A stretch of DNA of 52,621 bases. Origin: Myxococcota bacterium. GTDB lineage: Bacteria; Myxococcota_A; UBA9042; DTJE01. The stretch covers positions 1 through 52,621 of the forward strand of contig JAGOKF010000018.1 in assembly GCA_017994695.1 (NCBI GenBank). The letters run 5' to 3'. A program made the translations under genes and the position numbers. Under the pieces are notes generated by a model. The model was given only the letters and a program-made list of their open reading frames with translations, was not told where the DNA came from and did no database searches. Of the stretch, positions 1 through 52,621 are shown in pieces. Numbering within the stretch: position 1 is the first letter of the stretch; every line of letters begins with the position of its first letter.

Positions 1-3000
1 GGGATCCGGGCCGTCGCAGAGTTCCCCGACCGGGAAGTTCTCGTCGGTCAGGCCGTCGCAGTCGTCGTCCCGCCCGTTGCAGACCGCGGCGATGTCGGTG
101 ATGGACTCGGGGCCGCACTCGGAACCCCTCCCGTCCGCCCGGCAGACGAAGACCCCGTTCTTGCAGAAGTCCGTGTCCGGTCCGTCGCAGGGGAGGCCGA
201 CCAGGAAGTCGTCGTCGGGCGTTCCGTCGCAGTCCTCGTCGATGCCGTCGCAGCGGTCCTCGGTCTCCCGGAAGCCCGGCACCCCCGAGTAGTCGCAGAC
301 CCACCGTCCCCCGACACAGGCTGCCGGGATGACCTTCCCGGCACAGATTCCCCCGTGTCGGCAGGCGTCGGGCCCCGGCGTCACGTCCTCGTCGGTCTGC
401 CCGTCGCAGTCATCGTCCTGGCCGTTGCAGGTCTCGGGCCGGACCCCCGGAGCGGACCCGTCCGGGTTGCTGCTGCAAGTCACCTGGAGGCTGACCCGAT
501 TGCACTCCACGACCCCGGGCCCGCAGGCCCCGATGCCCGTGCAAGCCGTGCCCAGGGCCTGGCCCTGGTAGAGCAGGCCGTTGTCCGCCACGCCGTCGCA
601 GTCGTTGTCCAGGCCGTCGCAGAGTTCCGGCACCGCCTGGGAAGCGGTCCCGTCGGCGTTGGAACTGCACGTCGCCCGGGCCCGGTCCACCGAGCACTGC
701 ACGATGCCGGATCCGCAGAGGCCCTCCCCGGTGCAGGCCGCGCCCAGGGTCGCCCCCTTCCAGACCATGCCGTTGTCCGTCACACCGTCGCAGTCGTCGT
801 CCAGGCCGTTGCACCGTTCCGGGATCCCGGCCGGATCCTCGGGACCGCAGACCGTCCCGGCACCGTCCCCGGTGCACTCCATCACCCCGCGACGGCAAAC
901 GTCCGAATCGGGCCCGTCGCAGGACAGCCCCAGTTCCGGGAAGACCTCGTCGGTCAGCCCGTTGCAGTTGTCGTCCAGCCCGTTGCATCGCTCGGCCGAC
1001 GGCCCCCGCTCCGGGTGGCAGGCCAGGAAGGCCTGGAGTCCCTCGTGGACGCAGACCGTGACCCCCGGACGGCACTCCCCGACCGACGACCCGCAGGGCA
1101 GCCCGTCGCTGCCCGGATTGCCGTCGTCCACGATCCCGTCGCAGTCGTCGTCGAGGCCGTTGCAGATCTCCGGAGCGCCAGGGTGGATCGCCGGGTTCCG
1201 GTCGTCGCAGTCGAAGGGGGGCGGGTAGCCGTCCCGGTCCTGGTCCGTCAACCCGAAACAGGACAGGTCCGCCCCGTTGCAGTCCTGGTCCACCCCGTCC
1301 CCACACTTCTCCGGGGCTCCCGGGTGGATCGCCGGGTCCCCCTCCCCGCAGTCCTGGGGAGGGACGAAGCCGTCCCCGTCCAGGTCCGCCGGGTCGCACC
1401 AGGTGATCCGGCCGTCGCAGTTCCAGTCGCAGATTTTCAGGGCATCGGTCCCCTTCCGGGACGCCAGGCAGCAGGGTTCCGAGGCGCCCGGATGGACCTC
1501 CGCCCGGTGGTCGTCGCAGTCCTCGGGCCGAAGGAAGCCGTCCCCGTCCAGGTCGTCGGGCAGGCAGTCCTCGTCGGTCTGCCCGTCGCAGTCGTCGTCC
1601 GGGCCGTTCCCGCACAGTTCCGGCAGGTCCCGCCGGTCCGGCGGCTCCTGGCAAAGGACCCCCCGCCCGTCGGGATGGCAGGCGAACCGGCCGTTCGGGC
1701 ACAGGTCGGCATCCTCACCGTCGCACGGTCCTGCCGGTAGGACGAAGTCCTCGTCGGTCTGCCCGTCGCAGTCGTCGTCGACACCGTTGCACCGCTCGAC
1801 CCGGGGCCCGACGCCACCCAGGCACTCCATCCGCTGCCCCAGGGTGCCGTAGTGGACGCAGGCCCATCGTCCCGGGCGACAGGCCCCCTCCGAGGACCCG
1901 CAGGAGTCCCCGGCACGGACCGGGGCCGAACCCGGGTCCCCGAAAACCGATGGCCCGACGGCGGCCCCGTCGTCGATCACCCCGTTGCAGTCGTCATCGC
2001 GGCCGTTGCATCGTTCCATCGCCCCGGGATGCACCAGGGGATCCGCGTCGTCGCAGTCGAACCGGCCGGCATGGCCGTCCCCGTCCTCGTCCAACGGGCC
2101 GACGCATCCCGACTCCCCGACCGCGCAGCATTGCAGGTCGCCCTGCTGGCAGTCCTGGTCGATGCCGTCGTTGCACCGCTCCGGCGCTCCCGGGTGGACC
2201 GTCGGATCCGAATCGTTGCAGTCCGCCGGAGGCGCGTACCCGTCCTGATCCCGATCGTCCAGGGAGCACCAGGCGACCCGCCCGTCGCAGTCGAAGTCGC
2301 ACCGGGGTCCCAGGACCTCCGGAGGGGTGTCCAGCGAACAGCAGGGCTCGAAGGCTCCCGGCCGTCTCGCCGGGTCGTCGGGGGCGCAGTCCTGATCGTT
2401 GGGCACGCCGTCGCCGTCCCGGTCCGGGGATCCGCAGGTCTCGTCGGTTTCCCCGTTGCAGTCGTCGTCCTGTCCGTTCCCCCCGAACACGCCGCAGTCC
2501 TCCAGGGCCTGGGCCTGGCCGCCGGTCGAGCACCCGGGCTGGCCGTCCGGCTTGCAGACCACCTGCCCGCCTTCGCACCGCCCCGTCCCGCAGGACTGGC
2601 CCAGTCGCCGGAGAGCCCCGTCGAAGTCCCGGAACCACAACCCCTCGTCGGTCCGGCCGTTGCAGTCGTCATCGACCCCGTTGCACCGCTCGGCGGAGGG
2701 GTACCGGGCATCGCAGGCCCCCCATCCGCCTTCCCCCTGGCAGGTCACCCGGCCCGGGCAGGTTCCCGCCGGGACGGCCACCTGGCAGGGCAGCACGGCG
2801 CCCTCGAGGTCCGCGCCGCACCGGCATCCCCCCGCGTCGGGGACGCACTGGGACCGGAGCACCGCCGGCAGGTCCTCCCGGGGGACCGTCTGGCACGTGA
2901 ACCCTCCGGGACACGGGGTGCCGGCCCCGCAGGGAGCCCCGCAGAAGCGCCCTCCGACCCCTTCCAGGCAGGCGGCGCCGGGGGCCGGACAGTCGGCATC

Positions 3001-3459
3001 CTGGCGGCAGGGGGCGCACAGCCCCACCGGCATCGGCTGGCAGACCAGGTCCTCGGGCCCGCCGAGGGGAAGGCACCAGAGGCCCTGGGGGCATCCCCCG
3101 TCGCAGGGCCCTGCGCAGACGCCGGCCGTTCCTCCCTCGATCCCCGGCCAGGGCAGGCACAGGGCCGACAGGCATTCCCCCGGCCCTGCGCAGGGCCACC
3201 CCGGCGCCCCCGGGGCCACTTCCCGGAAGGGGACGTCGGACAGGTCCCCGTCGTCGGATGCCTCCGTCTCGGCGAGATCCCCGGGATCCTCCTCCCCGTC
3301 GAGGAGAATGCCGTCATCGGTGGCCAAGACGTCTGCGATGTCGGCACCCGCATCGGCGCCTCGATCTTGGGGAACATCGGAAGGGGCGGGGTCCACGAAC
3401 CGGGTGCATGCCCAGACCAGGCACGGAAGGGCCCACAGGGGCCATCGAAGCCATCTCAT
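1..3459 (-). CDS. MopE-type Asp/Cys-repeat lipoprotein, 3' end outside window
   Basis: Open from ATG 3459-3457 to the window edge: 1153 codons with no stop, so the C-terminus is missing. GGGAGG lies 8 nt upstream of the start. The N-terminus is a signal peptide with a probable lipidation cysteine (LVWAC, Cys18; Trp at -2 is unusual). A roughly 70-residue Asp/Glu/Pro-rich linker follows, then a Cys-rich module. The rest is a repeat array in which I count 14 copies of the type CNGxDDDCDGxTDE, spaced by DCDDxDPxIHPGAxE stretches. These match the putative metal-binding repeat of MopE-like proteins (Pfam family of PF11617 type). The Asp ladders suggest Ca2+ or other metal binding on the cell surface. 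It resembles the lipoprotein at 11001-20948 in having lipid anchor, acidic linker and Cys repeats. Cellular role unknown. Confidence 0.85.
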   Translation of the reverse strand, partial: MRWLRWPLWALPCLVWACTRFVDPAPSDVPQDRGADAGADIADVLATDDGILLDGEEDPGDLAETEASDDGDLSDVPFREVAPGAPGWPCAGPGECLSALCLPWPGIEGGTAGVCAGPCDGGCPQGLWCLPLGGPEDLVCQPMPVGLCAPCRQDADCPAPGAACLEGVGGRFCGAPCGAGTPCPGGFTCQTVPREDLPAVLRSQCVPDAGGCRCGADLEGAVLPCQVAVPAGTCPGRVTCQGEGGWGACDARYPSAERCNGVDDDCNGRTDEGLWFRDFDGALRRLGQSCGTGRCEGGQVVCKPDGQPGCSTGGQAQALEDCGVFGGNGQDDDCNGETDETCGSPDRDGDGVPNDQDCAPDDPARRPGAFEPCCSLDTPPEVLGPRCDFDCDGRVAWCSLDDRDQDGYAPPADCNDSDPTVHPGAPERCNDGIDQDCQQGDLQCCAVGESGCVGPLDEDGDGHAGRFDCDDADPLVHPGAMERCNGRDDDCNGVIDDGAAVGPSVFGDPGSAPVRAGDSCGSSEGACRPGRWACVHYGTLGQRMECLGGVGPRVERCNGVDDDCDGQTDEDFVLPAGPCDGEDADLCPNGRFACHPDGRGVLCQEPPDRRDLPELCGNGPDDDCDGQTDEDCLPDDLDGDGFLRPEDCDDHRAEVHPGASEPCCLASRKGTDALKICDWNCDGRITWCDPADLDGDGFVPPQDCGEGDPAIHPGAPEKCGDGVDQDCNGADLSCFGLTDQDRDGYPPPFDCDDRNPAIHPGAPEICNGLDDDCDGIVDDGNPGSDGLPCGSSVGECRPGVTVCVHEGLQAFLACHPERGPSAERCNGLDDNCNGLTDEVFPELGLSCDGPDSDVCRRGVMECTGDGAGTVCGPEDPAGIPERCNGLDDDCDGVTDNGMVWKGATLGAACTGEGLCGSGIVQCSVDRARATCSSNADGTASQAVPELCDGLDNDCDGVADNGLLYQGQALGTACTGIGACGPGVVECNRVSLQVTCSSNPDGSAPGVRPETCNGQDDDCDGQTDEDVTPGPDACRHGGICAGKVIPAACVGGRWVCDYSGVPGFRETEDRCDGIDEDCDGTPDDDFLVGLPCDGPDTDFCKNGVFVCRADGRGSECGPESITDIAAVCNGRDDDCDGLTDENFPVGELCDGPDP

Positions 3460-3609
3460 CCGGCGAACCTCCCGTCCCGCGCAGGGCCGGGAATAGTGTA
3501 GCAAAGTCCTCCCGGCCGGGCAGCCCGTCACCGGGCCGGACCCGGGTCGTTTCCGCCGGCTCCCGGCCTTCGCCGTGATACATTCAGGCGCCTGGTTGGG
3601 GAATCGCCG
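3460..3609. promoter_or_regulatory. Divergent promoter region between repeat lipoprotein and hemY
   Basis: This 150-bp spacer lies between divergent starts. On the minus strand a -10-like TACACT (3500-3495) lies about 36 nt upstream of the lipoprotein ATG. On the plus strand GATACATT (3577-3584) lies about 26 nt upstream of the hemY ATG. Neither has a convincing -35 hexamer, so these are only AT-rich candidates in a GC-rich background. Confidence 0.3.
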
Positions 3610-5028
3610 ATGGAACGGGTGGTCATCGTGGGCGGCGGGGTCTCGGGACTGGCGCTGGCCTTCTGGCTGCAGCGCCTGGCCGCCGGGACCGGACGGGAGA
3701 TCCGGGTGACGGTGCTGGAGGCAGAGGACACCCCGGGCGGCCGGATGCGGACCGAGCGGGACGGCCCCTACCGGGTGGAGTGGGGGCCCAACGGCTTCCT
3801 GGACAGCAAGGTCCACGCGGTGCGTCTGGTCGAGGCCCTCGGGGCGGGCGGCCAGGTCCTCCAGGCATCCCTCCGGTCCCGAACCCGGTACATCACCCGG
3901 GGGGGCCGGCCGGTGCCGGTCCCCGAGTCGCCCCCCGCGTTCCTCCGCAGTCCCCTCCTCTCCCTTCCCGGGAAGATCCGCCTGCTGGGGGAGCCCTTCG
4001 CCCCGCCTCCGCCTCCGGGCCGGGACGAGACGGTGGCCGAGTTCGTGCGGCGCCGGATCGGCCCCGAGGCCCTGGCCTTCCTGATCGACCCGATGGTCTC
4101 GGGGGTCTTCGCCGGGGATCCGGAGGCGCTGAGCCTCGCGGCCGTCTTCCCCCGCATGGTCGAACTGGAGCGGGATTACGGCGGGCTCTTCCGGGCCCTC
4201 TGGCACCTGGGACGGGAGAAGCGCAGGGCCCGGCGGAATCCCGCCTCGGGGGGCATGGGGCAGCCGACGGGGGTGTTGACCTCCTTCCGGGAGGGAAGCC
4301 AGTTCCTGGTGGAGGCCCTGGCCGCCTCCCTGGCCCCGGGCACGCTGGCCTGCGGGGCCAGGGTCCGGGAGGTGCACCGGACGCCCGGCGGGTCCCTGGT
4401 GGAGGTCCGGGACGCCGGGGGGGGCGTCCAGTGGCTGGCCGCGGACCGGGTGGTCCTGGCCTGCCCCTCCTACGAGGCGGCGCGAATCCTCCGGCGGGAA
4501 GCCCCGGACCTGGCAGCGCTGCTGGACCGGATCCCCTATGCCCCCATCTCGGTGGTCGGAACCGCCTTCGAAGACCGGGCCCTGGGGGACAGTCCCCGGG
4601 GCTTCGGCGTGCTCCACCCGCGGGTCGAACGCCGGGGGTCCCTGGGAACCCTCTGCGACTCGCTGGTCTTCCCGAACCGGGCTCCCGAGGGACGGGTGCT
4701 GCTGCGGACGATGGTCGGCGGCGCCCGGGATCCCGAAGGCGCCGGCCTCCCGGACGAGGCGCTGCTGGAACGGGTGGTCCGGGACCTCCGGGAGATTCTG
4801 GGAGTCCGGGGGGACCCGGAACGTGTCTGGATCTTCCGCCATGAGCGCGGTATTCCGCAGTATCTTCGAGGACATCCAAGCATCCTGCGCCAGTTGGACC
4901 AGCGCCTGTCCCGGTGGCCCGGGCTCCACCTGTGCTCCAACGCCTACCGGGGCATCGCCCTGGGGGACTGCTGTCGCGAGGCCGAGACCCTGGCCCGGCA
5001 GATCGTCCACGCCGACCCCACCGCCTGA
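3610..5028 (+). CDS. hemY: Protoporphyrinogen oxidase (HemY type)
   Basis: 472 residues, normal for oxygen-dependent FAD protoporphyrinogen oxidase, which makes protoporphyrin IX in haem synthesis. The N-terminus carries the dinucleotide-binding motif VVIVGGGVSGLALAFWL (residues 4-20), followed by an acidic residue and GGR (LEAEDTPGGRMR). The WGPNGFLDS segment near residue 58 is typical of this family. The C-terminal GIALGDCCREAETLA is the second FAD-contact region. ATG 3610 is chosen because the Rossmann strand begins immediately; the upstream GGGGA is a weak ribosome binding site. The next gene starts 16 nt downstream, so the two are probably cotranscribed. No other haem genes are visible here. 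Another amine-oxidase-fold flavoenzyme such as a carotenoid desaturase is possible, but the motifs favour HemY. Confidence 0.85.
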   Translation: MERVVIVGGGVSGLALAFWLQRLAAGTGREIRVTVLEAEDTPGGRMRTERDGPYRVEWGPNGFLDSKVHAVRLVEALGAGGQVLQASLRSRTRYITRGGRPVPVPESPPAFLRSPLLSLPGKIRLLGEPFAPPPPPGRDETVAEFVRRRIGPEALAFLIDPMVSGVFAGDPEALSLAAVFPRMVELERDYGGLFRALWHLGREKRRARRNPASGGMGQPTGVLTSFREGSQFLVEALAASLAPGTLACGARVREVHRTPGGSLVEVRDAGGGVQWLAADRVVLACPSYEAARILRREAPDLAALLDRIPYAPISVVGTAFEDRALGDSPRGFGVLHPRVERRGSLGTLCDSLVFPNRAPEGRVLLRTMVGGARDPEGAGLPDEALLERVVRDLREILGVRGDPERVWIFRHERGIPQYLRGHPSILRQLDQRLSRWPGLHLCSNAYRGIALGDCCREAETLARQIVHADPTA

Positions 5029-5044
5029 ACCCCCAGGAGGCACC

Positions 5045-5938
5045 ATGCGCTTCGGAACGCTTCGACTGGTCGCCGGACGGGACATCCCGGCCCTCTTCGG
5101 TCCCTTCGGGGCCGTGGACCTGGAGGAGGAGGCGGCCCGGAGGGGGCTCCCGCCCCCGCCCCGGGCCGGCCGGGACTTCGTGACGGCCTGGGCCGCCGGG
5201 GATCCCCCGCTTCGGGACCTGGTGCACCGGGCCCTGGAAGCACCCCTCGCGGTGATCCCCGATCGTGCCTGCGCCTTCCTGCCACCGGTGCCGGATCCGA
5301 AACTAGTGATCGCCGTCGGGCTGAACTACCGGAGCCACTGCCGGGAGCAGGACCGGGAGGTCCCGGCATCGCCCCTCTTCTTCGCGAAGATCCCCTCCTG
5401 CCTCGCCGGCCACCGGGACCCGATCCCGGCCTGGCCCCTGACCTCCCAGATGGACTACGAGGCGGAACTGGCGGTGGTGATCGGCCGCCCGGGACGGGAC
5501 ATCCCCCTCGACCGGGCGATGGACCACGTCGCGGGCTACACGGTCCTGAACGACGTCACCGCCCGCGATCTCCAGCGACAGGAGCGGCAGTGGACCCGGG
5601 CCAAGGGCCTCGACGGCTTCGGGCCCTGCGGGCCCTGGTGGGTCTCCCGGGACGAGATCCCGGATCCCCAGCGCCTGGGAATCCGGACCTGGGTCAATGG
5701 CGATCTGCGGCAGGATTCCTCGACGGAGGAGATGGTGTTTCCCGTGGCCCTGCTGGTCTCCCGTCTCTCGGAGGCCATCACGCTGAGCGCCGGGGACATC
5801 CTCAGCACGGGCACCCCGGCGGGGGTGGGGGTCTTCCGCAAGCCTCCGGCGTTCCTGGCCGCCGGGGACCGGGTGGTCATCGAGGTGGAGGGCGTCGGCC
5901 GCCTGGAGAACCGGGTGGTCGCCCCCGGGAGCCTTTGA
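5045..5938 (+). CDS. Fumarylacetoacetate hydrolase (FAH) family protein
   Basis: 297 residues. ATG 5045 is preceded by an excellent AGGAGG (5036-5041). The family core follows a divergent N-terminal domain: VGLNYRSHCREQ, EAELAVVIGRPGRDIP, GYTVLNDVTARDLQ, KGLDGFGPCGPW, TWVNGDLRQDSSTEEMVF and STGTPAGVGVFRKPP. The two acidic residues of EAEL and the Asp of NDVTARDLQ fit the Mg2+ site. Members hydrolyse or decarboxylate 2-oxo acids (fumarylpyruvate, acylpyruvates, 5-oxopent-3-ene-1,2,5-tricarboxylate), and the exact substrate cannot be read from sequence. No aromatic catabolic genes are nearby. Its stop codon lies inside the -35 hexamer of the pyrG promoter. Confidence 0.85.
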   Translation: MRFGTLRLVAGRDIPALFGPFGAVDLEEEAARRGLPPPPRAGRDFVTAWAAGDPPLRDLVHRALEAPLAVIPDRACAFLPPVPDPKLVIAVGLNYRSHCREQDREVPASPLFFAKIPSCLAGHRDPIPAWPLTSQMDYEAELAVVIGRPGRDIPLDRAMDHVAGYTVLNDVTARDLQRQERQWTRAKGLDGFGPCGPWWVSRDEIPDPQRLGIRTWVNGDLRQDSSTEEMVFPVALLVSRLSEAITLSAGDILSTGTPAGVGVFRKPPAFLAAGDRVVIEVEGVGRLENRVVAPGSL

Positions 5939-5964
5939 CACCCGGGGCCGATCCGGCCTAGCAT
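5935..5964 (+). promoter_or_regulatory. Sigma70-type promoter for pyrG
   Basis: Perfect -35 TTGACA (5935-5940), an 18-bp spacer, then TAGCAT (5959-5964, four of six matches to TATAAT). It sits about 50 nt upstream of the pyrG ATG. The -35 contains the TGA stop of the preceding gene (5936-5938). Confidence 0.6.
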
Positions 5965-6015
5965 AGCGTGGCCGACGGACCAATCCGGCCACATCACCTC
6001 TTGAAAAGGAGCATC

Positions 6016-7707
6016 ATGGGCCCTCGCCGACGGCACACCAAGTACATCTTCGTCACGGGCGGAGTCGTCTCCTCCATCGGGAAAGGGATCAGCGCGGCCT
6101 CCATCGCGGCCCTGATGGAATCGAGGGGCCTGAAGGTCACCCTGCTGAAACTGGATCCCTACCTGAACGTGGACCCCGGGACCATGAACCCCTTCCAGCA
6201 CGGCGAGGTCTTCGTCACCGACGACGGGGCCGAGACCGACCTGGACCTGGGTCACTACGAGCGCTTCACCGGGGCGACGATGACGCGCCAGAACAACGTC
6301 ACCTCGGGACAGATCTATGCCCACGTGCTGGAGCAGGAGCGCCGGGGCGACTTCCTAGGGGGAACCGTCCAGGTGATCCCCCACATCACCGACGAGATCC
6401 GCCGCCGGATCCAGATGGCCTCGGAGCACACGGACCTCTGCATCGTGGAGGTTGGCGGGACCGTCGGGGACATCGAGAGCCAGCCCTTCCTGGAGACCGT
6501 CCGCCAGATCCGCCTGGAGATGGGCCGGGAGCACGTCGCCTGCGTCCACGTGACCTACGTCCCCTACATCCGGACCGCCGGGGAACTGAAGACGAAGCCC
6601 ACCCAGCACAGCGTGATGGCATTGCGGACCATCGGCATCCAGCCGGACCTGCTGATCTGCCGTTCCGAGCGGCCCATGCCCCCGGAGGTCAAGCGGAAGA
6701 TCAGCCTCTTCTGCAACGTGCCCCCGGAGAACGTCATCGCCGCCGAGGACGCCGACTCGGTCTACGAGATCCCCCTGCGCTTCCACCACGAGGGGCTGGA
6801 TCAGCGCCTGGTGGACCAGATGAACATCTGGTCCCGGGACGCGGACCTCTCGCCCTGGCAGCGCCTCCAGGAGCGGATGAAGGCCCCGGGTCCCGAGGTC
6901 ATCATCGCGATCATCGGCAAGTACGTGGACCTCCAGGAGTCCTACAAGTCGCTGAACGAGGCGCTCTTCCACGGCGGACTCGCGGCGGGCTGCCGCGTGC
7001 GGCTCCACTTCCTGGAGGCCGAGGACCTGGAGAAGAGCGGGGATCCGGGGGCCCTGCTGGCGGGCATGCACGGCGTGCTGGTCCCGGGCGGCTTCGGGCG
7101 CCGGGGCGTCGAGGGCAAGATCCGGGGGATCCACTGCGCCCGGACCCAGGGCATCCCCTTCCTGGGCATCTGCCTGGGCCTCCAGCTGGCCACGATCGAG
7201 TTCGCCCGCAACGTCTGCGGGATGGAGGGGGCCAACAGCACCGAGTTCGACCCGGACACGCCCCACCCGGTGGTGGATTTCCTGCCGGGCCAGCGGGACC
7301 AGGACCGGAAGGGTGCCACGATGCGTCTGGGGTCCTACGAGTGCGAGATCGAGGACGGAAGCCTCGCCCGCCGCATCTATGGATCGCCGGTGATCCACGA
7401 GCGCCACCGCCACCGGTACGAGGTGATGAATCCCCGGATCGGTCCTTTGCTGGAACGGGGATTCCGGGTCAGCGGGATCCACCGGGGCCCCCTCTCCGAG
7501 GGTACCGACCCGCTGCCCGACGGTCGCCGGGGCCTGGTGGAATTCGTGGAGATCCCCGATCACCCGTTCTTCGCGGCCTGCCAGTTCCACCCCGAGTACA
7601 AGTCCCGACCCCTGAGCCCCCACCCCCTGTTCGCGGCGTTCGTCCGGGCCGCGATGCAGCGGGCCCAGGGCACCGGCCTTCCCACGCCCGCGATGGAGGA
7701 GACATGA
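6016..7707 (+). CDS. pyrG: CTP synthase
   Basis: 563 residues, slightly longer than the usual 535-550. It converts UTP, ATP and glutamine to CTP. The N-terminal synthetase domain begins [20 protein letters not shown] (P-loop) and continues with [20 protein letters not shown] and the metal/UTP segment [12 protein letters not shown]. The class I glutamine amidotransferase domain begins near residue 295 ([18 protein letters not shown]). It has the nucleophile elbow [11 protein letters not shown] and the His-Glu pair in [12 protein letters not shown] 6016 is preferred over upstream in-frame codons because AAAGGAG precedes it and the conserved N-terminus starts nine residues in. It has its own promoter and overlaps the next gene by ATGA. 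Confidence 0.97.
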
Positions 7708-8687
7708 AGACCCGCATGCTGGCAGTCGCCCTGGGAATCGGATGCCTGGCGGCGTCCTGCGGAAACGCCGCGCCGGACGTGGACGGGGAGCGGCCAGGCG
7801 CGTTCCGGATCAGCACCGGCGTGCTGGTGAAGGACACCATCGACGCCGGCGGCGACCCGGTGGACTGGAAGGACTTCAGCCACTTCCAGGCCGGGCGGGC
7901 CACCGTCACGATCAGCATCGGCGATCCCTACAAGCCCCACGGGGTCCAGGGGGACCTCACCCTCTTCGACTTCGCCGGCAACACCCTCCAGAGCCGCCAG
8001 GTCGTGCCGGGCCAGCGGGACTACGCCTTCACCTTCGACATCGTCGCCGAACAGCACTACTTCTTCCGCATCGCCGCCCGGAAGGGCAGGGCCGGCTACC
8101 TGGTCGAGGCCCGGGTGGATCCCCTGGATCCCTGCGCCGCCTGCGGTCCGGGTTCCACCTGCTGCCCCCCCGCGGGGTGCTGCGCCCCCGGGCAGGTCTG
8201 CCGGGGAGGCGCCTGCGTGAGCCTGGAATGCCGTCCCCGGTGCGACCGTGGACGGGTCTGCGAGGACGGGCGGTGCGTCGAGGCCTGCCCCGGGGGATGC
8301 CGATCCGGGACCGTATGCGACGAGGAGTCCCGCCAGTGCGTGCGGGTCTCCCGCCAGGCCCCGCCGCCCCGGACCGATCCCCGCCCCGCCTGTCCCAGGC
8401 GCTGTCCCGCGGGCCAGCAGTGCAACGAGTCCACGGGGCGCTGCGAGGCGAAGGAGGCCCCTCCCCAGGGCATCCGGGCCCGGGTCCTGTCGGTGATCGA
8501 GCAGGACAGCGGTACGGTGATCCTGCTGAACGTCGGATCGGAGGACGGAGTCCGGGCCAATTCCACGGGTCGGATCGGCGGGGTGACCTTCCGGGTCCGG
8601 AAGGTCTCCGCCACGCGGTGCGAGGCCGTGGTGCCGGGATCGGCCGCCTCGGTGCCGAAGGACGGCATCGCGATCATCGAGCCGTGA
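7704..8687 (+). CDS. Cys-rich lipoprotein with PPC-like N-terminal domain
   Basis: 327 residues, ATG overlapping the pyrG stop (ATGA). The signal peptide ends in LAASC (Cys19), a plausible lipobox. Residues about 30-145 look like a beta-sandwich of bacterial pre-peptidase C-terminal (PPC) type: [14 protein letters not shown] and an all-beta pattern ending [18 protein letters not shown]. Residues about 150-250 are short Cys knots ([38 protein letters not shown]). The C-terminal 75 residues ([20 protein letters not shown] onward, with [16 protein letters not shown]) resemble the small SH3-like tail that follows such proteins. It overlaps the convergent thiI by 14 bp. Envelope location is likely; function unknown. 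Confidence 0.7.
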
Positions 8688-9885
8688 CCGCCTCCCCCAG
8701 CCGGATCTCCTCGGCGGCTCCCACGGCCTGGTCCACCAGGATCGGCGGGTCCACCCGTTCCTCCACCGCCCGGACCCGATCCAGGCTCGCGGCCGTCTCG
8801 GGGTGCGGGGGGACGAAGAGGCTGCAGCAGTCCTCGTAGGGCAGGATCGAGGTCTCGTAGGTCCCGATCCGCCGGGCCAGCGCCATCGTCTCCTGCTTGT
8901 CGAAGGCCAGCAGCGGTCGGAGGACCGGCATCTCCGCCGCCTCCTCGATCACCGCCAGGTTCGGCAGGGTCTGGCTGGCCACCTGGGCCAGGTTCTCCCC
9001 GGTGGCCAGGGCCAGGGCACCGGTCCGGCGGGCCAGCCGGCTGGCGATCCGCATCATCATGCGCCGGTAGAGCACCACCAGCAGCGGCCCCGGGGCATGG
9101 TCCCGCAGGTGGGCCTGGATCGCCCCGAAGGGGACCACGAACAGGCGCATCCCCGCCTGGAACGACGCCAGGAACTCCGACAGGACCCGGACCTTGTCCC
9201 GGGCCTCGGGGCGGGTCCAGGGAGCCGCCTCGAAATGCACCGCGTCCAGGTCGCATCCCCGGCGCATCATCTGCCACCCGGCCACCGGGGAATCGATCCC
9301 CCCCGACAGGAGTAGCAGCACCCTCCCGGCGGTCCCCACCGGCAGTCCCCCGGGACCCTTCTCGGATCCGACGGAGATCAGCGCACCCTGGGGCAGGATG
9401 TGGACCCGGATCACCACCTCCGGGTCTTCCAGGCGGACCGGCACCCGGCACCGCTCGAAGACCACCGCCCCCAGGCGCCGGTTCAGGGCCATCGAATCCA
9501 GGGGGTATTCCTTGTCCGCCCGGCTGGACTCCACCTTGAAGGAGGCCCGTCCGGCCACGTGGTCCTCCACCAGGGAGGCGACCTCCCGTTCCAGCGTCTC
9601 GATGTCCCTCGAAACCAGGCGGCCCGGGTGCAGGGAGGCCACGCCGAAGGTCCTCTGGAGGGCCTGCCGGAGCGGCTCCGTGACCTCGAAGTCCCGGAGC
9701 CCCGACAGGCCCCGGGAATCCCCGTGAACCAGCAGGAACTGGTCGTGCAGTTCCCGGACCTGCCAGTTCCCGGCCTGCCGGACCTGCCGTTCCAGCGATT
9801 CCCGGAGCCGCCGGGTGAACCACGCCCGCTTGCCCCCCTTCAGGAACACCTCTCCGAAGCGGACGGCGATCACGTTGGTGGTCAT
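8674..9885 (-). CDS. thiI: tRNA 4-thiouridine sulfurtransferase ThiI
   Basis: 403 residues. Order: an N-terminal ferredoxin-like region (GEVFLKGGKRAWF), a THUMP domain to about residue 165, then a PP-loop pyrophosphatase domain with LLLLSGGIDSPVAGWQMMRR. The SGGIDS loop binds ATP and adenylates U8 of tRNA. There is no C-terminal rhodanese extension, so it is the short form; sulfur must come from elsewhere, and a role in thiazole synthesis as in enteric ThiI is unlikely. ATG 9885 lies 28 nt after the prs stop with only a weak ribosome binding site, suggesting cotranscription with prs. The 3' end overlaps the convergent lipoprotein gene by 14 bp. Confidence 0.9.
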   Translation of the reverse strand: MTTNVIAVRFGEVFLKGGKRAWFTRRLRESLERQVRQAGNWQVRELHDQFLLVHGDSRGLSGLRDFEVTEPLRQALQRTFGVASLHPGRLVSRDIETLEREVASLVEDHVAGRASFKVESSRADKEYPLDSMALNRRLGAVVFERCRVPVRLEDPEVVIRVHILPQGALISVGSEKGPGGLPVGTAGRVLLLLSGGIDSPVAGWQMMRRGCDLDAVHFEAAPWTRPEARDKVRVLSEFLASFQAGMRLFVVPFGAIQAHLRDHAPGPLLVVLYRRMMMRIASRLARRTGALALATGENLAQVASQTLPNLAVIEEAAEMPVLRPLLAFDKQETMALARRIGTYETSILPYEDCCSLFVPPHPETAASLDRVRAVEERVDPPILVDQAVGAAEEIRLGEAVTAR

Positions 9886-9913
9886 GGCCTGGATGCGCCC
9901 CCGGGGCCGGCCC

Positions 9914-10900
9914 TTAGCCTCGCCGCCTCACCGAGGGCGGGAAGAGGGCCGACATCGACGTGCCGTCATGGATGCATCGGATGGCCTTCGCGAACAGCGG
10001 CGACAGGTCCAGCACCTCGAAGCGCTTCCGGTGGGCCTGGATCTTGTGCTGGACCGGCAGCGTGTTGCCGACGATCACCCGCTCGATGGGCGACTTGACC
10101 AGTTTCTCGACGGCGTTGCCCGACAGGACCGGGTGGACGGCGGCCGCCAGGATGCGCCGGGCCCCCTCCTCCTTCAGTCGGATCGCCGCCTCCACCAGCG
10201 TGCCGCCGGAGGTGATCTCGTCATCCACGATCAGGCAGGCCTTGTTCCGGACGTCCCCGATGACCTGCCGCACCACTGGTCGCTCCGAGTGGTCGGTCCG
10301 GGCCTTGTCCATGATCGCCACCGGGAGGCCCAGTTCGTCGGCATAGTAGGCGAACGCCTTGGCCGCCCCGGCGTCCCCGAACACCAGCACCCAGTCCGCC
10401 TTCCGGCTCTTCTGGCGGAAGAGGGTCCGGTCGAAGTAGTCGAAGAAGATCGGGGCCGCCAGCAACTGGTCCACCGGGATGTGGAAGAACCCCATGATCT
10501 GGGGCGAGTGAAGGTTCATCGACAGGACCCGGTCGGCCCCGGCGGTCTGGAGCAGATCCGCGACCAGGCGGGCGGCCACCGAGATCCGGGGCTCGTCCTT
10601 CTTGTCCGACCGGCAGTAGGGATAGTAGGGGAGCACCGCGGTGATCCGCGCCGCGCTGGCGTACTTGATGGCGTCGATGAAGATGAGCAGTTCCACCAGA
10701 TGATCGTTCACGGGGCTGCTGGAGGTCTGGATCACGAACACGTCCTTCTCCCGGACGTTGTCCTCCAGCCGGACCATCACGTTCTCGTTGGAGAACCGGT
10801 GGCTGTTGCTCCTTCCCAGGGGAAGGCCCATCTGGTCGGCGATCCGCTGGGCCAGTTCCGGGTGAGAGGAACCGGAGAAGAGGATCAGTTCGGCATTCAT
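9914..10900 (-). CDS. prs: Ribose-phosphate pyrophosphokinase
   Basis: 328 residues. It makes PRPP from ribose 5-phosphate and ATP for nucleotide, His and Trp synthesis. Seen: FSGSSHPELAQRIADQMG at the start, the RFSNENVMVRLEDNVREKDV region, YYPYCRSDKKDEPRISVAAR flanking the ATP site, and the PRPP-binding loop CLIVDDEITSGGTLVEAA. The usual VVSPDxGG stretch reads VLVFGDAGAAKAF and HSP reads NLHSPQIMGFFHIPVDQL, so it is somewhat divergent from the classical class I enzyme. GGGAGG lies 5 nt before ATG 10900. It is the first gene of a prs-thiI unit driven by the promoter at 10932-10960. Confidence 0.92.
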   Translation of the reverse strand: MNAELILFSGSSHPELAQRIADQMGLPLGRSNSHRFSNENVMVRLEDNVREKDVFVIQTSSSPVNDHLVELLIFIDAIKYASAARITAVLPYYPYCRSDKKDEPRISVAARLVADLLQTAGADRVLSMNLHSPQIMGFFHIPVDQLLAAPIFFDYFDRTLFRQKSRKADWVLVFGDAGAAKAFAYYADELGLPVAIMDKARTDHSERPVVRQVIGDVRNKACLIVDDEITSGGTLVEAAIRLKEEGARRILAAAVHPVLSGNAVEKLVKSPIERVIVGNTLPVQHKIQAHRKRFEVLDLSPLFAKAIRCIHDGTSMSALFPPSVRRRG

Positions 10901-10923
10901 CCGGGCCTCCCGGTGCAGGACGG

Positions 10924-10960
10924 GCGCGGGCTATATACTCCCGCGCCGCGATGTCGTCAA
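10924..10960 (-). promoter_or_regulatory. prs promoter with palindrome around the -10
   Basis: Reading the minus strand: -35 TTGACG (10960-10955), a 17-bp spacer, -10 TATATA (10937-10932). The -10 is enclosed by a perfect 7-bp inverted repeat GCGCGGG/CCCGCGC (10924-10930 and 10940-10946). A protein bound there would block the promoter, so it could be an operator. The start codon is about 31 nt downstream of the -10. Confidence 0.65.
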
Positions 10961-11000
10961 TCGACTCCGGGATTCCCGGGCCGGGAGCCCCGCCCCCGGG

Positions 11001-14000
11001 TCAGGTGCATCCCGGGATGGGGTCGTGGGAGCAGAAGTTCCCGTCGTTGCAGAAGTCCCGGGTGCAGTAGTTCCCGTCGTCGCACTGGGCGTCGAAGATG
11101 CAGCACCCGGGGATCTCCTCGTGCCGGCAGTTCCCCGTGGCGCTATCGCAGGAATCCTCCGTGCAGGGGTTGAAGTCCAGGCAGGACACCGGCTCGTAGA
11201 AGCAGGTCCTCGTCTCCGGGTTGCAGTCGTCCATCGAGCAGGGGTCCCGGTCGTCGCAGTCCAGCGGACTGTTGCAGCAGTAGGGGATCGGCGTGAAGAC
11301 GCACTGCCCGTTCGCGGGATTGCAGGAGTCGGTCGTGCAGGGATTCACGTCATTGCAGACCTTCGGGTCATTGCGGCATTGCCCGGCGATACAGTCGTCG
11401 ATCGTGCAGGCGAAGCCGTCGTTGCAGTCCGCGGCCACCTGGCAGCACCCCGGAATGGCCTGGAAGACGCAGAGGCCCGTGTCCGGGTCGCAGGAATCGA
11501 CCGTGCAGGGGTTGTTGTCGTCGCAGACCCTCGGCGTGCTGAAACAGGCGTTGCTGATGGGGTTGCACTCCTCGATCGTGCACTTGTTCCCGTCGTCCGG
11601 GCAGTCCGGGGTGTAGGTGCACTGCCCCGTGGCGGGGTTGCAGGCGTCGATCGTGCAGGTGACCCCGTCGTCGCAGTTCCGGGGCAGGAAGTCGCAGAAC
11701 TGCACCCCGCTGACCGTGACGCAGAAGTCGCCGGTGCAGAGGTTGCCGTCGTTGCACTGGGCGTCGGAGGTGCAGGCCTGGCACCTCAAGGTGTTCAGGG
11801 TGTAGCGGCATTCCCCGGTCAGGGCCACGCAGGAGTCGTTCGTGCAGGCATTCCCGTCGTCGCAGTCGTTGTCCACCAGCACGCACTGGCCGGCGGGCTC
11901 CCGGCAGACGTAGATCCGGCACAGGTTCAGCGGGTTCGGGGGGTCCGGGCACTGCTTCTCCGCGAAGACGCACCCGACCGCCGGGTCGCAGGAGTCGTCG
12001 GTGCAGCCCAGCCCGTCGGAGCAGACCACGGCCGGGTGCTGGCAGAGCCCCTGGGCGTCGCAGACGTCCTGGGTGCACTGGTTGCCGTCGTCGCAGTTCA
12101 CCGCGTTGTGACGGCACCCGTCGATCGGGTCGCAGGTATCGACCGTGCAGGGGTCTCCGTCGTCGCAGTCCACCGGGTAGGGCCCGATCACGCAGTTCCC
12201 GGTGGTACCGTCGCACTCGTCCACCGTGCAGGCGTCGCCGTCGTCGCAGACCTTGGGCCGCGCCTCGCAGTAGCCCGCGATGCACTGGACGTCCACGCAG
12301 CCGTTGCCTCCCTGGCAGGGCCTCGTCGGCCCGCAGGTGGTGCAGGTGCTGTCGTCGTGCACGCAGCCGACGCCCGGCGAGCAGGAATCGATCGTGCACA
12401 GGACCCCGTCGTCGCAGTTCCGGTCGAAGGGCCGACAGGCCCCATTGACCGGGTCGCACCGGTTCTCCATGCAGGGGTCCTCGCTCGCCGGGCAGGTGAT
12501 GGCGTCGTGGACGCACTGGCCTGTCACGAGGCTGCAGGAATCCCGGGTGCACGGGTTCCCGTCGTCGCAGTCCTTGTAGGTGCTCCGGCAGAAGCCCGTC
12601 GCCCGCTCGCAGGTCTCGATCGTGCAGGGATTGCCGTCGTCGGGGCAGACCACGTCGACCGGGGCGCTGCATTCCCCGGTCGCCGGGTTGCAGGTTCCCT
12701 GGCGGCAGAAGTTGTCGGGGTCGGCCGGGTCCTCGCAACGGTTCAGGCCGTAGGTGCAGTAGCCCAGGGCCAGGTTGCAGGAGTCCTCGGTGCAGGCGTT
12801 CCCGTCCGAGGGGCAGGGGTTCGTGGCGGAGCACCGGATGCAGGCCGAGTCGTCGTGCCGGCAGACCCCGGTCGCCGGGTCGCAGGAATCCACCGTGCAG
12901 GCGATCCGGTCGTCGCAGGAGGGCGGCGGCAGGTGGACGCAGGCCCCGGTGTTCGAGTCGCAGAGGTCCTGCGTGCACGCGTCGCGGTCGTCGCACTTGT
13001 TCCGGACGTGGCATCCCCCGTCGGCCAGATCGCAGTAGTCGATGCTGCACGGGTCGCCGTCGTCGCAGACCTTCGGTGTGAAGACGCACCCGAACCCGGG
13101 CTCGCAGGAATCGATCGTGCACCGGTTGTCGTCGCTGCACGTGACGGGCTGGTGCTGGCACCCGTTCTCGTTGCAGGAATCCACCGTGCAGGCATTCTGG
13201 TCGTCGCAGGTCAACGGCGTGAAGACGCACTGGCCGTTGGCCGGGTTGCAGGAGTCGGCGGTGCAGGGGTCCCCGTCGTTGCAGGTCACGTCGGTGACGT
13301 AGCACCCGAGGATCGGGCTGCAGGCGTCCACCGTGCAGGGCAGGAAGTCGTTGCAGACCACCGGCTCCCGGACGCACTTGCCCGTGGCCTCCACGCAGGC
13401 GTCCAGCGTGCACAGGTTGTCGTCGTTGCAGTCGATGGGCGAAAAGACGCAGACGATGCCGCCGCCGTCCGGGAGGCACCCGTCCACCGTGCAGTTCAGG
13501 CCGTCCACGCACAGCGCGGGATTCCGGCACTGGCCCGTGGCCGGGTCGCAGAGGTCCCCGGTGCAGGGGTTCAGGTCCGAGCAGTTCTTCGGCTCGTTCG
13601 TGCACCGGCCGCCGAGCCCCAGGTTGCAGACGTCGTCGGTGCACGGGTTCGTGTCGGCGCACTCGGCGTCCTCGGTGCACGGCGTGCAGGGCTCCACCGG
13701 AGTGAACACGCAGCCCTGGCCCGGAACGCAGGCGTCGTCGGTGCAGGGATCGTGGTCGTCGCAGACCGTCGGGCGGGTCCGGCAGCTCCCGTCCAGGGGA
13801 TAGCAGTAGTCGTCGGTGCAGGGTTCCCCGTCGTTGCAGGACCGGGGCTCGTTCACGCACTCGCCGGTGGCCAGATCGCAGGAGTCCAACGTGCAGAGGT
13901 TGGCGTCGTCGCAGTCGACGGGGACGTGCAGGCAGGCCCCGCTGGCCGGATCGCAGAGGTCCAGCGTGCAGAGGCTGCCGTCGTCGCAGTCCTTCTGCTG

Positions 14001-17000
14001 GAATTCGCACCGGAGGAACTGTCCCGCTTCGGTGACGCAGACGTCCAGCGTGCAGGCATCCAGGTCCTCGCACTCGGGCGGGTTCTCGCACCGCCCGGTC
14101 CCGGGGTTGCAGTAATCGATGGTGCAGGGGTCGCCGTCCCCGCAGGTCGAGATGACGTCGTTGTGGCAGACCGGCACGCCGCTTTCGACCACGCAGTAGT
14201 CCCGGGTGCAGGCATTGTTGTCGTCGCAGGACTTGACCGGGTAGAGGCACTCCCCGGTGGCGAAGTCGCAGGTGTCCTCGGTGCAGGGGTCCGTGTCCTG
14301 GCAGCGGATCACGTGCTGGCACCCGGTGGCGGGATGGCAGGAGTCGGTCGTGCAGACCGACCCGTCATCGCAGTTCACCGGCGGGTGGTAGCAGTTGCCC
14401 GAGTAGATGTCGCACAGGTCCACCGTGCAGAGGTTGCCGTCGGAGCAGTCCTTCTCGACGTAGACGCAGCCGACGGACGGGTCGCAGGTCTCGGAGGTGC
14501 AGAGATTGCCGTCGTCGCAGACCACCGGCACCGAGTAGCAGATCCCCAGCACCATGTCGCACCGGTCCAGCGTGCAGGCGCTCCCGTCATCGCAGACCGG
14601 GTCCTCCTCGAAGGAGCACGGCGTGCAGTTGCCCGTGGGCGTGTTGGTGCAGGCCCCGGTCGCCGGGTCGCAGGAATCCACCGTGCAGGGATTCCGGTCG
14701 TCGCACTCCCGGCCCACGTCGGTCTTCGCGACGATCCGGCACTCGCCGTCGGGCGGGTTGCACCAGCCCACCAGGCACTGGTCGTTGGGGTCCCCCGGAC
14801 ACTGGCGCGGCGTGTGGCGGCAGGCCCCGCTCGCCGGGTCGCAGAAGTCCACCGTGCAGGCGTCCTCGTCGGTGCAGTCCCGGACGATGTACTGGCAGGC
14901 CCCGGTCCCGGTGTTGCAGACGTCCACGATGGTGCAGGGGTCGTCGTCGTTGCAGTCCTTCGGGGCGAAGGTGCAGACGCCTTCCGGCTCGACGCACTCG
15001 GTGCTGGTGCACTCGTTGCCGTCGTCGCAGGGCTTCTGGCGGTGGATGCAAGCCCCCGTCAGGGGATTGCACAGGTCGTAGGTGCAGCCGAGCCCGTCGT
15101 CGCACTGGACCTCCGGGTGCACGCACCCCCGGGCCGGGTCGCACTCGTCCCGGGTGCAGGGGTTCTCGTCGAAGCAGTCCACGGGGTCGTGGTGCACCAC
15201 CCCCGTCACCGGGTCGCACCAGTCCATCGTGCAGAAGTTCCGGTCGTCCACCACCTTCGGGACGTTCCCGCATCCTCCCAGGCCCGGGATGCAGATGTCG
15301 TCGGTGCAGGGGTCGTCGTCGGCCGGGCAGGTGACCGGGTCGTGGCGGATGAGGCCCGTCGCCCGGTCGCACGAATCGATCGTGCACGGGTTGAAATCGT
15401 CCACCGGCACGTCCGGGAAGTAGCAGTTCCCGGTCTGCTCGTCGCAGAGGTCCTGCGTGCAGGGGTTGTTGTCGTTGCAGGGCTTCAGGTCGTGGCGGAC
15501 GATGCCCGACACCGGGTCGCAGTAGTCGATCGTGCAGAGATTGCCGTCATCCAGAGGCTTCGGGGTGTTGATGCACCGGGCGCTCCCCGGCTCGCAGGTG
15601 TCCACCGTGCAGGGGTCCCCGTCGCTGCAGTTCTTCGCGAAGTGCCGGACGATGCCGGTCTGCGGGTCGCAGAGGTCCACCGTGCAGGCGTTCCCGTCGT
15701 CCACGTCCTTGGGCACGTTGCTGCACTGCCCGTTGAAGGCCAGGCAGAGGTCCACGGTGCAGGGGTCGTTGTCGTTGCAGTTCACCGGCGCGTGGGTGAC
15801 CCGCCCGGAGACCGGGTCGCAGGCGTCGGTGGTGCACAGGTTGCCGTCGTCGGTCTCCACCGGGAGATGCACGCATCCCGAGGCCGTCCAGCACTCGTCC
15901 CGGGTGCAGGGGTCGTTGTCGTTGCAGTTCACCGGGGTGAAGACGCAGGCCCCGGTGGCGGGGTCGCAGGCGTCGGTGGTGCACTTCGTCCCGTCGTCGC
16001 AGGACCTCGGGACATGGCGGCAGGCGCCCGTCGCCGGGTCGCAGGAATCGACCGTGCAGAAGTCCCCGTCGTCGCAGTTCACCAGGGTGTTCTGGCAGGC
16101 CCCCGTCACCGCCGAGCACCAGTCCACCGTGCAGGGGTTGTTGTCGTTGCACGCCTTGTTGGTCCAGGAGCACCGGCTGCCCGAGCAGGTGTCGGTCGTG
16201 CAGGCGTTCTGGTCGTTGCAGTCGCTGTTCTTCGTGCAGGTGCCCGTCGGGCGGTAGACGCACCCGACCTCCGGCACGCAGAGGTCCAGCGTGGCGGGGT
16301 TGTCGTCGTTGCAGGTCATCGGGTCGTGGACGCATCCCCCGGAGGACGGGGAGCAGCGGTCCAGCGTGCAGGGGTTCCCGTCGTCGCAGTTCACCGCCCG
16401 GTACTCGCAGCCGCAGGTCAGCGGGCTGCAGGTGTCCAGCGTGCAGGGGTTCTGGTCGTTGCAGGTCTCGGGCGAGTGGGTGCAGACGCCGGTCGAGGCC
16501 TCGCAGAGGTCCCGGGTGCAGCAATTGCCGTCGTCGCAGGACTTCGCCACGTGGAGGCACTTGCCGGTGGCCGAATCACAGGAATCCGCCGTGCAGGCAT
16601 TGCGGTCATCGCAGTCCTTCGGGGCCGTCTCGCATTCCCCGGTGATCGGGGAGCAGTAGGAGTCCCGGCACTTGTCCGCGGAGGTGCAGGTCTTCGCCAT
16701 GTGCACGCAGGCCCCGGTCCGCAGGTCGCAGGAATCCTGGGTGCAGGGATTCCCGTCGTCGCAGGCCGCCGAGGCATCCGCGTGCACGCAGCCGAGCACC
16801 GGGTCGCAGAAGTCCAGCGTGCAGGGGTTGCCGTCGGAGCAGGTGGCCTCGACGAAGCCGCAGGCGCCGGTGCCCATGTCGCACTCGTCCACCGTGCAGG
16901 GATTCTGGTCGTCGCAGACCACCGGCTGCTGGAAGCAGGCCCCCGTGACGGGGTTGCAGAGGTCCTGGGTGCACTTCAGCAGGTCGTTGCAGTCCTTCCG

Positions 17001-20000
17001 GATGGCCTGGCAGGACCCGGTCCGCCCGTCGCACAGGTTCGTCGTGCAGAGGTCCTGGTCCTCGCAGGCGGTGGTCGGGGTGTAGACGCAGGCGCCGCCC
17101 TCGCACCGGGCAAAGACGCAGAGGTTGCCGTCGAAGCACTCCATGTCCCGGGTGCAGGCGGGGCACTGGGGCGGCGCCGTGATCCGGGCATGGCGACACC
17201 CGACCATCGGGTCGCAGGTGTCCGTCGTGCACGGATCCGCGTCGTTGCACAGCAGGCTCTTGTCCGCGTGCCGGCAGCCCCGGGCCGGATCGCAGGTGTC
17301 CTCGGTGCAGAGATTGTCGTCGGAGCAGTCGATCACCCGGTGGCCGCACTGGTTCGTGTTCGGGTCGCAGAAGTCGTCGGTGCAGGCGTTGCCGTCGTCG
17401 CAGTTCCGGGGACGGGCGGTGCAGAGGCCGGTCTGGGGGTCGCAGGCCAGCGTGGCGCAGGGGGGCGCCTCTCCGCAGTCCTTCGCCAGGAAGACGCACT
17501 GGCCGGTCAGCGGCGAGCAGGCGTCCTCGGTGCAGGCGTTGCCGTCGTCGCAGGCCTTCACCTTGTAGGAGCACAGGCCGGTCCTCGGATCGCAGAGGTC
17601 CTCGGTGCAGGGATTGCCGTCGTCGCAGTCGATCGGCACGCTGATCCACTGGCCCGTGGACCGGTCGCAGTAGTCCTCGGTGCAACGATCGTTGTCGTCG
17701 TAGGATGTCAGTGTGTAGGTACACTGCCCGGTGGTCCGGTCGCACTGGTCCTTCGTGCAGGGGTCGTTGTCGTTGCAAAGGACCAGTTCGTGCTGGCACG
17801 CGCCGGTCATGCTGTTGCAGAAGTCGATGGTGCAGGGATTGCCGTCGTCGCAGTCGGTCGGGGTGAAGAGGCAGCGTCCCGTGGCCCGGTCGCAGGTGTC
17901 CCGCGTGCAGAGGTTGCCGTCATCGCAGACCGTCGGCAGATGCTGGCACTGGCCCGTGACCGGGTTGCACCGGTCCACCGTGCAAGAATTGTTGTCATCG
18001 CAGGCGACGCACTGGGCCGAGCAGACCCCCGTGGCGGTGTTGCACCTGCCCGTGGCGCAGAGGTTGCCCTGGATCGTGCAGTCGGCATCCCTGGTACACC
18101 GGAAGTTCGCGCAGGCCGGCTCGTCGGGGTTCTTGTAGGGCAGGAAGATGGCCCCGCCGCAGTTCTCGTCGCAGGAATCCTGGGTGCACCGGTTCCCGTC
18201 CGAGGGGAACGCGCTGGTGTGCCGGCAGTTGCCCGACTGGTCGCACCAGTCGATCGTGCAGGGGTCCTGGTCGTCGCAGAGCTGCCCCCGGTGCTCGCAC
18301 TGCCCCGTGGCCGGATTGCAGTAGTCCAGCGTACAGGGGTCCGCGTCCTCGCAGTTCTTCACCGTGAAGAGGCATCGGCTCGGGGTCTGGGTCTGGTCGC
18401 ACCGGTCCGTCGTGCAGGAGTTCGAATCGTTGCAGTCGCTGTCCTTCGCGCACCCGGTGCCGCAGGGCGGGAAGGGGTTCAGCGTGTGGACGCACCCCAC
18501 GCCCTGGATGCAGGAGTCGTTGGTGCACTGGTTCCCGTCGTCGCAGCTGAAGGGCCGGATCTCGCAGGTCCCCGAGGTGGGGCTGCAGAAATCCTCGGTG
18601 CAGGGGTCGCCGTCGTCGCAGACCCTCGGGGTGAAGACGCACTGGCCGGTCGCCGGGTTGCAGCTGTCGTTCGTGCACTTGTCGTTGTCGTTGCAGACCA
18701 CCGGGGTGTTCACGCAGCCCACGGCGATGCGGCACTCGTCGTTCGTGCAGGGGTCGCGGTCATCGCAGTCCCGGGGGCCGAACTCGCACTTGCAGGTCGC
18801 GGGGTTGCACTGGCCGGTCTGGCACAGGTTCCCGCTGTTGCAGATCAGCGCCTCGTAGACGCAGACGCCCTGGGGGTCCCGGCTCTTGTCGCAGACGGCA
18901 TACCGGCAGCAGTCCGGGGGCTCCGGGCAGTCCAGCACGCCGTTGGGGCAGTGGAAGCACCCCGGGATGCGCTGGAACCTGCAGTTCCCGTTGGCCGGGT
19001 CGCAGGAATCCGCCGTACACTCGTCCCCGTCGTTGCAGGCCTTTTCCTCAAAGCGGCAGTAGCCTGTGTCCCGGTTGCAGGTGGCCGTTCGGCAGGGATT
19101 CGTGTTGGCCGCCTCGCACTCCTTGTCGGTGCTGCACCCGACGCAGTTCGGCTTCGTCTCGTCCAGGGAGTGGCGGCACTGGCCGTTCGCCAGGCTGCAC
19201 TCGTCGATCGTGCAGGAGTCCCCGTCGTCGCAGTTCTTCGGGACCTGGAAGCAGACGCCGGTCTGGCGGTTGCACTTCCCGAAGGAGCAGAGGGAGGCGT
19301 CCTCGCAGTCGCCGTCGGTTCGGCAGACCGGCCCGATGCATTGGGGGATCGTGATGTGCACGCACCCGCTGCCGGCCTGGCAGTAGTCCGTCGTGCAGGG
19401 GTTGCTGTCGTTGCAGGGATCCACCCGGTGGTGGCAGTAGGACTTCCCCGGGTCCAGGGGGTCCGCCGTGCAAGAGTCGATCGTGCAGGGGTCCCCGTCG
19501 TCACAGTCCCGCTCGCTCCGGCAGACGATCTCGCCGCAGCCGCCCGGGATCGGGGAGTAGACGCAGCCCCGGTCCGGCGCGCAGTCGTCCATCGTGCAGG
19601 GGTCCCCGTCATCGCAGGACCTCGGCTCGAGGCGGCAGGTCCCCCCCTCGCAGATGCCGTCGCCGCAGAGCCCCACCACCTGCTGGCAGTCCTGGTCGAA
19701 GAGGCACTCCTGGGGCAGCAGGTTGTGCAGACACCCCAGGGCCGGATCGCAGGTGTCCCAGGTGAAGGGGTTACCGTCGTCGCAGGACAGGGGCCGGTAG
19801 GCGCAGTAGTTGGCGCCCTCGGCGCAGGTGCTCCCCGGGGCCACGGCGATGCAGGCGTCCAGCGTGCAGAGGTTGCCGTCGTTGCACTCGGGGGAGTCCT
19901 CGCCGGGTTCCGTGCACCCGGGGCAGACGCACTCGTGGAGGCAGCCCAGGGCGTCGTCGCAGCGATCCGACGTGCAGAGGTCCCCGTCCTGGCAGGAATT

Positions 20001-20948
20001 CCGGGTGTAGCGGCAGATGTTCACCTGGCACAACCCGCTGGCCCGGTCGCAGACCGATCCCCCGGGACACCCGGCCCCGCAGGGAACCGACCCGTTCTCC
20101 AGGGGGATGCCGGTGCAGGTCCCGATCAGGCACTTCGGGCTGGGGTTGTTCTCCGGGGAGTTGCAGGTGTTGTCGCCGATCTGGCACAGGATGCAGTCCG
20201 GGATGGGCGTGAAGACGCACTCGCCCGTCTGGAGGTTGCAGGAATCCGCGGTGCAGGGGTTGTAGTCGGTGCAGGGCTTCGGGTCGTTGTGCACGACCCC
20301 TCGGGAATCGCACGAGTCGATCGTGCAGGGATTGTTGTCCTCGCAGCCGGCGCAGGGCAGGTGCCGGCAGACCTTCCCCGTTTCCGGGCAGTCGAACTGG
20401 TCCAGCGTCGATCCGGGTTTCGGGCACTCCACGCAGGTGTTCTGGTCGCAGGAACTGGCGCTCCGGCACTGGTCGTCGGCCGAGCAGGGCAGGCAGGGCA
20501 CGTTCGGCAGGAAGATGTGGTTGCATCCGCCCGGACGATCGGGGTCGCAGACCTCGTCGTAGGTGCAGTCGAGGCCGTCGTTGCAGTCCCGGGGAACCAG
20601 CGTGCACCGCTGGCCCTCGCAGTGTCCGACGAGGCACTGGTTCACCGGGTCGTCGGGGCAGTCCCTGTCCGTCTCGCAGGAGATCACGTCGGGCCCCTGG
20701 TCCCCCGGGTCCCCGGGGACCTCGGGCACGTCGCGGACGTCGGGCGTGTCCTTGCCCTCGTCTCCCGGCAGGTCCCGGGTGCCGTCCTCGGGGAGATCCC
20801 GGGGCGCATCGGGCGTCACCAGGTCCGCCCCCTCGTCCGGGGTGTCCTCGAAGCCGAAGTCCGGCCGTTGCCCCCCTCCCCCGCCGCAGGCGGCCATCGA
20901 GAGAGTCAGCAGGACCGTCAACGCGTACCGGCGACAGCGTGGCTCCAT
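11001..20948 (-). CDS. Giant four-cysteine-repeat surface lipoprotein (3315 residues)
   Basis: ATG 20948 is preceded by GAGGAGG with 5 nt spacing; the frame stays open further upstream, but that extension lacks a signal. The signal peptide ends in SMAAC followed by five Gly; lipidated Cys21. Residues 27-90 are an acidic Asp/Glu/Pro linker. From Cys91 to the end the protein consists of well over a hundred units of the form CDDGNPCTxDxCDPxTGxC, about 22-25 residues each (cysteines at 0, +6, +11, +18). Less regular inserts such as CTPCTEDAECAD break the array. Similar repeats occur in large surface proteins of Myxococcota. No enzymatic domain is seen. Likely a disulfide-stapled, possibly Ca2+-binding surface rod or adhesin, which is inference. 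Six units lack both the first and fourth Cys (see findings). Confidence 0.9.
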   Translation of the reverse strand: MEPRCRRYALTVLLTLSMAACGGGGGQRPDFGFEDTPDEGADLVTPDAPRDLPEDGTRDLPGDEGKDTPDVRDVPEVPGDPGDQGPDVISCETDRDCPDDPVNQCLVGHCEGQRCTLVPRDCNDGLDCTYDEVCDPDRPGGCNHIFLPNVPCLPCSADDQCRSASSCDQNTCVECPKPGSTLDQFDCPETGKVCRHLPCAGCEDNNPCTIDSCDSRGVVHNDPKPCTDYNPCTADSCNLQTGECVFTPIPDCILCQIGDNTCNSPENNPSPKCLIGTCTGIPLENGSVPCGAGCPGGSVCDRASGLCQVNICRYTRNSCQDGDLCTSDRCDDALGCLHECVCPGCTEPGEDSPECNDGNLCTLDACIAVAPGSTCAEGANYCAYRPLSCDDGNPFTWDTCDPALGCLHNLLPQECLFDQDCQQVVGLCGDGICEGGTCRLEPRSCDDGDPCTMDDCAPDRGCVYSPIPGGCGEIVCRSERDCDDGDPCTIDSCTADPLDPGKSYCHHRVDPCNDSNPCTTDYCQAGSGCVHITIPQCIGPVCRTDGDCEDASLCSFGKCNRQTGVCFQVPKNCDDGDSCTIDECSLANGQCRHSLDETKPNCVGCSTDKECEAANTNPCRTATCNRDTGYCRFEEKACNDGDECTADSCDPANGNCRFQRIPGCFHCPNGVLDCPEPPDCCRYAVCDKSRDPQGVCVYEALICNSGNLCQTGQCNPATCKCEFGPRDCDDRDPCTNDECRIAVGCVNTPVVCNDNDKCTNDSCNPATGQCVFTPRVCDDGDPCTEDFCSPTSGTCEIRPFSCDDGNQCTNDSCIQGVGCVHTLNPFPPCGTGCAKDSDCNDSNSCTTDRCDQTQTPSRCLFTVKNCEDADPCTLDYCNPATGQCEHRGQLCDDQDPCTIDWCDQSGNCRHTSAFPSDGNRCTQDSCDENCGGAIFLPYKNPDEPACANFRCTRDADCTIQGNLCATGRCNTATGVCSAQCVACDDNNSCTVDRCNPVTGQCQHLPTVCDDGNLCTRDTCDRATGRCLFTPTDCDDGNPCTIDFCNSMTGACQHELVLCNDNDPCTKDQCDRTTGQCTYTLTSYDDNDRCTEDYCDRSTGQWISVPIDCDDGNPCTEDLCDPRTGLCSYKVKACDDGNACTEDACSPLTGQCVFLAKDCGEAPPCATLACDPQTGLCTARPRNCDDGNACTDDFCDPNTNQCGHRVIDCSDDNLCTEDTCDPARGCRHADKSLLCNDADPCTTDTCDPMVGCRHARITAPPQCPACTRDMECFDGNLCVFARCEGGACVYTPTTACEDQDLCTTNLCDGRTGSCQAIRKDCNDLLKCTQDLCNPVTGACFQQPVVCDDQNPCTVDECDMGTGACGFVEATCSDGNPCTLDFCDPVLGCVHADASAACDDGNPCTQDSCDLRTGACVHMAKTCTSADKCRDSYCSPITGECETAPKDCDDRNACTADSCDSATGKCLHVAKSCDDGNCCTRDLCEASTGVCTHSPETCNDQNPCTLDTCSPLTCGCEYRAVNCDDGNPCTLDRCSPSSGGCVHDPMTCNDDNPATLDLCVPEVGCVYRPTGTCTKNSDCNDQNACTTDTCSGSRCSWTNKACNDNNPCTVDWCSAVTGACQNTLVNCDDGDFCTVDSCDPATGACRHVPRSCDDGTKCTTDACDPATGACVFTPVNCNDNDPCTRDECWTASGCVHLPVETDDGNLCTTDACDPVSGRVTHAPVNCNDNDPCTVDLCLAFNGQCSNVPKDVDDGNACTVDLCDPQTGIVRHFAKNCSDGDPCTVDTCEPGSARCINTPKPLDDGNLCTIDYCDPVSGIVRHDLKPCNDNNPCTQDLCDEQTGNCYFPDVPVDDFNPCTIDSCDRATGLIRHDPVTCPADDDPCTDDICIPGLGGCGNVPKVVDDRNFCTMDWCDPVTGVVHHDPVDCFDENPCTRDECDPARGCVHPEVQCDDGLGCTYDLCNPLTGACIHRQKPCDDGNECTSTECVEPEGVCTFAPKDCNDDDPCTIVDVCNTGTGACQYIVRDCTDEDACTVDFCDPASGACRHTPRQCPGDPNDQCLVGWCNPPDGECRIVAKTDVGRECDDRNPCTVDSCDPATGACTNTPTGNCTPCSFEEDPVCDDGSACTLDRCDMVLGICYSVPVVCDDGNLCTSETCDPSVGCVYVEKDCSDGNLCTVDLCDIYSGNCYHPPVNCDDGSVCTTDSCHPATGCQHVIRCQDTDPCTEDTCDFATGECLYPVKSCDDNNACTRDYCVVESGVPVCHNDVISTCGDGDPCTIDYCNPGTGRCENPPECEDLDACTLDVCVTEAGQFLRCEFQQKDCDDGSLCTLDLCDPASGACLHVPVDCDDANLCTLDSCDLATGECVNEPRSCNDGEPCTDDYCYPLDGSCRTRPTVCDDHDPCTDDACVPGQGCVFTPVEPCTPCTEDAECADTNPCTDDVCNLGLGGRCTNEPKNCSDLNPCTGDLCDPATGQCRNPALCVDGLNCTVDGCLPDGGGIVCVFSPIDCNDDNLCTLDACVEATGKCVREPVVCNDFLPCTVDACSPILGCYVTDVTCNDGDPCTADSCNPANGQCVFTPLTCDDQNACTVDSCNENGCQHQPVTCSDDNRCTIDSCEPGFGCVFTPKVCDDGDPCSIDYCDLADGGCHVRNKCDDRDACTQDLCDSNTGACVHLPPPSCDDRIACTVDSCDPATGVCRHDDSACIRCSATNPCPSDGNACTEDSCNLALGYCTYGLNRCEDPADPDNFCRQGTCNPATGECSAPVDVVCPDDGNPCTIETCERATGFCRSTYKDCDDGNPCTRDSCSLVTGQCVHDAITCPASEDPCMENRCDPVNGACRPFDRNCDDGVLCTIDSCSPGVGCVHDDSTCTTCGPTRPCQGGNGCVDVQCIAGYCEARPKVCDDGDACTVDECDGTTGNCVIGPYPVDCDDGDPCTVDTCDPIDGCRHNAVNCDDGNQCTQDVCDAQGLCQHPAVVCSDGLGCTDDSCDPAVGCVFAEKQCPDPPNPLNLCRIYVCREPAGQCVLVDNDCDDGNACTNDSCVALTGECRYTLNTLRCQACTSDAQCNDGNLCTGDFCVTVSGVQFCDFLPRNCDDGVTCTIDACNPATGQCTYTPDCPDDGNKCTIEECNPISNACFSTPRVCDDNNPCTVDSCDPDTGLCVFQAIPGCCQVAADCNDGFACTIDDCIAGQCRNDPKVCNDVNPCTTDSCNPANGQCVFTPIPYCCNSPLDCDDRDPCSMDDCNPETRTCFYEPVSCLDFNPCTEDSCDSATGNCRHEEIPGCCIFDAQCDDGNYCTRDFCNDGNFCSHDPIPGCT
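11004..20678 (-). repeat. Tandem array of about 70-bp units encoding four-Cys repeats
   Basis: The DNA repeats GTGCAGGGG-TTGCCGTCGTCGCAG-like segments every 66-75 bp, encoding C-D-D-G-N-x-C-T-x-D-x-C-D-P-x-T-G-x-C. Units are diverged rather than identical, so this is an old, selected array and not a recent expansion. Such DNA is prone to misassembly with short reads. Confidence 0.9.
15195..15854 (-). repeat. Alternating two-unit block within the giant lipoprotein
   Basis: Residues 1699-1918 alternate regular four-Cys units with units lacking both first and fourth Cys. Residues replacing the first Cys fall at 1699, 1749, 1799, 1849 and 1900, that is every 50 residues (51 for the last). This implies amplification of a 150-bp two-unit module. 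Confidence 0.8.
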
Positions 20949-21240
20949 GGGAACCTCCTCGGCCTTCAGGGACGTTGCCCGATTCCCCTCCTTACCGGAC
21001 GAGCCGGGAATCCTGGGGCGCAGTGAACGAGCAGATGATATCAAAGTATCCCGTTGCAAGGAAATCTTCCAGCGTCGTGGAGGGCAACTGGTAGAATGGG
21101 CCGGCCCCCCGGCGCGGGCCCCGGTTCCCTCCCGGGCGGTCCTCCCGGGCACCCTCCCCCGGTCCGCACCGCCTGGCCGCTTGCCAGCAAGTCCCGGAAG
21201 TCCTAGCATTCGGGCTGGGTGGTCACCGTGGAGGTCTGCC
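20949..21240. promoter_or_regulatory. Divergent intergenic region upstream of giant lipoprotein
   Basis: 292 bp between divergent genes. It holds the most AT-rich patch nearby (about 21033-21070). On the minus strand this contains GATACTTTGATATCATC, with TATCAT as a possible -10 but no good -35. On the plus strand GTGGAGGT precedes the ATG at 21241. I see no repeat or RNA element. Confidence 0.3.
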
Positions 21241-21663
21241 ATGCGTGGTTCGATCGGATCGTGGCTTTTGACGGTCTTCCTGCTGGTTCCCTGCGCGGCC
21301 CGGGCCCAGGGGGAACCGGCTCCCGCCAGCCCGGACGAGGTGACGACCGGGGAGGTCCGGATCCACCTCAGTTCGGACTACGCGAAACTGCTGGTGGACG
21401 GCGAGGCCTGGGACGAGGCGGTCTTCGAGGACGACGGGAGGCTGCTGATCATCCACCTGCTGCCCCGGACCGTCGAGCACGAGATCACCCTGACGCCCAT
21501 CTACCCGAACCTGGCCCGGGTCCAGTTCCGCATCGAGCCCTCGGAATGGAAACTGGCCTCCATCGGGAAGAAGGAGAAGGTCTGGAGAGTCGAGAAGAAG
21601 ATCACCTTCCCGAAGGCCGCGCCACAACCCTCTGCCCCGTCGCCGGCTCCCGCCGGGAACTGA
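21241..21663 (+). CDS. Small exported protein, PEGA-like domain
   Basis: 140 residues. ATG 21241 follows GGAGG by 7 nt. There is a cleavable signal peptide (SWLLTVFLLVPCAARA, then QGEP). The mature part begins GEVRIHLSSDYAKLLVDGEA and continues as an all-beta domain of about 80 residues with IHLLPRTVEHEITLTPIYPN. The XVRIHLSSDxAKLLVDGE pattern recalls PEGA-type surface-binding domains, though the second half is divergent. The tail is a Pro/Ala/Ser stretch. It lies divergent from the giant lipoprotein and convergent with a minus-strand gene group; no operon partner. Function unknown. Confidence 0.6.
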   Translation: MRGSIGSWLLTVFLLVPCAARAQGEPAPASPDEVTTGEVRIHLSSDYAKLLVDGEAWDEAVFEDDGRLLIIHLLPRTVEHEITLTPIYPNLARVQFRIEPSEWKLASIGKKEKVWRVEKKITFPKAAPQPSAPSPAPAGN

Positions 21664-21739
21664 CGCTCTTCCTCGGAATCGGGAATCTGGCCGGCGGATG
21701 TGCCCTGCGTGCGCCGCGACGGGTGGTGCGGTCGGGAGG

Positions 21740-21760
21740 GTCCGGGGCCGCGCCCCGGAC
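21740..21760. terminator. Hairpin between convergent genes, possible bidirectional terminator
   Basis: A perfect 9-bp stem GTCCGGGGC/GCCCCGGAC with a 3-nt loop lies between the stop at 21663 (+) and the stop at 21790 (-). No T-tract follows on either strand, so intrinsic termination would be atypical. Confidence 0.4.
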
Positions 21761-21789
21761 GGATGAGCCCGGAAGGGGAAACCGGCCGC

Positions 21790-22077
21790 CTACTTGCCGC
21801 CACCGCCCTTCATGGCCTTCTTGGAGGCCTTCAGGGGGTTCACCTTGCGGGTCTCGGTGGCGATCTTGCGCACCACGTGCGTTCCCAGGTTGCAGGGCCC
21901 GAACTGCCACTTCGCCGCGGGGTCCGCGAAGGCCTTGCAGTACCGCTGATCCGCGATGTCCTGGATGTGGGCGCAGCCGACGCAGGCGTCCACGATCCGG
22001 TGGGGGGGATTCCCCGAAAGGGTCGGGGGCAGTTTCGCGAGGACCGCCGGATCCAGGGATTTCAGCACTTGCGCCAT
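21790..22077 (-). CDS. PxxKW family cysteine-rich protein
   Basis: 95 residues. AAAGGAG lies 6 nt before ATG 22077. The centre reads ACVGCAHIQDIADQRYCKAF followed by PAAKWQFGPCNLGTH. This matches the PxxKW small Cys-rich family known mainly from sulfate/iron-reducing former Deltaproteobacteria. The four cysteines (CVGC, YC, PC) could hold a metal or Fe-S site, but none is characterised to my knowledge. The C-terminus is Lys-rich and ends KKAMKGGGGK. It lies 66 nt downstream of a small basic protein on the same strand. Confidence 0.75.
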   Translation of the reverse strand: MAQVLKSLDPAVLAKLPPTLSGNPPHRIVDACVGCAHIQDIADQRYCKAFADPAAKWQFGPCNLGTHVVRKIATETRKVNPLKASKKAMKGGGGK

Positions 22078-22143
22078 GGTTATGCTCCTTTCTGCTCCCC
22101 CGGGCGGGCGGCTCCTCCGGCGCCGCCGGGGGGAGGAGTCGAA

Positions 22144-22320
22144 TCAGTCCTTCCGGTCGGCCGAGGGGGCCTCCAGGGCGCCGGGCCCCAGGCCCAGCAT
22201 CCGCCCGACCTCGGCGGTCCGCTGCCGGATCTCCTTCCGGATCTCCCGCTTCCGCCGCTGGCCCAGGGCCGCCCTCTTGTTCTTCCGGATCTTGTCCACC
22301 TTGTTCGTCGGAGACGCCAT
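22144..22320 (-). CDS. Small highly basic protein (58 residues)
   Basis: ATG 22320 is preceded by GGAGG at 7-8 nt. The sequence starts MASPTNKVDKIRKNKRAALG and has about 18 Lys/Arg in the first 40 residues, in a heptad-like helical pattern (KREIRKEIRQRTAEVGRM). The tail is acidic-neutral and ends ADRKD. It could bind nucleic acid or another acidic partner; no family recognised. Spacing suggests cotranscription with the PxxKW gene. Both good ribosome binding site and codon pattern support a real gene despite its size. Confidence 0.65.
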   Translation of the reverse strand: MASPTNKVDKIRKNKRAALGQRRKREIRKEIRQRTAEVGRMLGLGPGALEAPSADRKD

Positions 22321-22375
22321 CTTCTGCCTCCACCGAGGAAAAGAGCGGCGAATGATATCCCGGGGAGCGGGTTTG

Positions 22376-23062
22376 TCAATCGCGGGACGATCCGGTCACC
22401 CGGAGGACGAAGTAGAGGAGCTGGAGGATCGCCGCGGCGGCCGCGGCCACGTAGGTCATCGCCGCGGCGTCCAGCACCGCCGAGACCCCCTTCTGGTCCG
22501 CCGGGGAGACCAGGCCCAGGGCCGGCAGCACGTCCTTGGCCCTCCGGGAGGCATCGAACTCCACGGGCAGCGTGACGAGGCTGAAGAGCACGGCGGCCGA
22601 GAAGAGGGCGATCCCCGCCCAGGCCAGCGTGGTCCACTGGATGATCAGGCCTGCCATGATCAGGATCCACGAGAGGTTCGACCCGAGGGAGGCCACGGGG
22701 ACCAGGGCGCTCCTCAGGCGCAGGGGCCCGTAGGCCCGGGCGTGCTGGATGGCATGGCCGGCCTCGTGGGCGGCAATCCCCGCGGCGGCCACCGACAGGC
22801 CCCGGTAGACCGCCGGGGAGAGGCGGAGCACCCGGTGGGCCGGGTCGTAGTGGTCCGACAGGAAGCCCTGGACCTCCTCGACGGTCACGTCGTGGATCCC
22901 GTTGCCCCGGAGAATCCGCTGGGCCACCTGGGCGCCCGACAGGCCCGAAGAGGACGGGACCTGCTGGTACCGGGCGAAGTTCCGCTTGACCTTGAACTGC
23001 GCCCATATCGACAGCAGCAGCGCGGGAGCGATCATCAGCAGGTAGAGGGGGTCGAAGAACAT
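22376..23062 (-). CDS. Membrane zinc metallopeptidase (YugP-like, PF04298 family)
   Basis: 228 residues. ATG 23062 follows AGGAGG (8-nt spacer); the in-frame extension upstream lacks conservation. An N-terminal membrane helix (FFDPLYLLMIAPALLLSI) is followed by the family opener FKVKRNFARYQQVPSSSGLS and the zinc motif AAHEAGHAIQHA near residue 105 (HExxH with Glu catalytic). Two or three further helices and the downstream EFDASRRAKDVL acidic ligand region follow. This is a putative neutral zinc peptidase of the inner membrane; substrates are not known. It lies 68 nt downstream of the barrel-like gene and 55 nt upstream of the basic small protein, suggesting one transcript. Confidence 0.88.
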   Translation of the reverse strand: MFFDPLYLLMIAPALLLSIWAQFKVKRNFARYQQVPSSSGLSGAQVAQRILRGNGIHDVTVEEVQGFLSDHYDPAHRVLRLSPAVYRGLSVAAAGIAAHEAGHAIQHARAYGPLRLRSALVPVASLGSNLSWILIMAGLIIQWTTLAWAGIALFSAAVLFSLVTLPVEFDASRRAKDVLPALGLVSPADQKGVSAVLDAAAMTYVAAAAAAILQLLYFVLRVTGSSRD

Positions 23063-23130
23063 GGCATTTCCTCCTGGTCGATCCCCGTCCGCCGGGGGCC
23101 TCGGCAAGATGAGGTTTCCCGGCGCCCCTG

Positions 23131-23661
23131 TCAACGGGAGGCGCCTGCCGGTCCCCAGAGGACGCGCAGGGAAATCGCCGCCAGCCAGGGAAGACGGGAA
23201 CGCTGCAGGAACGGCAGCCGGACCTCGGCCCCGAGTCCGACCCGGAACGACGGCAGGACCCGCCGGTCCAGGTGGAAGCCCCCCGCGACCACCCCGTTCG
23301 GACCCAGGTCGCCCCGGACCATCGCCCCGTGGTACCCGATCCCGACGAAGACCGCGGGGATCCAGGCGGCATCATCGATCACGAGCGCCGTGCCGGCCAG
23401 CACCGAGAGGAGGTCGGTGCCCCCGTCCTGGGGGAACAGGGCCAGGGAGGCCCGGAGGAAGAGGTCCCAGTCCGGCGCGACCCCGAGGCGTACGGTCACC
23501 TGAGGCTCCGGTCCCTGGAGGTCCCCGGCGCCGGGCCGGTGGCCGAGGACGTAGGAGCCGGCGAGACCGGCCTCGACGGAGGGGGTCGCCGCGGCCTCGC
23601 GGACCCCCGCCGCCAGCACCAGCAGGAGGGTCAAGGGAGGGACCGCCAGGGACTTGTCCAT
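23131..23661 (-). CDS. Exported beta-rich (outer-membrane-barrel-like) protein
   Basis: 176 residues from ATG 23661. This start gives a clean signal peptide (SLAVPPLTLLLVLAAGVREA, then AATPSVEAG). A GTG at 23721 is also in frame but would bury the signal. No Shine-Dalgarno precedes the ATG. A -10-like TACAAC only about 11 nt upstream would give an almost leaderless mRNA. The mature part alternates hydrophobic and polar residues in strand-like stretches (PQVTVRLGVAPDWDLFLRAS, AVFVGIGYHGAMVRGDLGP, FRVGLGAEVRLPF), typical of small outer membrane barrels. No family assigned. Confidence 0.6.
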   Translation of the reverse strand: MDKSLAVPPLTLLLVLAAGVREAAATPSVEAGLAGSYVLGHRPGAGDLQGPEPQVTVRLGVAPDWDLFLRASLALFPQDGGTDLLSVLAGTALVIDDAAWIPAVFVGIGYHGAMVRGDLGPNGVVAGGFHLDRRVLPSFRVGLGAEVRLPFLQRSRLPWLAAISLRVLWGPAGASR

Positions 23662-23846
23662 GGGGGGGAATTGTTGTAGAAGTCCGGCAGGATTGCCAGA
23701 GAGCAGCCGATGCCCTTCCACTGCTGGCGAGTCCGGGCAATGCCGGGTCCCGGAGGCCGGCCTCGCCGGGCCTGACCCGCTCCCTCCGGGGGGCGGGGAC
23801 CGGGCGTTCTTCCCGTGTCGAAACCACGAGGGAATGGGAGGGGACG

Positions 23847-25916
23847 ATGAAGGTCGGGGTGCTGTACGGAGGGCAGGAGGAGGAGGCCTGGGACGGACGG
23901 GATCCTCCCGAGGTGGAACTGGTCGCCGGGGCCCTGCAGCGCAAGGGCCACCAGGTCCAGGCCCTCTCGGCGGAGGAGGGGCTGGAGGCCGTGCTGATCC
24001 AGTTGCGGTCCTTCGCCCCGGATGTCGTGTTCTCGCTGGTGGACCGGCAGCGGGGTCCCGGACGGGAGACTCCCTACCCCGCCCTGCTGGCGGAACTGCG
24101 TCTTTCCTACACCGGGTCCGCGCCGCCGGCGCTGATGCTCACCGCGGACAAGCACCTGACCAAGGTGATGGCCCGGGAGAACGGCGTCCCGGTGGCGCCG
24201 GGAATCCTGGTCACCGCCTCCATGGTGGGATCCATCCCCTGGTCGTCGCTGCACCTGCCGGCCTTCGTGAAGCCCGCCCACGAGGACCAGACCCGGGGCA
24301 TCGGCCCCGACGCCCTCTGTCGGACCGCCCGGGAGGTCGAGGAGAAGGTCCGGGCATCCCTGACGCGCTACGAGGCGGTGCTGGTCGAGGACTACCTCCC
24401 GGGAACCGACCTGGCCGTGGGATTCCTGGAGGGCGTGGGGGACGGGGTCCTCCCCCCCTGCGAGGTGCTCTTCCCCGGGGGCCTGACCTTCCGCCACCTC
24501 CCCTGGAGCCAGACCTCGGGCCCGGCCCTCCGCTGTCCCGCGGTCCTCCCGGAGTCGGTGCTGGGGCTGCTGCGGGCCTACGTGAAACGCCTGGTCCGGG
24601 TCCTGAACCTCCGGGACTGGGCCCAGTTCGACTTCCGCCTGACCCCCGACGGGGTCCCCTACCTGCTGGAGGTGAACGCCCTGCCCCAGCTGCGTCCCCA
24701 CGCGCCCTTCCTGGTCGCCGCCGATCGTCGGGGACTGTCGGTCGAGTACGTGATCCAGCGCCTGGTGGACGCCGCCTCCCGCCGGCGCCGGTCGTTCCTG
24801 TCCTTCGGGGGAATCCCGGCCACGAAGGACCGCAAGGGCCTCCGGGTCGGCTTCACCTACAACCTGAAGCGGCAGAACCCCACGATGGACCACGACGCCG
24901 AGGCGGAGTACGACCCGCCGAAGACGATCCAGGCCATCCGGGAGGCCCTGGAGCGCCTGGGACACACGGTGGTGATGCTCGAGGCCAACGACACCCTCGC
25001 GGCCCGGCTGGCCGATGCCCGGGTGGACGTGGTCTTCAACATCGCCGAGGGCTGGCGCGGCCGGACCCGGGAGGCCCAGGTCCCGGTGCTCTGCGACATG
25101 CTGGGCATTCCCCACACCGGGTCCGACGGCACGGCCCTCTCGGTGGCGATGGACAAGGCCCTGGCGAAGGAACTGTTCCTCCGCAACGGCATCCCGACCC
25201 CCGCGAGCCAGCTGTTCCAGACCGCCCGGGACCGCCTGGACCCCCGGATGGCCTTCCCGCTCATCGTGAAGCCCAACGCCGAGGGGTCCTCCAAGGGGAT
25301 CCTGTCCAACGCCGTCGTGACCGACGAGGGATCGCTCCGGACCACCGTGCAGGCCGCCATCGCCCGCTACCAGCAGCCGGTGCTGGTGGAGCAGTACGTC
25401 CGGGGGCGGGAGTTCACCGTGGCGCTGTTCCAGACCGACGGGGGATTCCGGATCCTCCCGCCCCTGGAGGTGGTCTTCCTGGACCCCACCCGCCCATACC
25501 CCGTCTACTCCTACGAGATCAAGCAGGACTGGGACAAGCAGGTCCGCTACGACTGCCCGGCCCGGATCGACCGCCGCCTGGAGCGCCTGCTGGGGACGAC
25601 GGCCCGCCGGGCCTTCCTGGCCCTGGGATGCCGGGACTACGCCCGGGTGGACATCCGGCTGGGGGACCAGAACCAGGTCCCCTACGTGCTGGAAGTGAAC
25701 CCGCTGCCGGGGCTGACCCCCGACTTCAGCGACATGTGTCTGATCGCCAAGGCGGTGGGGATCTCGTACGACGACCTGATCGCGATGATCCTCCGCTACG
25801 GGATCCGGCGGGCGCGCATCCGGCCCCAGCGCAGCCGGGCCCCGATCCCCGGCATCCAGGCTCCGGCCCCCCCCCCGGGGGAGGTGGAGCCGGAACTCCC
25901 GCTGGTGGGAACCTAG
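23847..25916 (+). CDS. Tandem fusion of two D-Ala-D-Ala-ligase-like ATP-grasp modules
   Basis: 689 residues. ATG 23847 follows GGGAGGGG. Module 1 (about 1-320) begins MKVGVLYGGQEEEAW and contains YTGSAPPALMLTADKHLTKV, VKPAHEDQTRGIG and FDFRLTPDGVPYLLEVNALP. Module 2 (about 335-660) contains VFNIAEGWRGRTREAQVPVL, PHTGSDGTALSVAMDKALAK, the ATP loop VKPNAEGSSKGI and VDIRL...VPYVLEVNPLPGL. Module 2 keeps the canonical ATP-grasp residues. Module 1 has EDQT in place of the EGSS loop and LPQL instead of NPLPGL, so it may be weakened or use another substrate. The tail is Arg/Pro-rich. It may ligate amino acids or small peptides; being twice the normal length and away from other wall genes, a housekeeping Ddl role is not assured. 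Confidence 0.8.
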   Translation: MKVGVLYGGQEEEAWDGRDPPEVELVAGALQRKGHQVQALSAEEGLEAVLIQLRSFAPDVVFSLVDRQRGPGRETPYPALLAELRLSYTGSAPPALMLTADKHLTKVMARENGVPVAPGILVTASMVGSIPWSSLHLPAFVKPAHEDQTRGIGPDALCRTAREVEEKVRASLTRYEAVLVEDYLPGTDLAVGFLEGVGDGVLPPCEVLFPGGLTFRHLPWSQTSGPALRCPAVLPESVLGLLRAYVKRLVRVLNLRDWAQFDFRLTPDGVPYLLEVNALPQLRPHAPFLVAADRRGLSVEYVIQRLVDAASRRRRSFLSFGGIPATKDRKGLRVGFTYNLKRQNPTMDHDAEAEYDPPKTIQAIREALERLGHTVVMLEANDTLAARLADARVDVVFNIAEGWRGRTREAQVPVLCDMLGIPHTGSDGTALSVAMDKALAKELFLRNGIPTPASQLFQTARDRLDPRMAFPLIVKPNAEGSSKGILSNAVVTDEGSLRTTVQAAIARYQQPVLVEQYVRGREFTVALFQTDGGFRILPPLEVVFLDPTRPYPVYSYEIKQDWDKQVRYDCPARIDRRLERLLGTTARRAFLALGCRDYARVDIRLGDQNQVPYVLEVNPLPGLTPDFSDMCLIAKAVGISYDDLIAMILRYGIRRARIRPQRSRAPIPGIQAPAPPPGEVEPELPLVGT

Positions 25917-25954
25917 CGGCCGCCGGGGGACACCGGAGCCCGGGTGGCGATCTG

Positions 25955-26410
25955 CTACCGGCCCGTCGAGCCGAACCCTCCGTCGTCCCGGTCGGTCCGG
26001 TCCAGGTCGAGGACTTCCTCGGGATCCGCCCGGACCACCGGGCAGAGGACCGCCTGGGCGATCCGGTCCCCCCGATGCACCGGGAAGGGGGCCTCGCCCA
26101 GGTTCACCAGCACCACCTTCACCTCGCCCCGGTAGTCGCTGTCCACGGTTCCCGGGGCGTTCAGCACCGTGACCCCGTGGCGGGCAGCGAGGCCGCTCCG
26201 GGGCCGGACCTGCAGTTCCAGTCCCGGGGGAACCGCCACGGCGAACCCCGTGGACACCAGGGCCCGCTGCCCCGGCTGGAGTTCCAGGTCCTCGTCCGAG
26301 GCGAGGTCCATGCCGGAGGATCCCTCGGTGGCGTACCTCGGAAGAGGCAGGGGGGGCTGCCGCCGGGACAGCCGCAGGAACCGGAGGCGGGGCAGGGGGT
26401 CACCGGACAT
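25955..26410 (-). CDS. dut: dUTP diphosphatase
   Basis: 151 residues, the normal size of the trimeric dUTPase that hydrolyses dUTP to dUMP. All five motifs are visible: [10 protein letters not shown] (I), [12 protein letters not shown] (II), [16 protein letters not shown] with the catalytic Asp (III), [12 protein letters not shown] (IV) and [12 protein letters not shown] at the very C-terminus (V). GGAGG lies 5 nt before ATG 26410. It starts 26 nt after the pnp stop and is likely cotranscribed with it. Confidence 0.96.
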
Positions 26411-26436
26411 GGGGCCTCCGGCGTCGTGGAACCCGA

Positions 26437-28569
26437 TCAATCCTGGGGATCGCCGGCCTCGCCGCGGCCCTGGTCCGCGGCCGCGCGATCCTCCATCGCC
26501 TCGCGGCGGGAGAGCCGGATCTTGCCGCTCTTCGGGTCGATGCCGATGCACTTCACCAGCACCTCGTCGCCCTCCCGGACCACGTCCTCGACCCGCTTGA
26601 CCCGCTGGCTGGAGAGTTCGCTGATGTGGACCAGCCCCTCGACACCGGGCAGGATGCGGACGAAGGCCCCGAAGTCGGTCACCTTCACGACCTCCCCGAG
26701 GTAGGTCTGTCCGACCTCGGCGTCGTCGGTGAGGCCCTTCACCAGGGCGATGGCCTTGTTCATCGACTCGGCGGACGTCGCGGCGATCGTGACGGTGCCG
26801 TCGTCCTCGACCTCGATCCGGGCCCCCGAGTCGGCCTGGCACTGGCGGATGTTCCGTCCCCCGGGGCCGATCAGGTCCCGGATTCGGTCGGTCTTGATCT
26901 TCAGCAGCTGAATCCGGGGCGCGTTGGGGGAGTAGTCGTCCCGGGCCTTCGGGATGGCCCGCTCCAGGTGATCCAGGATGTGGAGTCGCCCCAGGCGGGC
27001 CTGCTCCAGGGCCCGGGTCAGGATGGCCTCGTCGAGGCCGTCCACCTTGATGTCCATCTGCACCGAGGTGATGCCCTCCCGGGTGCCGACCACCTTGAAG
27101 TCCATGTCGCCCAGGTGATCCTCGTCCCCCAGGATGTCCGTCAGCACCGCCACCCGGTCCCCTTCCTTGATCAGGCCCATCGCCACGCCGCCCACATGGC
27201 AGCGGATCGGGACGCCGGCGTCCATCAGGGCCATCGAGGCCCCGCAGACGGTGGCCATCGAGGAGGACCCGTTGGACTCCAGCACCTCGGACACCACCCG
27301 GATCGTGTAGGGGAACCCCTGGTCCTTCGCCGGGAGCACCGCCTGGACCCCCCGCTCGGCCAGATGGCCGTGGCCGGTGTCCCGCCGGGACGGCCCCCCG
27401 AGGCGCTTCACCTCGCCCACGCTGAAGGGCGGGAAGTTGTAGTGCAGCATGAAACTGCGGAAGAACTCGCCCCGGAGCAGGTCCATCCGCTGCTCGTCCT
27501 CGGAGGTCCCCAGGGTCACCGAGACGATGACCTGGGTCTCACCCCGGGTGAAGAGGGCCGATCCGTGGGTCCGGGGCAGGACCCCGACCTCGCAGGAGAT
27601 CGGCCGGACCGTGACCAGGTCCCGGCCGTCCAGGCGCCTCCCCTCGTTCACGATCATGCCCCGGAGCCGCTCGCGCTCCAGGGCGCCCACCGCGTCGGCG
27701 ATCTCGGCCTCCCGCCCGGGAAACCGCTCCGCCAGCGCCGCCTTCGTGTCCTCCAGGACCTTCGTGACCGCCTCGTGGCGGGGATGCTTCTCCTGGATCG
27801 AGAGGGCCTGACACATCGGCTCCCAGGCCAGGCGCCGGACCTCGGCCCGGAGCGCCTCGTCCTTCGGGGCCACGGGGGTCGGCCGCTTGGGCTTCCCCGC
27901 CAGCCCCTGGAGGCGACGCTGCATCTCCAGCACGGGCTGGGCAGCCTTCTCGGCGAAGAGCAGGGCATCGACCATCGCCTTCTCGGAGACGAACTTCGCC
28001 CCGCCCTCCACCATCGTGAGGCCCTGGGGGCCCACCGCGACGGCCAGGTCCAGGTCGCACTCCTCCCGCTCGGCGTAGGTGGGGTTCACGACGAACTGGC
28101 CGTCCAGCCGCCCGACCCGGAGGCCGGCGATGGGGCCCTCGAAGGGGATGTCCGACAACATCAGCGCGGCCGAGGCGCCGATCATCGCCGGGATGCCCGG
28201 GTCGTTCTCCTTGTCGGCCGACAGGACCAGGGCGATCACCTGGGTCTCGTAGCGCCATCCCTTCGGGAACAGCGGGCGGATGGGCCGGTCGATCAGCCGG
28301 GAATTCAGGATCTCCACCTCGGTGGGCCGCCCCTCCCGCTTGAAGTAGCCGCCGGGAATCCGACCGGCGGAGTAGGTCCGCTCCATGTACTCCACCGTCA
28401 GGGGCACGAAGTCCGTGCCTTCCCGGGCGGTCGGGGCGGCCACCGCCGTGACCAGCACCACGGTGTCCTCCAGGGAGACCAGGGCCGCTCCGTGGGCCTG
28501 CTTGGCCAGCCGACCAGTCTCAATGGACAGTTTCTTCCCGAACCAGTCGAAGACCTCTCGATGCATCAT
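26437..28569 (-). CDS. pnp: Polyribonucleotide nucleotidyltransferase (PNPase)
   Basis: 710 residues, full length. Two RNase PH domains (residues about 5-230 and 300-530; [20 protein letters not shown] and [20 protein letters not shown] in the second) are followed by a KH domain ([12 protein letters not shown]) and an S1 domain ([20 protein letters not shown]). It phosphorolytically degrades mRNA 3' to 5' in the degradosome. The common R-R-E/D-I-G-H-G motif appears as [19 protein letters not shown], slightly diverged. Two adjacent ATGs follow GGAGAGGAGCCC; the upstream one is taken. It lies downstream of rpsO, the classic arrangement, with a hairpin in the 114-bp spacer. Confidence 0.97.
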
Positions 28570-28600
28570 GGGCTCCTCTCCAGGCAGGCCGGCGGCCCCG

Positions 28601-28619
28601 GCGGAAGTCCCTCTTCCGC
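28601..28619 (-). promoter_or_regulatory. Hairpin in the rpsO-pnp spacer
   Basis: In the mRNA, GCGGAAG/CTTCCGC pairs as a perfect 7-bp stem with a 5-nt loop, about 32 nt upstream of the pnp start. In Escherichia coli an RNase III-processed hairpin at this place mediates PNPase autoregulation. The same role here is inference from position only. Confidence 0.35.
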
Positions 28620-28683
28620 GCTGCTGCCGGACACCGGTGGGTGGGGGAGACGAGAACCCGAGCCTCGTCCTGTCCGGATCCGC

Positions 28684-28953
28684 CTAGCGGCGGAGGCCCA
28701 GCAGGGCGATGATCTTCTGGTACCGGCTGACGTCGGACCGCTTCACGTACTCCAGCAGGCGCCGCCTCTGGCTGACCAGTTTCAGCAGGCCTCGCCGGGA
28801 GTGGTGGTCCTTCTGGTGTGTCTTGAAGTGCTCCGTCAGGTACCGGATCCGCTCGGTCAACAGCGCCACCTGCACCTCCGGCGAGCCGGTATCGGTCTCG
28901 TGGACGCGATGTTTTTCGACGAGAGCCAGCTTCTGCTCGGGGGCCAGGGGCAT
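28684..28953 (-). CDS. rpsO: 30S ribosomal protein S15
   Basis: 89 residues, exactly the family's normal length when started at ATG 28953, which follows GGAGG by 6 nt (ATG 28971 would add a non-conserved hexapeptide). It has the S15 signatures [37 protein letters not shown] and [10 protein letters not shown]. It binds 16S rRNA h20-h22 early in small-subunit assembly. It is preceded by its own strong promoter and followed by pnp. Confidence 0.98.
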
Positions 28954-28988
28954 TCCGATCCTCCACGTCACCTTTTCAAACGGGGCGG

Positions 28989-29017
28989 ATGGTAGGAAAA
29001 CAAGGCAGTCGTGTCAA
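28989..29017 (-). promoter_or_regulatory. Sigma70-type promoter for rpsO-pnp-dut
   Basis: On the minus strand TTGACA (29017-29012), a 17-bp spacer, TACCAT (28994-28989). It is about 36 nt upstream of the rpsO start. The TGA stop of the phosphorylase gene (29016-29014) is inside the -35. Confidence 0.7.
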
Positions 29018-30372
29018 GCGGTTTTTTTGGACGAAGGGCCCCGGGCGTCCGCGGGCGGGGACGAGGCCTTCCCGGCGAGGCCCATCAGCCGGGGACGGCG
29101 GACCACGGGCCCCGGGCCGGCCCGCCACGCCCCCCGGAGCAGTCTCTCGGCCTCCGGGACCCGGTCTGGGTCGTTGTAGCAGAGGATGGCCAAAGGGTCC
29201 CCCGGCCGGACCCGGTCGCCCCGGTGCACCAGGACCCGCAGTCCCACGGCCGGGTCCACCGGGTCCTCCTTGCGGCGACGGCCTCCTCCCAGGACCAGGG
29301 CCGCCAGACCCACCGCCTCGCAATCCACCGACTCGACCACCCCCTCGGCCTCCGCTCGGAACTCCTTCGCGAACCGGGCCCGGGGAAGCCGTCCCGGATC
29401 CTCGACGAGCCGGGGATCGCCCCCCTGGAACGCCACCATGTGACGGAAGACCTCCAGGCCCGACCCGTCATGCCGGGCGGCCCGGATCCGCCGGGCCCCC
29501 TCCTCCGGTTCCGGGACGACTCCGCCGAGGGCCAGCATCTGGCCTCCCAGGACCTCCACCAGTTCCACGGTGTCCGCCGGGCCCTTCCCCTGGAGCACCT
29601 CCAGGGTCTCCTCGATTTCCAGGGCGTTGCCCACCGCCCACCCGATGGGGTCGTCCATGTCCGTCAGGCAGGCCACCGTCCGAACCCCGGACCGCTCCCC
29701 CAGGTCCGCGAGGGTCTCGGCGAGCAGCCGCGCCCGGTCCTCGGTCTTCATGAAGGCGCCGGTCCCCACCTTGACGTCCAGCACCAGGCCCGAAATGCCC
29801 TCGGCCAGTTTCTTGCTGAGGATCGACGCGGCGATCAGGGGGATGGACTCCACGGTCCCGGTGACGTCCCGCAGGGCATAGAGCCGCCGGTCGGCGGGCA
29901 CGATCCGATCAGTCTGCCCGATCATGCAGACCCCCACCTCCCGGACCCCCTGGACGAACCGCTCCGGAGGCAGGTCGGTGCGGAACCCGGGCATCGACTC
30001 CAGCTTGTCCAGCGTGCCGCCGGTGTGCCCGAGGCCCCGGCCCGAGATCATCGGCACCCGGACTCCGCAGGCCGCCACCAGCGGAGCCAGGGGGATGCTG
30101 ATCTTGTCCCCCACCCCCCCGGTGCTGTGCTTGTCCACCTTCGGCCCGGGGATGTCCGACAGGTCGAAGACGTCGCCGGACCGGAGCATCGCGTCGGTCC
30201 AGGCCGCCAGTTCCTCCCCGTCCAGCCCCTGGAAGTAGATCGCCATCAGCAGCGCGGCCACCTGGTAGTCGGGAACGCCGCCGGTGGCGATCTCCCGAAT
30301 CAGGGTCCGGATCGTGGCCTCGTCCAGCCGCCCGCCGTCCCGCTTCCGGCGAATCACCTCGGTCATCAGCAT
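29014..30372 (-). CDS. deoA: Pyrimidine-nucleoside (thymidine) phosphorylase
   Basis: 452 residues. It cleaves thymidine or uridine with phosphate to the base and (deoxy)ribose 1-phosphate. Seen: the phosphate-binding KHSTGGVGDKISIPLAPLVA, ISGRGLGHTGGTLDKLE, DVTGTVESIPLIAASILSKK and DVKVGTGAFM. A C-terminal domain with the HRGDRVRPGDPL hammerhead segment completes the family fold. ATG 30372 is chosen: GGGAGG precedes it by 7 nt and it begins 2 nt past the upstream stop. An in-frame TTG at 30378 and an ATG at 30366 are alternatives. Broad pyrimidine specificity (Pdp) versus thymidine-only (DeoA) cannot be decided. Confidence 0.93.
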   Translation of the reverse strand: MLMTEVIRRKRDGGRLDEATIRTLIREIATGGVPDYQVAALLMAIYFQGLDGEELAAWTDAMLRSGDVFDLSDIPGPKVDKHSTGGVGDKISIPLAPLVAACGVRVPMISGRGLGHTGGTLDKLESMPGFRTDLPPERFVQGVREVGVCMIGQTDRIVPADRRLYALRDVTGTVESIPLIAASILSKKLAEGISGLVLDVKVGTGAFMKTEDRARLLAETLADLGERSGVRTVACLTDMDDPIGWAVGNALEIEETLEVLQGKGPADTVELVEVLGGQMLALGGVVPEPEEGARRIRAARHDGSGLEVFRHMVAFQGGDPRLVEDPGRLPRARFAKEFRAEAEGVVESVDCEAVGLAALVLGGGRRRKEDPVDPAVGLRVLVHRGDRVRPGDPLAILCYNDPDRVPEAERLLRGAWRAGPGPVVRRPRLMGLAGKASSPPADARGPSSKKTA

Positions 30373-30374
30373 CG

Positions 30375-31034
30375 TCAAGCCTCCCGGGCACCGGGGGGTG
30401 CCTCTTCCGGACGGGCGAGCAGCACCACCTTCCCGTCCTTCACGGCGACCGAGAACCGGACGTCCGGCACCCCCAGGCGCTCCCTCTGGACCTGGCGGGC
30501 CTTCTCGAGCCCTGCCCGGAAGGCCGTCTCCGTGATTCCCTCGTTGGAAAGGCCCAGGGCCGTCCTGGCGGACAGGTAGTCTCGCCAGAGCCCCTCCACC
30601 GGGTCCGAGGACGGCGTTGCATCTCCGGCCAGGCCGGCCCCAGGGCCGGAATCCGCCGACCCGGGCGCCGCACCCGGTTCGGGACCCGCCTCCCTCTCCC
30701 CGGATCCGGGCGCCGGGGCCATCGGGGCGTAGCCCGCCTCCCGGCGCATGGACTCCCGGGTGACCTTCCCCTCCTCCAGGTCCCGCATCACCCGGTCCCA
30801 GTACACGGCCAGGGTCCGGAACCGCTGGCAGAGGGACTGGAACCGGAACTTGTACACGGCCCTCCGGGCCTCGTGGAGAGGGCTCAGGCGGATGGCCCGC
30901 TCCAGCTGGTCCCGCTCGAACAGGGGAGGCACCTTCTCCAGGCCCAGGAAATACCCCTGGTAGTGGATCCGCAGCTTCTCGATCCGGGTCGCCAGGTCCG
31001 CCAGTTCGGCGTCGTATTCCCGGTCGCCGGCCAC
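30375..31034 (-). CDS. MXAN_5187-like conserved protein
   Basis: 219 residues from GTG 31034, with GGAGGAG upstream; it begins 4 nt after the hisS stop. Two conserved blocks flank a Pro/Gly/Ala-rich linker (about 103-145). The N-terminal helical block contains IEKLRIHYQGYFLGLEKVPP and YKFRFQSLCQRFRTLAVYWD; the C-terminal block ends FSVAVKDGKVVLLARP. This pattern resembles the C-terminal domain named after Myxococcus MXAN_5187, of unknown function. No catalytic motif. Coupling to hisS and deoA may be positional only. Confidence 0.6.
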   Translation of the reverse strand: MAGDREYDAELADLATRIEKLRIHYQGYFLGLEKVPPLFERDQLERAIRLSPLHEARRAVYKFRFQSLCQRFRTLAVYWDRVMRDLEEGKVTRESMRREAGYAPMAPAPGSGEREAGPEPGAAPGSADSGPGAGLAGDATPSSDPVEGLWRDYLSARTALGLSNEGITETAFRAGLEKARQVQRERLGVPDVRFSVAVKDGKVVLLARPEEAPPGAREA

Positions 31035-31038
31035 CGCG

Positions 31039-32343
31039 TCACTCCTCCGCCAGCCGACGCCGGACCCACTGCGGCAGGTCGGGAATCGGCACGTCCTGCT
31101 GGTCCCCCGAGGCCAGGTCCTTCACGGCCCCCCGGCCCTCCCGGACCTCCGCGTCGCCGAGGATGACCGCGTAGCGGGCCTGGCGGCGCACGGCGTGCTC
31201 GAACTGCTTCTTCAGCCGGGCGGCGGGGTCCGGTGCCGTCTCGGCCCGGACCCCGAGGCGCCGGAGATCCGTCAGCAGCGCCATCCCCGGCCGGAGCACC
31301 CCCTCCCCCAGCAGGCACACGACCACCTGGGGGCCGGAGGCCCCCTTCGGGGCGCACCCCAGTTCGGTCAGCGCCGCGAAGAGCCGGTCCACCCCGATGC
31401 TGATCCCCACCGAGGGCACGCTCGGGACCCCGTAGGTCTGGAGCAGCCCGTCGTAGCGCCCGCCGCTCATCACGGAGCCCACGCCGGGCAGGTCCAGCAG
31501 GGTCGTCTCGTAGACGGTGCCGGTGTAGTAGTCCAGGCCCCGGGCGATCCGGAGATCCATCCCGACCACCTCCCCGAACCCCATCGCCCGGACCGCCCCG
31601 AGGACCCCCCGGAGGTGGCCGACGGCCTCGGGCGCCCGGGCCGCCAGGATCTCGACCCGGCCCTCGTCGGTGCCGTCTCCCAGGGCCTCCAGCACCCGTT
31701 CCGCCGCCCCGGGGTCCATGCCCGGCAGGCCCGCCAGCATCCCGGCGACGGCCTCCCGCCCGACCTTCTCCCACTTGTCCAGCACCCGGAGCACCTCGAC
31801 CCGCACCGGCCCCCGGGGCAGCCCGGCCCCGTCCAGCATCGCATCGAGCACCCCCCGGTGGCCGATCCGCACCCGGAAGCGATCCAGGCCGAGGCTCTGG
31901 AGGGCCAGGATCCCGGCCGCCAGACAGTCGGCATCGGCCAGCGGCGACGCGCTGCCGACGATGTCGGCATCGTACTGCAGGAACTCCCGGAACCTCCCGT
32001 GGGCGGGCTTCTCTGCCCGCCAGACCGTCCCGACCTGGTAGCGCCGGAAGGGCCGGGGCAGGTCCCGGTACTGGGCCACGACCCGGGCCAGGGGCACCGT
32101 CAGGTCGTAGCGGAGGGCCACGTCCCGGCCCCCGTTGTCCTGGAACCGATAGAGGAGCTTCTCCCCCTCGTCGCCGTACTTCCCCAGCAGGACGTCGGCG
32201 TACTCGATGGCCGGAGTCGAGAGCGGGGAGAAGCCGCAGGCCTCGAAGGCCCGGGTGATGCGGTCGATCATCGCCTGCCGGCCCGCCTGCTCCCCGGGCA
32301 GGAAGTCCCGGAACCCCTTCAGCAACCTCGGCTCCACGGGCAT
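31039..32343 (-). CDS. hisS: Histidyl-tRNA synthetase
   Basis: 434 residues. ATG 32343 follows AAGGAGAG. Class II motifs: GFRDFLPGE near the start, motif 1 region with YADVLLGKYGDEGEKLLY, RYDLTVPLARVVAQY, motif 2 FRRYQVGTVWRAEKPAHGRF, the histidine-specific ARGLDYYTGTVYE, and SGGRYDGLLQTYG with motif 3 SVGISIGVDRL. The C-terminal anticodon-binding domain begins near VVVCLLGEG. The long open frame upstream of this start is antisense to the ketosynthase gene and is not part of the protein. Confidence 0.97.
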   Translation of the reverse strand: MPVEPRLLKGFRDFLPGEQAGRQAMIDRITRAFEACGFSPLSTPAIEYADVLLGKYGDEGEKLLYRFQDNGGRDVALRYDLTVPLARVVAQYRDLPRPFRRYQVGTVWRAEKPAHGRFREFLQYDADIVGSASPLADADCLAAGILALQSLGLDRFRVRIGHRGVLDAMLDGAGLPRGPVRVEVLRVLDKWEKVGREAVAGMLAGLPGMDPGAAERVLEALGDGTDEGRVEILAARAPEAVGHLRGVLGAVRAMGFGEVVGMDLRIARGLDYYTGTVYETTLLDLPGVGSVMSGGRYDGLLQTYGVPSVPSVGISIGVDRLFAALTELGCAPKGASGPQVVVCLLGEGVLRPGMALLTDLRRLGVRAETAPDPAARLKKQFEHAVRRQARYAVILGDAEVREGRGAVKDLASGDQQDVPIPDLPQWVRRRLAEE

Positions 32344-32463
32344 CGTCTCTCTCCTTCGGTCCCGGTCTCCCGGCAGCGGAAGTGTATCATCAACCGGCGG
32401 GGCGCTCGACGGGGCCGACCCCGCTCCCCGGCGGACTTGCCCGGCGAGCCCTTCCCGGGGAAG
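32344..32463. promoter_or_regulatory. Divergent promoter region, hisS / lipid operon
   Basis: 120 bp. The AT-rich core AGTGTATCATCAA holds TATCAT (32385-32390, five of six to TATAAT) for the plus-strand operon, without a recognisable -35. On the minus strand the same bases read TGATGATACACT, giving hisS a possible -10. Both operons may therefore share this core. Confidence 0.4.
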
Positions 32464-33582
32464 ATGCTCCCCGCGGTCGGACGGGAGGCCCGGTTGGTCG
32501 GCGAGGATCCCCGGATCACCGGCATGGCGGCCTGCTGCGCCCTGGGCGGGGACGCCCGGACCGCCTGGCGAAACCTCCTGGCGGGAGCCACCGGCCTGCG
32601 GCCCGACGGAACCGGCACGGTCACCGGCACGATGCCCCATCCCCCCTGGGAGGGGGAGGGCGATCCCTGGGCCGCCTGCATCGCCCGCGTGGCCCGGGAG
32701 GCCATCGGCGACGCGGGGGAGGACCCCGCCCGGGCCCTGGCCAACCCCGCCACCGGCCTGGTGGTCGCCACCACCAAGGGGGACATCGAGGGGTTGCGGT
32801 GCCCGGGACGGCCCGACTCCCTGGGCCCGTTCCTCCGGCGGGTGAGGAAGGCCCTGGGTCATCAGGGACCCGCCGAACTCGTCTCCGCCGCCTGCGCCTC
32901 GGGATCCGCGGCGCTGGTCCGGGCGGACCGGCTGGTCCGGGGGCGGGTCTGTCGGCGGGTGCTGGTGATCGGCGCGGACCGCCTGGACCCCTTCCTGGTC
33001 GAGGGATTCCGCTGCCTGGGAGCGATGGCGCCCGGCCCATGCCGCCCCTACGACGACGAACGGGAGGGCCTCTCCCTCGGGGAGGCGGTGGCGGCCCTCT
33101 GGATCGAGGGAGGCCCGGGTCCCGGGGTGCGCCTGGCGGGGACCGGCCAGTCCCAGGACGCCGCGGGCATGGTCCGGCCCGACCCCTCGGGAGGGGGCCT
33201 GGCCCTGGCCATCCGCCGGGCCCTGGCCGAGGCCGGAGGCAAGACGACGGGGGCGATCTGCGGCCACGGGACGGCCACCGAGGCCAACGACGCGATGGAG
33301 GCCGAGGCCTTCCGGGCCGTGTTCGGAACGTCCCCGCCGCCGGTCTTCGGGATCAAGGGCGCCACCGGACACACCCTGGGCGCCTGCGGGACCCTGGAGG
33401 CCCTGGTCTCGGTCATCGCGCTGCGGGAAGGTCTGCTGCCCCCGACCGCCGGGCACCGCGCCGGGAGCCTGGGCCTCGACGTCACCCTCTCCCCCCGGGC
33501 GCTGCCCGAGGGGAGAATCCTGTCGGTGAACTCGGGCTTCGGGGGGCTCAACGTGGCCCTGATCCTGGAGGCGTCCCGGTGA
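32464..33582 (+). CDS. Beta-ketoacyl-ACP synthase (APE/FabF type)
   Basis: 372 residues; first gene of the lipid operon. Condensing-enzyme triad intact: SAACASGSAAL (Cys144), GHGTATEAND (His268) and IKGATGHTLGACG (Lys298, His303). It is shorter than FabF (about 410), like the KS of aryl polyene clusters. The start is uncertain: ATG 32464 has only GGGGAAG upstream. A TTG at 32494 follows GGGAGG by 5 nt and would still keep DPRITGM. The 3' end overlaps the next gene by GTGA, and that gene encodes a Cys-less KS-like partner. By analogy with ApeO-ApeC the two probably form a heterodimer that elongates the chain with malonyl-ACP. Confidence 0.85.
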   Translation: MLPAVGREARLVGEDPRITGMAACCALGGDARTAWRNLLAGATGLRPDGTGTVTGTMPHPPWEGEGDPWAACIARVAREAIGDAGEDPARALANPATGLVVATTKGDIEGLRCPGRPDSLGPFLRRVRKALGHQGPAELVSAACASGSAALVRADRLVRGRVCRRVLVIGADRLDPFLVEGFRCLGAMAPGPCRPYDDEREGLSLGEAVAALWIEGGPGPGVRLAGTGQSQDAAGMVRPDPSGGGLALAIRRALAEAGGKTTGAICGHGTATEANDAMEAEAFRAVFGTSPPPVFGIKGATGHTLGACGTLEALVSVIALREGLLPPTAGHRAGSLGLDVTLSPRALPEGRILSVNSGFGGLNVALILEASR

Positions 33583-34298
33583 GGGAAGTGAGGCTGGCAT
33601 CGACGGTGATGGTGGACCTCCGCGACCGGACCGGACCCGGCGGGACCTGCCGGTGGAACGAGGACGGGACCCGGGCCGCTCCCGATCCCCGGGAGTTCTT
33701 CCCCGACCTGGACCGCCCGGCCCGGATGGACCTTCCGAGCCGCTTCGTGCTGGCCGCCGGAGGGCTCATCCCGCCCCTGCCCAAGGCCCTGAGGGATGCC
33801 ACCGGAGTCGTGCTGGGGACCGCCACCGGGTGCCTGGCCGTGGACCGGGACTTCGCGGCGACCCTCGCCCTGCGCCCCCAGCCGTCCCTCTATGCCCGGA
33901 CCCTCCCCACCACGGCCGGGGCCGAACTCTCCCGGGCCCTTGGTCTGCGGGGGCCCGGCCTGGCGGTGGTCCAGGAGACCTCGCCGGGGTACCAGGCCCT
34001 GGTGACCGCCTGGCAGGAGGCGGCCTCGGGGGCCTGCGACGCCGTGATCTGCGGGGAATACCACGTACCCCCGGCCGACGGAACGGCCCCATGGGTGGTG
34101 CTGGCCCTGCTGGTTGCGGTATCCTGCGACTCCCCGGGGCGCCTGCTGGAATGCCGGTATCTCGGGGCAGGGGATCCCGGGCCGGGGGCGGACCTGCGGG
34201 ACCTGCTCGGATCCCTCGGGGAACGGGGCCCCTGGCAACGGGAAGTCCTCCTGGAGGGGGGTCGGTGGCGAGTCTCCCTGGCGGCCGTTTCCGAGTGA
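33579..34298 (+). CDS. KS-like chain-length-factor partner (ApeC-like)
   Basis: 239 residues from GTG 33579 (GTGA overlap; GTG 33588 is an alternative). It corresponds to an N-terminal ketosynthase half of Ketoacyl-synt_2 type (PF13723-like): FVLAAGGLIPPLPKALRDAT, VVLGTATGCLAVDRDFAATL and LPTTAGAELSRALGLRGPGL. The nucleophile-elbow region reads VVQETSPGYQALVTA, so the ACxSG cysteine is replaced and condensation cannot occur. In aryl polyene systems the equivalent ApeC pairs with ApeO as chain length factor. The adjacent intact KS is its probable partner. Confidence 0.75.
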   Translation: MREVRLASTVMVDLRDRTGPGGTCRWNEDGTRAAPDPREFFPDLDRPARMDLPSRFVLAAGGLIPPLPKALRDATGVVLGTATGCLAVDRDFAATLALRPQPSLYARTLPTTAGAELSRALGLRGPGLAVVQETSPGYQALVTAWQEAASGACDAVICGEYHVPPADGTAPWVVLALLVAVSCDSPGRLLECRYLGAGDPGPGADLRDLLGSLGERGPWQREVLLEGGRWRVSLAAVSE

Positions 34299-34305
34299 GG
34301 GCATC

Positions 34306-35655
34306 GTGCGGGTCTTCCTGATCTCGGCCAACCCGGAACGGACGCCGTTTCCCGTGTTCCCCATCGGCATCTCCTACGTGGCGCGGGCCCTGGAGGACCG
34401 CCACGAGGTGCGCCTGTGGGACTTCCTGGCGGACGGGGAGGAGGGCCTTCCGGGGGCGCTTCAGGCATTCGATCCCCACCTGGTGGGCCTCTCCCTCCGG
34501 AACGTCGACGGCACCCGGCCCGACGGCCGGTTCTACCTGGACCACTACCGGGACCTGGCCCGGAGGATCCGGCAGGCCCACCCGGCGCCCCTGGTCCTGG
34601 GCGGAGCGGCCTTCACGCTCTTCCCGAGGCAGTACCTGGAGGCCCTGGGAGCGGACTACGGGATCGCCGGGGAGGGGGAGCACCTCCGGGACCTGGCCGA
34701 CGCCCTGGAGGCCGGCCAGGACCCGCGGGAGTGGCGTGTCTCGGGACTGGTCCTGCCCGGGAGGGAGCCCGGACGGACCTGGAACTGGACGGGCTCCATC
34801 GGACACGCCCTCGCCGTCGAGGACCTGGCGATCCGCCACGGCCGGGCCTGCGGGGGCGTCCTGAACCTCCAGACCAGGCGGGGCTGCAACTTCCGGTGCG
34901 TCTACTGCACCTACCCCGCCGTCGAGGGCCGGCGGCTGCGCCACCGCCCCCCCGGGGACCTTGTCGGCGAGGCCCTCCGGCTGAAGGCCCTGGGGGCCCG
35001 GCATCTCTTCCTGGTGGACTCGGTCCTGAACCTCGCCGCCGAGGACCTGCTGGCGACCTGCAGGGCCTTCGCCACCGCGGGAGTCAACATCCCCTTCTCG
35101 GCCTACCTGGCCCCCTTCGGCATCCACGACGACCTGGCCGCGGCACTCCGGGAGGCGGGGATGACCCACGCGGAACTGGGAACCGAGTCCCTGAGCGACT
35201 CGGTGCTCCGGGCCTACGGGAAGCCCTTCCGGTGGGACGACGTGCGAACCGCCCACGAGGCCCTGGGACGGGCGGGCATCCACCGGGCCCACTTCCTGTT
35301 GTTCGGAGGGCCCGGGGAGACGCCGGAGACGGTCGAGGAGACACTGAGGCGCAGCCGGGAACTGCAGGACACGGTCTTCTTCCCCTACCGCACGATGCGG
35401 ATCTTCCCCGGCACCCCTCTGCACCGGAGGGCCCTGGCCGAGGGAGTCGTCCGGGAGGAGGATGACCTCTTCCACCCGGTGTTCTATTGTTCCCCCCAGG
35501 TGGACCCGGAATGGCTCCGGGACCGCCTCGGGAGGGAGGCGGAGGAACGCCCCAACTTCGTGCTGGACGACGCCTCCGAGGAACTGGCGGCCCTGGTGGC
35601 CCGGGCCCACGCCCGGGGCCGGGCCGGGCCGATGTGGGAGTGGCTGTGCCGGTGA
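34306..35655 (+). CDS. B12-binding-type radical SAM enzyme of lipid biosynthesis
   Basis: 449 residues from GTG 34306, 7 nt after the previous stop. The N-terminal 130 residues have the B12-binding Rossmann layout (FLISANPERTPFPVFPIGIS, DPHLVGLSLRNVDG, LVLGGAAFTLFPRQYL, YGIAGEGEHL). The radical SAM core follows with RRGCNFRCVYCTYP, giving the 4Fe-4S ligands Cys194, Cys198 and Cys201. The downstream ELGTESLSDSVL and FLLFGGPGETPETVEETL segments match the family barrel. As I recall, rSAM proteins of this type accompany ladderane-like and other ketosynthase clusters and are named lipid biosynthesis B12-binding/radical SAM proteins. The reaction here is unknown; methylation, desaturation or ring formation on an acyl chain are possible. 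Confidence 0.82.
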   Translation: MRVFLISANPERTPFPVFPIGISYVARALEDRHEVRLWDFLADGEEGLPGALQAFDPHLVGLSLRNVDGTRPDGRFYLDHYRDLARRIRQAHPAPLVLGGAAFTLFPRQYLEALGADYGIAGEGEHLRDLADALEAGQDPREWRVSGLVLPGREPGRTWNWTGSIGHALAVEDLAIRHGRACGGVLNLQTRRGCNFRCVYCTYPAVEGRRLRHRPPGDLVGEALRLKALGARHLFLVDSVLNLAAEDLLATCRAFATAGVNIPFSAYLAPFGIHDDLAAALREAGMTHAELGTESLSDSVLRAYGKPFRWDDVRTAHEALGRAGIHRAHFLLFGGPGETPETVEETLRRSRELQDTVFFPYRTMRIFPGTPLHRRALAEGVVREEDDLFHPVFYCSPQVDPEWLRDRLGREAEERPNFVLDDASEELAALVARAHARGRAGPMWEWLCR

Positions 35656-38045
35656 CTTCCGGGGACCCCAGGGCCGTCGTGACCGGGATCGGGGTCGTCT
35701 GCCCCATCGGGACCGGCCTGGCCGAATTCGAGCAGTCCCTGGTGGAGCATCGCTGCGGCATCCAGCCGGTCCAGGCCTTCGACACCTCCCCCTTCCGGAG
35801 CCACCTGGCGGGAGAGGTGCAGGGGTTCGACGCCTGGCAGGTGCTGCCACCGGGACTGGCCGAGGCGTGGCAGGACCGGTACCTGCTGCTGGCCCTGGCG
35901 GCGGCCCGGCAGGCCCTCCATCACGCGGGCCTGCCGCCGGACCTCTCGGCCTTCCGGGCCGCCATCTCGGTGGGAACCTGCAACGGGGGTCTCCGGACCG
36001 TCGAGAAGCGGTGGCAGGACCGCCTGGCCGACCCCGAGGCTCCCCTGGAGGAGGCGGACGCGATCCGGATGCGGTACGCGGCCCTGGGCCAGGCCCTGAG
36101 CGGCACCTTCGGGGTCCGGGGGCCCCTGGCGGTCGTCACGACGGCCTGCTCCTCCTCCACCAACGCCCTGGGCCTGGCACTGGACCTGGTCCAGAGCGGC
36201 CAGGCCGACGTGGTGCTGGCCGGAGGGTCCGACTCCCTCTGCCTGACCACCTTCGCCGGATTCTCGTCGGTGAAGGCGATGGCCGAACCCGGGCCCTGCC
36301 GCCCCTTTTCCGGGGGCCCCGCCGAGGCGGGCATGAACCTCGGGGAGGGATCGGGCTTCTGGGTCGTGGAGTCCCGGGATCACGCCCTCCGGCGGGGCGC
36401 CCGGTGCCTGGGAGAGGTGCTGTCCTACGGCCTGTCGGCCGACGCGCACCACCTCACGGCCCCTGAGCCCCAGGGGGAAGGGGCCTTCCGGGCCCTCCGG
36501 AGGGCCATGGAGCGGGCCGGCCTCTCCCCGGACGACCTGGACCACGTCCACGCCCACGGCACCGGCACCGAGTCCAACGATCGGTCCGAGGCCCGGGCGC
36601 TGCTGCGCCTGATGGAGGGCCGGGTGCTGCCGGTGACCTCCCTGAAGTCCTTCCTGGGACACACTCTCGGGGCCGCAGGGGTCCTGGAGGCCACGGCCTC
36701 CCTGGTGGGCCTGCGCCGGGGCTTCATCCCGCCGACGCTCCACTACGACGGACCCCGGACCGGCATCCGCCTGGACGTGGTGGGACCCGATTCCCGGCCC
36801 TCCCGGAAGAGCGTCTTCCTGAAACTGAACCTCGCCTTCAGCGGGAACAACGCCGCCCTGGCCATCGAGGCCCCGCCGCGGCCCGACCGGGCACCCCCGC
36901 CCCGGCCCCGGTACCGGGCGGTGGTGACCGGCCTCGGGGCCGTGAGCCCCTTCGGCATCGGCACCGCGGCGATCCGGGACGGATTGCGGGCCGGACGGAC
37001 CGCGGTCCGGGAGGTGGACCGGTTCGACGTGTCCCGGTGCCGCTGCCGACGGGCGGCCGTGGTCCCGGAAGTGGACTGGCGGGCCGCCGACCGGCGCATC
37101 GATCTCCGGGCGATGAACCCCATCAGCCGGATGGCCGCCCTGGCCGTGAAGGAGGCCCTGGAGGGGGCGGGGCTGGCCCTCCGTCCCCGGACGCTCGAAC
37201 CCTACGGCCTGGTGATGGGAGTCCACGTGGGCCCCTCGGAGGAGCCGCTGCTCCGGCGGGTCTGGAGCACCCCGAACCGCCTGGCCGATCCCACCGGTTT
37301 CGCCGAGAGCGTCGCCAACAGCGTGGGGGGATACGTCTCCCAGGCCCTCTACCTCCGGGGCCACTCCACGACGCTGGCCACGGGGCCCCAGTCGGGAGTG
37401 GCCGCCCTGGCCCACGCGGCCCAGGCCATCCTGCTGGGCCACGGGAGCGGGATTGTCGCCGCGGCGGCCGACGAGATCTTCGAGGCCCGCTACCGGGACG
37501 AGGACGCCGCCGGGTGGCTGCCTCCGGACCCCGATTCCGAGGGAGGCCGGGGCTGGCGAGGACGCCTGCCGGGGGAGGGATCCGCGGCCCTGCTGCTGGA
37601 GGAGGCCGGCACGGCCAGGGCCCGGGGTGCCCGGCCCCTGGCGGAGGTCCTGGGACTGGCCGGCGCCACGGACCCGGGATCGATCCGGGGCCCCGCGGAG
37701 GACGCCGGGGGACGGATCGAGGTCCTGCGCCGATCCCTGGAGGGGACCGGCCTGGGGCCCGGGGACATCCGGGCCGTGGCCTGGGCGCCGGCGGGAGGCA
37801 CACCGGGCCGGAAGGACCGGGAGGCCATCGAGGCGGTCTTCGGGGCGGCCCCGCCCCGCTGCCTGGACACCGTGGACCTGGCGGGGTACGCCGACGCCAC
37901 CTCGGCGCTGCTGGCCCTGGTGGCGCTGCTGGCAGAGGCCCCGGGGGAGGCCCTCCCGGGGCCGGTGATGGTCTTCGGATCGTCCCCCCTGGGGGCCCAT
38001 TGGGCCGTCTTGCTGGGCCCCCCGGAACCGGAGCGGGCCGGATGA
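35652..38045 (+). CDS. Fused ketosynthase and inactive ketosynthase (KS-CLF didomain)
   Basis: 797 residues from GTG 35652 (GTGA overlap with the rSAM gene). KS1 (about 8-410) is complete: TTACSSSTNAL (Cys166), HAHGTGTESND (His302), SLKSFLGHTLGAAG (Lys332, His337). KS2 starts near residue 418 (YRAVVTGLGAVSPFGIGTA) and is decommissioned. Its elbow reads LATGPQSGVAALAHA with no Cys, the HGTGT site reads AWAPAGGTPGRKD, and the KxxxGH site reads DTVDLAGYADAT. This is the organisation of KS-CLF in type II polyketide and PUFA synthases, but in one stand-alone protein. It presumably forms an intramolecular pseudo-heterodimer that sets chain length. The next gene overlaps by ATGA. Confidence 0.85.
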   Translation: MTSGDPRAVVTGIGVVCPIGTGLAEFEQSLVEHRCGIQPVQAFDTSPFRSHLAGEVQGFDAWQVLPPGLAEAWQDRYLLLALAAARQALHHAGLPPDLSAFRAAISVGTCNGGLRTVEKRWQDRLADPEAPLEEADAIRMRYAALGQALSGTFGVRGPLAVVTTACSSSTNALGLALDLVQSGQADVVLAGGSDSLCLTTFAGFSSVKAMAEPGPCRPFSGGPAEAGMNLGEGSGFWVVESRDHALRRGARCLGEVLSYGLSADAHHLTAPEPQGEGAFRALRRAMERAGLSPDDLDHVHAHGTGTESNDRSEARALLRLMEGRVLPVTSLKSFLGHTLGAAGVLEATASLVGLRRGFIPPTLHYDGPRTGIRLDVVGPDSRPSRKSVFLKLNLAFSGNNAALAIEAPPRPDRAPPPRPRYRAVVTGLGAVSPFGIGTAAIRDGLRAGRTAVREVDRFDVSRCRCRRAAVVPEVDWRAADRRIDLRAMNPISRMAALAVKEALEGAGLALRPRTLEPYGLVMGVHVGPSEEPLLRRVWSTPNRLADPTGFAESVANSVGGYVSQALYLRGHSTTLATGPQSGVAALAHAAQAILLGHGSGIVAAAADEIFEARYRDEDAAGWLPPDPDSEGGRGWRGRLPGEGSAALLLEEAGTARARGARPLAEVLGLAGATDPGSIRGPAEDAGGRIEVLRRSLEGTGLGPGDIRAVAWAPAGGTPGRKDREAIEAVFGAAPPRCLDTVDLAGYADATSALLALVALLAEAPGEALPGPVMVFGSSPLGAHWAVLLGPPEPERAG

Positions 38046-38389
38046 ACGAGCCCTTCCGCCTGGATCACCTGGACCAGGACGACCGGCAGGTCGAGGCCCG
38101 GGTGCACGTCCCCGTCGACTGCCTCTTCTTCCGGGGGCACTTCCCGGAGGAGCCGATCCTCCCGGGCGTGGCCCAGGTGGTCCTGGTGACCTCGGTGCTG
38201 CGGAGGGTGGCCGGCGGCCCTCTCCGGGTCCAGGCGATCCGCCGGGTCAAGTTCACCTCCCCGGTCCGGCCGGGCATGGACCTGGCCCTCCGCCTGGTCC
38301 TGGAGGGACCGAAGGTCCTCTGGCGACTGGCGGGACCCCAGGGGGAGGTGTCCTCCGGCGAGATCCTCGTGCATCGGGAGGATCCGTGA
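38042..38389 (+). CDS. Hotdog-fold 3-hydroxyacyl-ACP dehydratase (ApeI/FabZ-like)
   Basis: 115 residues, ATG overlapping the previous stop. One hotdog domain with FFRGHFPEEPILPGVAQVVL: the catalytic His33 is present. The acidic partner of FabA/FabZ is replaced by the Gln of GVAQ, as in ApeI-type dehydratases of aryl polyene clusters. It should dehydrate 3-hydroxyacyl-ACP to the 2-enoyl form, keeping double bonds for a polyene. Followed by a GTGA overlap. Confidence 0.82.
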   Translation: MNEPFRLDHLDQDDRQVEARVHVPVDCLFFRGHFPEEPILPGVAQVVLVTSVLRRVAGGPLRVQAIRRVKFTSPVRPGMDLALRLVLEGPKVLWRLAGPQGEVSSGEILVHREDP

Positions 38390-40008
38390 AACCCCTCCGG
38401 GTCTGCGGCCTGATCCCCCTGTTCAACCACGGCGAGACGGTGACGGGCGTCGCGGAGGCCCTCCGGCGACACCTGGACCTCGTGCTGGTGGTCGATGACG
38501 GGTCCACCGACGGCGGCGCCGATCGCCTGCCGGCCGGCGACCCGGGTCTGGTCGTGATCCGGAGGCCCCGGAACGGGGGGAAGGGAGCGGCCGTGAAGGA
38601 GGGCCTCCGGGCGGCCCGGTCCCTGGGATGCACCCATGTCCTTCAGATGGACGCCGATGCCCAGCACGACCCGGACGACATCCCCCGCTTCCTCGAGGCC
38701 GGGGAACGGGAACCGGGAACGCTCTGGACCGGCGAGCGGATCTTCGAGGAGGACGCCCCGGGCCGGTCCCGGTTCGGGCGGCGGTTCGGGATGTTCTGGT
38801 GGCGGGTCGAGACCGGGGACCGCACGCTGACGGACACCCAGTGCGGCTACCGCCTCTATCCCCTGGACGGCCTGCCGCCCCTGGAACGCCTCGGCGACCG
38901 GATGGACTTCGACGTGGAGATCCTGGTCCGGGCGACCTGGAGGGGAACCCCGGTCCGGGGCCTCCCGACCCGCGTCCGCTACGGGGGTCCCGGAACCCAC
39001 CGGAGCCATTTCCGGCCGTTCCGGGACAACCTGCGGATGACCTCCATGCACACCCGGCTCTGCCTCGAACGCTGGACGGGCCGCGCCCGCCCCCCCGATC
39101 CCCCTTCCGGTTCGCCCCGGTGGCTCCGGGCCCGGGAGGCCGGGTCCCGGACAGGCATCCGCATCGTGCTGGCCCTGGGACGCCTGGCGGGCTACCGGGC
39201 GGCCAGGGCCCTGACGGCCGCCGTGGCGACCTGGTACGCCCTCTTCGCCCCCGGACCCCGACGGGCCCTGGCGGAATTCCATCGCCGCGCTCTCGGGCGG
39301 GCCTCCTTCGGCCTCGCCTGGAGGACGATCTTCTCGTTTGCCGAGTCGATCCTCGATCGGGCCTTCGTGGCCATGGGCCGATCGGGAATCTTCCGCCTGG
39401 AGGTGGAGGCCCCCGCAGGACTGCTGGATCCGGGGTCGCCCCCGAGGGGTCGCCTGGTCCTGGGGGCCCACCTGGGAACCCTGGAGATGGCCCGGGCCTT
39501 CGCCGTCACCGAGCGGGTCTCCTTCTCGATGTGGATGCACGCCGCCCCGTCCTCCGGACTCTACCGGGAACTGCGGCGCCTGGACCCCTCCTTCCACGAG
39601 TCGCTGATCCCGATGGGTTCCGGTGGAGAGGCGGTCGAGGCCCTGCTGGTCGTCCGGGACCGGATCGGCGCGGGCCAGTACGTCGGGGTCCTGGCGGACC
39701 GGGTCTGGGCCACGGGTCCTCGCATCACCCTGCCCTTCCTGGGAAGGGACCGCCAGTTCCCCCTGGGCCCCTTCAAGGCCGCCGTGGCCCTGAAGGCCCC
39801 GGTGCTGATGGCCTTCCTGGTGAAGACCGGGCCGAGGGACTACCGCCTGGTGCTCCATCCCCTGGAGGCCGGCGAGGCGGGATCCGACACCCGGGACCGG
39901 AACGCCCGGGTGGCTGCACTGGCCTCGAGGTACGTCCGGGGCCTCGAGGAGGCCGCCCGGCGCTTCCCGACCCAGTGGTATAATTTCTTCCCCTTCTGGG
40001 ATCCTTAG
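38386..40008 (+). CDS. GT2 glycosyltransferase fused to LPLAT acyltransferase (ApeJ-like)
   Basis: 540 residues from GTG 38386 (GTGA overlap, GGGAGG upstream). Residues 1-235: GT-A family 2 fold with LIPLFNHGETV, VVDDGSTDGGADRL and the metal-binding QMDADAQHDPDDIP. Residues about 260-540: a lipid A/lysophospholipid acyltransferase domain with LGAHLGTLEMARAF (H-x4-E motif) and the closing RFPTQWYNFFPFWDP typical of LpxL/HtrB-like enzymes. The same fusion occurs as ApeJ in aryl polyene clusters, where it is thought to build the glycolipid head and attach the acyl chain. Likely at the cytoplasmic face of the inner membrane. Confidence 0.88.
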   Translation: MKPLRVCGLIPLFNHGETVTGVAEALRRHLDLVLVVDDGSTDGGADRLPAGDPGLVVIRRPRNGGKGAAVKEGLRAARSLGCTHVLQMDADAQHDPDDIPRFLEAGEREPGTLWTGERIFEEDAPGRSRFGRRFGMFWWRVETGDRTLTDTQCGYRLYPLDGLPPLERLGDRMDFDVEILVRATWRGTPVRGLPTRVRYGGPGTHRSHFRPFRDNLRMTSMHTRLCLERWTGRARPPDPPSGSPRWLRAREAGSRTGIRIVLALGRLAGYRAARALTAAVATWYALFAPGPRRALAEFHRRALGRASFGLAWRTIFSFAESILDRAFVAMGRSGIFRLEVEAPAGLLDPGSPPRGRLVLGAHLGTLEMARAFAVTERVSFSMWMHAAPSSGLYRELRRLDPSFHESLIPMGSGGEAVEALLVVRDRIGAGQYVGVLADRVWATGPRITLPFLGRDRQFPLGPFKAAVALKAPVLMAFLVKTGPRDYRLVLHPLEAGEAGSDTRDRNARVAALASRYVRGLEEAARRFPTQWYNFFPFWDP

Positions 40009-40023
40009 ATCATGGAGCGCCCC

Positions 40024-40521
40024 ATGACCCCCCGGATCCGGCCCCCGAGACCCCCGCGCCTGGCCCCGAACCCCGGGGCCCGGGTGGTGGAGGTCCCCTT
40101 CCGGGTCCCCTTCCACGACGTGGACGCGATGCAGGTGGTCTGGCACGGCCACTACGTGAAGTACTTCGAACTGGCCCGGACCGAACTGGAACGGGTGATG
40201 GGGCTGGGACACCAGGACCTGCTGGCCCGGAACCTGATCTGCCCGGTGGTGGACCTCCAGTGCCGCTACCTCTCCCCGCTCCGGATGGGTCACGAGGGAC
40301 GGGTCCGGGCCTTCATCGTGGAGGCCGATCGGACCCTCTGGATCGCCTACGAGGTGCTGAACGACACGACGCGCCGGAAGGCGGCCGAGGGCTACACCGT
40401 CCAGGTCGCCCTGGCCGCCGACACCTTTGAACTGGTGATGGAGTTGCCCGATGACATCGTGGACCGGGCGCGGACTGTGGCTGGCCTGCCTGCTCTGGAC
40501 CGGGTCGGCGCGGGCCGCTGA
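40024..40521 (+). CDS. Hotdog acyl thioesterase (ApeK/4HBT-like)
   Basis: 165 residues from ATG 40024, which has GGAG 5-6 nt upstream; ATG 40012 in frame adds four residues but lacks a ribosome binding site. The core has VPFHDVDAMQVVWHGHYVKY, the 4-hydroxybenzoyl-CoA thioesterase signature with the catalytic Asp, then FELARTELERVMGLGHQDLL. It presumably releases or proof-reads acyl-ACP intermediates. The 3' end overlaps the next gene by 71 nt. Confidence 0.85.
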   Translation: MTPRIRPPRPPRLAPNPGARVVEVPFRVPFHDVDAMQVVWHGHYVKYFELARTELERVMGLGHQDLLARNLICPVVDLQCRYLSPLRMGHEGRVRAFIVEADRTLWIAYEVLNDTTRRKAAEGYTVQVALAADTFELVMELPDDIVDRARTVAGLPALDRVGAGR

Positions 40522-41125
40522 TCCGCCGGTCGTTCCCGGCGCCCGCCCCCCGGAGGAAATCCCCTGCCGCCAGGACGAGGCGCTGGTGCGTTCCTTCCAG
40601 GAGGTCCGCACGCTCCGGGCCGCCTTCACCGACCGCCGGGAGGTGGACCTGCTGGACGAGCCCCTGGTCTCCCGGGGCCGCCTGCACTACCAGCGGCCCG
40701 ACCGGCTCCACTACGCCGTCGAGTCCCCGGGACGCCAGGAGATCGTCGTGGCCGGATCGCAGGTGCGGGTCTCCCAGCGGGACCTGGGCCGGTCGAGGTC
40801 CCTCGACCTCCAGGCATCGGACACCGCCCGGGCGGTGGTGTCGAGCCTGATCCAGGTCCTCGGGGGCCGCCTGGACCGCCTCGAGGCGGACTACCTCTGC
40901 CGATCCCTCCGGATGGCCGACGGGTGGGAGGTCCGCCTGGCGCCCCGGGGACCGCCGCTGGACCGTGCCGTCCGGGGCATCGAGGCACGGATCGCCGGCG
41001 ACGGGAGCCTCCGGGAGGTCCGGGTCCGGGAGGCCACCGGGGATTCCTCCCGGATGACCCTCGAGGACGTCCAGGTCAACGTCCCCTTCAGCGCCGAGGA
41101 GGAAAAGGCCTATTTCACGCCCTGA
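40451..41125 (+). CDS. LolA-like periplasmic lipid carrier (ApeL-like)
   Basis: 224 residues. ATG 40451 lies inside the thioesterase gene. A signal peptide (LWLACLLWTGSARA, then ADPP) precedes a LolA half-barrel domain: VRSFQEVRTLRAAFTDRREV, PLVSRGRLHYQRPDRLHYAV, IVVAGSQVRVSQRDLG. Such proteins carry hydrophobic cargo across the periplasm; in this operon the cargo would be the glycolipid or free acyl product. Its last 14 nt overlap the proposed start of the exporter gene. Confidence 0.82.
   Translation: MTSWTGRGLWLACLLWTGSARAADPPVVPGARPPEEIPCRQDEALVRSFQEVRTLRAAFTDRREVDLLDEPLVSRGRLHYQRPDRLHYAVESPGRQEIVVAGSQVRVSQRDLGRSRSLDLQASDTARAVVSSLIQVLGGRLDRLEADYLCRSLRMADGWEVRLAPRGPPLDRAVRGIEARIAGDGSLREVRVREATGDSSRMTLEDVQVNVPFSAEEEKAYFTP
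41097..41114 (+). promoter_or_regulatory. Ribosome binding site with ATT as probable start codon of the MMPL gene
   Basis: AGGAGG (41097-41102) is followed after 9 nt by ATT (41112-41114). Between the last in-frame stop (about 41054) and a TTG at 41190 there is no ATG, GTG or TTG. The ATT start includes the first membrane helix that the TTG would lose. Confidence 0.5.
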
Positions 41126-43472
41126 CCAGAAGACCGTCCTCCGCCTGGGCCTGGTCCTGCTGCTGGGCCTCTCCCTGTGGCAGTCCCGGTTGCTGCGGCT
41201 GGAAACGGACATCACGCGGTTCCTTCCCGAGGGCGAGGACCGGGACCGCCTGGCCCTCCTGCAACTGGTCCGGGCCTCGGGATTCCAGCGGGGGCTGGTC
41301 CTCGCCGTCGAGGTCCCGGGGGACCGGGAGGCTCCCGACGAGGCCTTCCGGGTCCTCGTGGCGGCCTTCCGAACCTCCCTGGAGGACACGGGGCTCTTCC
41401 GGCACGTCCGGGGCGGCCCGCCCGAGGGGACCGTCGAGGCCTTCCGGGAAATCCTGTGGCCCCGGCGGTTCGCCCTCTTCGCCGACAACCCCGAGTCGGA
41501 CGTCCCTGCCCGGTTCTCCCCCGAGGGGGTCCGGAAGTCCCTGGAAGCCCTCCGGCAGGCCCTGGCCTCCCCCTCCGGGGCGATGGACCGCGCCCTGGCC
41601 CCCGAAGACCCCCTGCTCCTCTCCCGGGACCTGCTGGACCGCCTGGACCGGGAACTTTCGCACCTCTCCCCCAGGACCTGGCAGGGCCAGTGGTTCTCCC
41701 GGGACCTCCGGACCGCCCTCCTGCTGGCCGAGACGGAGGCCCCGGCCTTCGACACCGTCCGCCAGGGCGAGGTGCTGGACCGGGTCCGGCAGGTCTTCGG
41801 GAGGCTCCAGTCCGAACTCTGTCCCGGGGCCTCGCTCCGCCTGACGGGCCTCCCGCGGTTCGTGGTGGAATCGGAGCAGCGGGCCCGGGGGGACATCACC
41901 CGGGTCTCCCTGGTGGCCTCGGCGGCGTCGGTGCTGCTGTTCCTGCTGTTCTTCCGGGGGATCCGCCACCTCCCGCTGGTGCTCCTGCCCGTGGCCGGCG
42001 GCCTCGCCCTGGCCACGGGGATCCTGTCCCTGGTCCACGGCCGGATCCACGGCCTGACGCTCGCCTTCGGCGGCGTCCTGATCGGGGCCGCCATCGACTA
42101 CCCCGTCCACCTGGTCCACCACCTCTCCCAGGACCCGGCGTTCCGGGAGTCGGGACGCCTCCCGGGTCCCCTCCAGAAGAGCCTGTGGGCGGGGTTCCTC
42201 ACCACCCTGTCGGCCTTCGGCCTGCTGGCCTTCTCCACCTACCCCGGGCTGCGGGAAATCGCCCTCTTCTGCGCGACGGCCCTCTCGGGGGCCTTCGCCT
42301 GCTCCCTCGCCTTCGTGCCCCCGGTGGTCCGGCGGTTCCCGGCCCGGCGACTCCCCCGGCGCGTGGACATCCGCCTTCCGCGGCCCCTGGCGATCCCCCT
42401 GCTGGTCCTGGCCGCCCTGCCGGTGCTGGCCGTCCCGGCCCTGCGCCTGGAATCGGATGCCCGGGCCCTGGACGACGCCGACCCGGCGACCCTGGCCGAC
42501 GACGCCCATGTCCGTTCGCTGCTGCCCTCCTCGGCCCTCCCCCGCCAGGTCGTCTGCTCGGGCCCCGACGTCCAGCAGGTGCTCCGGTGCAACGACCGGG
42601 TCCACCGACACCTGGCGGCCTTCCGGGCCGGGAATGGAGGCATCCCCTTCGCGTCCCTCCACGGACTGATCCCCTCCGAGGACCACCAGCGGCGGACCCT
42701 GGCCGCCCTGGCGGCCCTGCCCGGCTCCCTGGAGGACGACCTCCGGGGGGCCCTGGCCGGGGCGGGCTTCCGCCCCGACCGCTTCGGGCCCTTCTTCGAG
42801 GCCCTCGCGGAGGCCCGCGGCGGCGGGGTGACTCCCCTGCTCCCGCAAGACCTGGACGGCACCCCCCTCGGGGAGGCCCGGGACGGCCTGCTGTTCCCCC
42901 GACCCGACGGATGGGCCGCCGTGACCCTGGCGGGGCCTCCCCCCGAGGCGACCCCGGATCCGGTGGCCGACCTGGCCGAGGACCCGGAAGTGGTGGTGCT
43001 GGATCCCGGGGCCCTGGTCTCCCGCCTCATCACCGCCTCCCAGGCCCAGACATTCGGCCTGCTGTGGGCGGGGGTCCTGGTCAACGGGATCTGGATGCTC
43101 GGCCTCCGGGGCCGGCGAGGCCTGTGGATGCTGCTCCCCTCGGCCCTGACCCTGGCCTCGGTGACCGGCGTGCTGGTCCTCCTGGGGCAGCCCCTGAACT
43201 TCCTCCACGCGGTCGCCCTGCTGCTGGTGCTGGGCATGGGGGTGGACTACGGCATCTTCCTGCTGGACGCGTCGTCCTCCGGCGAGGTCTCCCGGACCTC
43301 CGGGAGCGTGCTGCTGGCCGCCGCCACCACGCTGGCCTCCTTCGGGGGGATGGCCTTCGCCCGGACCGGGGCCCTGGTCGCCGTGGGCGGTACCGTGAGC
43401 GGGGGACTGCTGCTGGTGCTGCTGTTGACGCTGGCCGTGCTGCCCCTGGCAGGGCACGGGAGGCCCCCGTGA
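41112..43472 (+). CDS. MMPL/RND-family lipid exporter (ApeM-like)
   Basis: 786 residues if begun at ATT 41112, close to family length; the first conventional start, TTG 41190, removes 26 residues. The upstream segment encodes VLRLGLVLLLGLSLWQSRLL, a proper first transmembrane helix, running directly into RLETDITRFLPEGEDRDRLA. Two halves follow, each with a periplasmic loop and a five-helix bundle. The proton-relay type aspartates lie in GAAIDYPVHLVHHLS and GMGVDYGIFLLD. The exporter probably moves the acyl product across the inner membrane to the LolA-like carrier. It overlaps the DUF3261 gene by GTGA. Confidence 0.85.
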   Translation: MSRPDQKTVLRLGLVLLLGLSLWQSRLLRLETDITRFLPEGEDRDRLALLQLVRASGFQRGLVLAVEVPGDREAPDEAFRVLVAAFRTSLEDTGLFRHVRGGPPEGTVEAFREILWPRRFALFADNPESDVPARFSPEGVRKSLEALRQALASPSGAMDRALAPEDPLLLSRDLLDRLDRELSHLSPRTWQGQWFSRDLRTALLLAETEAPAFDTVRQGEVLDRVRQVFGRLQSELCPGASLRLTGLPRFVVESEQRARGDITRVSLVASAASVLLFLLFFRGIRHLPLVLLPVAGGLALATGILSLVHGRIHGLTLAFGGVLIGAAIDYPVHLVHHLSQDPAFRESGRLPGPLQKSLWAGFLTTLSAFGLLAFSTYPGLREIALFCATALSGAFACSLAFVPPVVRRFPARRLPRRVDIRLPRPLAIPLLVLAALPVLAVPALRLESDARALDDADPATLADDAHVRSLLPSSALPRQVVCSGPDVQQVLRCNDRVHRHLAAFRAGNGGIPFASLHGLIPSEDHQRRTLAALAALPGSLEDDLRGALAGAGFRPDRFGPFFEALAEARGGGVTPLLPQDLDGTPLGEARDGLLFPRPDGWAAVTLAGPPPEATPDPVADLAEDPEVVVLDPGALVSRLITASQAQTFGLLWAGVLVNGIWMLGLRGRRGLWMLLPSALTLASVTGVLVLLGQPLNFLHAVALLLVLGMGVDYGIFLLDASSSGEVSRTSGSVLLAAATTLASFGGMAFARTGALVAVGGTVSGGLLLVLLLTLAVLPLAGHGRPP

Positions 43473-44056
43473 GACACCGGGCCCTGGTGCTGGTGCTGGC
43501 CGGACTCGCCTGCCGGAGCCCCGTTGCCATCGACGTCGGCCGGTGGGCCGGACCGGACCTCCGGATCGATCACTCCCTCTGGCTGGAGGCCCGGGGCCAG
43601 TCCTTCCTGGGCCGGGGGGTGTTGCAGCGCCGAGGGGACCGCCTGGACCTGCTGCTGCTGGCTCCCACGGGCCAGCGCCTGCTGACCGTCGAGGCCCGGG
43701 GACGAACGGTCCGGGCCCGGGCCACGGTCCCCGCCCTGGAACGCCTGGACCCGGCCCGGCTGCTGGACGACGTCCGCTGGGCCCTCTTCGCCGGGTGTCC
43801 CGGGAGCCTGCCCGGTCCCGAGGTCCGCTGCGAGGTGGGCGGGCGGCGGGTGGTCGAGGCCCGGGACGAGGGAGGCCGCCCGGTGCGCCGGGAGGTCCGC
43901 CGCCGGGGATCGACGATCCGGGTCGAGTTCGAGGACTGGTCCGGAGCCTCGGGGTGCCCGGAGGTTCCCCGCCGGGTGCGCTTCCACGACGTGGATGGGG
44001 GATACCGGTGGGAGATGGGGGTGGATGCCTGCCGGGTGGCGATTCCCGGCCCCTGA
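43469..44056 (+). CDS. DUF3261 lipoprotein (ApeN-like)
   Basis: 195 residues from GTG 43469. The signal peptide ends LAGLAC (probable lipidation at Cys15, with a non-ideal -3/-2). Residues 30-110 show the family pattern RGQSFLGRGVLQRRGDRLDL, LLAPTGQRLLTVEARG and LDPARLLDDVRWALF. A disulfide-capable Cys pair lies further on. It is the last gene of the operon, as ApeN follows ApeM in aryl polyene clusters. Likely an outer-membrane-anchored acceptor for the exported lipid. Its stop is 7 bp from the convergent stop of the DUF4410-like gene. Confidence 0.82.
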   Translation: MRHRALVLVLAGLACRSPVAIDVGRWAGPDLRIDHSLWLEARGQSFLGRGVLQRRGDRLDLLLLAPTGQRLLTVEARGRTVRARATVPALERLDPARLLDDVRWALFAGCPGSLPGPEVRCEVGGRRVVEARDEGGRPVRREVRRRGSTIRVEFEDWSGASGCPEVPRRVRFHDVDGGYRWEMGVDACRVAIPGP

Positions 44057-44063
44057 CCCCGCG

Positions 44064-44623
44064 TCACTTCTTGTAGACGCCCTGGATCGCCTTGGCGCTG
44101 CCCTTCAGGATCAGCAGGCTGACCTTCTGGACCGCCGCGGGCCAGTCGCTGCTGCCGCTGCCCTCGTTCAGTTCCCCGCTGGCCAGTTTCCCCGACTCCC
44201 CGGTGAGGCGGTAGGAGGCCGCCAGGCGGGCCTCGGCGGCGTTCGCCATCGCCATGCCTGCATAGCCCCCGAGCAGGGCCCCGGCCACCCGGGCTCCCTT
44301 GGCGCCCGGGTTGTACGACAGGACCTTCACGGTCAGCAGGAATTTGTTGGGCCCTGGGGTGAACTGGTCCGCGGCCTCCAGCGTCTCGATCTCGTACCCG
44401 TTCTTGTCAAAGCGCTTCTTGAGGTCCGCGGCGAAGTACTCTCCGACCTGGGTCAACTGCTTCGCCTTCTCGGCATCGGTGTCCTCGGTGATGCCGTAGT
44501 CGAACACGACCGAGACCACCACCTTGCCCCGTCGGGGGGCACCGGGGCCTTCAGGCCCGGACCGCAGGCCGCGAGGCCCAGCATCAGGACGACTCCCACC
44601 GCCAGCAACGGAATGCGCGCCAT
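44064..44623 (-). CDS. DUF4410-like lipoprotein, apparent 1-nt frameshift near the N-terminus
   Basis: From ATG 44623 (GGAGGGAAGGG upstream) the frame encodes a clear lipoprotein signal, PLLAVGVVLMLGLAACGPG, with Cys20. It then reads into KAPVPPDGARWWS and loses sense. One frame over, RRGKVVVSVVFDYGITEDTD starts and continues without stop to 44064. That part has features of a DUF4410-like domain: LLTVKVLSYNPGAKGARVAG, LGGYAGMAMANAAEARLAAS and a Gly-rich membrane-associating stretch. Total length 560 nt is one short of a multiple of three. Adding one C in the CCCCCC run (plus-strand 44534-44539) restores the whole protein. A sequencing error, a real mutation, or -1 slippage are all possible. 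Confidence 0.7.
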
Positions 44624-44654
44624 GGTCCCTTCCCTCCATGCAGGAAATTCCAGA

Positions 44655-44668
44655 CAGTCTCGTGACTG
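44655..44668. repeat. Inverted repeat at the DUF4410 gene transcription start
   Basis: CAGTC-TCGT-GACTG, perfect 5-bp arms, 8 bp downstream of the -10 at 44682-44677. It would cover about +1 to +14 of the transcript: either an operator or a 5' hairpin. The short arms make chance plausible. Confidence 0.3.
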
Positions 44669-44676
44669 CGAAAATC

Positions 44677-44705
44677 TTCGTAGTCCTTCCGACGTCCATT
44701 GTCAA
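44677..44705 (-). promoter_or_regulatory. Promoter of the DUF4410-like lipoprotein gene
   Basis: Perfect TTGACA (44705-44700), a 17-bp spacer, TACGAA (44682-44677). The leader is about 47 nt. It faces away from the promoter at 44777-44805. Confidence 0.6.
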
Positions 44706-44776
44706 CGGCTCCGGCCTGGATCCGGCCGCCCGATGCGGCCGTCCCCCGGGGAAACGGCCCGGCCGGCCGGTTCACC

Positions 44777-44805
44777 TTGACAGGGTCCGGGGCGGGTTCG
44801 ACAAT
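44777..44805 (+). promoter_or_regulatory. Promoter of the second MMPL operon
   Basis: Perfect TTGACA (44777-44782), a 17-bp spacer, GACAAT (44800-44805, four of six). It is about 41 nt upstream of the ATG at 44847. Confidence 0.65.
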
Positions 44806-44846
44806 CGCCGCGCCGACAGGCCCCGCGGGGAAAGGAGGCGTCCCGA

Positions 44847-47606
44847 ATGCTGGAGACGGTTTTCGAACGCCTGGCGCGCGGGGTCTCGCGACATCCCTGG
44901 TGGGCCCTGCTGTCGATGGCGGCGGTCAGCGCCCTGGCGGTCTGGTCCACCTCCCGGACCCCGATCTTCACCTCCCGCCGGGCGCTGCTGGTCCCCGGAA
45001 GTCCCGAGGTGATCCGCTTCGATCGCTTCATGGAGCACTACGGAGCCGCCTCGGACCTGATCCTGGTCCTGGAATCCCCCGAGGGAATGCCGATCCCCCG
45101 GGAGGAGATGGAGGACTTCTCGTCGCTGCTGGCGGAACGGCTGCGGGAGGTCCCGGAGGTGAAGTCCGCCGAGGCCCGGGTGGACGTGGCCTTCTTCCTG
45201 AGCCATGCCTGGACGTCGGCCCCGATGGAGCAGATGGACCAGGCGGAGTCCTTCATCCATTCCCTGGTCCGGTTCCCCGACGGGGTTCCCCGGACGATGG
45301 CCCAGGCCCTGGACATGGCGGAAACCTGGTTCGAGAACCCCCCTTCCCTGGCCGACAAGACCTTCCAGTTGCAGGATGCCCGGCGCATGCTGGACAGCGC
45401 CCGGTTCCTGCTGCTGGAGTGGCTTCGCTGGGTGGAATCGGACAGCACGCCACGGCGCATCTCCTGGGTACAGTTGCTGGGTGGGCAGCCCGAGGCCCGG
45501 GACCTGATCGCGGGCAACGGGTACTACGCCACCCGGGACGGCAAGGTCCTCTTCGTCTTCGTGCGCCCGGTGAACCCCTCCGAGGACTTCCGGTACCTGG
45601 GTCCCTTCTACCGGGGAGTCCGCCAGAAGGCCGAGGAGGTCCGGAGCGCCTGGGCCGCCGAGGGCCGCCGGGCGCCCACCGTGGGCCTCGGGGGCAACCC
45701 CGCCATCGTGTACGAGGAGTTCATGGGCCTGCAGCGGGCCGTCGTCTGGACCGTCGGGACCGCGGCGGTGCTGGTGCTGCTGGTGATCCTGTTCGGGCTG
45801 CGATCCTGGCGCCGGGCCGTCGTGGTCTTCGTGCCGATGGGCATGGGGGCCCTCTGGGGCACCGGCCTGGTGCTGCCGGTCCTCGGGCACATGAACATGG
45901 TCACCACGGCCTTCACGGCGATCCTGTTCGGGATGGGGGTGGACTACGGGATCTTCGTCAGTTCCCGGATCTTCGAGGAACAGCGGAAGGGCGTCGCCCT
46001 GGCCGAGGCCATCGCCACCGGGACCGCCCGGTCCGCCCGGGCCATCCTGCTGGCCGCCGGGGCCTCGGTGGCCGTGTTCCTGTCCCTGGCCACGGCCGAG
46101 TTCCGGGGCTTCCACGACCTGGGCATCGTGGCGGCCCTGGGGATCGTGACGGTCGTGCTGGCGACCTTCCTGGGCCTCCCGGCCCTCTACCGGCTGCTGC
46201 CTCCCCGGACCGTGCCCCTGGCGACCCCCTCGGGCAGTTCGCTGCTGGGCACCCCCGAGGAGACGGGGTGGAGGGCCTGGAAGATGCCCAACCGGGTCGC
46301 CGTCGGGGTCGTGACGGTCTTCGTGCTGCTGGGGGCGACGGGGTTCGCGCTGGGCCTGCAGCTCCCGTTCAACTACGACGTGCTGGAGATGCTCCCGAAG
46401 GACTCCGAGGCCGCCCGCCTCTCCCGCCTGATGTCGGAGCGGAGCGACTTCCAGTCGGAGGTGACGATCCTGCTGGCGAAGGACATCGCCCAGGCCCGGG
46501 ACCAGGCGGCGGCGGCCGAGGGGAAGGACACGGTGGCGAAGGTCCAGACCGTGGCGCCGCTGTTCCCGGAGGACGCCGAGGAGCGGGCCCGGAAGACCCG
46601 GCGCATCGGGGAGGCGATGGAGGCCTCGGAGGTGGCCCACTGGGTGCTGGACCAGACCCGGATCGCCCTGCCCGACGACGGGGCCGCCCGGATCGCGGCG
46701 ATCCTGGACCGGGCCCTGGACCTGGTGGACGACTTCCAGGAGGCGGCCTTCTCGGCCGGGCACAAGGACCTCGTGAAGGACATCGAGGAACTGCGGGGTC
46801 TGCTGCGCCGGCTCAGCGCCCGTCTCCGGGCGGACCCCGAGCGGGCGGCACGGGCCAACCAGGCCTTCCTGGACCGCCTGCTGGGGGACGCCCAGTCGGT
46901 GGTCCGGGCCCTGATCTCCTGGAAGGACGCCCGACCCCTGCAGGTGCAGGACCTCCCTCCCGACATCGCCCACCGCTTCTTCGGGTCCGACGGGTCGGTG
47001 GCCACCTACGTGTACCCGAAGGGGTCCATCTACGACCTGGACTTCCTGGACCGGCTGATGGCCGACCTGAAGGCGATCACGCCGGAAATCACCGGGTTCC
47101 CCAGCACCCACCAGGTGATGTCCCGGGCGGCGTTCCATTCCTTCTACCGGGGCACCCTGCTGGCCTTCGCGGTGGCGATGGTCTACCTGCTGGTGCTGCT
47201 GCGGCGGGTCACGGCCTTCGCCGTGGCGTCGCTGCCCCTGCTGGTGGGGGAGGGCCTGATGCTGCTGCTGCTGGCGATGTTCGGAGCCCAGTGGAACTAC
47301 GCCAACATCATCGCCCTGCCGCTGCTGATGGCCCTGGCGCTGGACTACGGGGTCTGGTTCGCCCACCGCACCGACGAGATGGATGGCCTGGGCCCCTGGC
47401 AGGTGCTCCAGGTCGCCGGGGGGCCCATCCTGATGGCGGCCCTGACGACGCTGGCGGGGCTCGGCGCCATCTCCTTCGCCGAGTACCGGGGCGTATCGAC
47501 GCTGGGACGCAACGTGACCCTGGGCCTCTTCCTCTGCCTGGGCAGCGCCCTGGTGATCGCCCCGGCCCTGGTGCAGGTCCTCTCCCGTTTCCGGAGGCGC
47601 CGATGA
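44847..47606 (+). CDS. MMPL/RND-family exporter, second paralogue (HpnN-like size)
   Basis: 919 residues. AAAGGAGG lies 8 nt before ATG 44847. Helix 1 (WWALLSMAAVSALAVW) is followed by a large periplasmic domain, then helices with GMGVDYGIFVSSRIFEE. A second periplasmic domain of about 300 residues, rich in charged helical segments, is followed by helices with LLMALALDYGVWFAHR. The paired Asp-Tyr-Gly signatures are those of MMPL transporters. The size suits HpnN-like lipid exporters, but no hopanoid genes are present, so cargo is unknown. It overlaps the next gene by ATGA and diverges from the DUF4410-like lipoprotein. Confidence 0.85.
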   Translation: MLETVFERLARGVSRHPWWALLSMAAVSALAVWSTSRTPIFTSRRALLVPGSPEVIRFDRFMEHYGAASDLILVLESPEGMPIPREEMEDFSSLLAERLREVPEVKSAEARVDVAFFLSHAWTSAPMEQMDQAESFIHSLVRFPDGVPRTMAQALDMAETWFENPPSLADKTFQLQDARRMLDSARFLLLEWLRWVESDSTPRRISWVQLLGGQPEARDLIAGNGYYATRDGKVLFVFVRPVNPSEDFRYLGPFYRGVRQKAEEVRSAWAAEGRRAPTVGLGGNPAIVYEEFMGLQRAVVWTVGTAAVLVLLVILFGLRSWRRAVVVFVPMGMGALWGTGLVLPVLGHMNMVTTAFTAILFGMGVDYGIFVSSRIFEEQRKGVALAEAIATGTARSARAILLAAGASVAVFLSLATAEFRGFHDLGIVAALGIVTVVLATFLGLPALYRLLPPRTVPLATPSGSSLLGTPEETGWRAWKMPNRVAVGVVTVFVLLGATGFALGLQLPFNYDVLEMLPKDSEAARLSRLMSERSDFQSEVTILLAKDIAQARDQAAAAEGKDTVAKVQTVAPLFPEDAEERARKTRRIGEAMEASEVAHWVLDQTRIALPDDGAARIAAILDRALDLVDDFQEAAFSAGHKDLVKDIEELRGLLRRLSARLRADPERAARANQAFLDRLLGDAQSVVRALISWKDARPLQVQDLPPDIAHRFFGSDGSVATYVYPKGSIYDLDFLDRLMADLKAITPEITGFPSTHQVMSRAAFHSFYRGTLLAFAVAMVYLLVLLRRVTAFAVASLPLLVGEGLMLLLLAMFGAQWNYANIIALPLLMALALDYGVWFAHRTDEMDGLGPWQVLQVAGGPILMAALTTLAGLGAISFAEYRGVSTLGRNVTLGLFLCLGSALVIAPALVQVLSRFRRRR

Positions 47607-48421
47607 GACGACGAGACATCCTGGTTGCGATCCTGGCCCTGCTGCTTCCGGCCTCCCTCCAGGCCCGATCCCTGGTCCTCTGCTACCCCGGAGGAGGAGT
47701 GAAGGCCCGGGACGCCCAGCCCTCCACCGAGAAGATGCTCCGGCTGGTGGAGCGTCTGGGAGGTTGGAAGGCGGGCACCTTCGAGTCCTTCTTCACCGCC
47801 AAGGGGGACGAGTGCGAGCGATGGATGGCGGAGAAGAAGCCGGACTTCGCCATCGTGACGCTGGGATACTGGCTGGACCACGGATCGTCCGACGGATGGG
47901 AACCCCTGGTGCAGCCCAAGGTCCAGGGGAAGACCACGGAGGTCTTCCGGGTCGTGGTCCGAAAGGGAACCTACCGGGACCTGGAGGGCCTCAAGGGGCG
48001 ATCCCTGGGCGGCACCCCGCTGGAGGAGCCCCGCTTCGTGGAGCGGGTGATCTTCCAGGGACGCTACCGCCTGTCGGACTTCCAGGTCCGCCCGGGTCTC
48101 CAGGCCCTGAAGGCCCTCCGGGCCCTGAACGAGCGGGAACTGGAGGCGGTGATCCTGAACGACCAGCAGTTCCGGTCGATTGACTCCCTTCCCTTCGGGG
48201 CCGAACTGGAGGCGATCTTCGCGTCGGACCCGATCCCGCTGATGGGGGTGGTCGCCCACACCCAGCGGACCACTCCCGAGGAGCGCAAGAGGCTCCAGAA
48301 GGCGATGCAGGGATTCTGCGGGCACCCGGACGGGAAGGGGTTCTGCGAGTTGTTCGGGATCGACGCCTTCCTGCCGGCCAACGGCAGCGTCTACGACGGG
48401 GCGAGGGCGCTGTGGAAGTGA
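47603..48421 (+). CDS. Periplasmic substrate-binding protein, PhnD-like fold
   Basis: 272 residues. The signal peptide (ILVAILALLLPASLQA, then RSLVLCYPGG) precedes a type 2 periplasmic binding fold. Residues STEKMLRLVERLGGW and KPDFAIVTLGYWLDHGSS form lobe 1. LEGLKGRSLGGTPLEEPRF and EREL-EAVILNDQQF belong to the hinge/lobe 2 pattern found in PhnD-like proteins. No ABC permease or ATPase accompanies it; the partners are an MMPL exporter and a TatT-like lipoprotein. It could be a TRAP P-component analogue or a lipid-binding periplasmic protein rather than a phosphonate binder. Confidence 0.7.
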   Translation: MRRRDILVAILALLLPASLQARSLVLCYPGGGVKARDAQPSTEKMLRLVERLGGWKAGTFESFFTAKGDECERWMAEKKPDFAIVTLGYWLDHGSSDGWEPLVQPKVQGKTTEVFRVVVRKGTYRDLEGLKGRSLGGTPLEEPRFVERVIFQGRYRLSDFQVRPGLQALKALRALNERELEAVILNDQQFRSIDSLPFGAELEAIFASDPIPLMGVVAHTQRTTPEERKRLQKAMQGFCGHPDGKGFCELFGIDAFLPANGSVYDGARALWK

Positions 48422-49173
48422 CGCGTCGCCGACCCGGGAAGGCCTTCGGCTGGGTCGTGATCGCGCTGGTCGGGATCGGCTGCGGATCCCCCCAGGTGCG
48501 CCTGGACGGAGTCGAGGACTGCCCCGAGGACATCCCCTCCCTGCTCCCGGACCATCCCTCCTACCGGGACCTGGCCTGCATCGTCCAGGTGGCCCGGAAG
48601 GCCCCTTCCCTGAGCGCCCGGCAGCACCGGGTGGTCGCCCGGGCCGCATCGGACCTCTCGGCCGGGGAGGCCGACACGCGGCGGGCCGAAGGACTGGCCG
48701 ACGAGGGACTCCACCACGCCCGGAGGGCCCTGGCCCTGGAGGACCAGCCGGTGTCCCACTACTACGTGGGGATGCTCTGGGGACTCGCGGTGGCCCGGAG
48801 GCCGCTGGCGGCCATGAAGGCCCTGTCCTCCATCGAGAGTCACCTCCGCCGGGCGGTCCAGGGATCCCCCGACGAGGACGGGGGAGGGCCGCTGCGGGTG
48901 CTGGGCATGCTGTACCTGAAGGCCCCCGCCTGGCCCCAGGGCATCGGGGACCCGGACAAGGGCCTGGCCCTGCTGGAGCAGGCGGCCTCCTCCCACCCGG
49001 AACACCCCCTGAACCTGCTGTTCCTGGCCCAGGCCCTGAAGGACAACGAGGAGGAAGGCTGGGAGGATCGGGTCGCCGAACTGGTGCGGCAGGCCCGGGA
49101 CCTCCTGGACCGGCAGGACTTCGGGTGGCCCACCCAGCGGTGGCGCCGGGAACTGGAGTCCCTGGCCCCCTGA
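48418..49173 (+). CDS. TatT-like helical-repeat lipoprotein
   Basis: 251 residues from GTG 48418 (GTGA overlap; GTG 48412 also in frame). The signal (FGWVVIALVGIGCGS) has a probable lipid Cys. Helical pairs follow: LADEGLHHARRALALEDQPV, YYVGMLWGLAVARRPLAAMK. Then LRVLGMLYLKAPAWPQGIGD and KGLALLEQAASSHPEHPLNL, which resemble the conserved core of the TRAP transporter TatT (T-component) family. TatT proteins are trimeric TPR-like lipoproteins partnering a periplasmic binding protein, consistent with the gene just upstream. Confidence 0.68.
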   Translation: MTRRRPGKAFGWVVIALVGIGCGSPQVRLDGVEDCPEDIPSLLPDHPSYRDLACIVQVARKAPSLSARQHRVVARAASDLSAGEADTRRAEGLADEGLHHARRALALEDQPVSHYYVGMLWGLAVARRPLAAMKALSSIESHLRRAVQGSPDEDGGGPLRVLGMLYLKAPAWPQGIGDPDKGLALLEQAASSHPEHPLNLLFLAQALKDNEEEGWEDRVAELVRQARDLLDRQDFGWPTQRWRRELESLAP

Positions 49174-49174
49174 C

Positions 49175-49190
49175 GCCCCGCCTCTGGGGC
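49175..49190. terminator. Weak hairpin between convergent genes
   Basis: GCCCC/GGGGC with a 6-nt loop immediately after the stop at 49173, facing the convergent stop at 49232. Only 5 bp and no T-tract. Confidence 0.25.
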
Positions 49191-49231
49191 CTCCCCGGGG
49201 ACCGCCTCCCGATACCCCTTCCCGCGACCGG

Positions 49232-50542
49232 TCACGCCCGGGATCGCATCCGGACGAGGGCCTCGACCTCCCCGACCTCCTGGCGCATCCGTTCCTCCCA
49301 GGTCCGGAGGGTGCGGCCGGTCCGGGCGGCGCCCTCGGCCAGGGTCCGGCGCCAGGCGGCATCGCGGATCCACCGGGACAGGATCCCGGGGCCCTCCCGA
49401 TCCAGGTCCCGGGGGTCCAGCAGCACCCCCGACTCCCCGTGGCGGACCACGTGGGAGGTCCCGCCGACGTCCAGCGTGAAGACCGGGACCCCGGCCACCA
49501 TCGCCTCCAGCACGCCGTTGGACAGGTTCGAGAGGTCGTAGAGCGACAGGTATCCTCCCGATCGCACCAGGAGGTCCAGCACCCGGTCGTGGGGGAGGGC
49601 TCCCTCGAAGACCACCCGGTCCCCGAGGCCCAGGTCCAAGGCCATCCGCTCCAGGGCCGGGCGTTCCGGCCCGTCTCCGGCGACGTGGAGCCGCCAGGGC
49701 GGCAGGTCCCCGGGGAGGCCCGCCACCAGCCGCAGCACCCGGTCCACCCGCTTCCACTCCACCAGCCGGGAAGCGGTCAGCAGCCGCAGCACGCCGTCGT
49801 CCTCCGGGGCCTCTCCCATGCGCCTGCGGGCCGCCTCCAGGTCCTCCTTCACCACGCCGTTGATCCAGAAACGCACCCGGTCCCTAGGGACCCCCAGGCG
49901 GGCCAGCACCTCGTCCCCCCGGGTGCCGTCGTCGGCCATCACGACCAGGTCCGAGGGGGCCGAGAGGGCCAGCCGGTTCATCCGGAGCGACTGGAAGACC
50001 TGGGGGTCATCCATCCAGGCCGACAGCAGGGTGCCCTGGAAGCGGGTCACCGAGACGATCCCGAGCCTGCGGCCCAGGAAGGCGGCCACGGGGGCGCCGT
50101 AGATCTCGTAGCCGTAGAGGACGTCCGGGGGCCGGGGAAAACACCGGCGGAGCGTCCGCAGGGTCATCTCGGCCTGGAAGGCCAGGAACCGTCCCCGGTT
50201 CTCCACCGCCCGGGGATCCAGCCGCGTCCGGGGCCCCCCGGGAGGCGGCCGCCCCGGGGGCCGCAGGCGTTCCCGCCAGCGCCGGAAGGCCCGCACCGGC
50301 TCCTGGAGCGCCAGGGGGGCCCGGTGGATCCGGATGCCCCCGGGGAGCCGGTCCAGGTCCCCGTGGATCTCCCGGGGGGTCAGCACGTCCACCTGCCAGC
50401 CGGCCCGGGCGTACCCCAGCAGCGTGTTGTAGAGGCTCTGGTTGCCCGCCTTCTCGACCGCCCGCGCCCCCTCCTGGAGCAGCCAGACGTCGAGGTCCGT
50501 CACGAAGAGGATGCGCCTGCCGGGGGATGCCGTCGGTCCCAT
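49232..50542 (-). CDS. GT4-family glycosyltransferase
   Basis: 436 residues. The GT-B fold N-terminal domain starts RRILFVTDLDVWLLQEGARA, with AGNQSLYNTLLGYARAGWQV as the acceptor region. The C-terminal GT4 domain has LLTASRLVEWKRVDRVLRLV, RLHVAGDGPERPALERMAL and the nucleotide-sugar site YDLSNLSNGVLEAMVAGVPV (E of the EAM motif present; the first Glu of the usual EX7E is Asn). ATG 50542 has no Shine-Dalgarno. It starts 28 nt after the PiT stop on the same strand and is probably cotranscribed with phosphate uptake genes. Donor and acceptor unknown. Confidence 0.83.
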   Translation of the reverse strand: MGPTASPGRRILFVTDLDVWLLQEGARAVEKAGNQSLYNTLLGYARAGWQVDVLTPREIHGDLDRLPGGIRIHRAPLALQEPVRAFRRWRERLRPPGRPPPGGPRTRLDPRAVENRGRFLAFQAEMTLRTLRRCFPRPPDVLYGYEIYGAPVAAFLGRRLGIVSVTRFQGTLLSAWMDDPQVFQSLRMNRLALSAPSDLVVMADDGTRGDEVLARLGVPRDRVRFWINGVVKEDLEAARRRMGEAPEDDGVLRLLTASRLVEWKRVDRVLRLVAGLPGDLPPWRLHVAGDGPERPALERMALDLGLGDRVVFEGALPHDRVLDLLVRSGGYLSLYDLSNLSNGVLEAMVAGVPVFTLDVGGTSHVVRHGESGVLLDPRDLDREGPGILSRWIRDAAWRRTLAEGAARTGRTLRTWEERMRQEVGEVEALVRMRSRA

Positions 50543-50570
50543 CGGGGGCTAGACTAGCACCGCGGGGCGG

Positions 50571-51584
50571 TCACAGGAACTGCCCGACCAGCAGGAAGAA
50601 GACGCCCGCCAGGAAGGCCGAGACGGGGATCGTCAGGATCCAGGCCCAGAGGATCCGGCTCGCCAGCAGCCAGCGAACGGACCCCAGCCCGCCGGTGACG
50701 CCCACTCCGACAATGGCGCCGGTGATCGTGTGGGTCGTCGAGACGGGGATGCCCAGTTCCGACACCGCCAGGATGGTCACGCCGCCTCCCGTCTCGGCAC
50801 AGAATCCGTGCATCGGGTCCAGGCGCGTCAGTTTCATCCCCATGGTCCGGACGATCCGGAACCCCCCGAACAGAGTCCCCAGGGCGATGAAGAGGTGGCA
50901 GAGCAGCAGCAGCCCGAAGGGAGGCTCGTGGGAGGACTGGAAGTACCCGCCGGAGACCAGCAGCGCGAAGAGGATCCCGAGGGTCTTCTGGGCATCGTTG
51001 GTCCCGTGGCTGAAGGAGTAGATGGCCGCCGAGACCAGCTGGAGGCGCCGGAAGAGGCGGCCCATCAGCCGGGGGGACCGGTCCCGCACCAGCCACCGGA
51101 CCAGCCGCTGGAGGGCCGTGGCCATCGCCAGGCCCACGAGGGGCGACACGACGATGAAGGCGGCCACCTTCAGCAGCCCCGAGGGGATCAGGAGGTCGAA
51201 TCCGCCGTAGGCGACGGCCCCGCCGGCATACCCCCCGATCAGGGCGTGAGAGGACGAGGAAGGCAGTCCCAGCCACCAGGTGATCAGGTTCCAGGCGATG
51301 GCGCCCACCAGCCCCGACAGGACCACGGGAACGGTCACCTGGGAGGTCTCGACCACCCCCTTGCCCACGGTCTTGGCCACGGCGACCCCGAAGGTGAAGG
51401 CGGCCACGAAGTTGAAGAACGCCGCCCATCCCACCGCCAGTTTCGGATGGAGCACCCGGGTCGCCACCACGGTGGCGATGGAGTTCGCCGCGTCGTGGAA
51501 GCCGTTGACGAAATCGAAGGCCAGGGCCACCAGGAAGGTGGCGAGGATCAGCGGGTGATCCACCAGGAATCCGACCAGGTCCAT
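50571..51584 (-). CDS. pit: PiT-family inorganic phosphate transporter
   Basis: 337 residues, about ten transmembrane helices. AAGGAG lies 6 nt before ATG 51584. Both halves of the inverted PiT repeat are present: FVNGFHDAANSIATVVATRV near residue 26 and IYSFSHGTNDAQKTLGILFA near 190. PSSSSHALIGGYAGG and PVSTTHTITGAIVG are the paired signature loops. It imports phosphate (as metal phosphate) with protons or Na+. It lies 43 nt downstream of the DUF47 gene, a standard pair. Confidence 0.95.
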   Translation of the reverse strand: MDLVGFLVDHPLILATFLVALAFDFVNGFHDAANSIATVVATRVLHPKLAVGWAAFFNFVAAFTFGVAVAKTVGKGVVETSQVTVPVVLSGLVGAIAWNLITWWLGLPSSSSHALIGGYAGGAVAYGGFDLLIPSGLLKVAAFIVVSPLVGLAMATALQRLVRWLVRDRSPRLMGRLFRRLQLVSAAIYSFSHGTNDAQKTLGILFALLVSGGYFQSSHEPPFGLLLLCHLFIALGTLFGGFRIVRTMGMKLTRLDPMHGFCAETGGGVTILAVSELGIPVSTTHTITGAIVGVGVTGGLGSVRWLLASRILWAWILTIPVSAFLAGVFFLLVGQFL

Positions 51585-51627
51585 CTTGGCTCCTTCGGGA
51601 GGACCTCCCGGACCGCGACGCCGCGTG

Positions 51628-52260
51628 TCAGAGGTGCTCCAGCGTGATGCCCTCGATGATCTCGGCGACGTCCTCGGCCTGATCCGAGGCGTCCTCGATG
51701 CGCTCGTAGAGCTCCTTCAACTGGATCACCGCCAGGGGGTCGCTCCGGTAGTCCCGGAAGAGCTCCCCCAGGCCGGCCCGGAGGATCCCGTCGGCCTCGT
51801 TCTCGAGGCGCTGGACCTCGATGATCAGCGCCCGGATGCGTTCCGGGTGCTTGAACCCGTGGAGCAGGGGCACCAGGTCCACCAGCACCTCCTGCTCCTT
51901 CATCACGACCCGGGCCAGGTCCACCAGCCGGGCCGGCACCTTCTGGACGTCGAAGAGCAGCATCCGCTGGGCGGCCGACTCGATGCCGTCCACCACGTCG
52001 TCCATCTTGCTGATCAATTTCAGCGTCTCGTCCCGGTCCAGGGGCGTGATGAAGGTCCGGTGCAGCAGGTCGATGGTCATGTGGGCGATGGTGTCGCACT
52101 CGTGCTCGATCTCCTCGATGCGCCGGACCATCCCCTCGGCCCCCCGGGGCCACTGGTCCAGGGCTTCCACCAGCGTCTTGCCCGCATCGAGGCCTGCCTT
52201 GGAGTGCCGGATGAAGAGGTCGAAGAACCCGATCTCCCGGGGTGCCAGTTTCTCCCACAT
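51628..52260 (-). CDS. DUF47 family PhoU-like regulator of PiT
   Basis: 210 residues. GGGAGG lies 6 nt before ATG 52260. An all-helical PhoU-like fold contains the acidic metal-binding helices RIEEIEHECDTIAHMTIDLL, TPLDRDETLKLISKMDDVVD and VQRLENEADGILRAGL. DUF47 proteins are encoded next to PiT transporters and modulate their activity. First gene of a DUF47-pit (and likely GT4) operon with a Pho box about 85 nt upstream. Confidence 0.93.
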   Translation of the reverse strand: MWEKLAPREIGFFDLFIRHSKAGLDAGKTLVEALDQWPRGAEGMVRRIEEIEHECDTIAHMTIDLLHRTFITPLDRDETLKLISKMDDVVDGIESAAQRMLLFDVQKVPARLVDLARVVMKEQEVLVDLVPLLHGFKHPERIRALIIEVQRLENEADGILRAGLGELFRDYRSDPLAVIQLKELYERIEDASDQAEDVAEIIEGITLEHL

Positions 52261-52345
52261 CGAGGACCTCCCTGAGGGTGGAACCGGGGTCCGGGAACCG
52301 CTGCCCGGAACCTGGCCGTGGTCTACCATGCCCGTCGCCCACTTT

Positions 52346-52374
52346 GGTGACAGACTCGTGACAAAACGATGACA
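52346..52374 (-). promoter_or_regulatory. Pho box: three TGTCA half-sites at 11-bp spacing
   Basis: Minus strand reads TGTCATCGTTT, TGTCACGAGTC, TGTCACC: half-sites start at 52374, 52363 and 52352, exactly 11 bp apart. PhoB binds direct repeats of CTGTCAT-like half-sites with this period. Orientation favours the DUF47-pit operon. The site is also about 65-95 bp upstream of the divergent gene at 52440. Confidence 0.75.
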
Positions 52375-52439
52375 CGGGCCGTTGCCGTGGCCCGGGGATT
52401 GTGGCAGCCTGATCGTCGATGTCCACGAGGAAACCCGAG

Positions 52440-52621
52440 ATGACGGCGGCATGGTGGGTGCTGGCGGTGCTGCTGGCCCTGGGGGCCGGTGCGTGGTGGG
52501 TCCGGTCCCGGAAGGCGGCGGGCGATGGCGGGGGGACGGCCGGGGCGGCGGATGGGTGGGAACGGATGGCCGACGAGGCACGGAAGCGGGCGGCGGACCC
52601 CTTCAGGTCCCCACGGGAGGA
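52440..52621 (+). CDS. Single-pass membrane protein, 3' end outside window
   Basis: 60 complete codons visible. ATG 52440 has GAGG 9 nt upstream; ATG 52419 is in frame but lacks a ribosome binding site. The N-terminus is one transmembrane helix (WWVLAVLLALGAGAWWV), followed by RSRK (positive-inside), a Gly/Ala linker and a charged helical start (ERMADEARKRAADPF). This could be the anchor of a sensor kinase such as PhoR, attractive given the shared Pho box, but nothing in the visible part proves it. Confidence 0.55.
   Translation, partial: MTAAWWVLAVLLALGAGAWWVRSRKAAGDGGGTAGAADGWERMADEARKRAADPFRSPRE

Follow-up and report, generated by a model that had tools for sequence, protein, structure and literature searches.

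Cysteine covariation points to a disulfide-stitched repeat rod in a giant CTDC protein of a Myxococcota bacterium

A stretch of 52,621 nucleotides from a Myxococcota bacterium (assembly GCA_017994695.1, contig JAGOKF010000018.1), here called the window, carries a gene for a giant protein built almost entirely from small four-cysteine units, which raises the question of how so many cysteines are wired together. The sequence GAGGAGG stands upstream of the ATG of this gene (Table 1), and its product opens with LTLSMAAC followed directly by GGGGG, then a D/P-rich linker and about 110 units. This N-terminus reads like a lipoprotein signal, suggesting an exported lipoprotein. The protein is of a known kind, a member of the Dicty_CTDC family (Pfam PF00526), which it matches over 62 stretches at 1434.9 bits (gathering cut-off 27). 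The spacing of the cysteines at 0, +6, +11 and +18 (C1 to C4) given in the original prediction is correct in the unit table, where the commonest distance between units is 25 aa. Residue numbers cited below (e.g. Y1083) are counted from the ATG and equal the ORF number minus 98.

It is highly probable that PF00526 repeats build this protein into an extended surface rod, probably anchored by lipid, with two regular sets of bonds. Specifically, Cys1 would bond Cys4 inside each 25-residue unit, and Cys2 of each unit would bond Cys3 of the following one, thereby stitching neighbors together. A lost C1-C4 bridge would be replaced by a hydrophobic pair (mostly V/V, V/I or Y/W), and a lost stitch would leave either both of its cysteines gone or an odd linker cysteine in their stead. 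Both pairing rules, C1 with C4 and C2(i) with C3(i+1), are shown by the sequences of two data sets; the disulfide nature of the pairs, the rod shape and the surface location are inferred.

The first of these rules was proposed from six units said to lack both C1 and C4: Y1083/W1101, T1699/V1717, V1749/V1767, L1799/V1817, V1849/I1867 and V1900/V1918. In all six the two cysteines are missing exactly as placed (unit starts 17702, 15854, 15704, 15554, 15404 and 15251), but the count fell short by a seventh unit, which reads PSDGNRC...GGAIF at window position 18206. Its L061 orthologue, CSDGDRC...GGCIF, has both cysteines, so this unit is also a double loss; its stray cysteine is common to L060 and L062. 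Several further units seem to lack C1 merely through a cysteine shift by one residue (CPDDGNPC).

Table 1 Features of the giant CTDC-repeat gene in the window (C/C, both cysteines present)
Feature	Position	Strand	Remarks
Giant CTDC-repeat protein gene, 3315 aa	11001..20948	(-)	PF00526 match and unit table
Unit without C1 and C4, Y/W, YDDNDRCTEDYCDRSTGQWISVPID	17628..17702	(-)	C/C in orthologues L061, L062, L063
Unit without C1 and C4, T/V	15780..15854	(-)	C/C in L061, L062, L063, L124
Unit without C1 and C4, V/V	15630..15704	(-)	Lost too in L060, L061, L062, L124; C/C in L063
Unit without C1 and C4, L/V	15480..15554	(-)	C/C in L061, L062, L063, L124
Unit without C1 and C4, V/I	15327..15404	(-)	Lost too in L060, L061, L062, L124; C/C in L063
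Unit without C1 and C4, V/V	15177..15251	(-)	C/C in L061, L062, L063, L124
Seventh unit without C1 and C4, P/A, stray Cys at +15, PSDGNRCTQDSCDENCGGAIF	18132..18206	(-)	Unit table and orthologues
Unit without C2, NPATLDLC	16239..16313	(-)	Followed by linker with one extra Cys (TGTCTKNSDC)
Unit without C2, NPFTWDTC	19710..19784	(-)	Followed by linker with one extra Cys (PQECLFDQDC)
Unit with C1, without C4, CxxC in front	20274..20345	(-)	Same state in 5/5 orthologues covering it
Additional Cys in column 5 of a unit (NCCT)	16464..16538	(-)	Predicted to bond the extra Cys of the following unit
Next unit, extra Cys at column 16 (LTCGC)	16389..16463	(-)	Predicted partner of the column-5 Cys

Five of the six units form one cluster in which every second unit (every 50 aa) is affected, with amino acid identities of 0.48-0.64 compared with a mean of 0.47 for units overall. 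Since they alternate and are more alike than average, they do not represent five independent events, which lends some weight to the idea that the six descend by copying from one or two ancestral units, or are decaying under relaxed constraint, in which case their shared losses would be pseudo-replication and uninformative about bonding. Against this idea, the loss at two of the clustered five is seen in five of six orthologues, and that at the other three occurs in the window's genus only, with both cysteines present in orthologues. Independent events were counted by orthologous positions, because identity clustering merged unrelated units (agreement with the consensus by itself amounts to about 47% identity). 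Alignments were built from non-overlapping rows.

The 177 loci analyzed, which comprise same-class relatives and new loci from many phyla, yield 2,381 tandem units, and C4 is also absent in 32 of the 33 units without C1. The same-unit association of C1 and C4 is strong among the same-class relatives ([[1451,5],[1,28]], p=4e-53) and again among the new loci ([[889,3],[0,4]], p=1e-9), and 10,000 trials in which C4 status was shuffled within each protein produced 3.6 co-losses on average and never more than 11, compared with the 32 observed in the whole data set, so the co-loss exceeds chance. Among homologues, where many units retaining just one of the pair would have refuted the prediction, such cases are few: one C1-only and eight C4-only losses. 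Five of the latter are a single orthologous unit (window 20345), leaving five independent single losses that count against the pairing: this unit and those in L040, L186, L212 and L215. The unit at 20345 had been described as lacking only its fourth cysteine, with an extra one near the first, and is present as such, the CxxC lying upstream. Co-losses of C4(i) with C1(i+1) number 0 in the same-class relatives; a bond between those two positions was accordingly rejected, and the C1-C4 bond would lie within the unit.

The wider data also bear on copying and decay. The C1/C4 pair switches jointly at 12 orthologous unit positions, double losses occur in 18 proteins, other phyla included, and independent losses obeying the same rule are found in unrelated proteins; on orthologous switching and the identity data, recent tandem duplication was rejected as a full account of the co-loss. 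Whole-unit decay was likewise rejected, since C2 and C3 are kept in 32/32 double-loss units and their remaining motif residues score on a par with those of intact units. As such, an origin of the six units by copying or decay that would void the signal is extremely improbable. The replacements are mostly hydrophobic, as originally noted, with V/V or V/I in 14 and hydrophobic residues at both sites in 23 of the 32 units. The predicted Cys1-Cys4 bond within a unit is supported by this covariation among homologues, together with the same bond in the Entamoeba lectin arm discussed below.

The second rule emerges from units without C2. All nine such tandem units are followed directly by a unit without C3, and eight of the nine keep their own C3. 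Co-loss of C2(i) and C3(i+1) is significant in two separate sets (p=3.5e-14 and 3.5e-8) and was reached in 0/10,000 permutations. In the AlphaFold model C2 and C3 lie on either side of one strand, which could be read as favoring a bond between them in the same unit, beside C1-C4; this arrangement is barely credible and was rejected, as units without C2 mostly keep their own C3 while the next unit lacks it, and the sole unit lacking both stands between a neighbor without C2 and a neighbor without C3. Some C3 losses are only apparent: a count of 85 units without C3 was an artefact of its shift to +12 and vanished once +10 to +12 was allowed, and each of four seeming losses of C3 alone either carries an insertion ahead of that cysteine or coincides with an array break.

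Array ends and linkers follow the same logic. C3 is absent in 5/14 units without an upstream cysteine compared with 29/3560 (p=1e-7), and C2 in 4/14 units without a downstream cysteine compared with 37/3560 (p=1.4e-5). Counting against the stitch, the partnerless cysteine is retained in 9/14 array-first and 10/14 array-last units. When a linker carries two extra cysteines, C2(i) and C3(i+1) are both present in 124/124 cases, and with one extra linker cysteine C2 is absent in 11/27; 15 of these 27 linkers break the simplest parity until extra or displaced cysteines of the neighbors are counted. The two units reported to lack only their second cysteine are indeed present (19784, 16313), but their loss cannot be called unpaired, since the partner of C2 would be C3 of the next unit, and an odd linker cysteine is found there. 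The L063 orthologue of the NPATLDLC unit retains C2 and carries two linker cysteines. Elsewhere in the array, an extra cysteine at column 5 is predicted to bond an extra cysteine at column 16 of the next unit (Table 1).

Could the stitch run in the opposite direction, from C3(i) to C2(i+1)? The published wording on the Entamoeba lectin (PMC12948311) says so, and in set B these positions are co-lost (p=7e-7). This signal, however, stems from the short arrays L140, L169 and L199, in which the first unit lacks C3 and the second lacks C2, the pattern that a bond between the retained C2(1) and C3(2) would give. Furthermore, set A has no C3(i)/C2(i+1) signal, and array-first units never lack C2 nor array-last units C3 (0/14 each). 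A reversed stitch is therefore very unlikely, and a bond from C2 to the C3 of the next unit is the preferred reading.

Structure prediction provides a further comparison. AlphaFold models of six and three units (pLDDT 93.8 and 96.1) show with confidence a beta-hairpin repeat with two strands per unit, at columns 7-11 and 18-22. For both models the top Foldseek match in the PDB, and the only clear neighbor, is the arm of the Entamoeba lectin heavy chain (six units, E 3e-5 to 1e-4, prob 1.0; three units, E 0.02, prob 0.98), although overall superposition on the lectin (VIA) is poor, with Z 2.3-2.4 and a large rmsd. The cysteine-rich arc and arm of this heavy chain, which belongs to the Gal/GalNAc lectin of E. 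histolytica (PDB 9gja, 9gjc, 9gjf, 9gjg; PMC12948311), consist of beta pseudo-domains arranged in tandem, each with four cysteines and 20-35 residues, in which C1-C4 is an intradomain bond and C2 and C3 bond both neighbors. The giant protein appears alike on each count, judging from C1/C4 covariation and from the co-loss, end and linker rules for C2 and C3. The lectin text assigns C2 to the previous pseudo-domain and C3 to the next (PMC12948311), whereas CTDC units seem to pair C2 to the next and C3 to the previous one. The lectin domains are also irregular where the CTDC repeats are uniform, and the two have no detectable sequence match: hmmsearch of two profiles against PDB sequences returned no lectin match at E<=10.

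The lectin comparison bears, in addition, on whether the cysteines might be metal ligands (zinc or iron-sulfur type) lost as ligand pairs, as pairwise loss by itself would look the same for a disulfide and for a two-ligand half-site. If all four cysteines formed one site, they should disappear together, whereas C1/C4 and C2/C3' are lost independently; the N-terminus, moreover, resembles that of an exported lipoprotein, and the nearest solved fold contains disulfides. Metal binding is thus extremely unlikely, and disulfides remain the preferred reading of the pairs.

Stalk and matrix proteins of Dictyostelium are built of CTDC repeats. Members there include EcmA, EcmB, PdiA and PsiA/F/N (PMC4931340, PMC9117722), and the giant protein shares their 24-25 residue repeat, CxxxxxCTxDxC...GxC; unlike them, it comes from a bacterium, reaches a giant size of about 110 units and is probably anchored by lipid. 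A PDB sequence search found no solved relative of the family, and a literature search no disulfide map. We can tentatively imagine, while leaning against it, that bacterial and Dictyostelium CTDC repeats and the Entamoeba adhesin arm are one disulfide-ladder fold diverged beyond sequence recognition, with the CTDC stitch direction different or the published wording reversed.

Taken together, these results indicate that the repeat sequences themselves may disclose the full wiring of the protein, a rod in which every unit is closed on itself and joined to its successor, and that the pairing rule allows the ends, breaks and hinges of an array to be read off its sequence. They may also link CTDC repeats with the recently solved Entamoeba adhesin arm. 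CTDC repeats are present in 52/52 genomes searched of this bacterial class, where they would form very large surface proteins.

The giant CTDC-repeat gene has a GAGGAGG box upstream of its ATG, and its product carries a lipoprotein-signal-like N-terminus (LTLSMAAC, then glycines) and about 110 repeat units, spaced mostly by 25 residues, in which four cysteines (C1 to C4) sit at 0, +6, +11 and +18. Its sole Pfam match is PF00526, Dicty_CTDC (62 stretches, 1435 bits), the repeat of the slime mould Dictyostelium. The family is carried by 52 of 52 genomes of the assembly's class versus 0 of 14 controls, and the gene is an ordinary though enormous member of it. The neighbouring MopE-motif protein is likely another surface repeat protein. 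The long antisense open frame probably arises from the high-GC codon use together with the repeats. Two further loci with dense CTDC arrays (L177, L205) lie on contigs titled Klebsiella pneumoniae MAG, likely from a mislabelled or mixed bin.

Features of the repeat gene and its surroundings in the window
Feature	Position	Strand	Detail
Giant CTDC-repeat gene	20948 to 11001	minus	
Overlooked C1/C4-less unit	18132-18206		seventh such unit
Extra-cysteine unit pair	16389-16538		first unit NCCT (extra Cys in column 5), second unit LTCGC (extra Cys in column 16)
Alternating run	15177-15854		intact units alternate with C1/C4-less ones
Neighbour protein	1-5085	minus	Cu-binding_MopE motifs, PF11617, 242 bits
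Antisense open frame	11025-21026	plus	3333 aa, opposite the entire repeat gene
Nearby housekeeping genes			CTP synthase, PRPP synthase, PNPase, HisRS

The original prediction held that C1 and C4 bond within a unit, as six units lack both. All six, as well as both named exceptions, are found at the stated positions (its residue numbers being ORF numbers minus 98), although the tally missed a seventh. Because five of the six occupy every second unit of a single alternating run, the window alone does not provide six independent events. Over all the data, C1/C4-less units are never adjacent, and eight pairs of them are spaced by two units.

In homologues, units were located by their non-cysteine columns, which kept the selection from depending on whether a pair was missing, and were then retained only with at least two of the four cysteine sites filled. 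Among the 1,485 units of set A, which came from same-class relatives, 1437 are CCCC, 28 lack both C1 and C4, one lacks C1 alone and five lack C4 alone. The 896 new units from loci of the GTDB collection (set B: Bacteroidota, Planctomycetota, Chloroflexi, Hydrogenedentota, Acidobacteria, a Methanothrix bin and others) add four double losses, no loss of C1 alone and three of C4 alone. In no within-protein shuffle of C4 status did the number of double losses rise to the 32 observed, 23 of which have hydrophobic replacements on both sides. When six orthologous giant proteins are aligned, 12 unit positions are Cys/Cys in some and no-Cys/no-Cys in others; the mixed state occurs in one unit only, identically in all five orthologues covering it. 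With non-orthologous proteins added, we count about 20 independent double losses versus five single ones. Paired loss holds in both sets, and the C1-C4 pairing emerges stronger than originally stated.

When all four positions were tested against one another, within a unit and with the next, one further signal recurred in both sets, linking C2 of unit i with C3 of unit i+1. In regular tandem, nine of nine C2-less units precede a unit without C3, and in locus L140 a run of units lacking C2 or C3 obeys this rule link by link. Where linkers carry two extra cysteines, C2 and C3 are both kept (124/124); outside regular tandem, the linker after a C2-less unit carries one extra cysteine. The latter includes the two units originally noted as losing only C2 (NPFTWDTC, NPATLDLC), which are real but no longer unexplained; the orthologue L063 keeps C2 and has the second linker cysteine. 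A checked consequence of the rule is that array-first units, with no C2 before them, more often carry another residue at the C3 position (Tyr in the Methanothrix arrays); array-last units replace C2, and the reverse is never seen. Short arrays in two Methanothrix-labelled bins (L169, L199) offer clean natural end caps: their first units end in Tyr/Phe where C3 would be, and C2 is missing from their last units.

The extra-cysteine combination NCCT/LTCGC also occurs in L060, L061, L062 and L124, all orthologues, and in locus L136, and would probably form a third, optional inter-unit bond. In the class relatives L031-L139, many units place C3 at +12 instead of +11, with C4 shifted too, and alternate with normal units, which is a two-unit super-repeat.

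Two AlphaFold models, of six and three units, predict the repeat confidently (pLDDT 93.8 and 96.1). Each unit has two strands; strand 1 comes just after C2 and ends with C3, and strand 2 begins with C4. In a meander entering at one end and leaving at the other, C2 in the first turn should face the next unit and C3 in the second turn the previous one, in agreement with the direction from covariation. For both models, Foldseek returns one clear neighbour, the arm of the Entamoeba histolytica Gal/GalNAc lectin heavy chain. According to its 2026 structure paper, the first and last cysteines of each pseudo-domain bond each other, while the second and third bond neighbouring pseudo-domains (PMC12948311). 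The direction as worded there, C2 to the previous and C3 to the next (PMC12948311), is however the reverse of the CTDC covariation. As the models superpose poorly on the lectin overall (Z 2.3-2.4) and a search for a sequence match between the CTDC repeat and the lectin found none, the protein is not filed as a lectin-family member.

Most likely, the protein would form a long, stiff, protease-resistant surface rod, in which C1-C4 would shut each unit and C2-C3 each unit-to-unit junction, and loss of the C1-C4 bridge may be tolerated where a hydrophobic pair takes its place. What is new is how the cysteines of the CTDC family are wired, which was read from sequence and agrees with an independent solved structure.

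Follow-up and report, generated by a model that had tools for sequence, protein, structure and literature searches.

Introduction

The described systems closest to the locus studied here are the aryl polyene (APE) cluster of Escherichia coli CFT073 (apeA-R) and the ladderane-type FAS-II clusters of K. stuttgartiensis and D. psychrophila. In CFT073 the genes apeI-J-K-L-M-N follow one another in this order (PMC8253772, Table 1). The ketosynthase (KS) ApeO is partnered by the Cys-less ApeC (PMC8358021), so a pair formed by a KS and a Cys-less KS is the expected anatomy of a chain-length-controlled condensing enzyme. Both "ladderane" and "aryl polyene" have been antiSMASH classes since version 3 (PMC4489286), and ladderane-class clusters of Myxococcota and Desulfobacterota have been reported without known product (PMC9902471); clusters of this kind are therefore already known. 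D. psychrophila, which has a similar cluster, makes C31:8 and C31:9 hydrocarbons and no ladderanes (Rattray 2009, PMC2649909), and no ladderane was obtained when anammox genes were expressed in E. coli (PMC4790861, as summarised in PMC9821293). Our literature search brought up no experiment with any member from outside the anammox bacteria, no paper naming the profile TIGR04072, and none describing a radical SAM (rSAM) enzyme combined with APE-type export genes.

The stretch of DNA analysed (the window, 52,621 nt) corresponds to positions 1-52621 of contig C27 in a genome of 3.96 Mb and 158 contigs. It contains a ten-gene operon which, in our judgement, rather likely belongs to a type II PKS-like pathway for a polyene lipid, of the APE/ladderane type, and supplies its condensation, radical-tailoring, attachment and export steps.

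Results and Discussion

Organization of the Operon

The ten genes, at positions 32464-44056 (Table 1), are joined mostly by 4-bp overlaps or gaps of less than 10 bp; the thioesterase (TE) and LolA genes overlap by 71 bp, as they also do in the orthologous locus L001 (JAKPOP010000027). In agreement with the first-pass annotation, which had listed ten coupled genes in this order, all of them were found on the + strand at the positions given there, with matching Pfam and NCBIfam identities. Comparison with the L001 orthologues (73-91% identical) gave dN/dS values of 0.16-0.37 for all ten genes, and this purifying selection indicates that none of them is a chance ORF. The Cys-less partner of the first KS probably starts at the GTG at 33579, which overlaps the KS1 stop codon, and the KS::CLF-like fusion at about 35652. 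Homology of the MMPL protein begins near 41127, yet no ATG, GTG or TTG precedes 41190.

Table 1. Genes of the operon and the adjoining lipoprotein gene, in window coordinates.
Feature	Position	Strand	Basis and remarks
KS1, beta-ketoacyl synthase	32464..33582	+	PF00109/PF02801; C-H-H triad kept; nearest solved relatives are ApeO
Cys-less KS-N-terminal partner, chain-length-factor-like	33579..34298	+	PF00109, 26.8 bits (cutoff 20.8)
B12-binding rSAM	34306..35655	+	PF02310 and PF04055; TIGR04072 rSAM_ladder_B12; CNFRCVYC motif
KS fused to Cys-less KS-like domain (KS::CLF-like)	35652..38045	+	PF00109 twice
ApeI-like hotdog dehydratase	38042..38389	+	PF22818; ApeI 35%, E 3e-9 (BLAST)
ApeJ-like GT2 fused to lipid A-type acyltransferase	38386..40008	+	Lip_A_acyltransferase; ApeJ 32%, E 4e-76
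ApeK-like thioesterase	40012..40521	+	4HBT; ApeK 39%, E 8e-29
ApeL-like LolA family periplasmic lipid carrier	40451..41125	+	LolA; LolA2_flexi 60.9 bits, below cutoff
ApeM-like MMPL/RND exporter	41127..43472	+	MMPL; ApeM 24%, E 7e-22; start codon unsure
ApeN-like DUF3261 outer-membrane (LolB-like) protein	43469..44056	+	PF11659, 42.7 bits (cutoff 22.3)
Small lipoprotein of no known family, possible accessory part	44064..44522	-	Beside the operon in three other genomes

The last six genes had been likened to apeI-J-K-L-M-N, and comparison with CFT073 bore this order out, four of the six being supported by BLAST (E 4e-76 to 3e-9). The match of LolA to ApeL was weak and that of the DUF3261 protein to ApeN not significant, the latter being recognised by its Pfam profile only; its gene is the only one for DUF3261 found in the source genome.

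The small lipoprotein gene that follows on the opposite strand (product CGPGLKAP..., no Pfam family) also adjoins the end of the DUF3261 gene in L001, L050 and L078. Just downstream of the operon (44847-48421, + strand) a second, distinct MMPL transporter is followed by a phosphonate-binding-like periplasmic protein, and a giant putative lipoprotein of about 3300 aa, with about 62 Dicty_CTDC repeats, is encoded at 11001-20921 on the - strand.

Ketosynthases and Their Cys-less Partners

The active-site residues confirmed a KS with a Cys-less partner and a fused KS-CLF, as first annotated. The Cys-His-His triad is intact in KS1 and in the N-terminal half of the fusion, whereas the partner has Thr at the Cys position and has lost both His. 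In the C-terminal half of the fusion both His are likewise lost, and HMMER and MAFFT placed Pro, rather than Gln, at the Cys position, with Gln as the next residue; the canonical CLF Cys-to-Gln swap was thus ruled out for this domain. The closest PDB entries to KS1 were ApeO of Acinetobacter baumannii and Xenorhabdus doucetiae (7f28_B, 6qsp_A), and its identity to E. coli ApeO was 33% (E 3e-31). An AlphaFold model of the Cys-less partner, built with three sequences, had a pLDDT of 35. In the Desulfobacteraceae MAG (locus L002) a KS and a Cys-less domain form a single protein encoded directly 5' of the rSAM gene.

The Radical SAM Enzyme

The rSAM had been described as a B12-binding type which, together with several KS genes, recalls ladderane-type lipids, and its score against TIGR04072 (369.6 bits, positions 1-442 of 443) passed the curated cutoff of 360, by a narrow margin compared with the 480-650 bits of the ladderane-type clade. 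The CNFRCVYC of the enzyme lies within a motif, LQTKRGC...C..CTYP...EGR, that is little changed across the family, and among solved structures the enzyme comes closest to the cobalamin-dependent tryptophan C-methylase 6wte. In the tree, the window rSAM clade grouped with the enzymes of L002, G331 and G106 (100/99) and was the sister of the ladderane-type clade (100/97); the rSAMs embedded in APE clusters of the window's phylum formed a separate clade.

A scan of the genome contigs for close relatives, with the rSAM as query, returned two loci only. A second TIGR04072-like rSAM (323 bits, below the cutoff) was seen at 7423-17342 of L003 (G000 contig C157:14000-33000), where it adjoins a cluster coding for an HpnR-like B12 rSAM, a DarB-like KS III, a KS, two crotonase-like proteins, an AcpS and an acyl carrier protein (ACP). 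This cluster stands for another unusual pathway, leading to a lipid or a polyketide, and is conserved in G036 (L077).

Parts of the Pathway at Other Loci

Among the ten operon genes there was none for an ACP, a ketoreductase (KR) or ApeP. Contig C129 of the same genome encodes, in a row, ApeO-, ApeC-, ApeP- and ApeQ-like proteins; the second matches the ApeC chains of 6qsp and 7f28, and the third scored 23.8 against a Pfam cutoff of 27 and matched E. coli ApeP with an E value of 7e-9. On C68 an AcpS gene adjoins those for an ApeE-type ACP (above the NF006617 cutoff) and for a protein that spans ApeG and ApeD. Contig C20 carries a second B12 rSAM gene together with genes for an ACP, a KS and a Cys-less KS, and for an O-methyltransferase-type protein weakly similar to ApeB/FlxJ. 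The pathway is thus divided among at least four contigs of the source genome. The ApeE/G/D and ApeO-C-P-Q genes of the sister genus g2 are found on the contig of the operon itself (G060 C201 and G026 C32), where G060 encodes one more C20-type B12 rSAM.

ApeH acyl-ACP synthetase was absent from the operon and the fetched loci, no enoyl reductase was seen in the fetched loci, and no clear ApeR orthologue was identified for the pathway of the source genome. An aromatic ammonia lyase was considered as source of an aryl starter and set aside: the only aromatic lyase encoded in the genome has no pathway genes nearby and is probably HutH. With the ACP, KR, ApeP, ApeD/G and second B12 rSAM all encoded at other loci, the reading of the operon as the whole pathway had to be abandoned; it holds one part of a pathway whose genes are dispersed through the genome, and is not self-sufficient. 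Because a single pathway is here cut into several loci, mining by gene cluster would overlook some of its parts.

Conservation

Four further genomes of the family (G036, G060, G026 and G191) have all ten genes in the same order. Within the 13 genomes of family f1, the C20-type rSAM and the C129-type KS were found in all seven genomes with a TIGR04072-type rSAM and were missing from the other six (Fisher p 5.8e-4, on raw counts that ignore kinship). Throughout the window's phylum a TIGR04072-like rSAM was present in 40/284 genomes (E up to 1e-70), nine of which passed the cutoff. DUF3261 occurred in 23 of these 40 as against 39 of the other 244 (p 9e-8, kinship again ignored), and in at least 13 genomes of the phylum the two genes lie no more than 20 kb apart on the same contig. 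The earlier reading had been made to depend on other genomes keeping the rSAM and export genes together; since the two are co-located in other genomes, it survives on this point.

Proposed Pathway

From gene content, active sites, synteny, co-occurrence and purifying selection, which were observed, we infer the chemistry, the order of steps and the product. The growing chain would be held on the dedicated ApeE-type ACP of C68, charged by the adjacent AcpS, and could be elongated by pairs of KS and Cys-less KS, namely KS1 with its partner, the KS::CLF fusion, and ApeO:ApeC of C129. The ApeQ-type KR and the ApeI/ApeP-type dehydratases (DH), acting without an enoyl reductase, would give a conjugated polyene. 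The TIGR04072 cobalamin rSAM would modify this chain by C-methylation or C-C bond formation, and so, probably, would the second B12 rSAM and the methyltransferase of C20. Release would be due to the ApeK-type TE, and the chain would be joined to a sugar/lipid anchor by the ApeJ-type GT2-acyltransferase (AT), with ApeD. MMPL, LolA and DUF3261 may then carry the product to the outer membrane, as proposed for the E. coli APE (PMC8253772). The glycolipid product and the radical modification of its chain are predictions.

Comparison with Aryl Polyene Clusters

Likeness to the CFT073 cluster lies in the apeI-N order of the operon, the ApeO/ApeC-like KS pairs, and relatives of ApeE, ApeG/D, ApeP and ApeQ elsewhere in the source genome. 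The ApeO:ApeC, ApeP, ApeQ and ACP parts expected of an APE pathway are present, by way of C129 and C68. Core and export genes are not contiguous in the source genome, unlike those of CFT073, and are on a single contig in G060 and G026. The operon further differs from CFT073 in its B12 rSAM and KS::CLF fusion; no ApeH was seen in it or in the fetched loci and no clear ApeR was identified, and an aryl head is only putative.

Clusters combining APE genes, including DUF3261, with an rSAM of the same broad family were found in the window's phylum (L062-L068 and others). Their rSAMs are 31-38% identical to that of the window and belong to the separate clade, and the ten-gene order is not kept. At least one other Ape-type gene accompanied the APE-clade rSAM in 16 of the 19 fetched regions, with near-complete sets in L065-L067. 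The combination of rSAM and export genes is consequently not special to this locus, as had been supposed, related rSAMs being found also within true APE clusters.

These clusters bring up the reading of the pathway as an ordinary APE one, with the B12 rSAM acting, by analogy with ApeB, as a C-methylase on the aryl head or the polyene. The near-complete clusters of the phylum and the tryptophan C-methylase 6wte as closest solved structure favour it, as does genome G106, of the same order, in which a TIGR04072 rSAM of 402 bits accompanies APE-type genes and an aromatic amino acid lyase. Against it, no aryl starter enzyme was seen in the pathway loci of the source genome, whose sole aromatic lyase stands apart, and the window rSAM groups with ladderane-type rSAMs and not with the APE-embedded clade. 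ApeB, moreover, is seldom present in the phylum, whether or not the rSAM is there, and its replacement could not be demonstrated. On balance we regard this reading as unlikely, while still giving it some weight.

As to ApeB itself, it was found in 2 of 21 rSAM-negative regions and in no rSAM-positive region; given its rarity either way, no conclusion was drawn on the rSAM as a replacement of this methyltransferase. The G106 rSAM (L054, contig C248), which has the best score in the phylum, lies near ApeR-, ApeD-, KR- and TE-like genes besides the lyase gene, and the locus is apparently an APE/flexirubin-type cluster with a ladderane-family rSAM.

Comparison with Ladderane-Type Clusters

The polyene-lipid pathway proposed above shares with the ladderane-type FAS-II clusters the rSAM family, KS paralogues including Cys-less ones, the GT/AT/TE/LolA/MMPL genes, ACPs, DHs and a second B12 rSAM. 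It departs from them in its split layout in the window genome, in its own KS::CLF-like fusion and in an operon that has no phytoene-desaturase-like gene. The rSAM is accompanied by several FabF-type KS, some Cys-less, as expected of a ladderane-type cluster, and a phytoene-desaturase-like oxidoreductase (PF01593) was found in 0/10 operon genes; the only PF01593 gene seen in the window (3610-5028) encodes a protoporphyrinogen oxidase about 27 kb from the operon. In the phylum of the Desulfobacteraceae MAG, 115/297 genomes matched TIGR04072, 63 of them above the cutoff. Six or seven of the nine regions fetched for the highest-scoring rSAM clade of that phylum have an ApeI-type DH, TE, GT2/AT, LolA, MMPL, LPLAT and ACP, which makes the export module a usual part of ladderane-type clusters and again deprives the rSAM and export combination of its supposed singularity. 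In seven ladderane-type clusters a C20-type rSAM (53-61% identical) stands beside the TIGR04072 rSAM.

Since D. psychrophila makes C31:8 and C31:9 hydrocarbons and has similar clusters (PMC2649909), an anaerobic route to polyunsaturated fatty acids or hydrocarbons, in which an extended FAS-II delivers chains to membrane lipids or hydrocarbons (Rattray et al. 2009), has also to be weighed. We consider it improbable: the ApeI-N module, which includes LolA and DUF3261, suggests that a finished lipid is delivered to the outer membrane, and the KS-CLF pairs, like the APE-type DHs, speak for conjugated polyenes. A ladderane-type or otherwise cyclised chain, with paired B12 rSAMs forming C-C bonds on an ACP-bound polyene, is suggested by the TIGR04072 membership, the sister position of the window clade (100/97) and the presence in the source genome of both B12 rSAMs of ladderane-type clusters, and is nevertheless most improbable given the missing phytoene-desaturase-like gene (that at 3610-5028 being the protoporphyrinogen oxidase), a D. 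psychrophila that has a similar cluster and no ladderanes (PMC2649909), and an rSAM score just above the cutoff, where the ladderane-type clade reaches 480-650 bits.

Relation Between the Two Cluster Classes

The hybrid is not unique and the operon not self-sufficient; the polyene-lipid pathway to which it belongs is therefore best placed as a split variant lying between two known cluster classes that grade into each other, and this continuum is the main point for specialists. New here are the division of the pathway among loci, the KS::CLF-like fusion and the conserved order of the ten genes. With the TIGR04072 rSAM repeatedly found beside APE-type attachment and export genes, its action on a polyene chain is now a testable question. 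It is a long shot that ladderane-type and APE clusters are one evolutionary system, with an APE-type KS-CLF polyene cyclised or made ladder-like by the B12 rSAM pair, glycosylated and exported to the outer membrane; if true, ladderane-type chemistry beyond the anammox bacteria could be studied in this lineage as a model.

A second cluster architecture was observed in the phylum of the Desulfobacteraceae MAG, in which ladderane-type clusters (L002, L112, L114, L117 and L118) carry two further small rSAMs and a KS pair, all of them highly conserved (60-78% identical).
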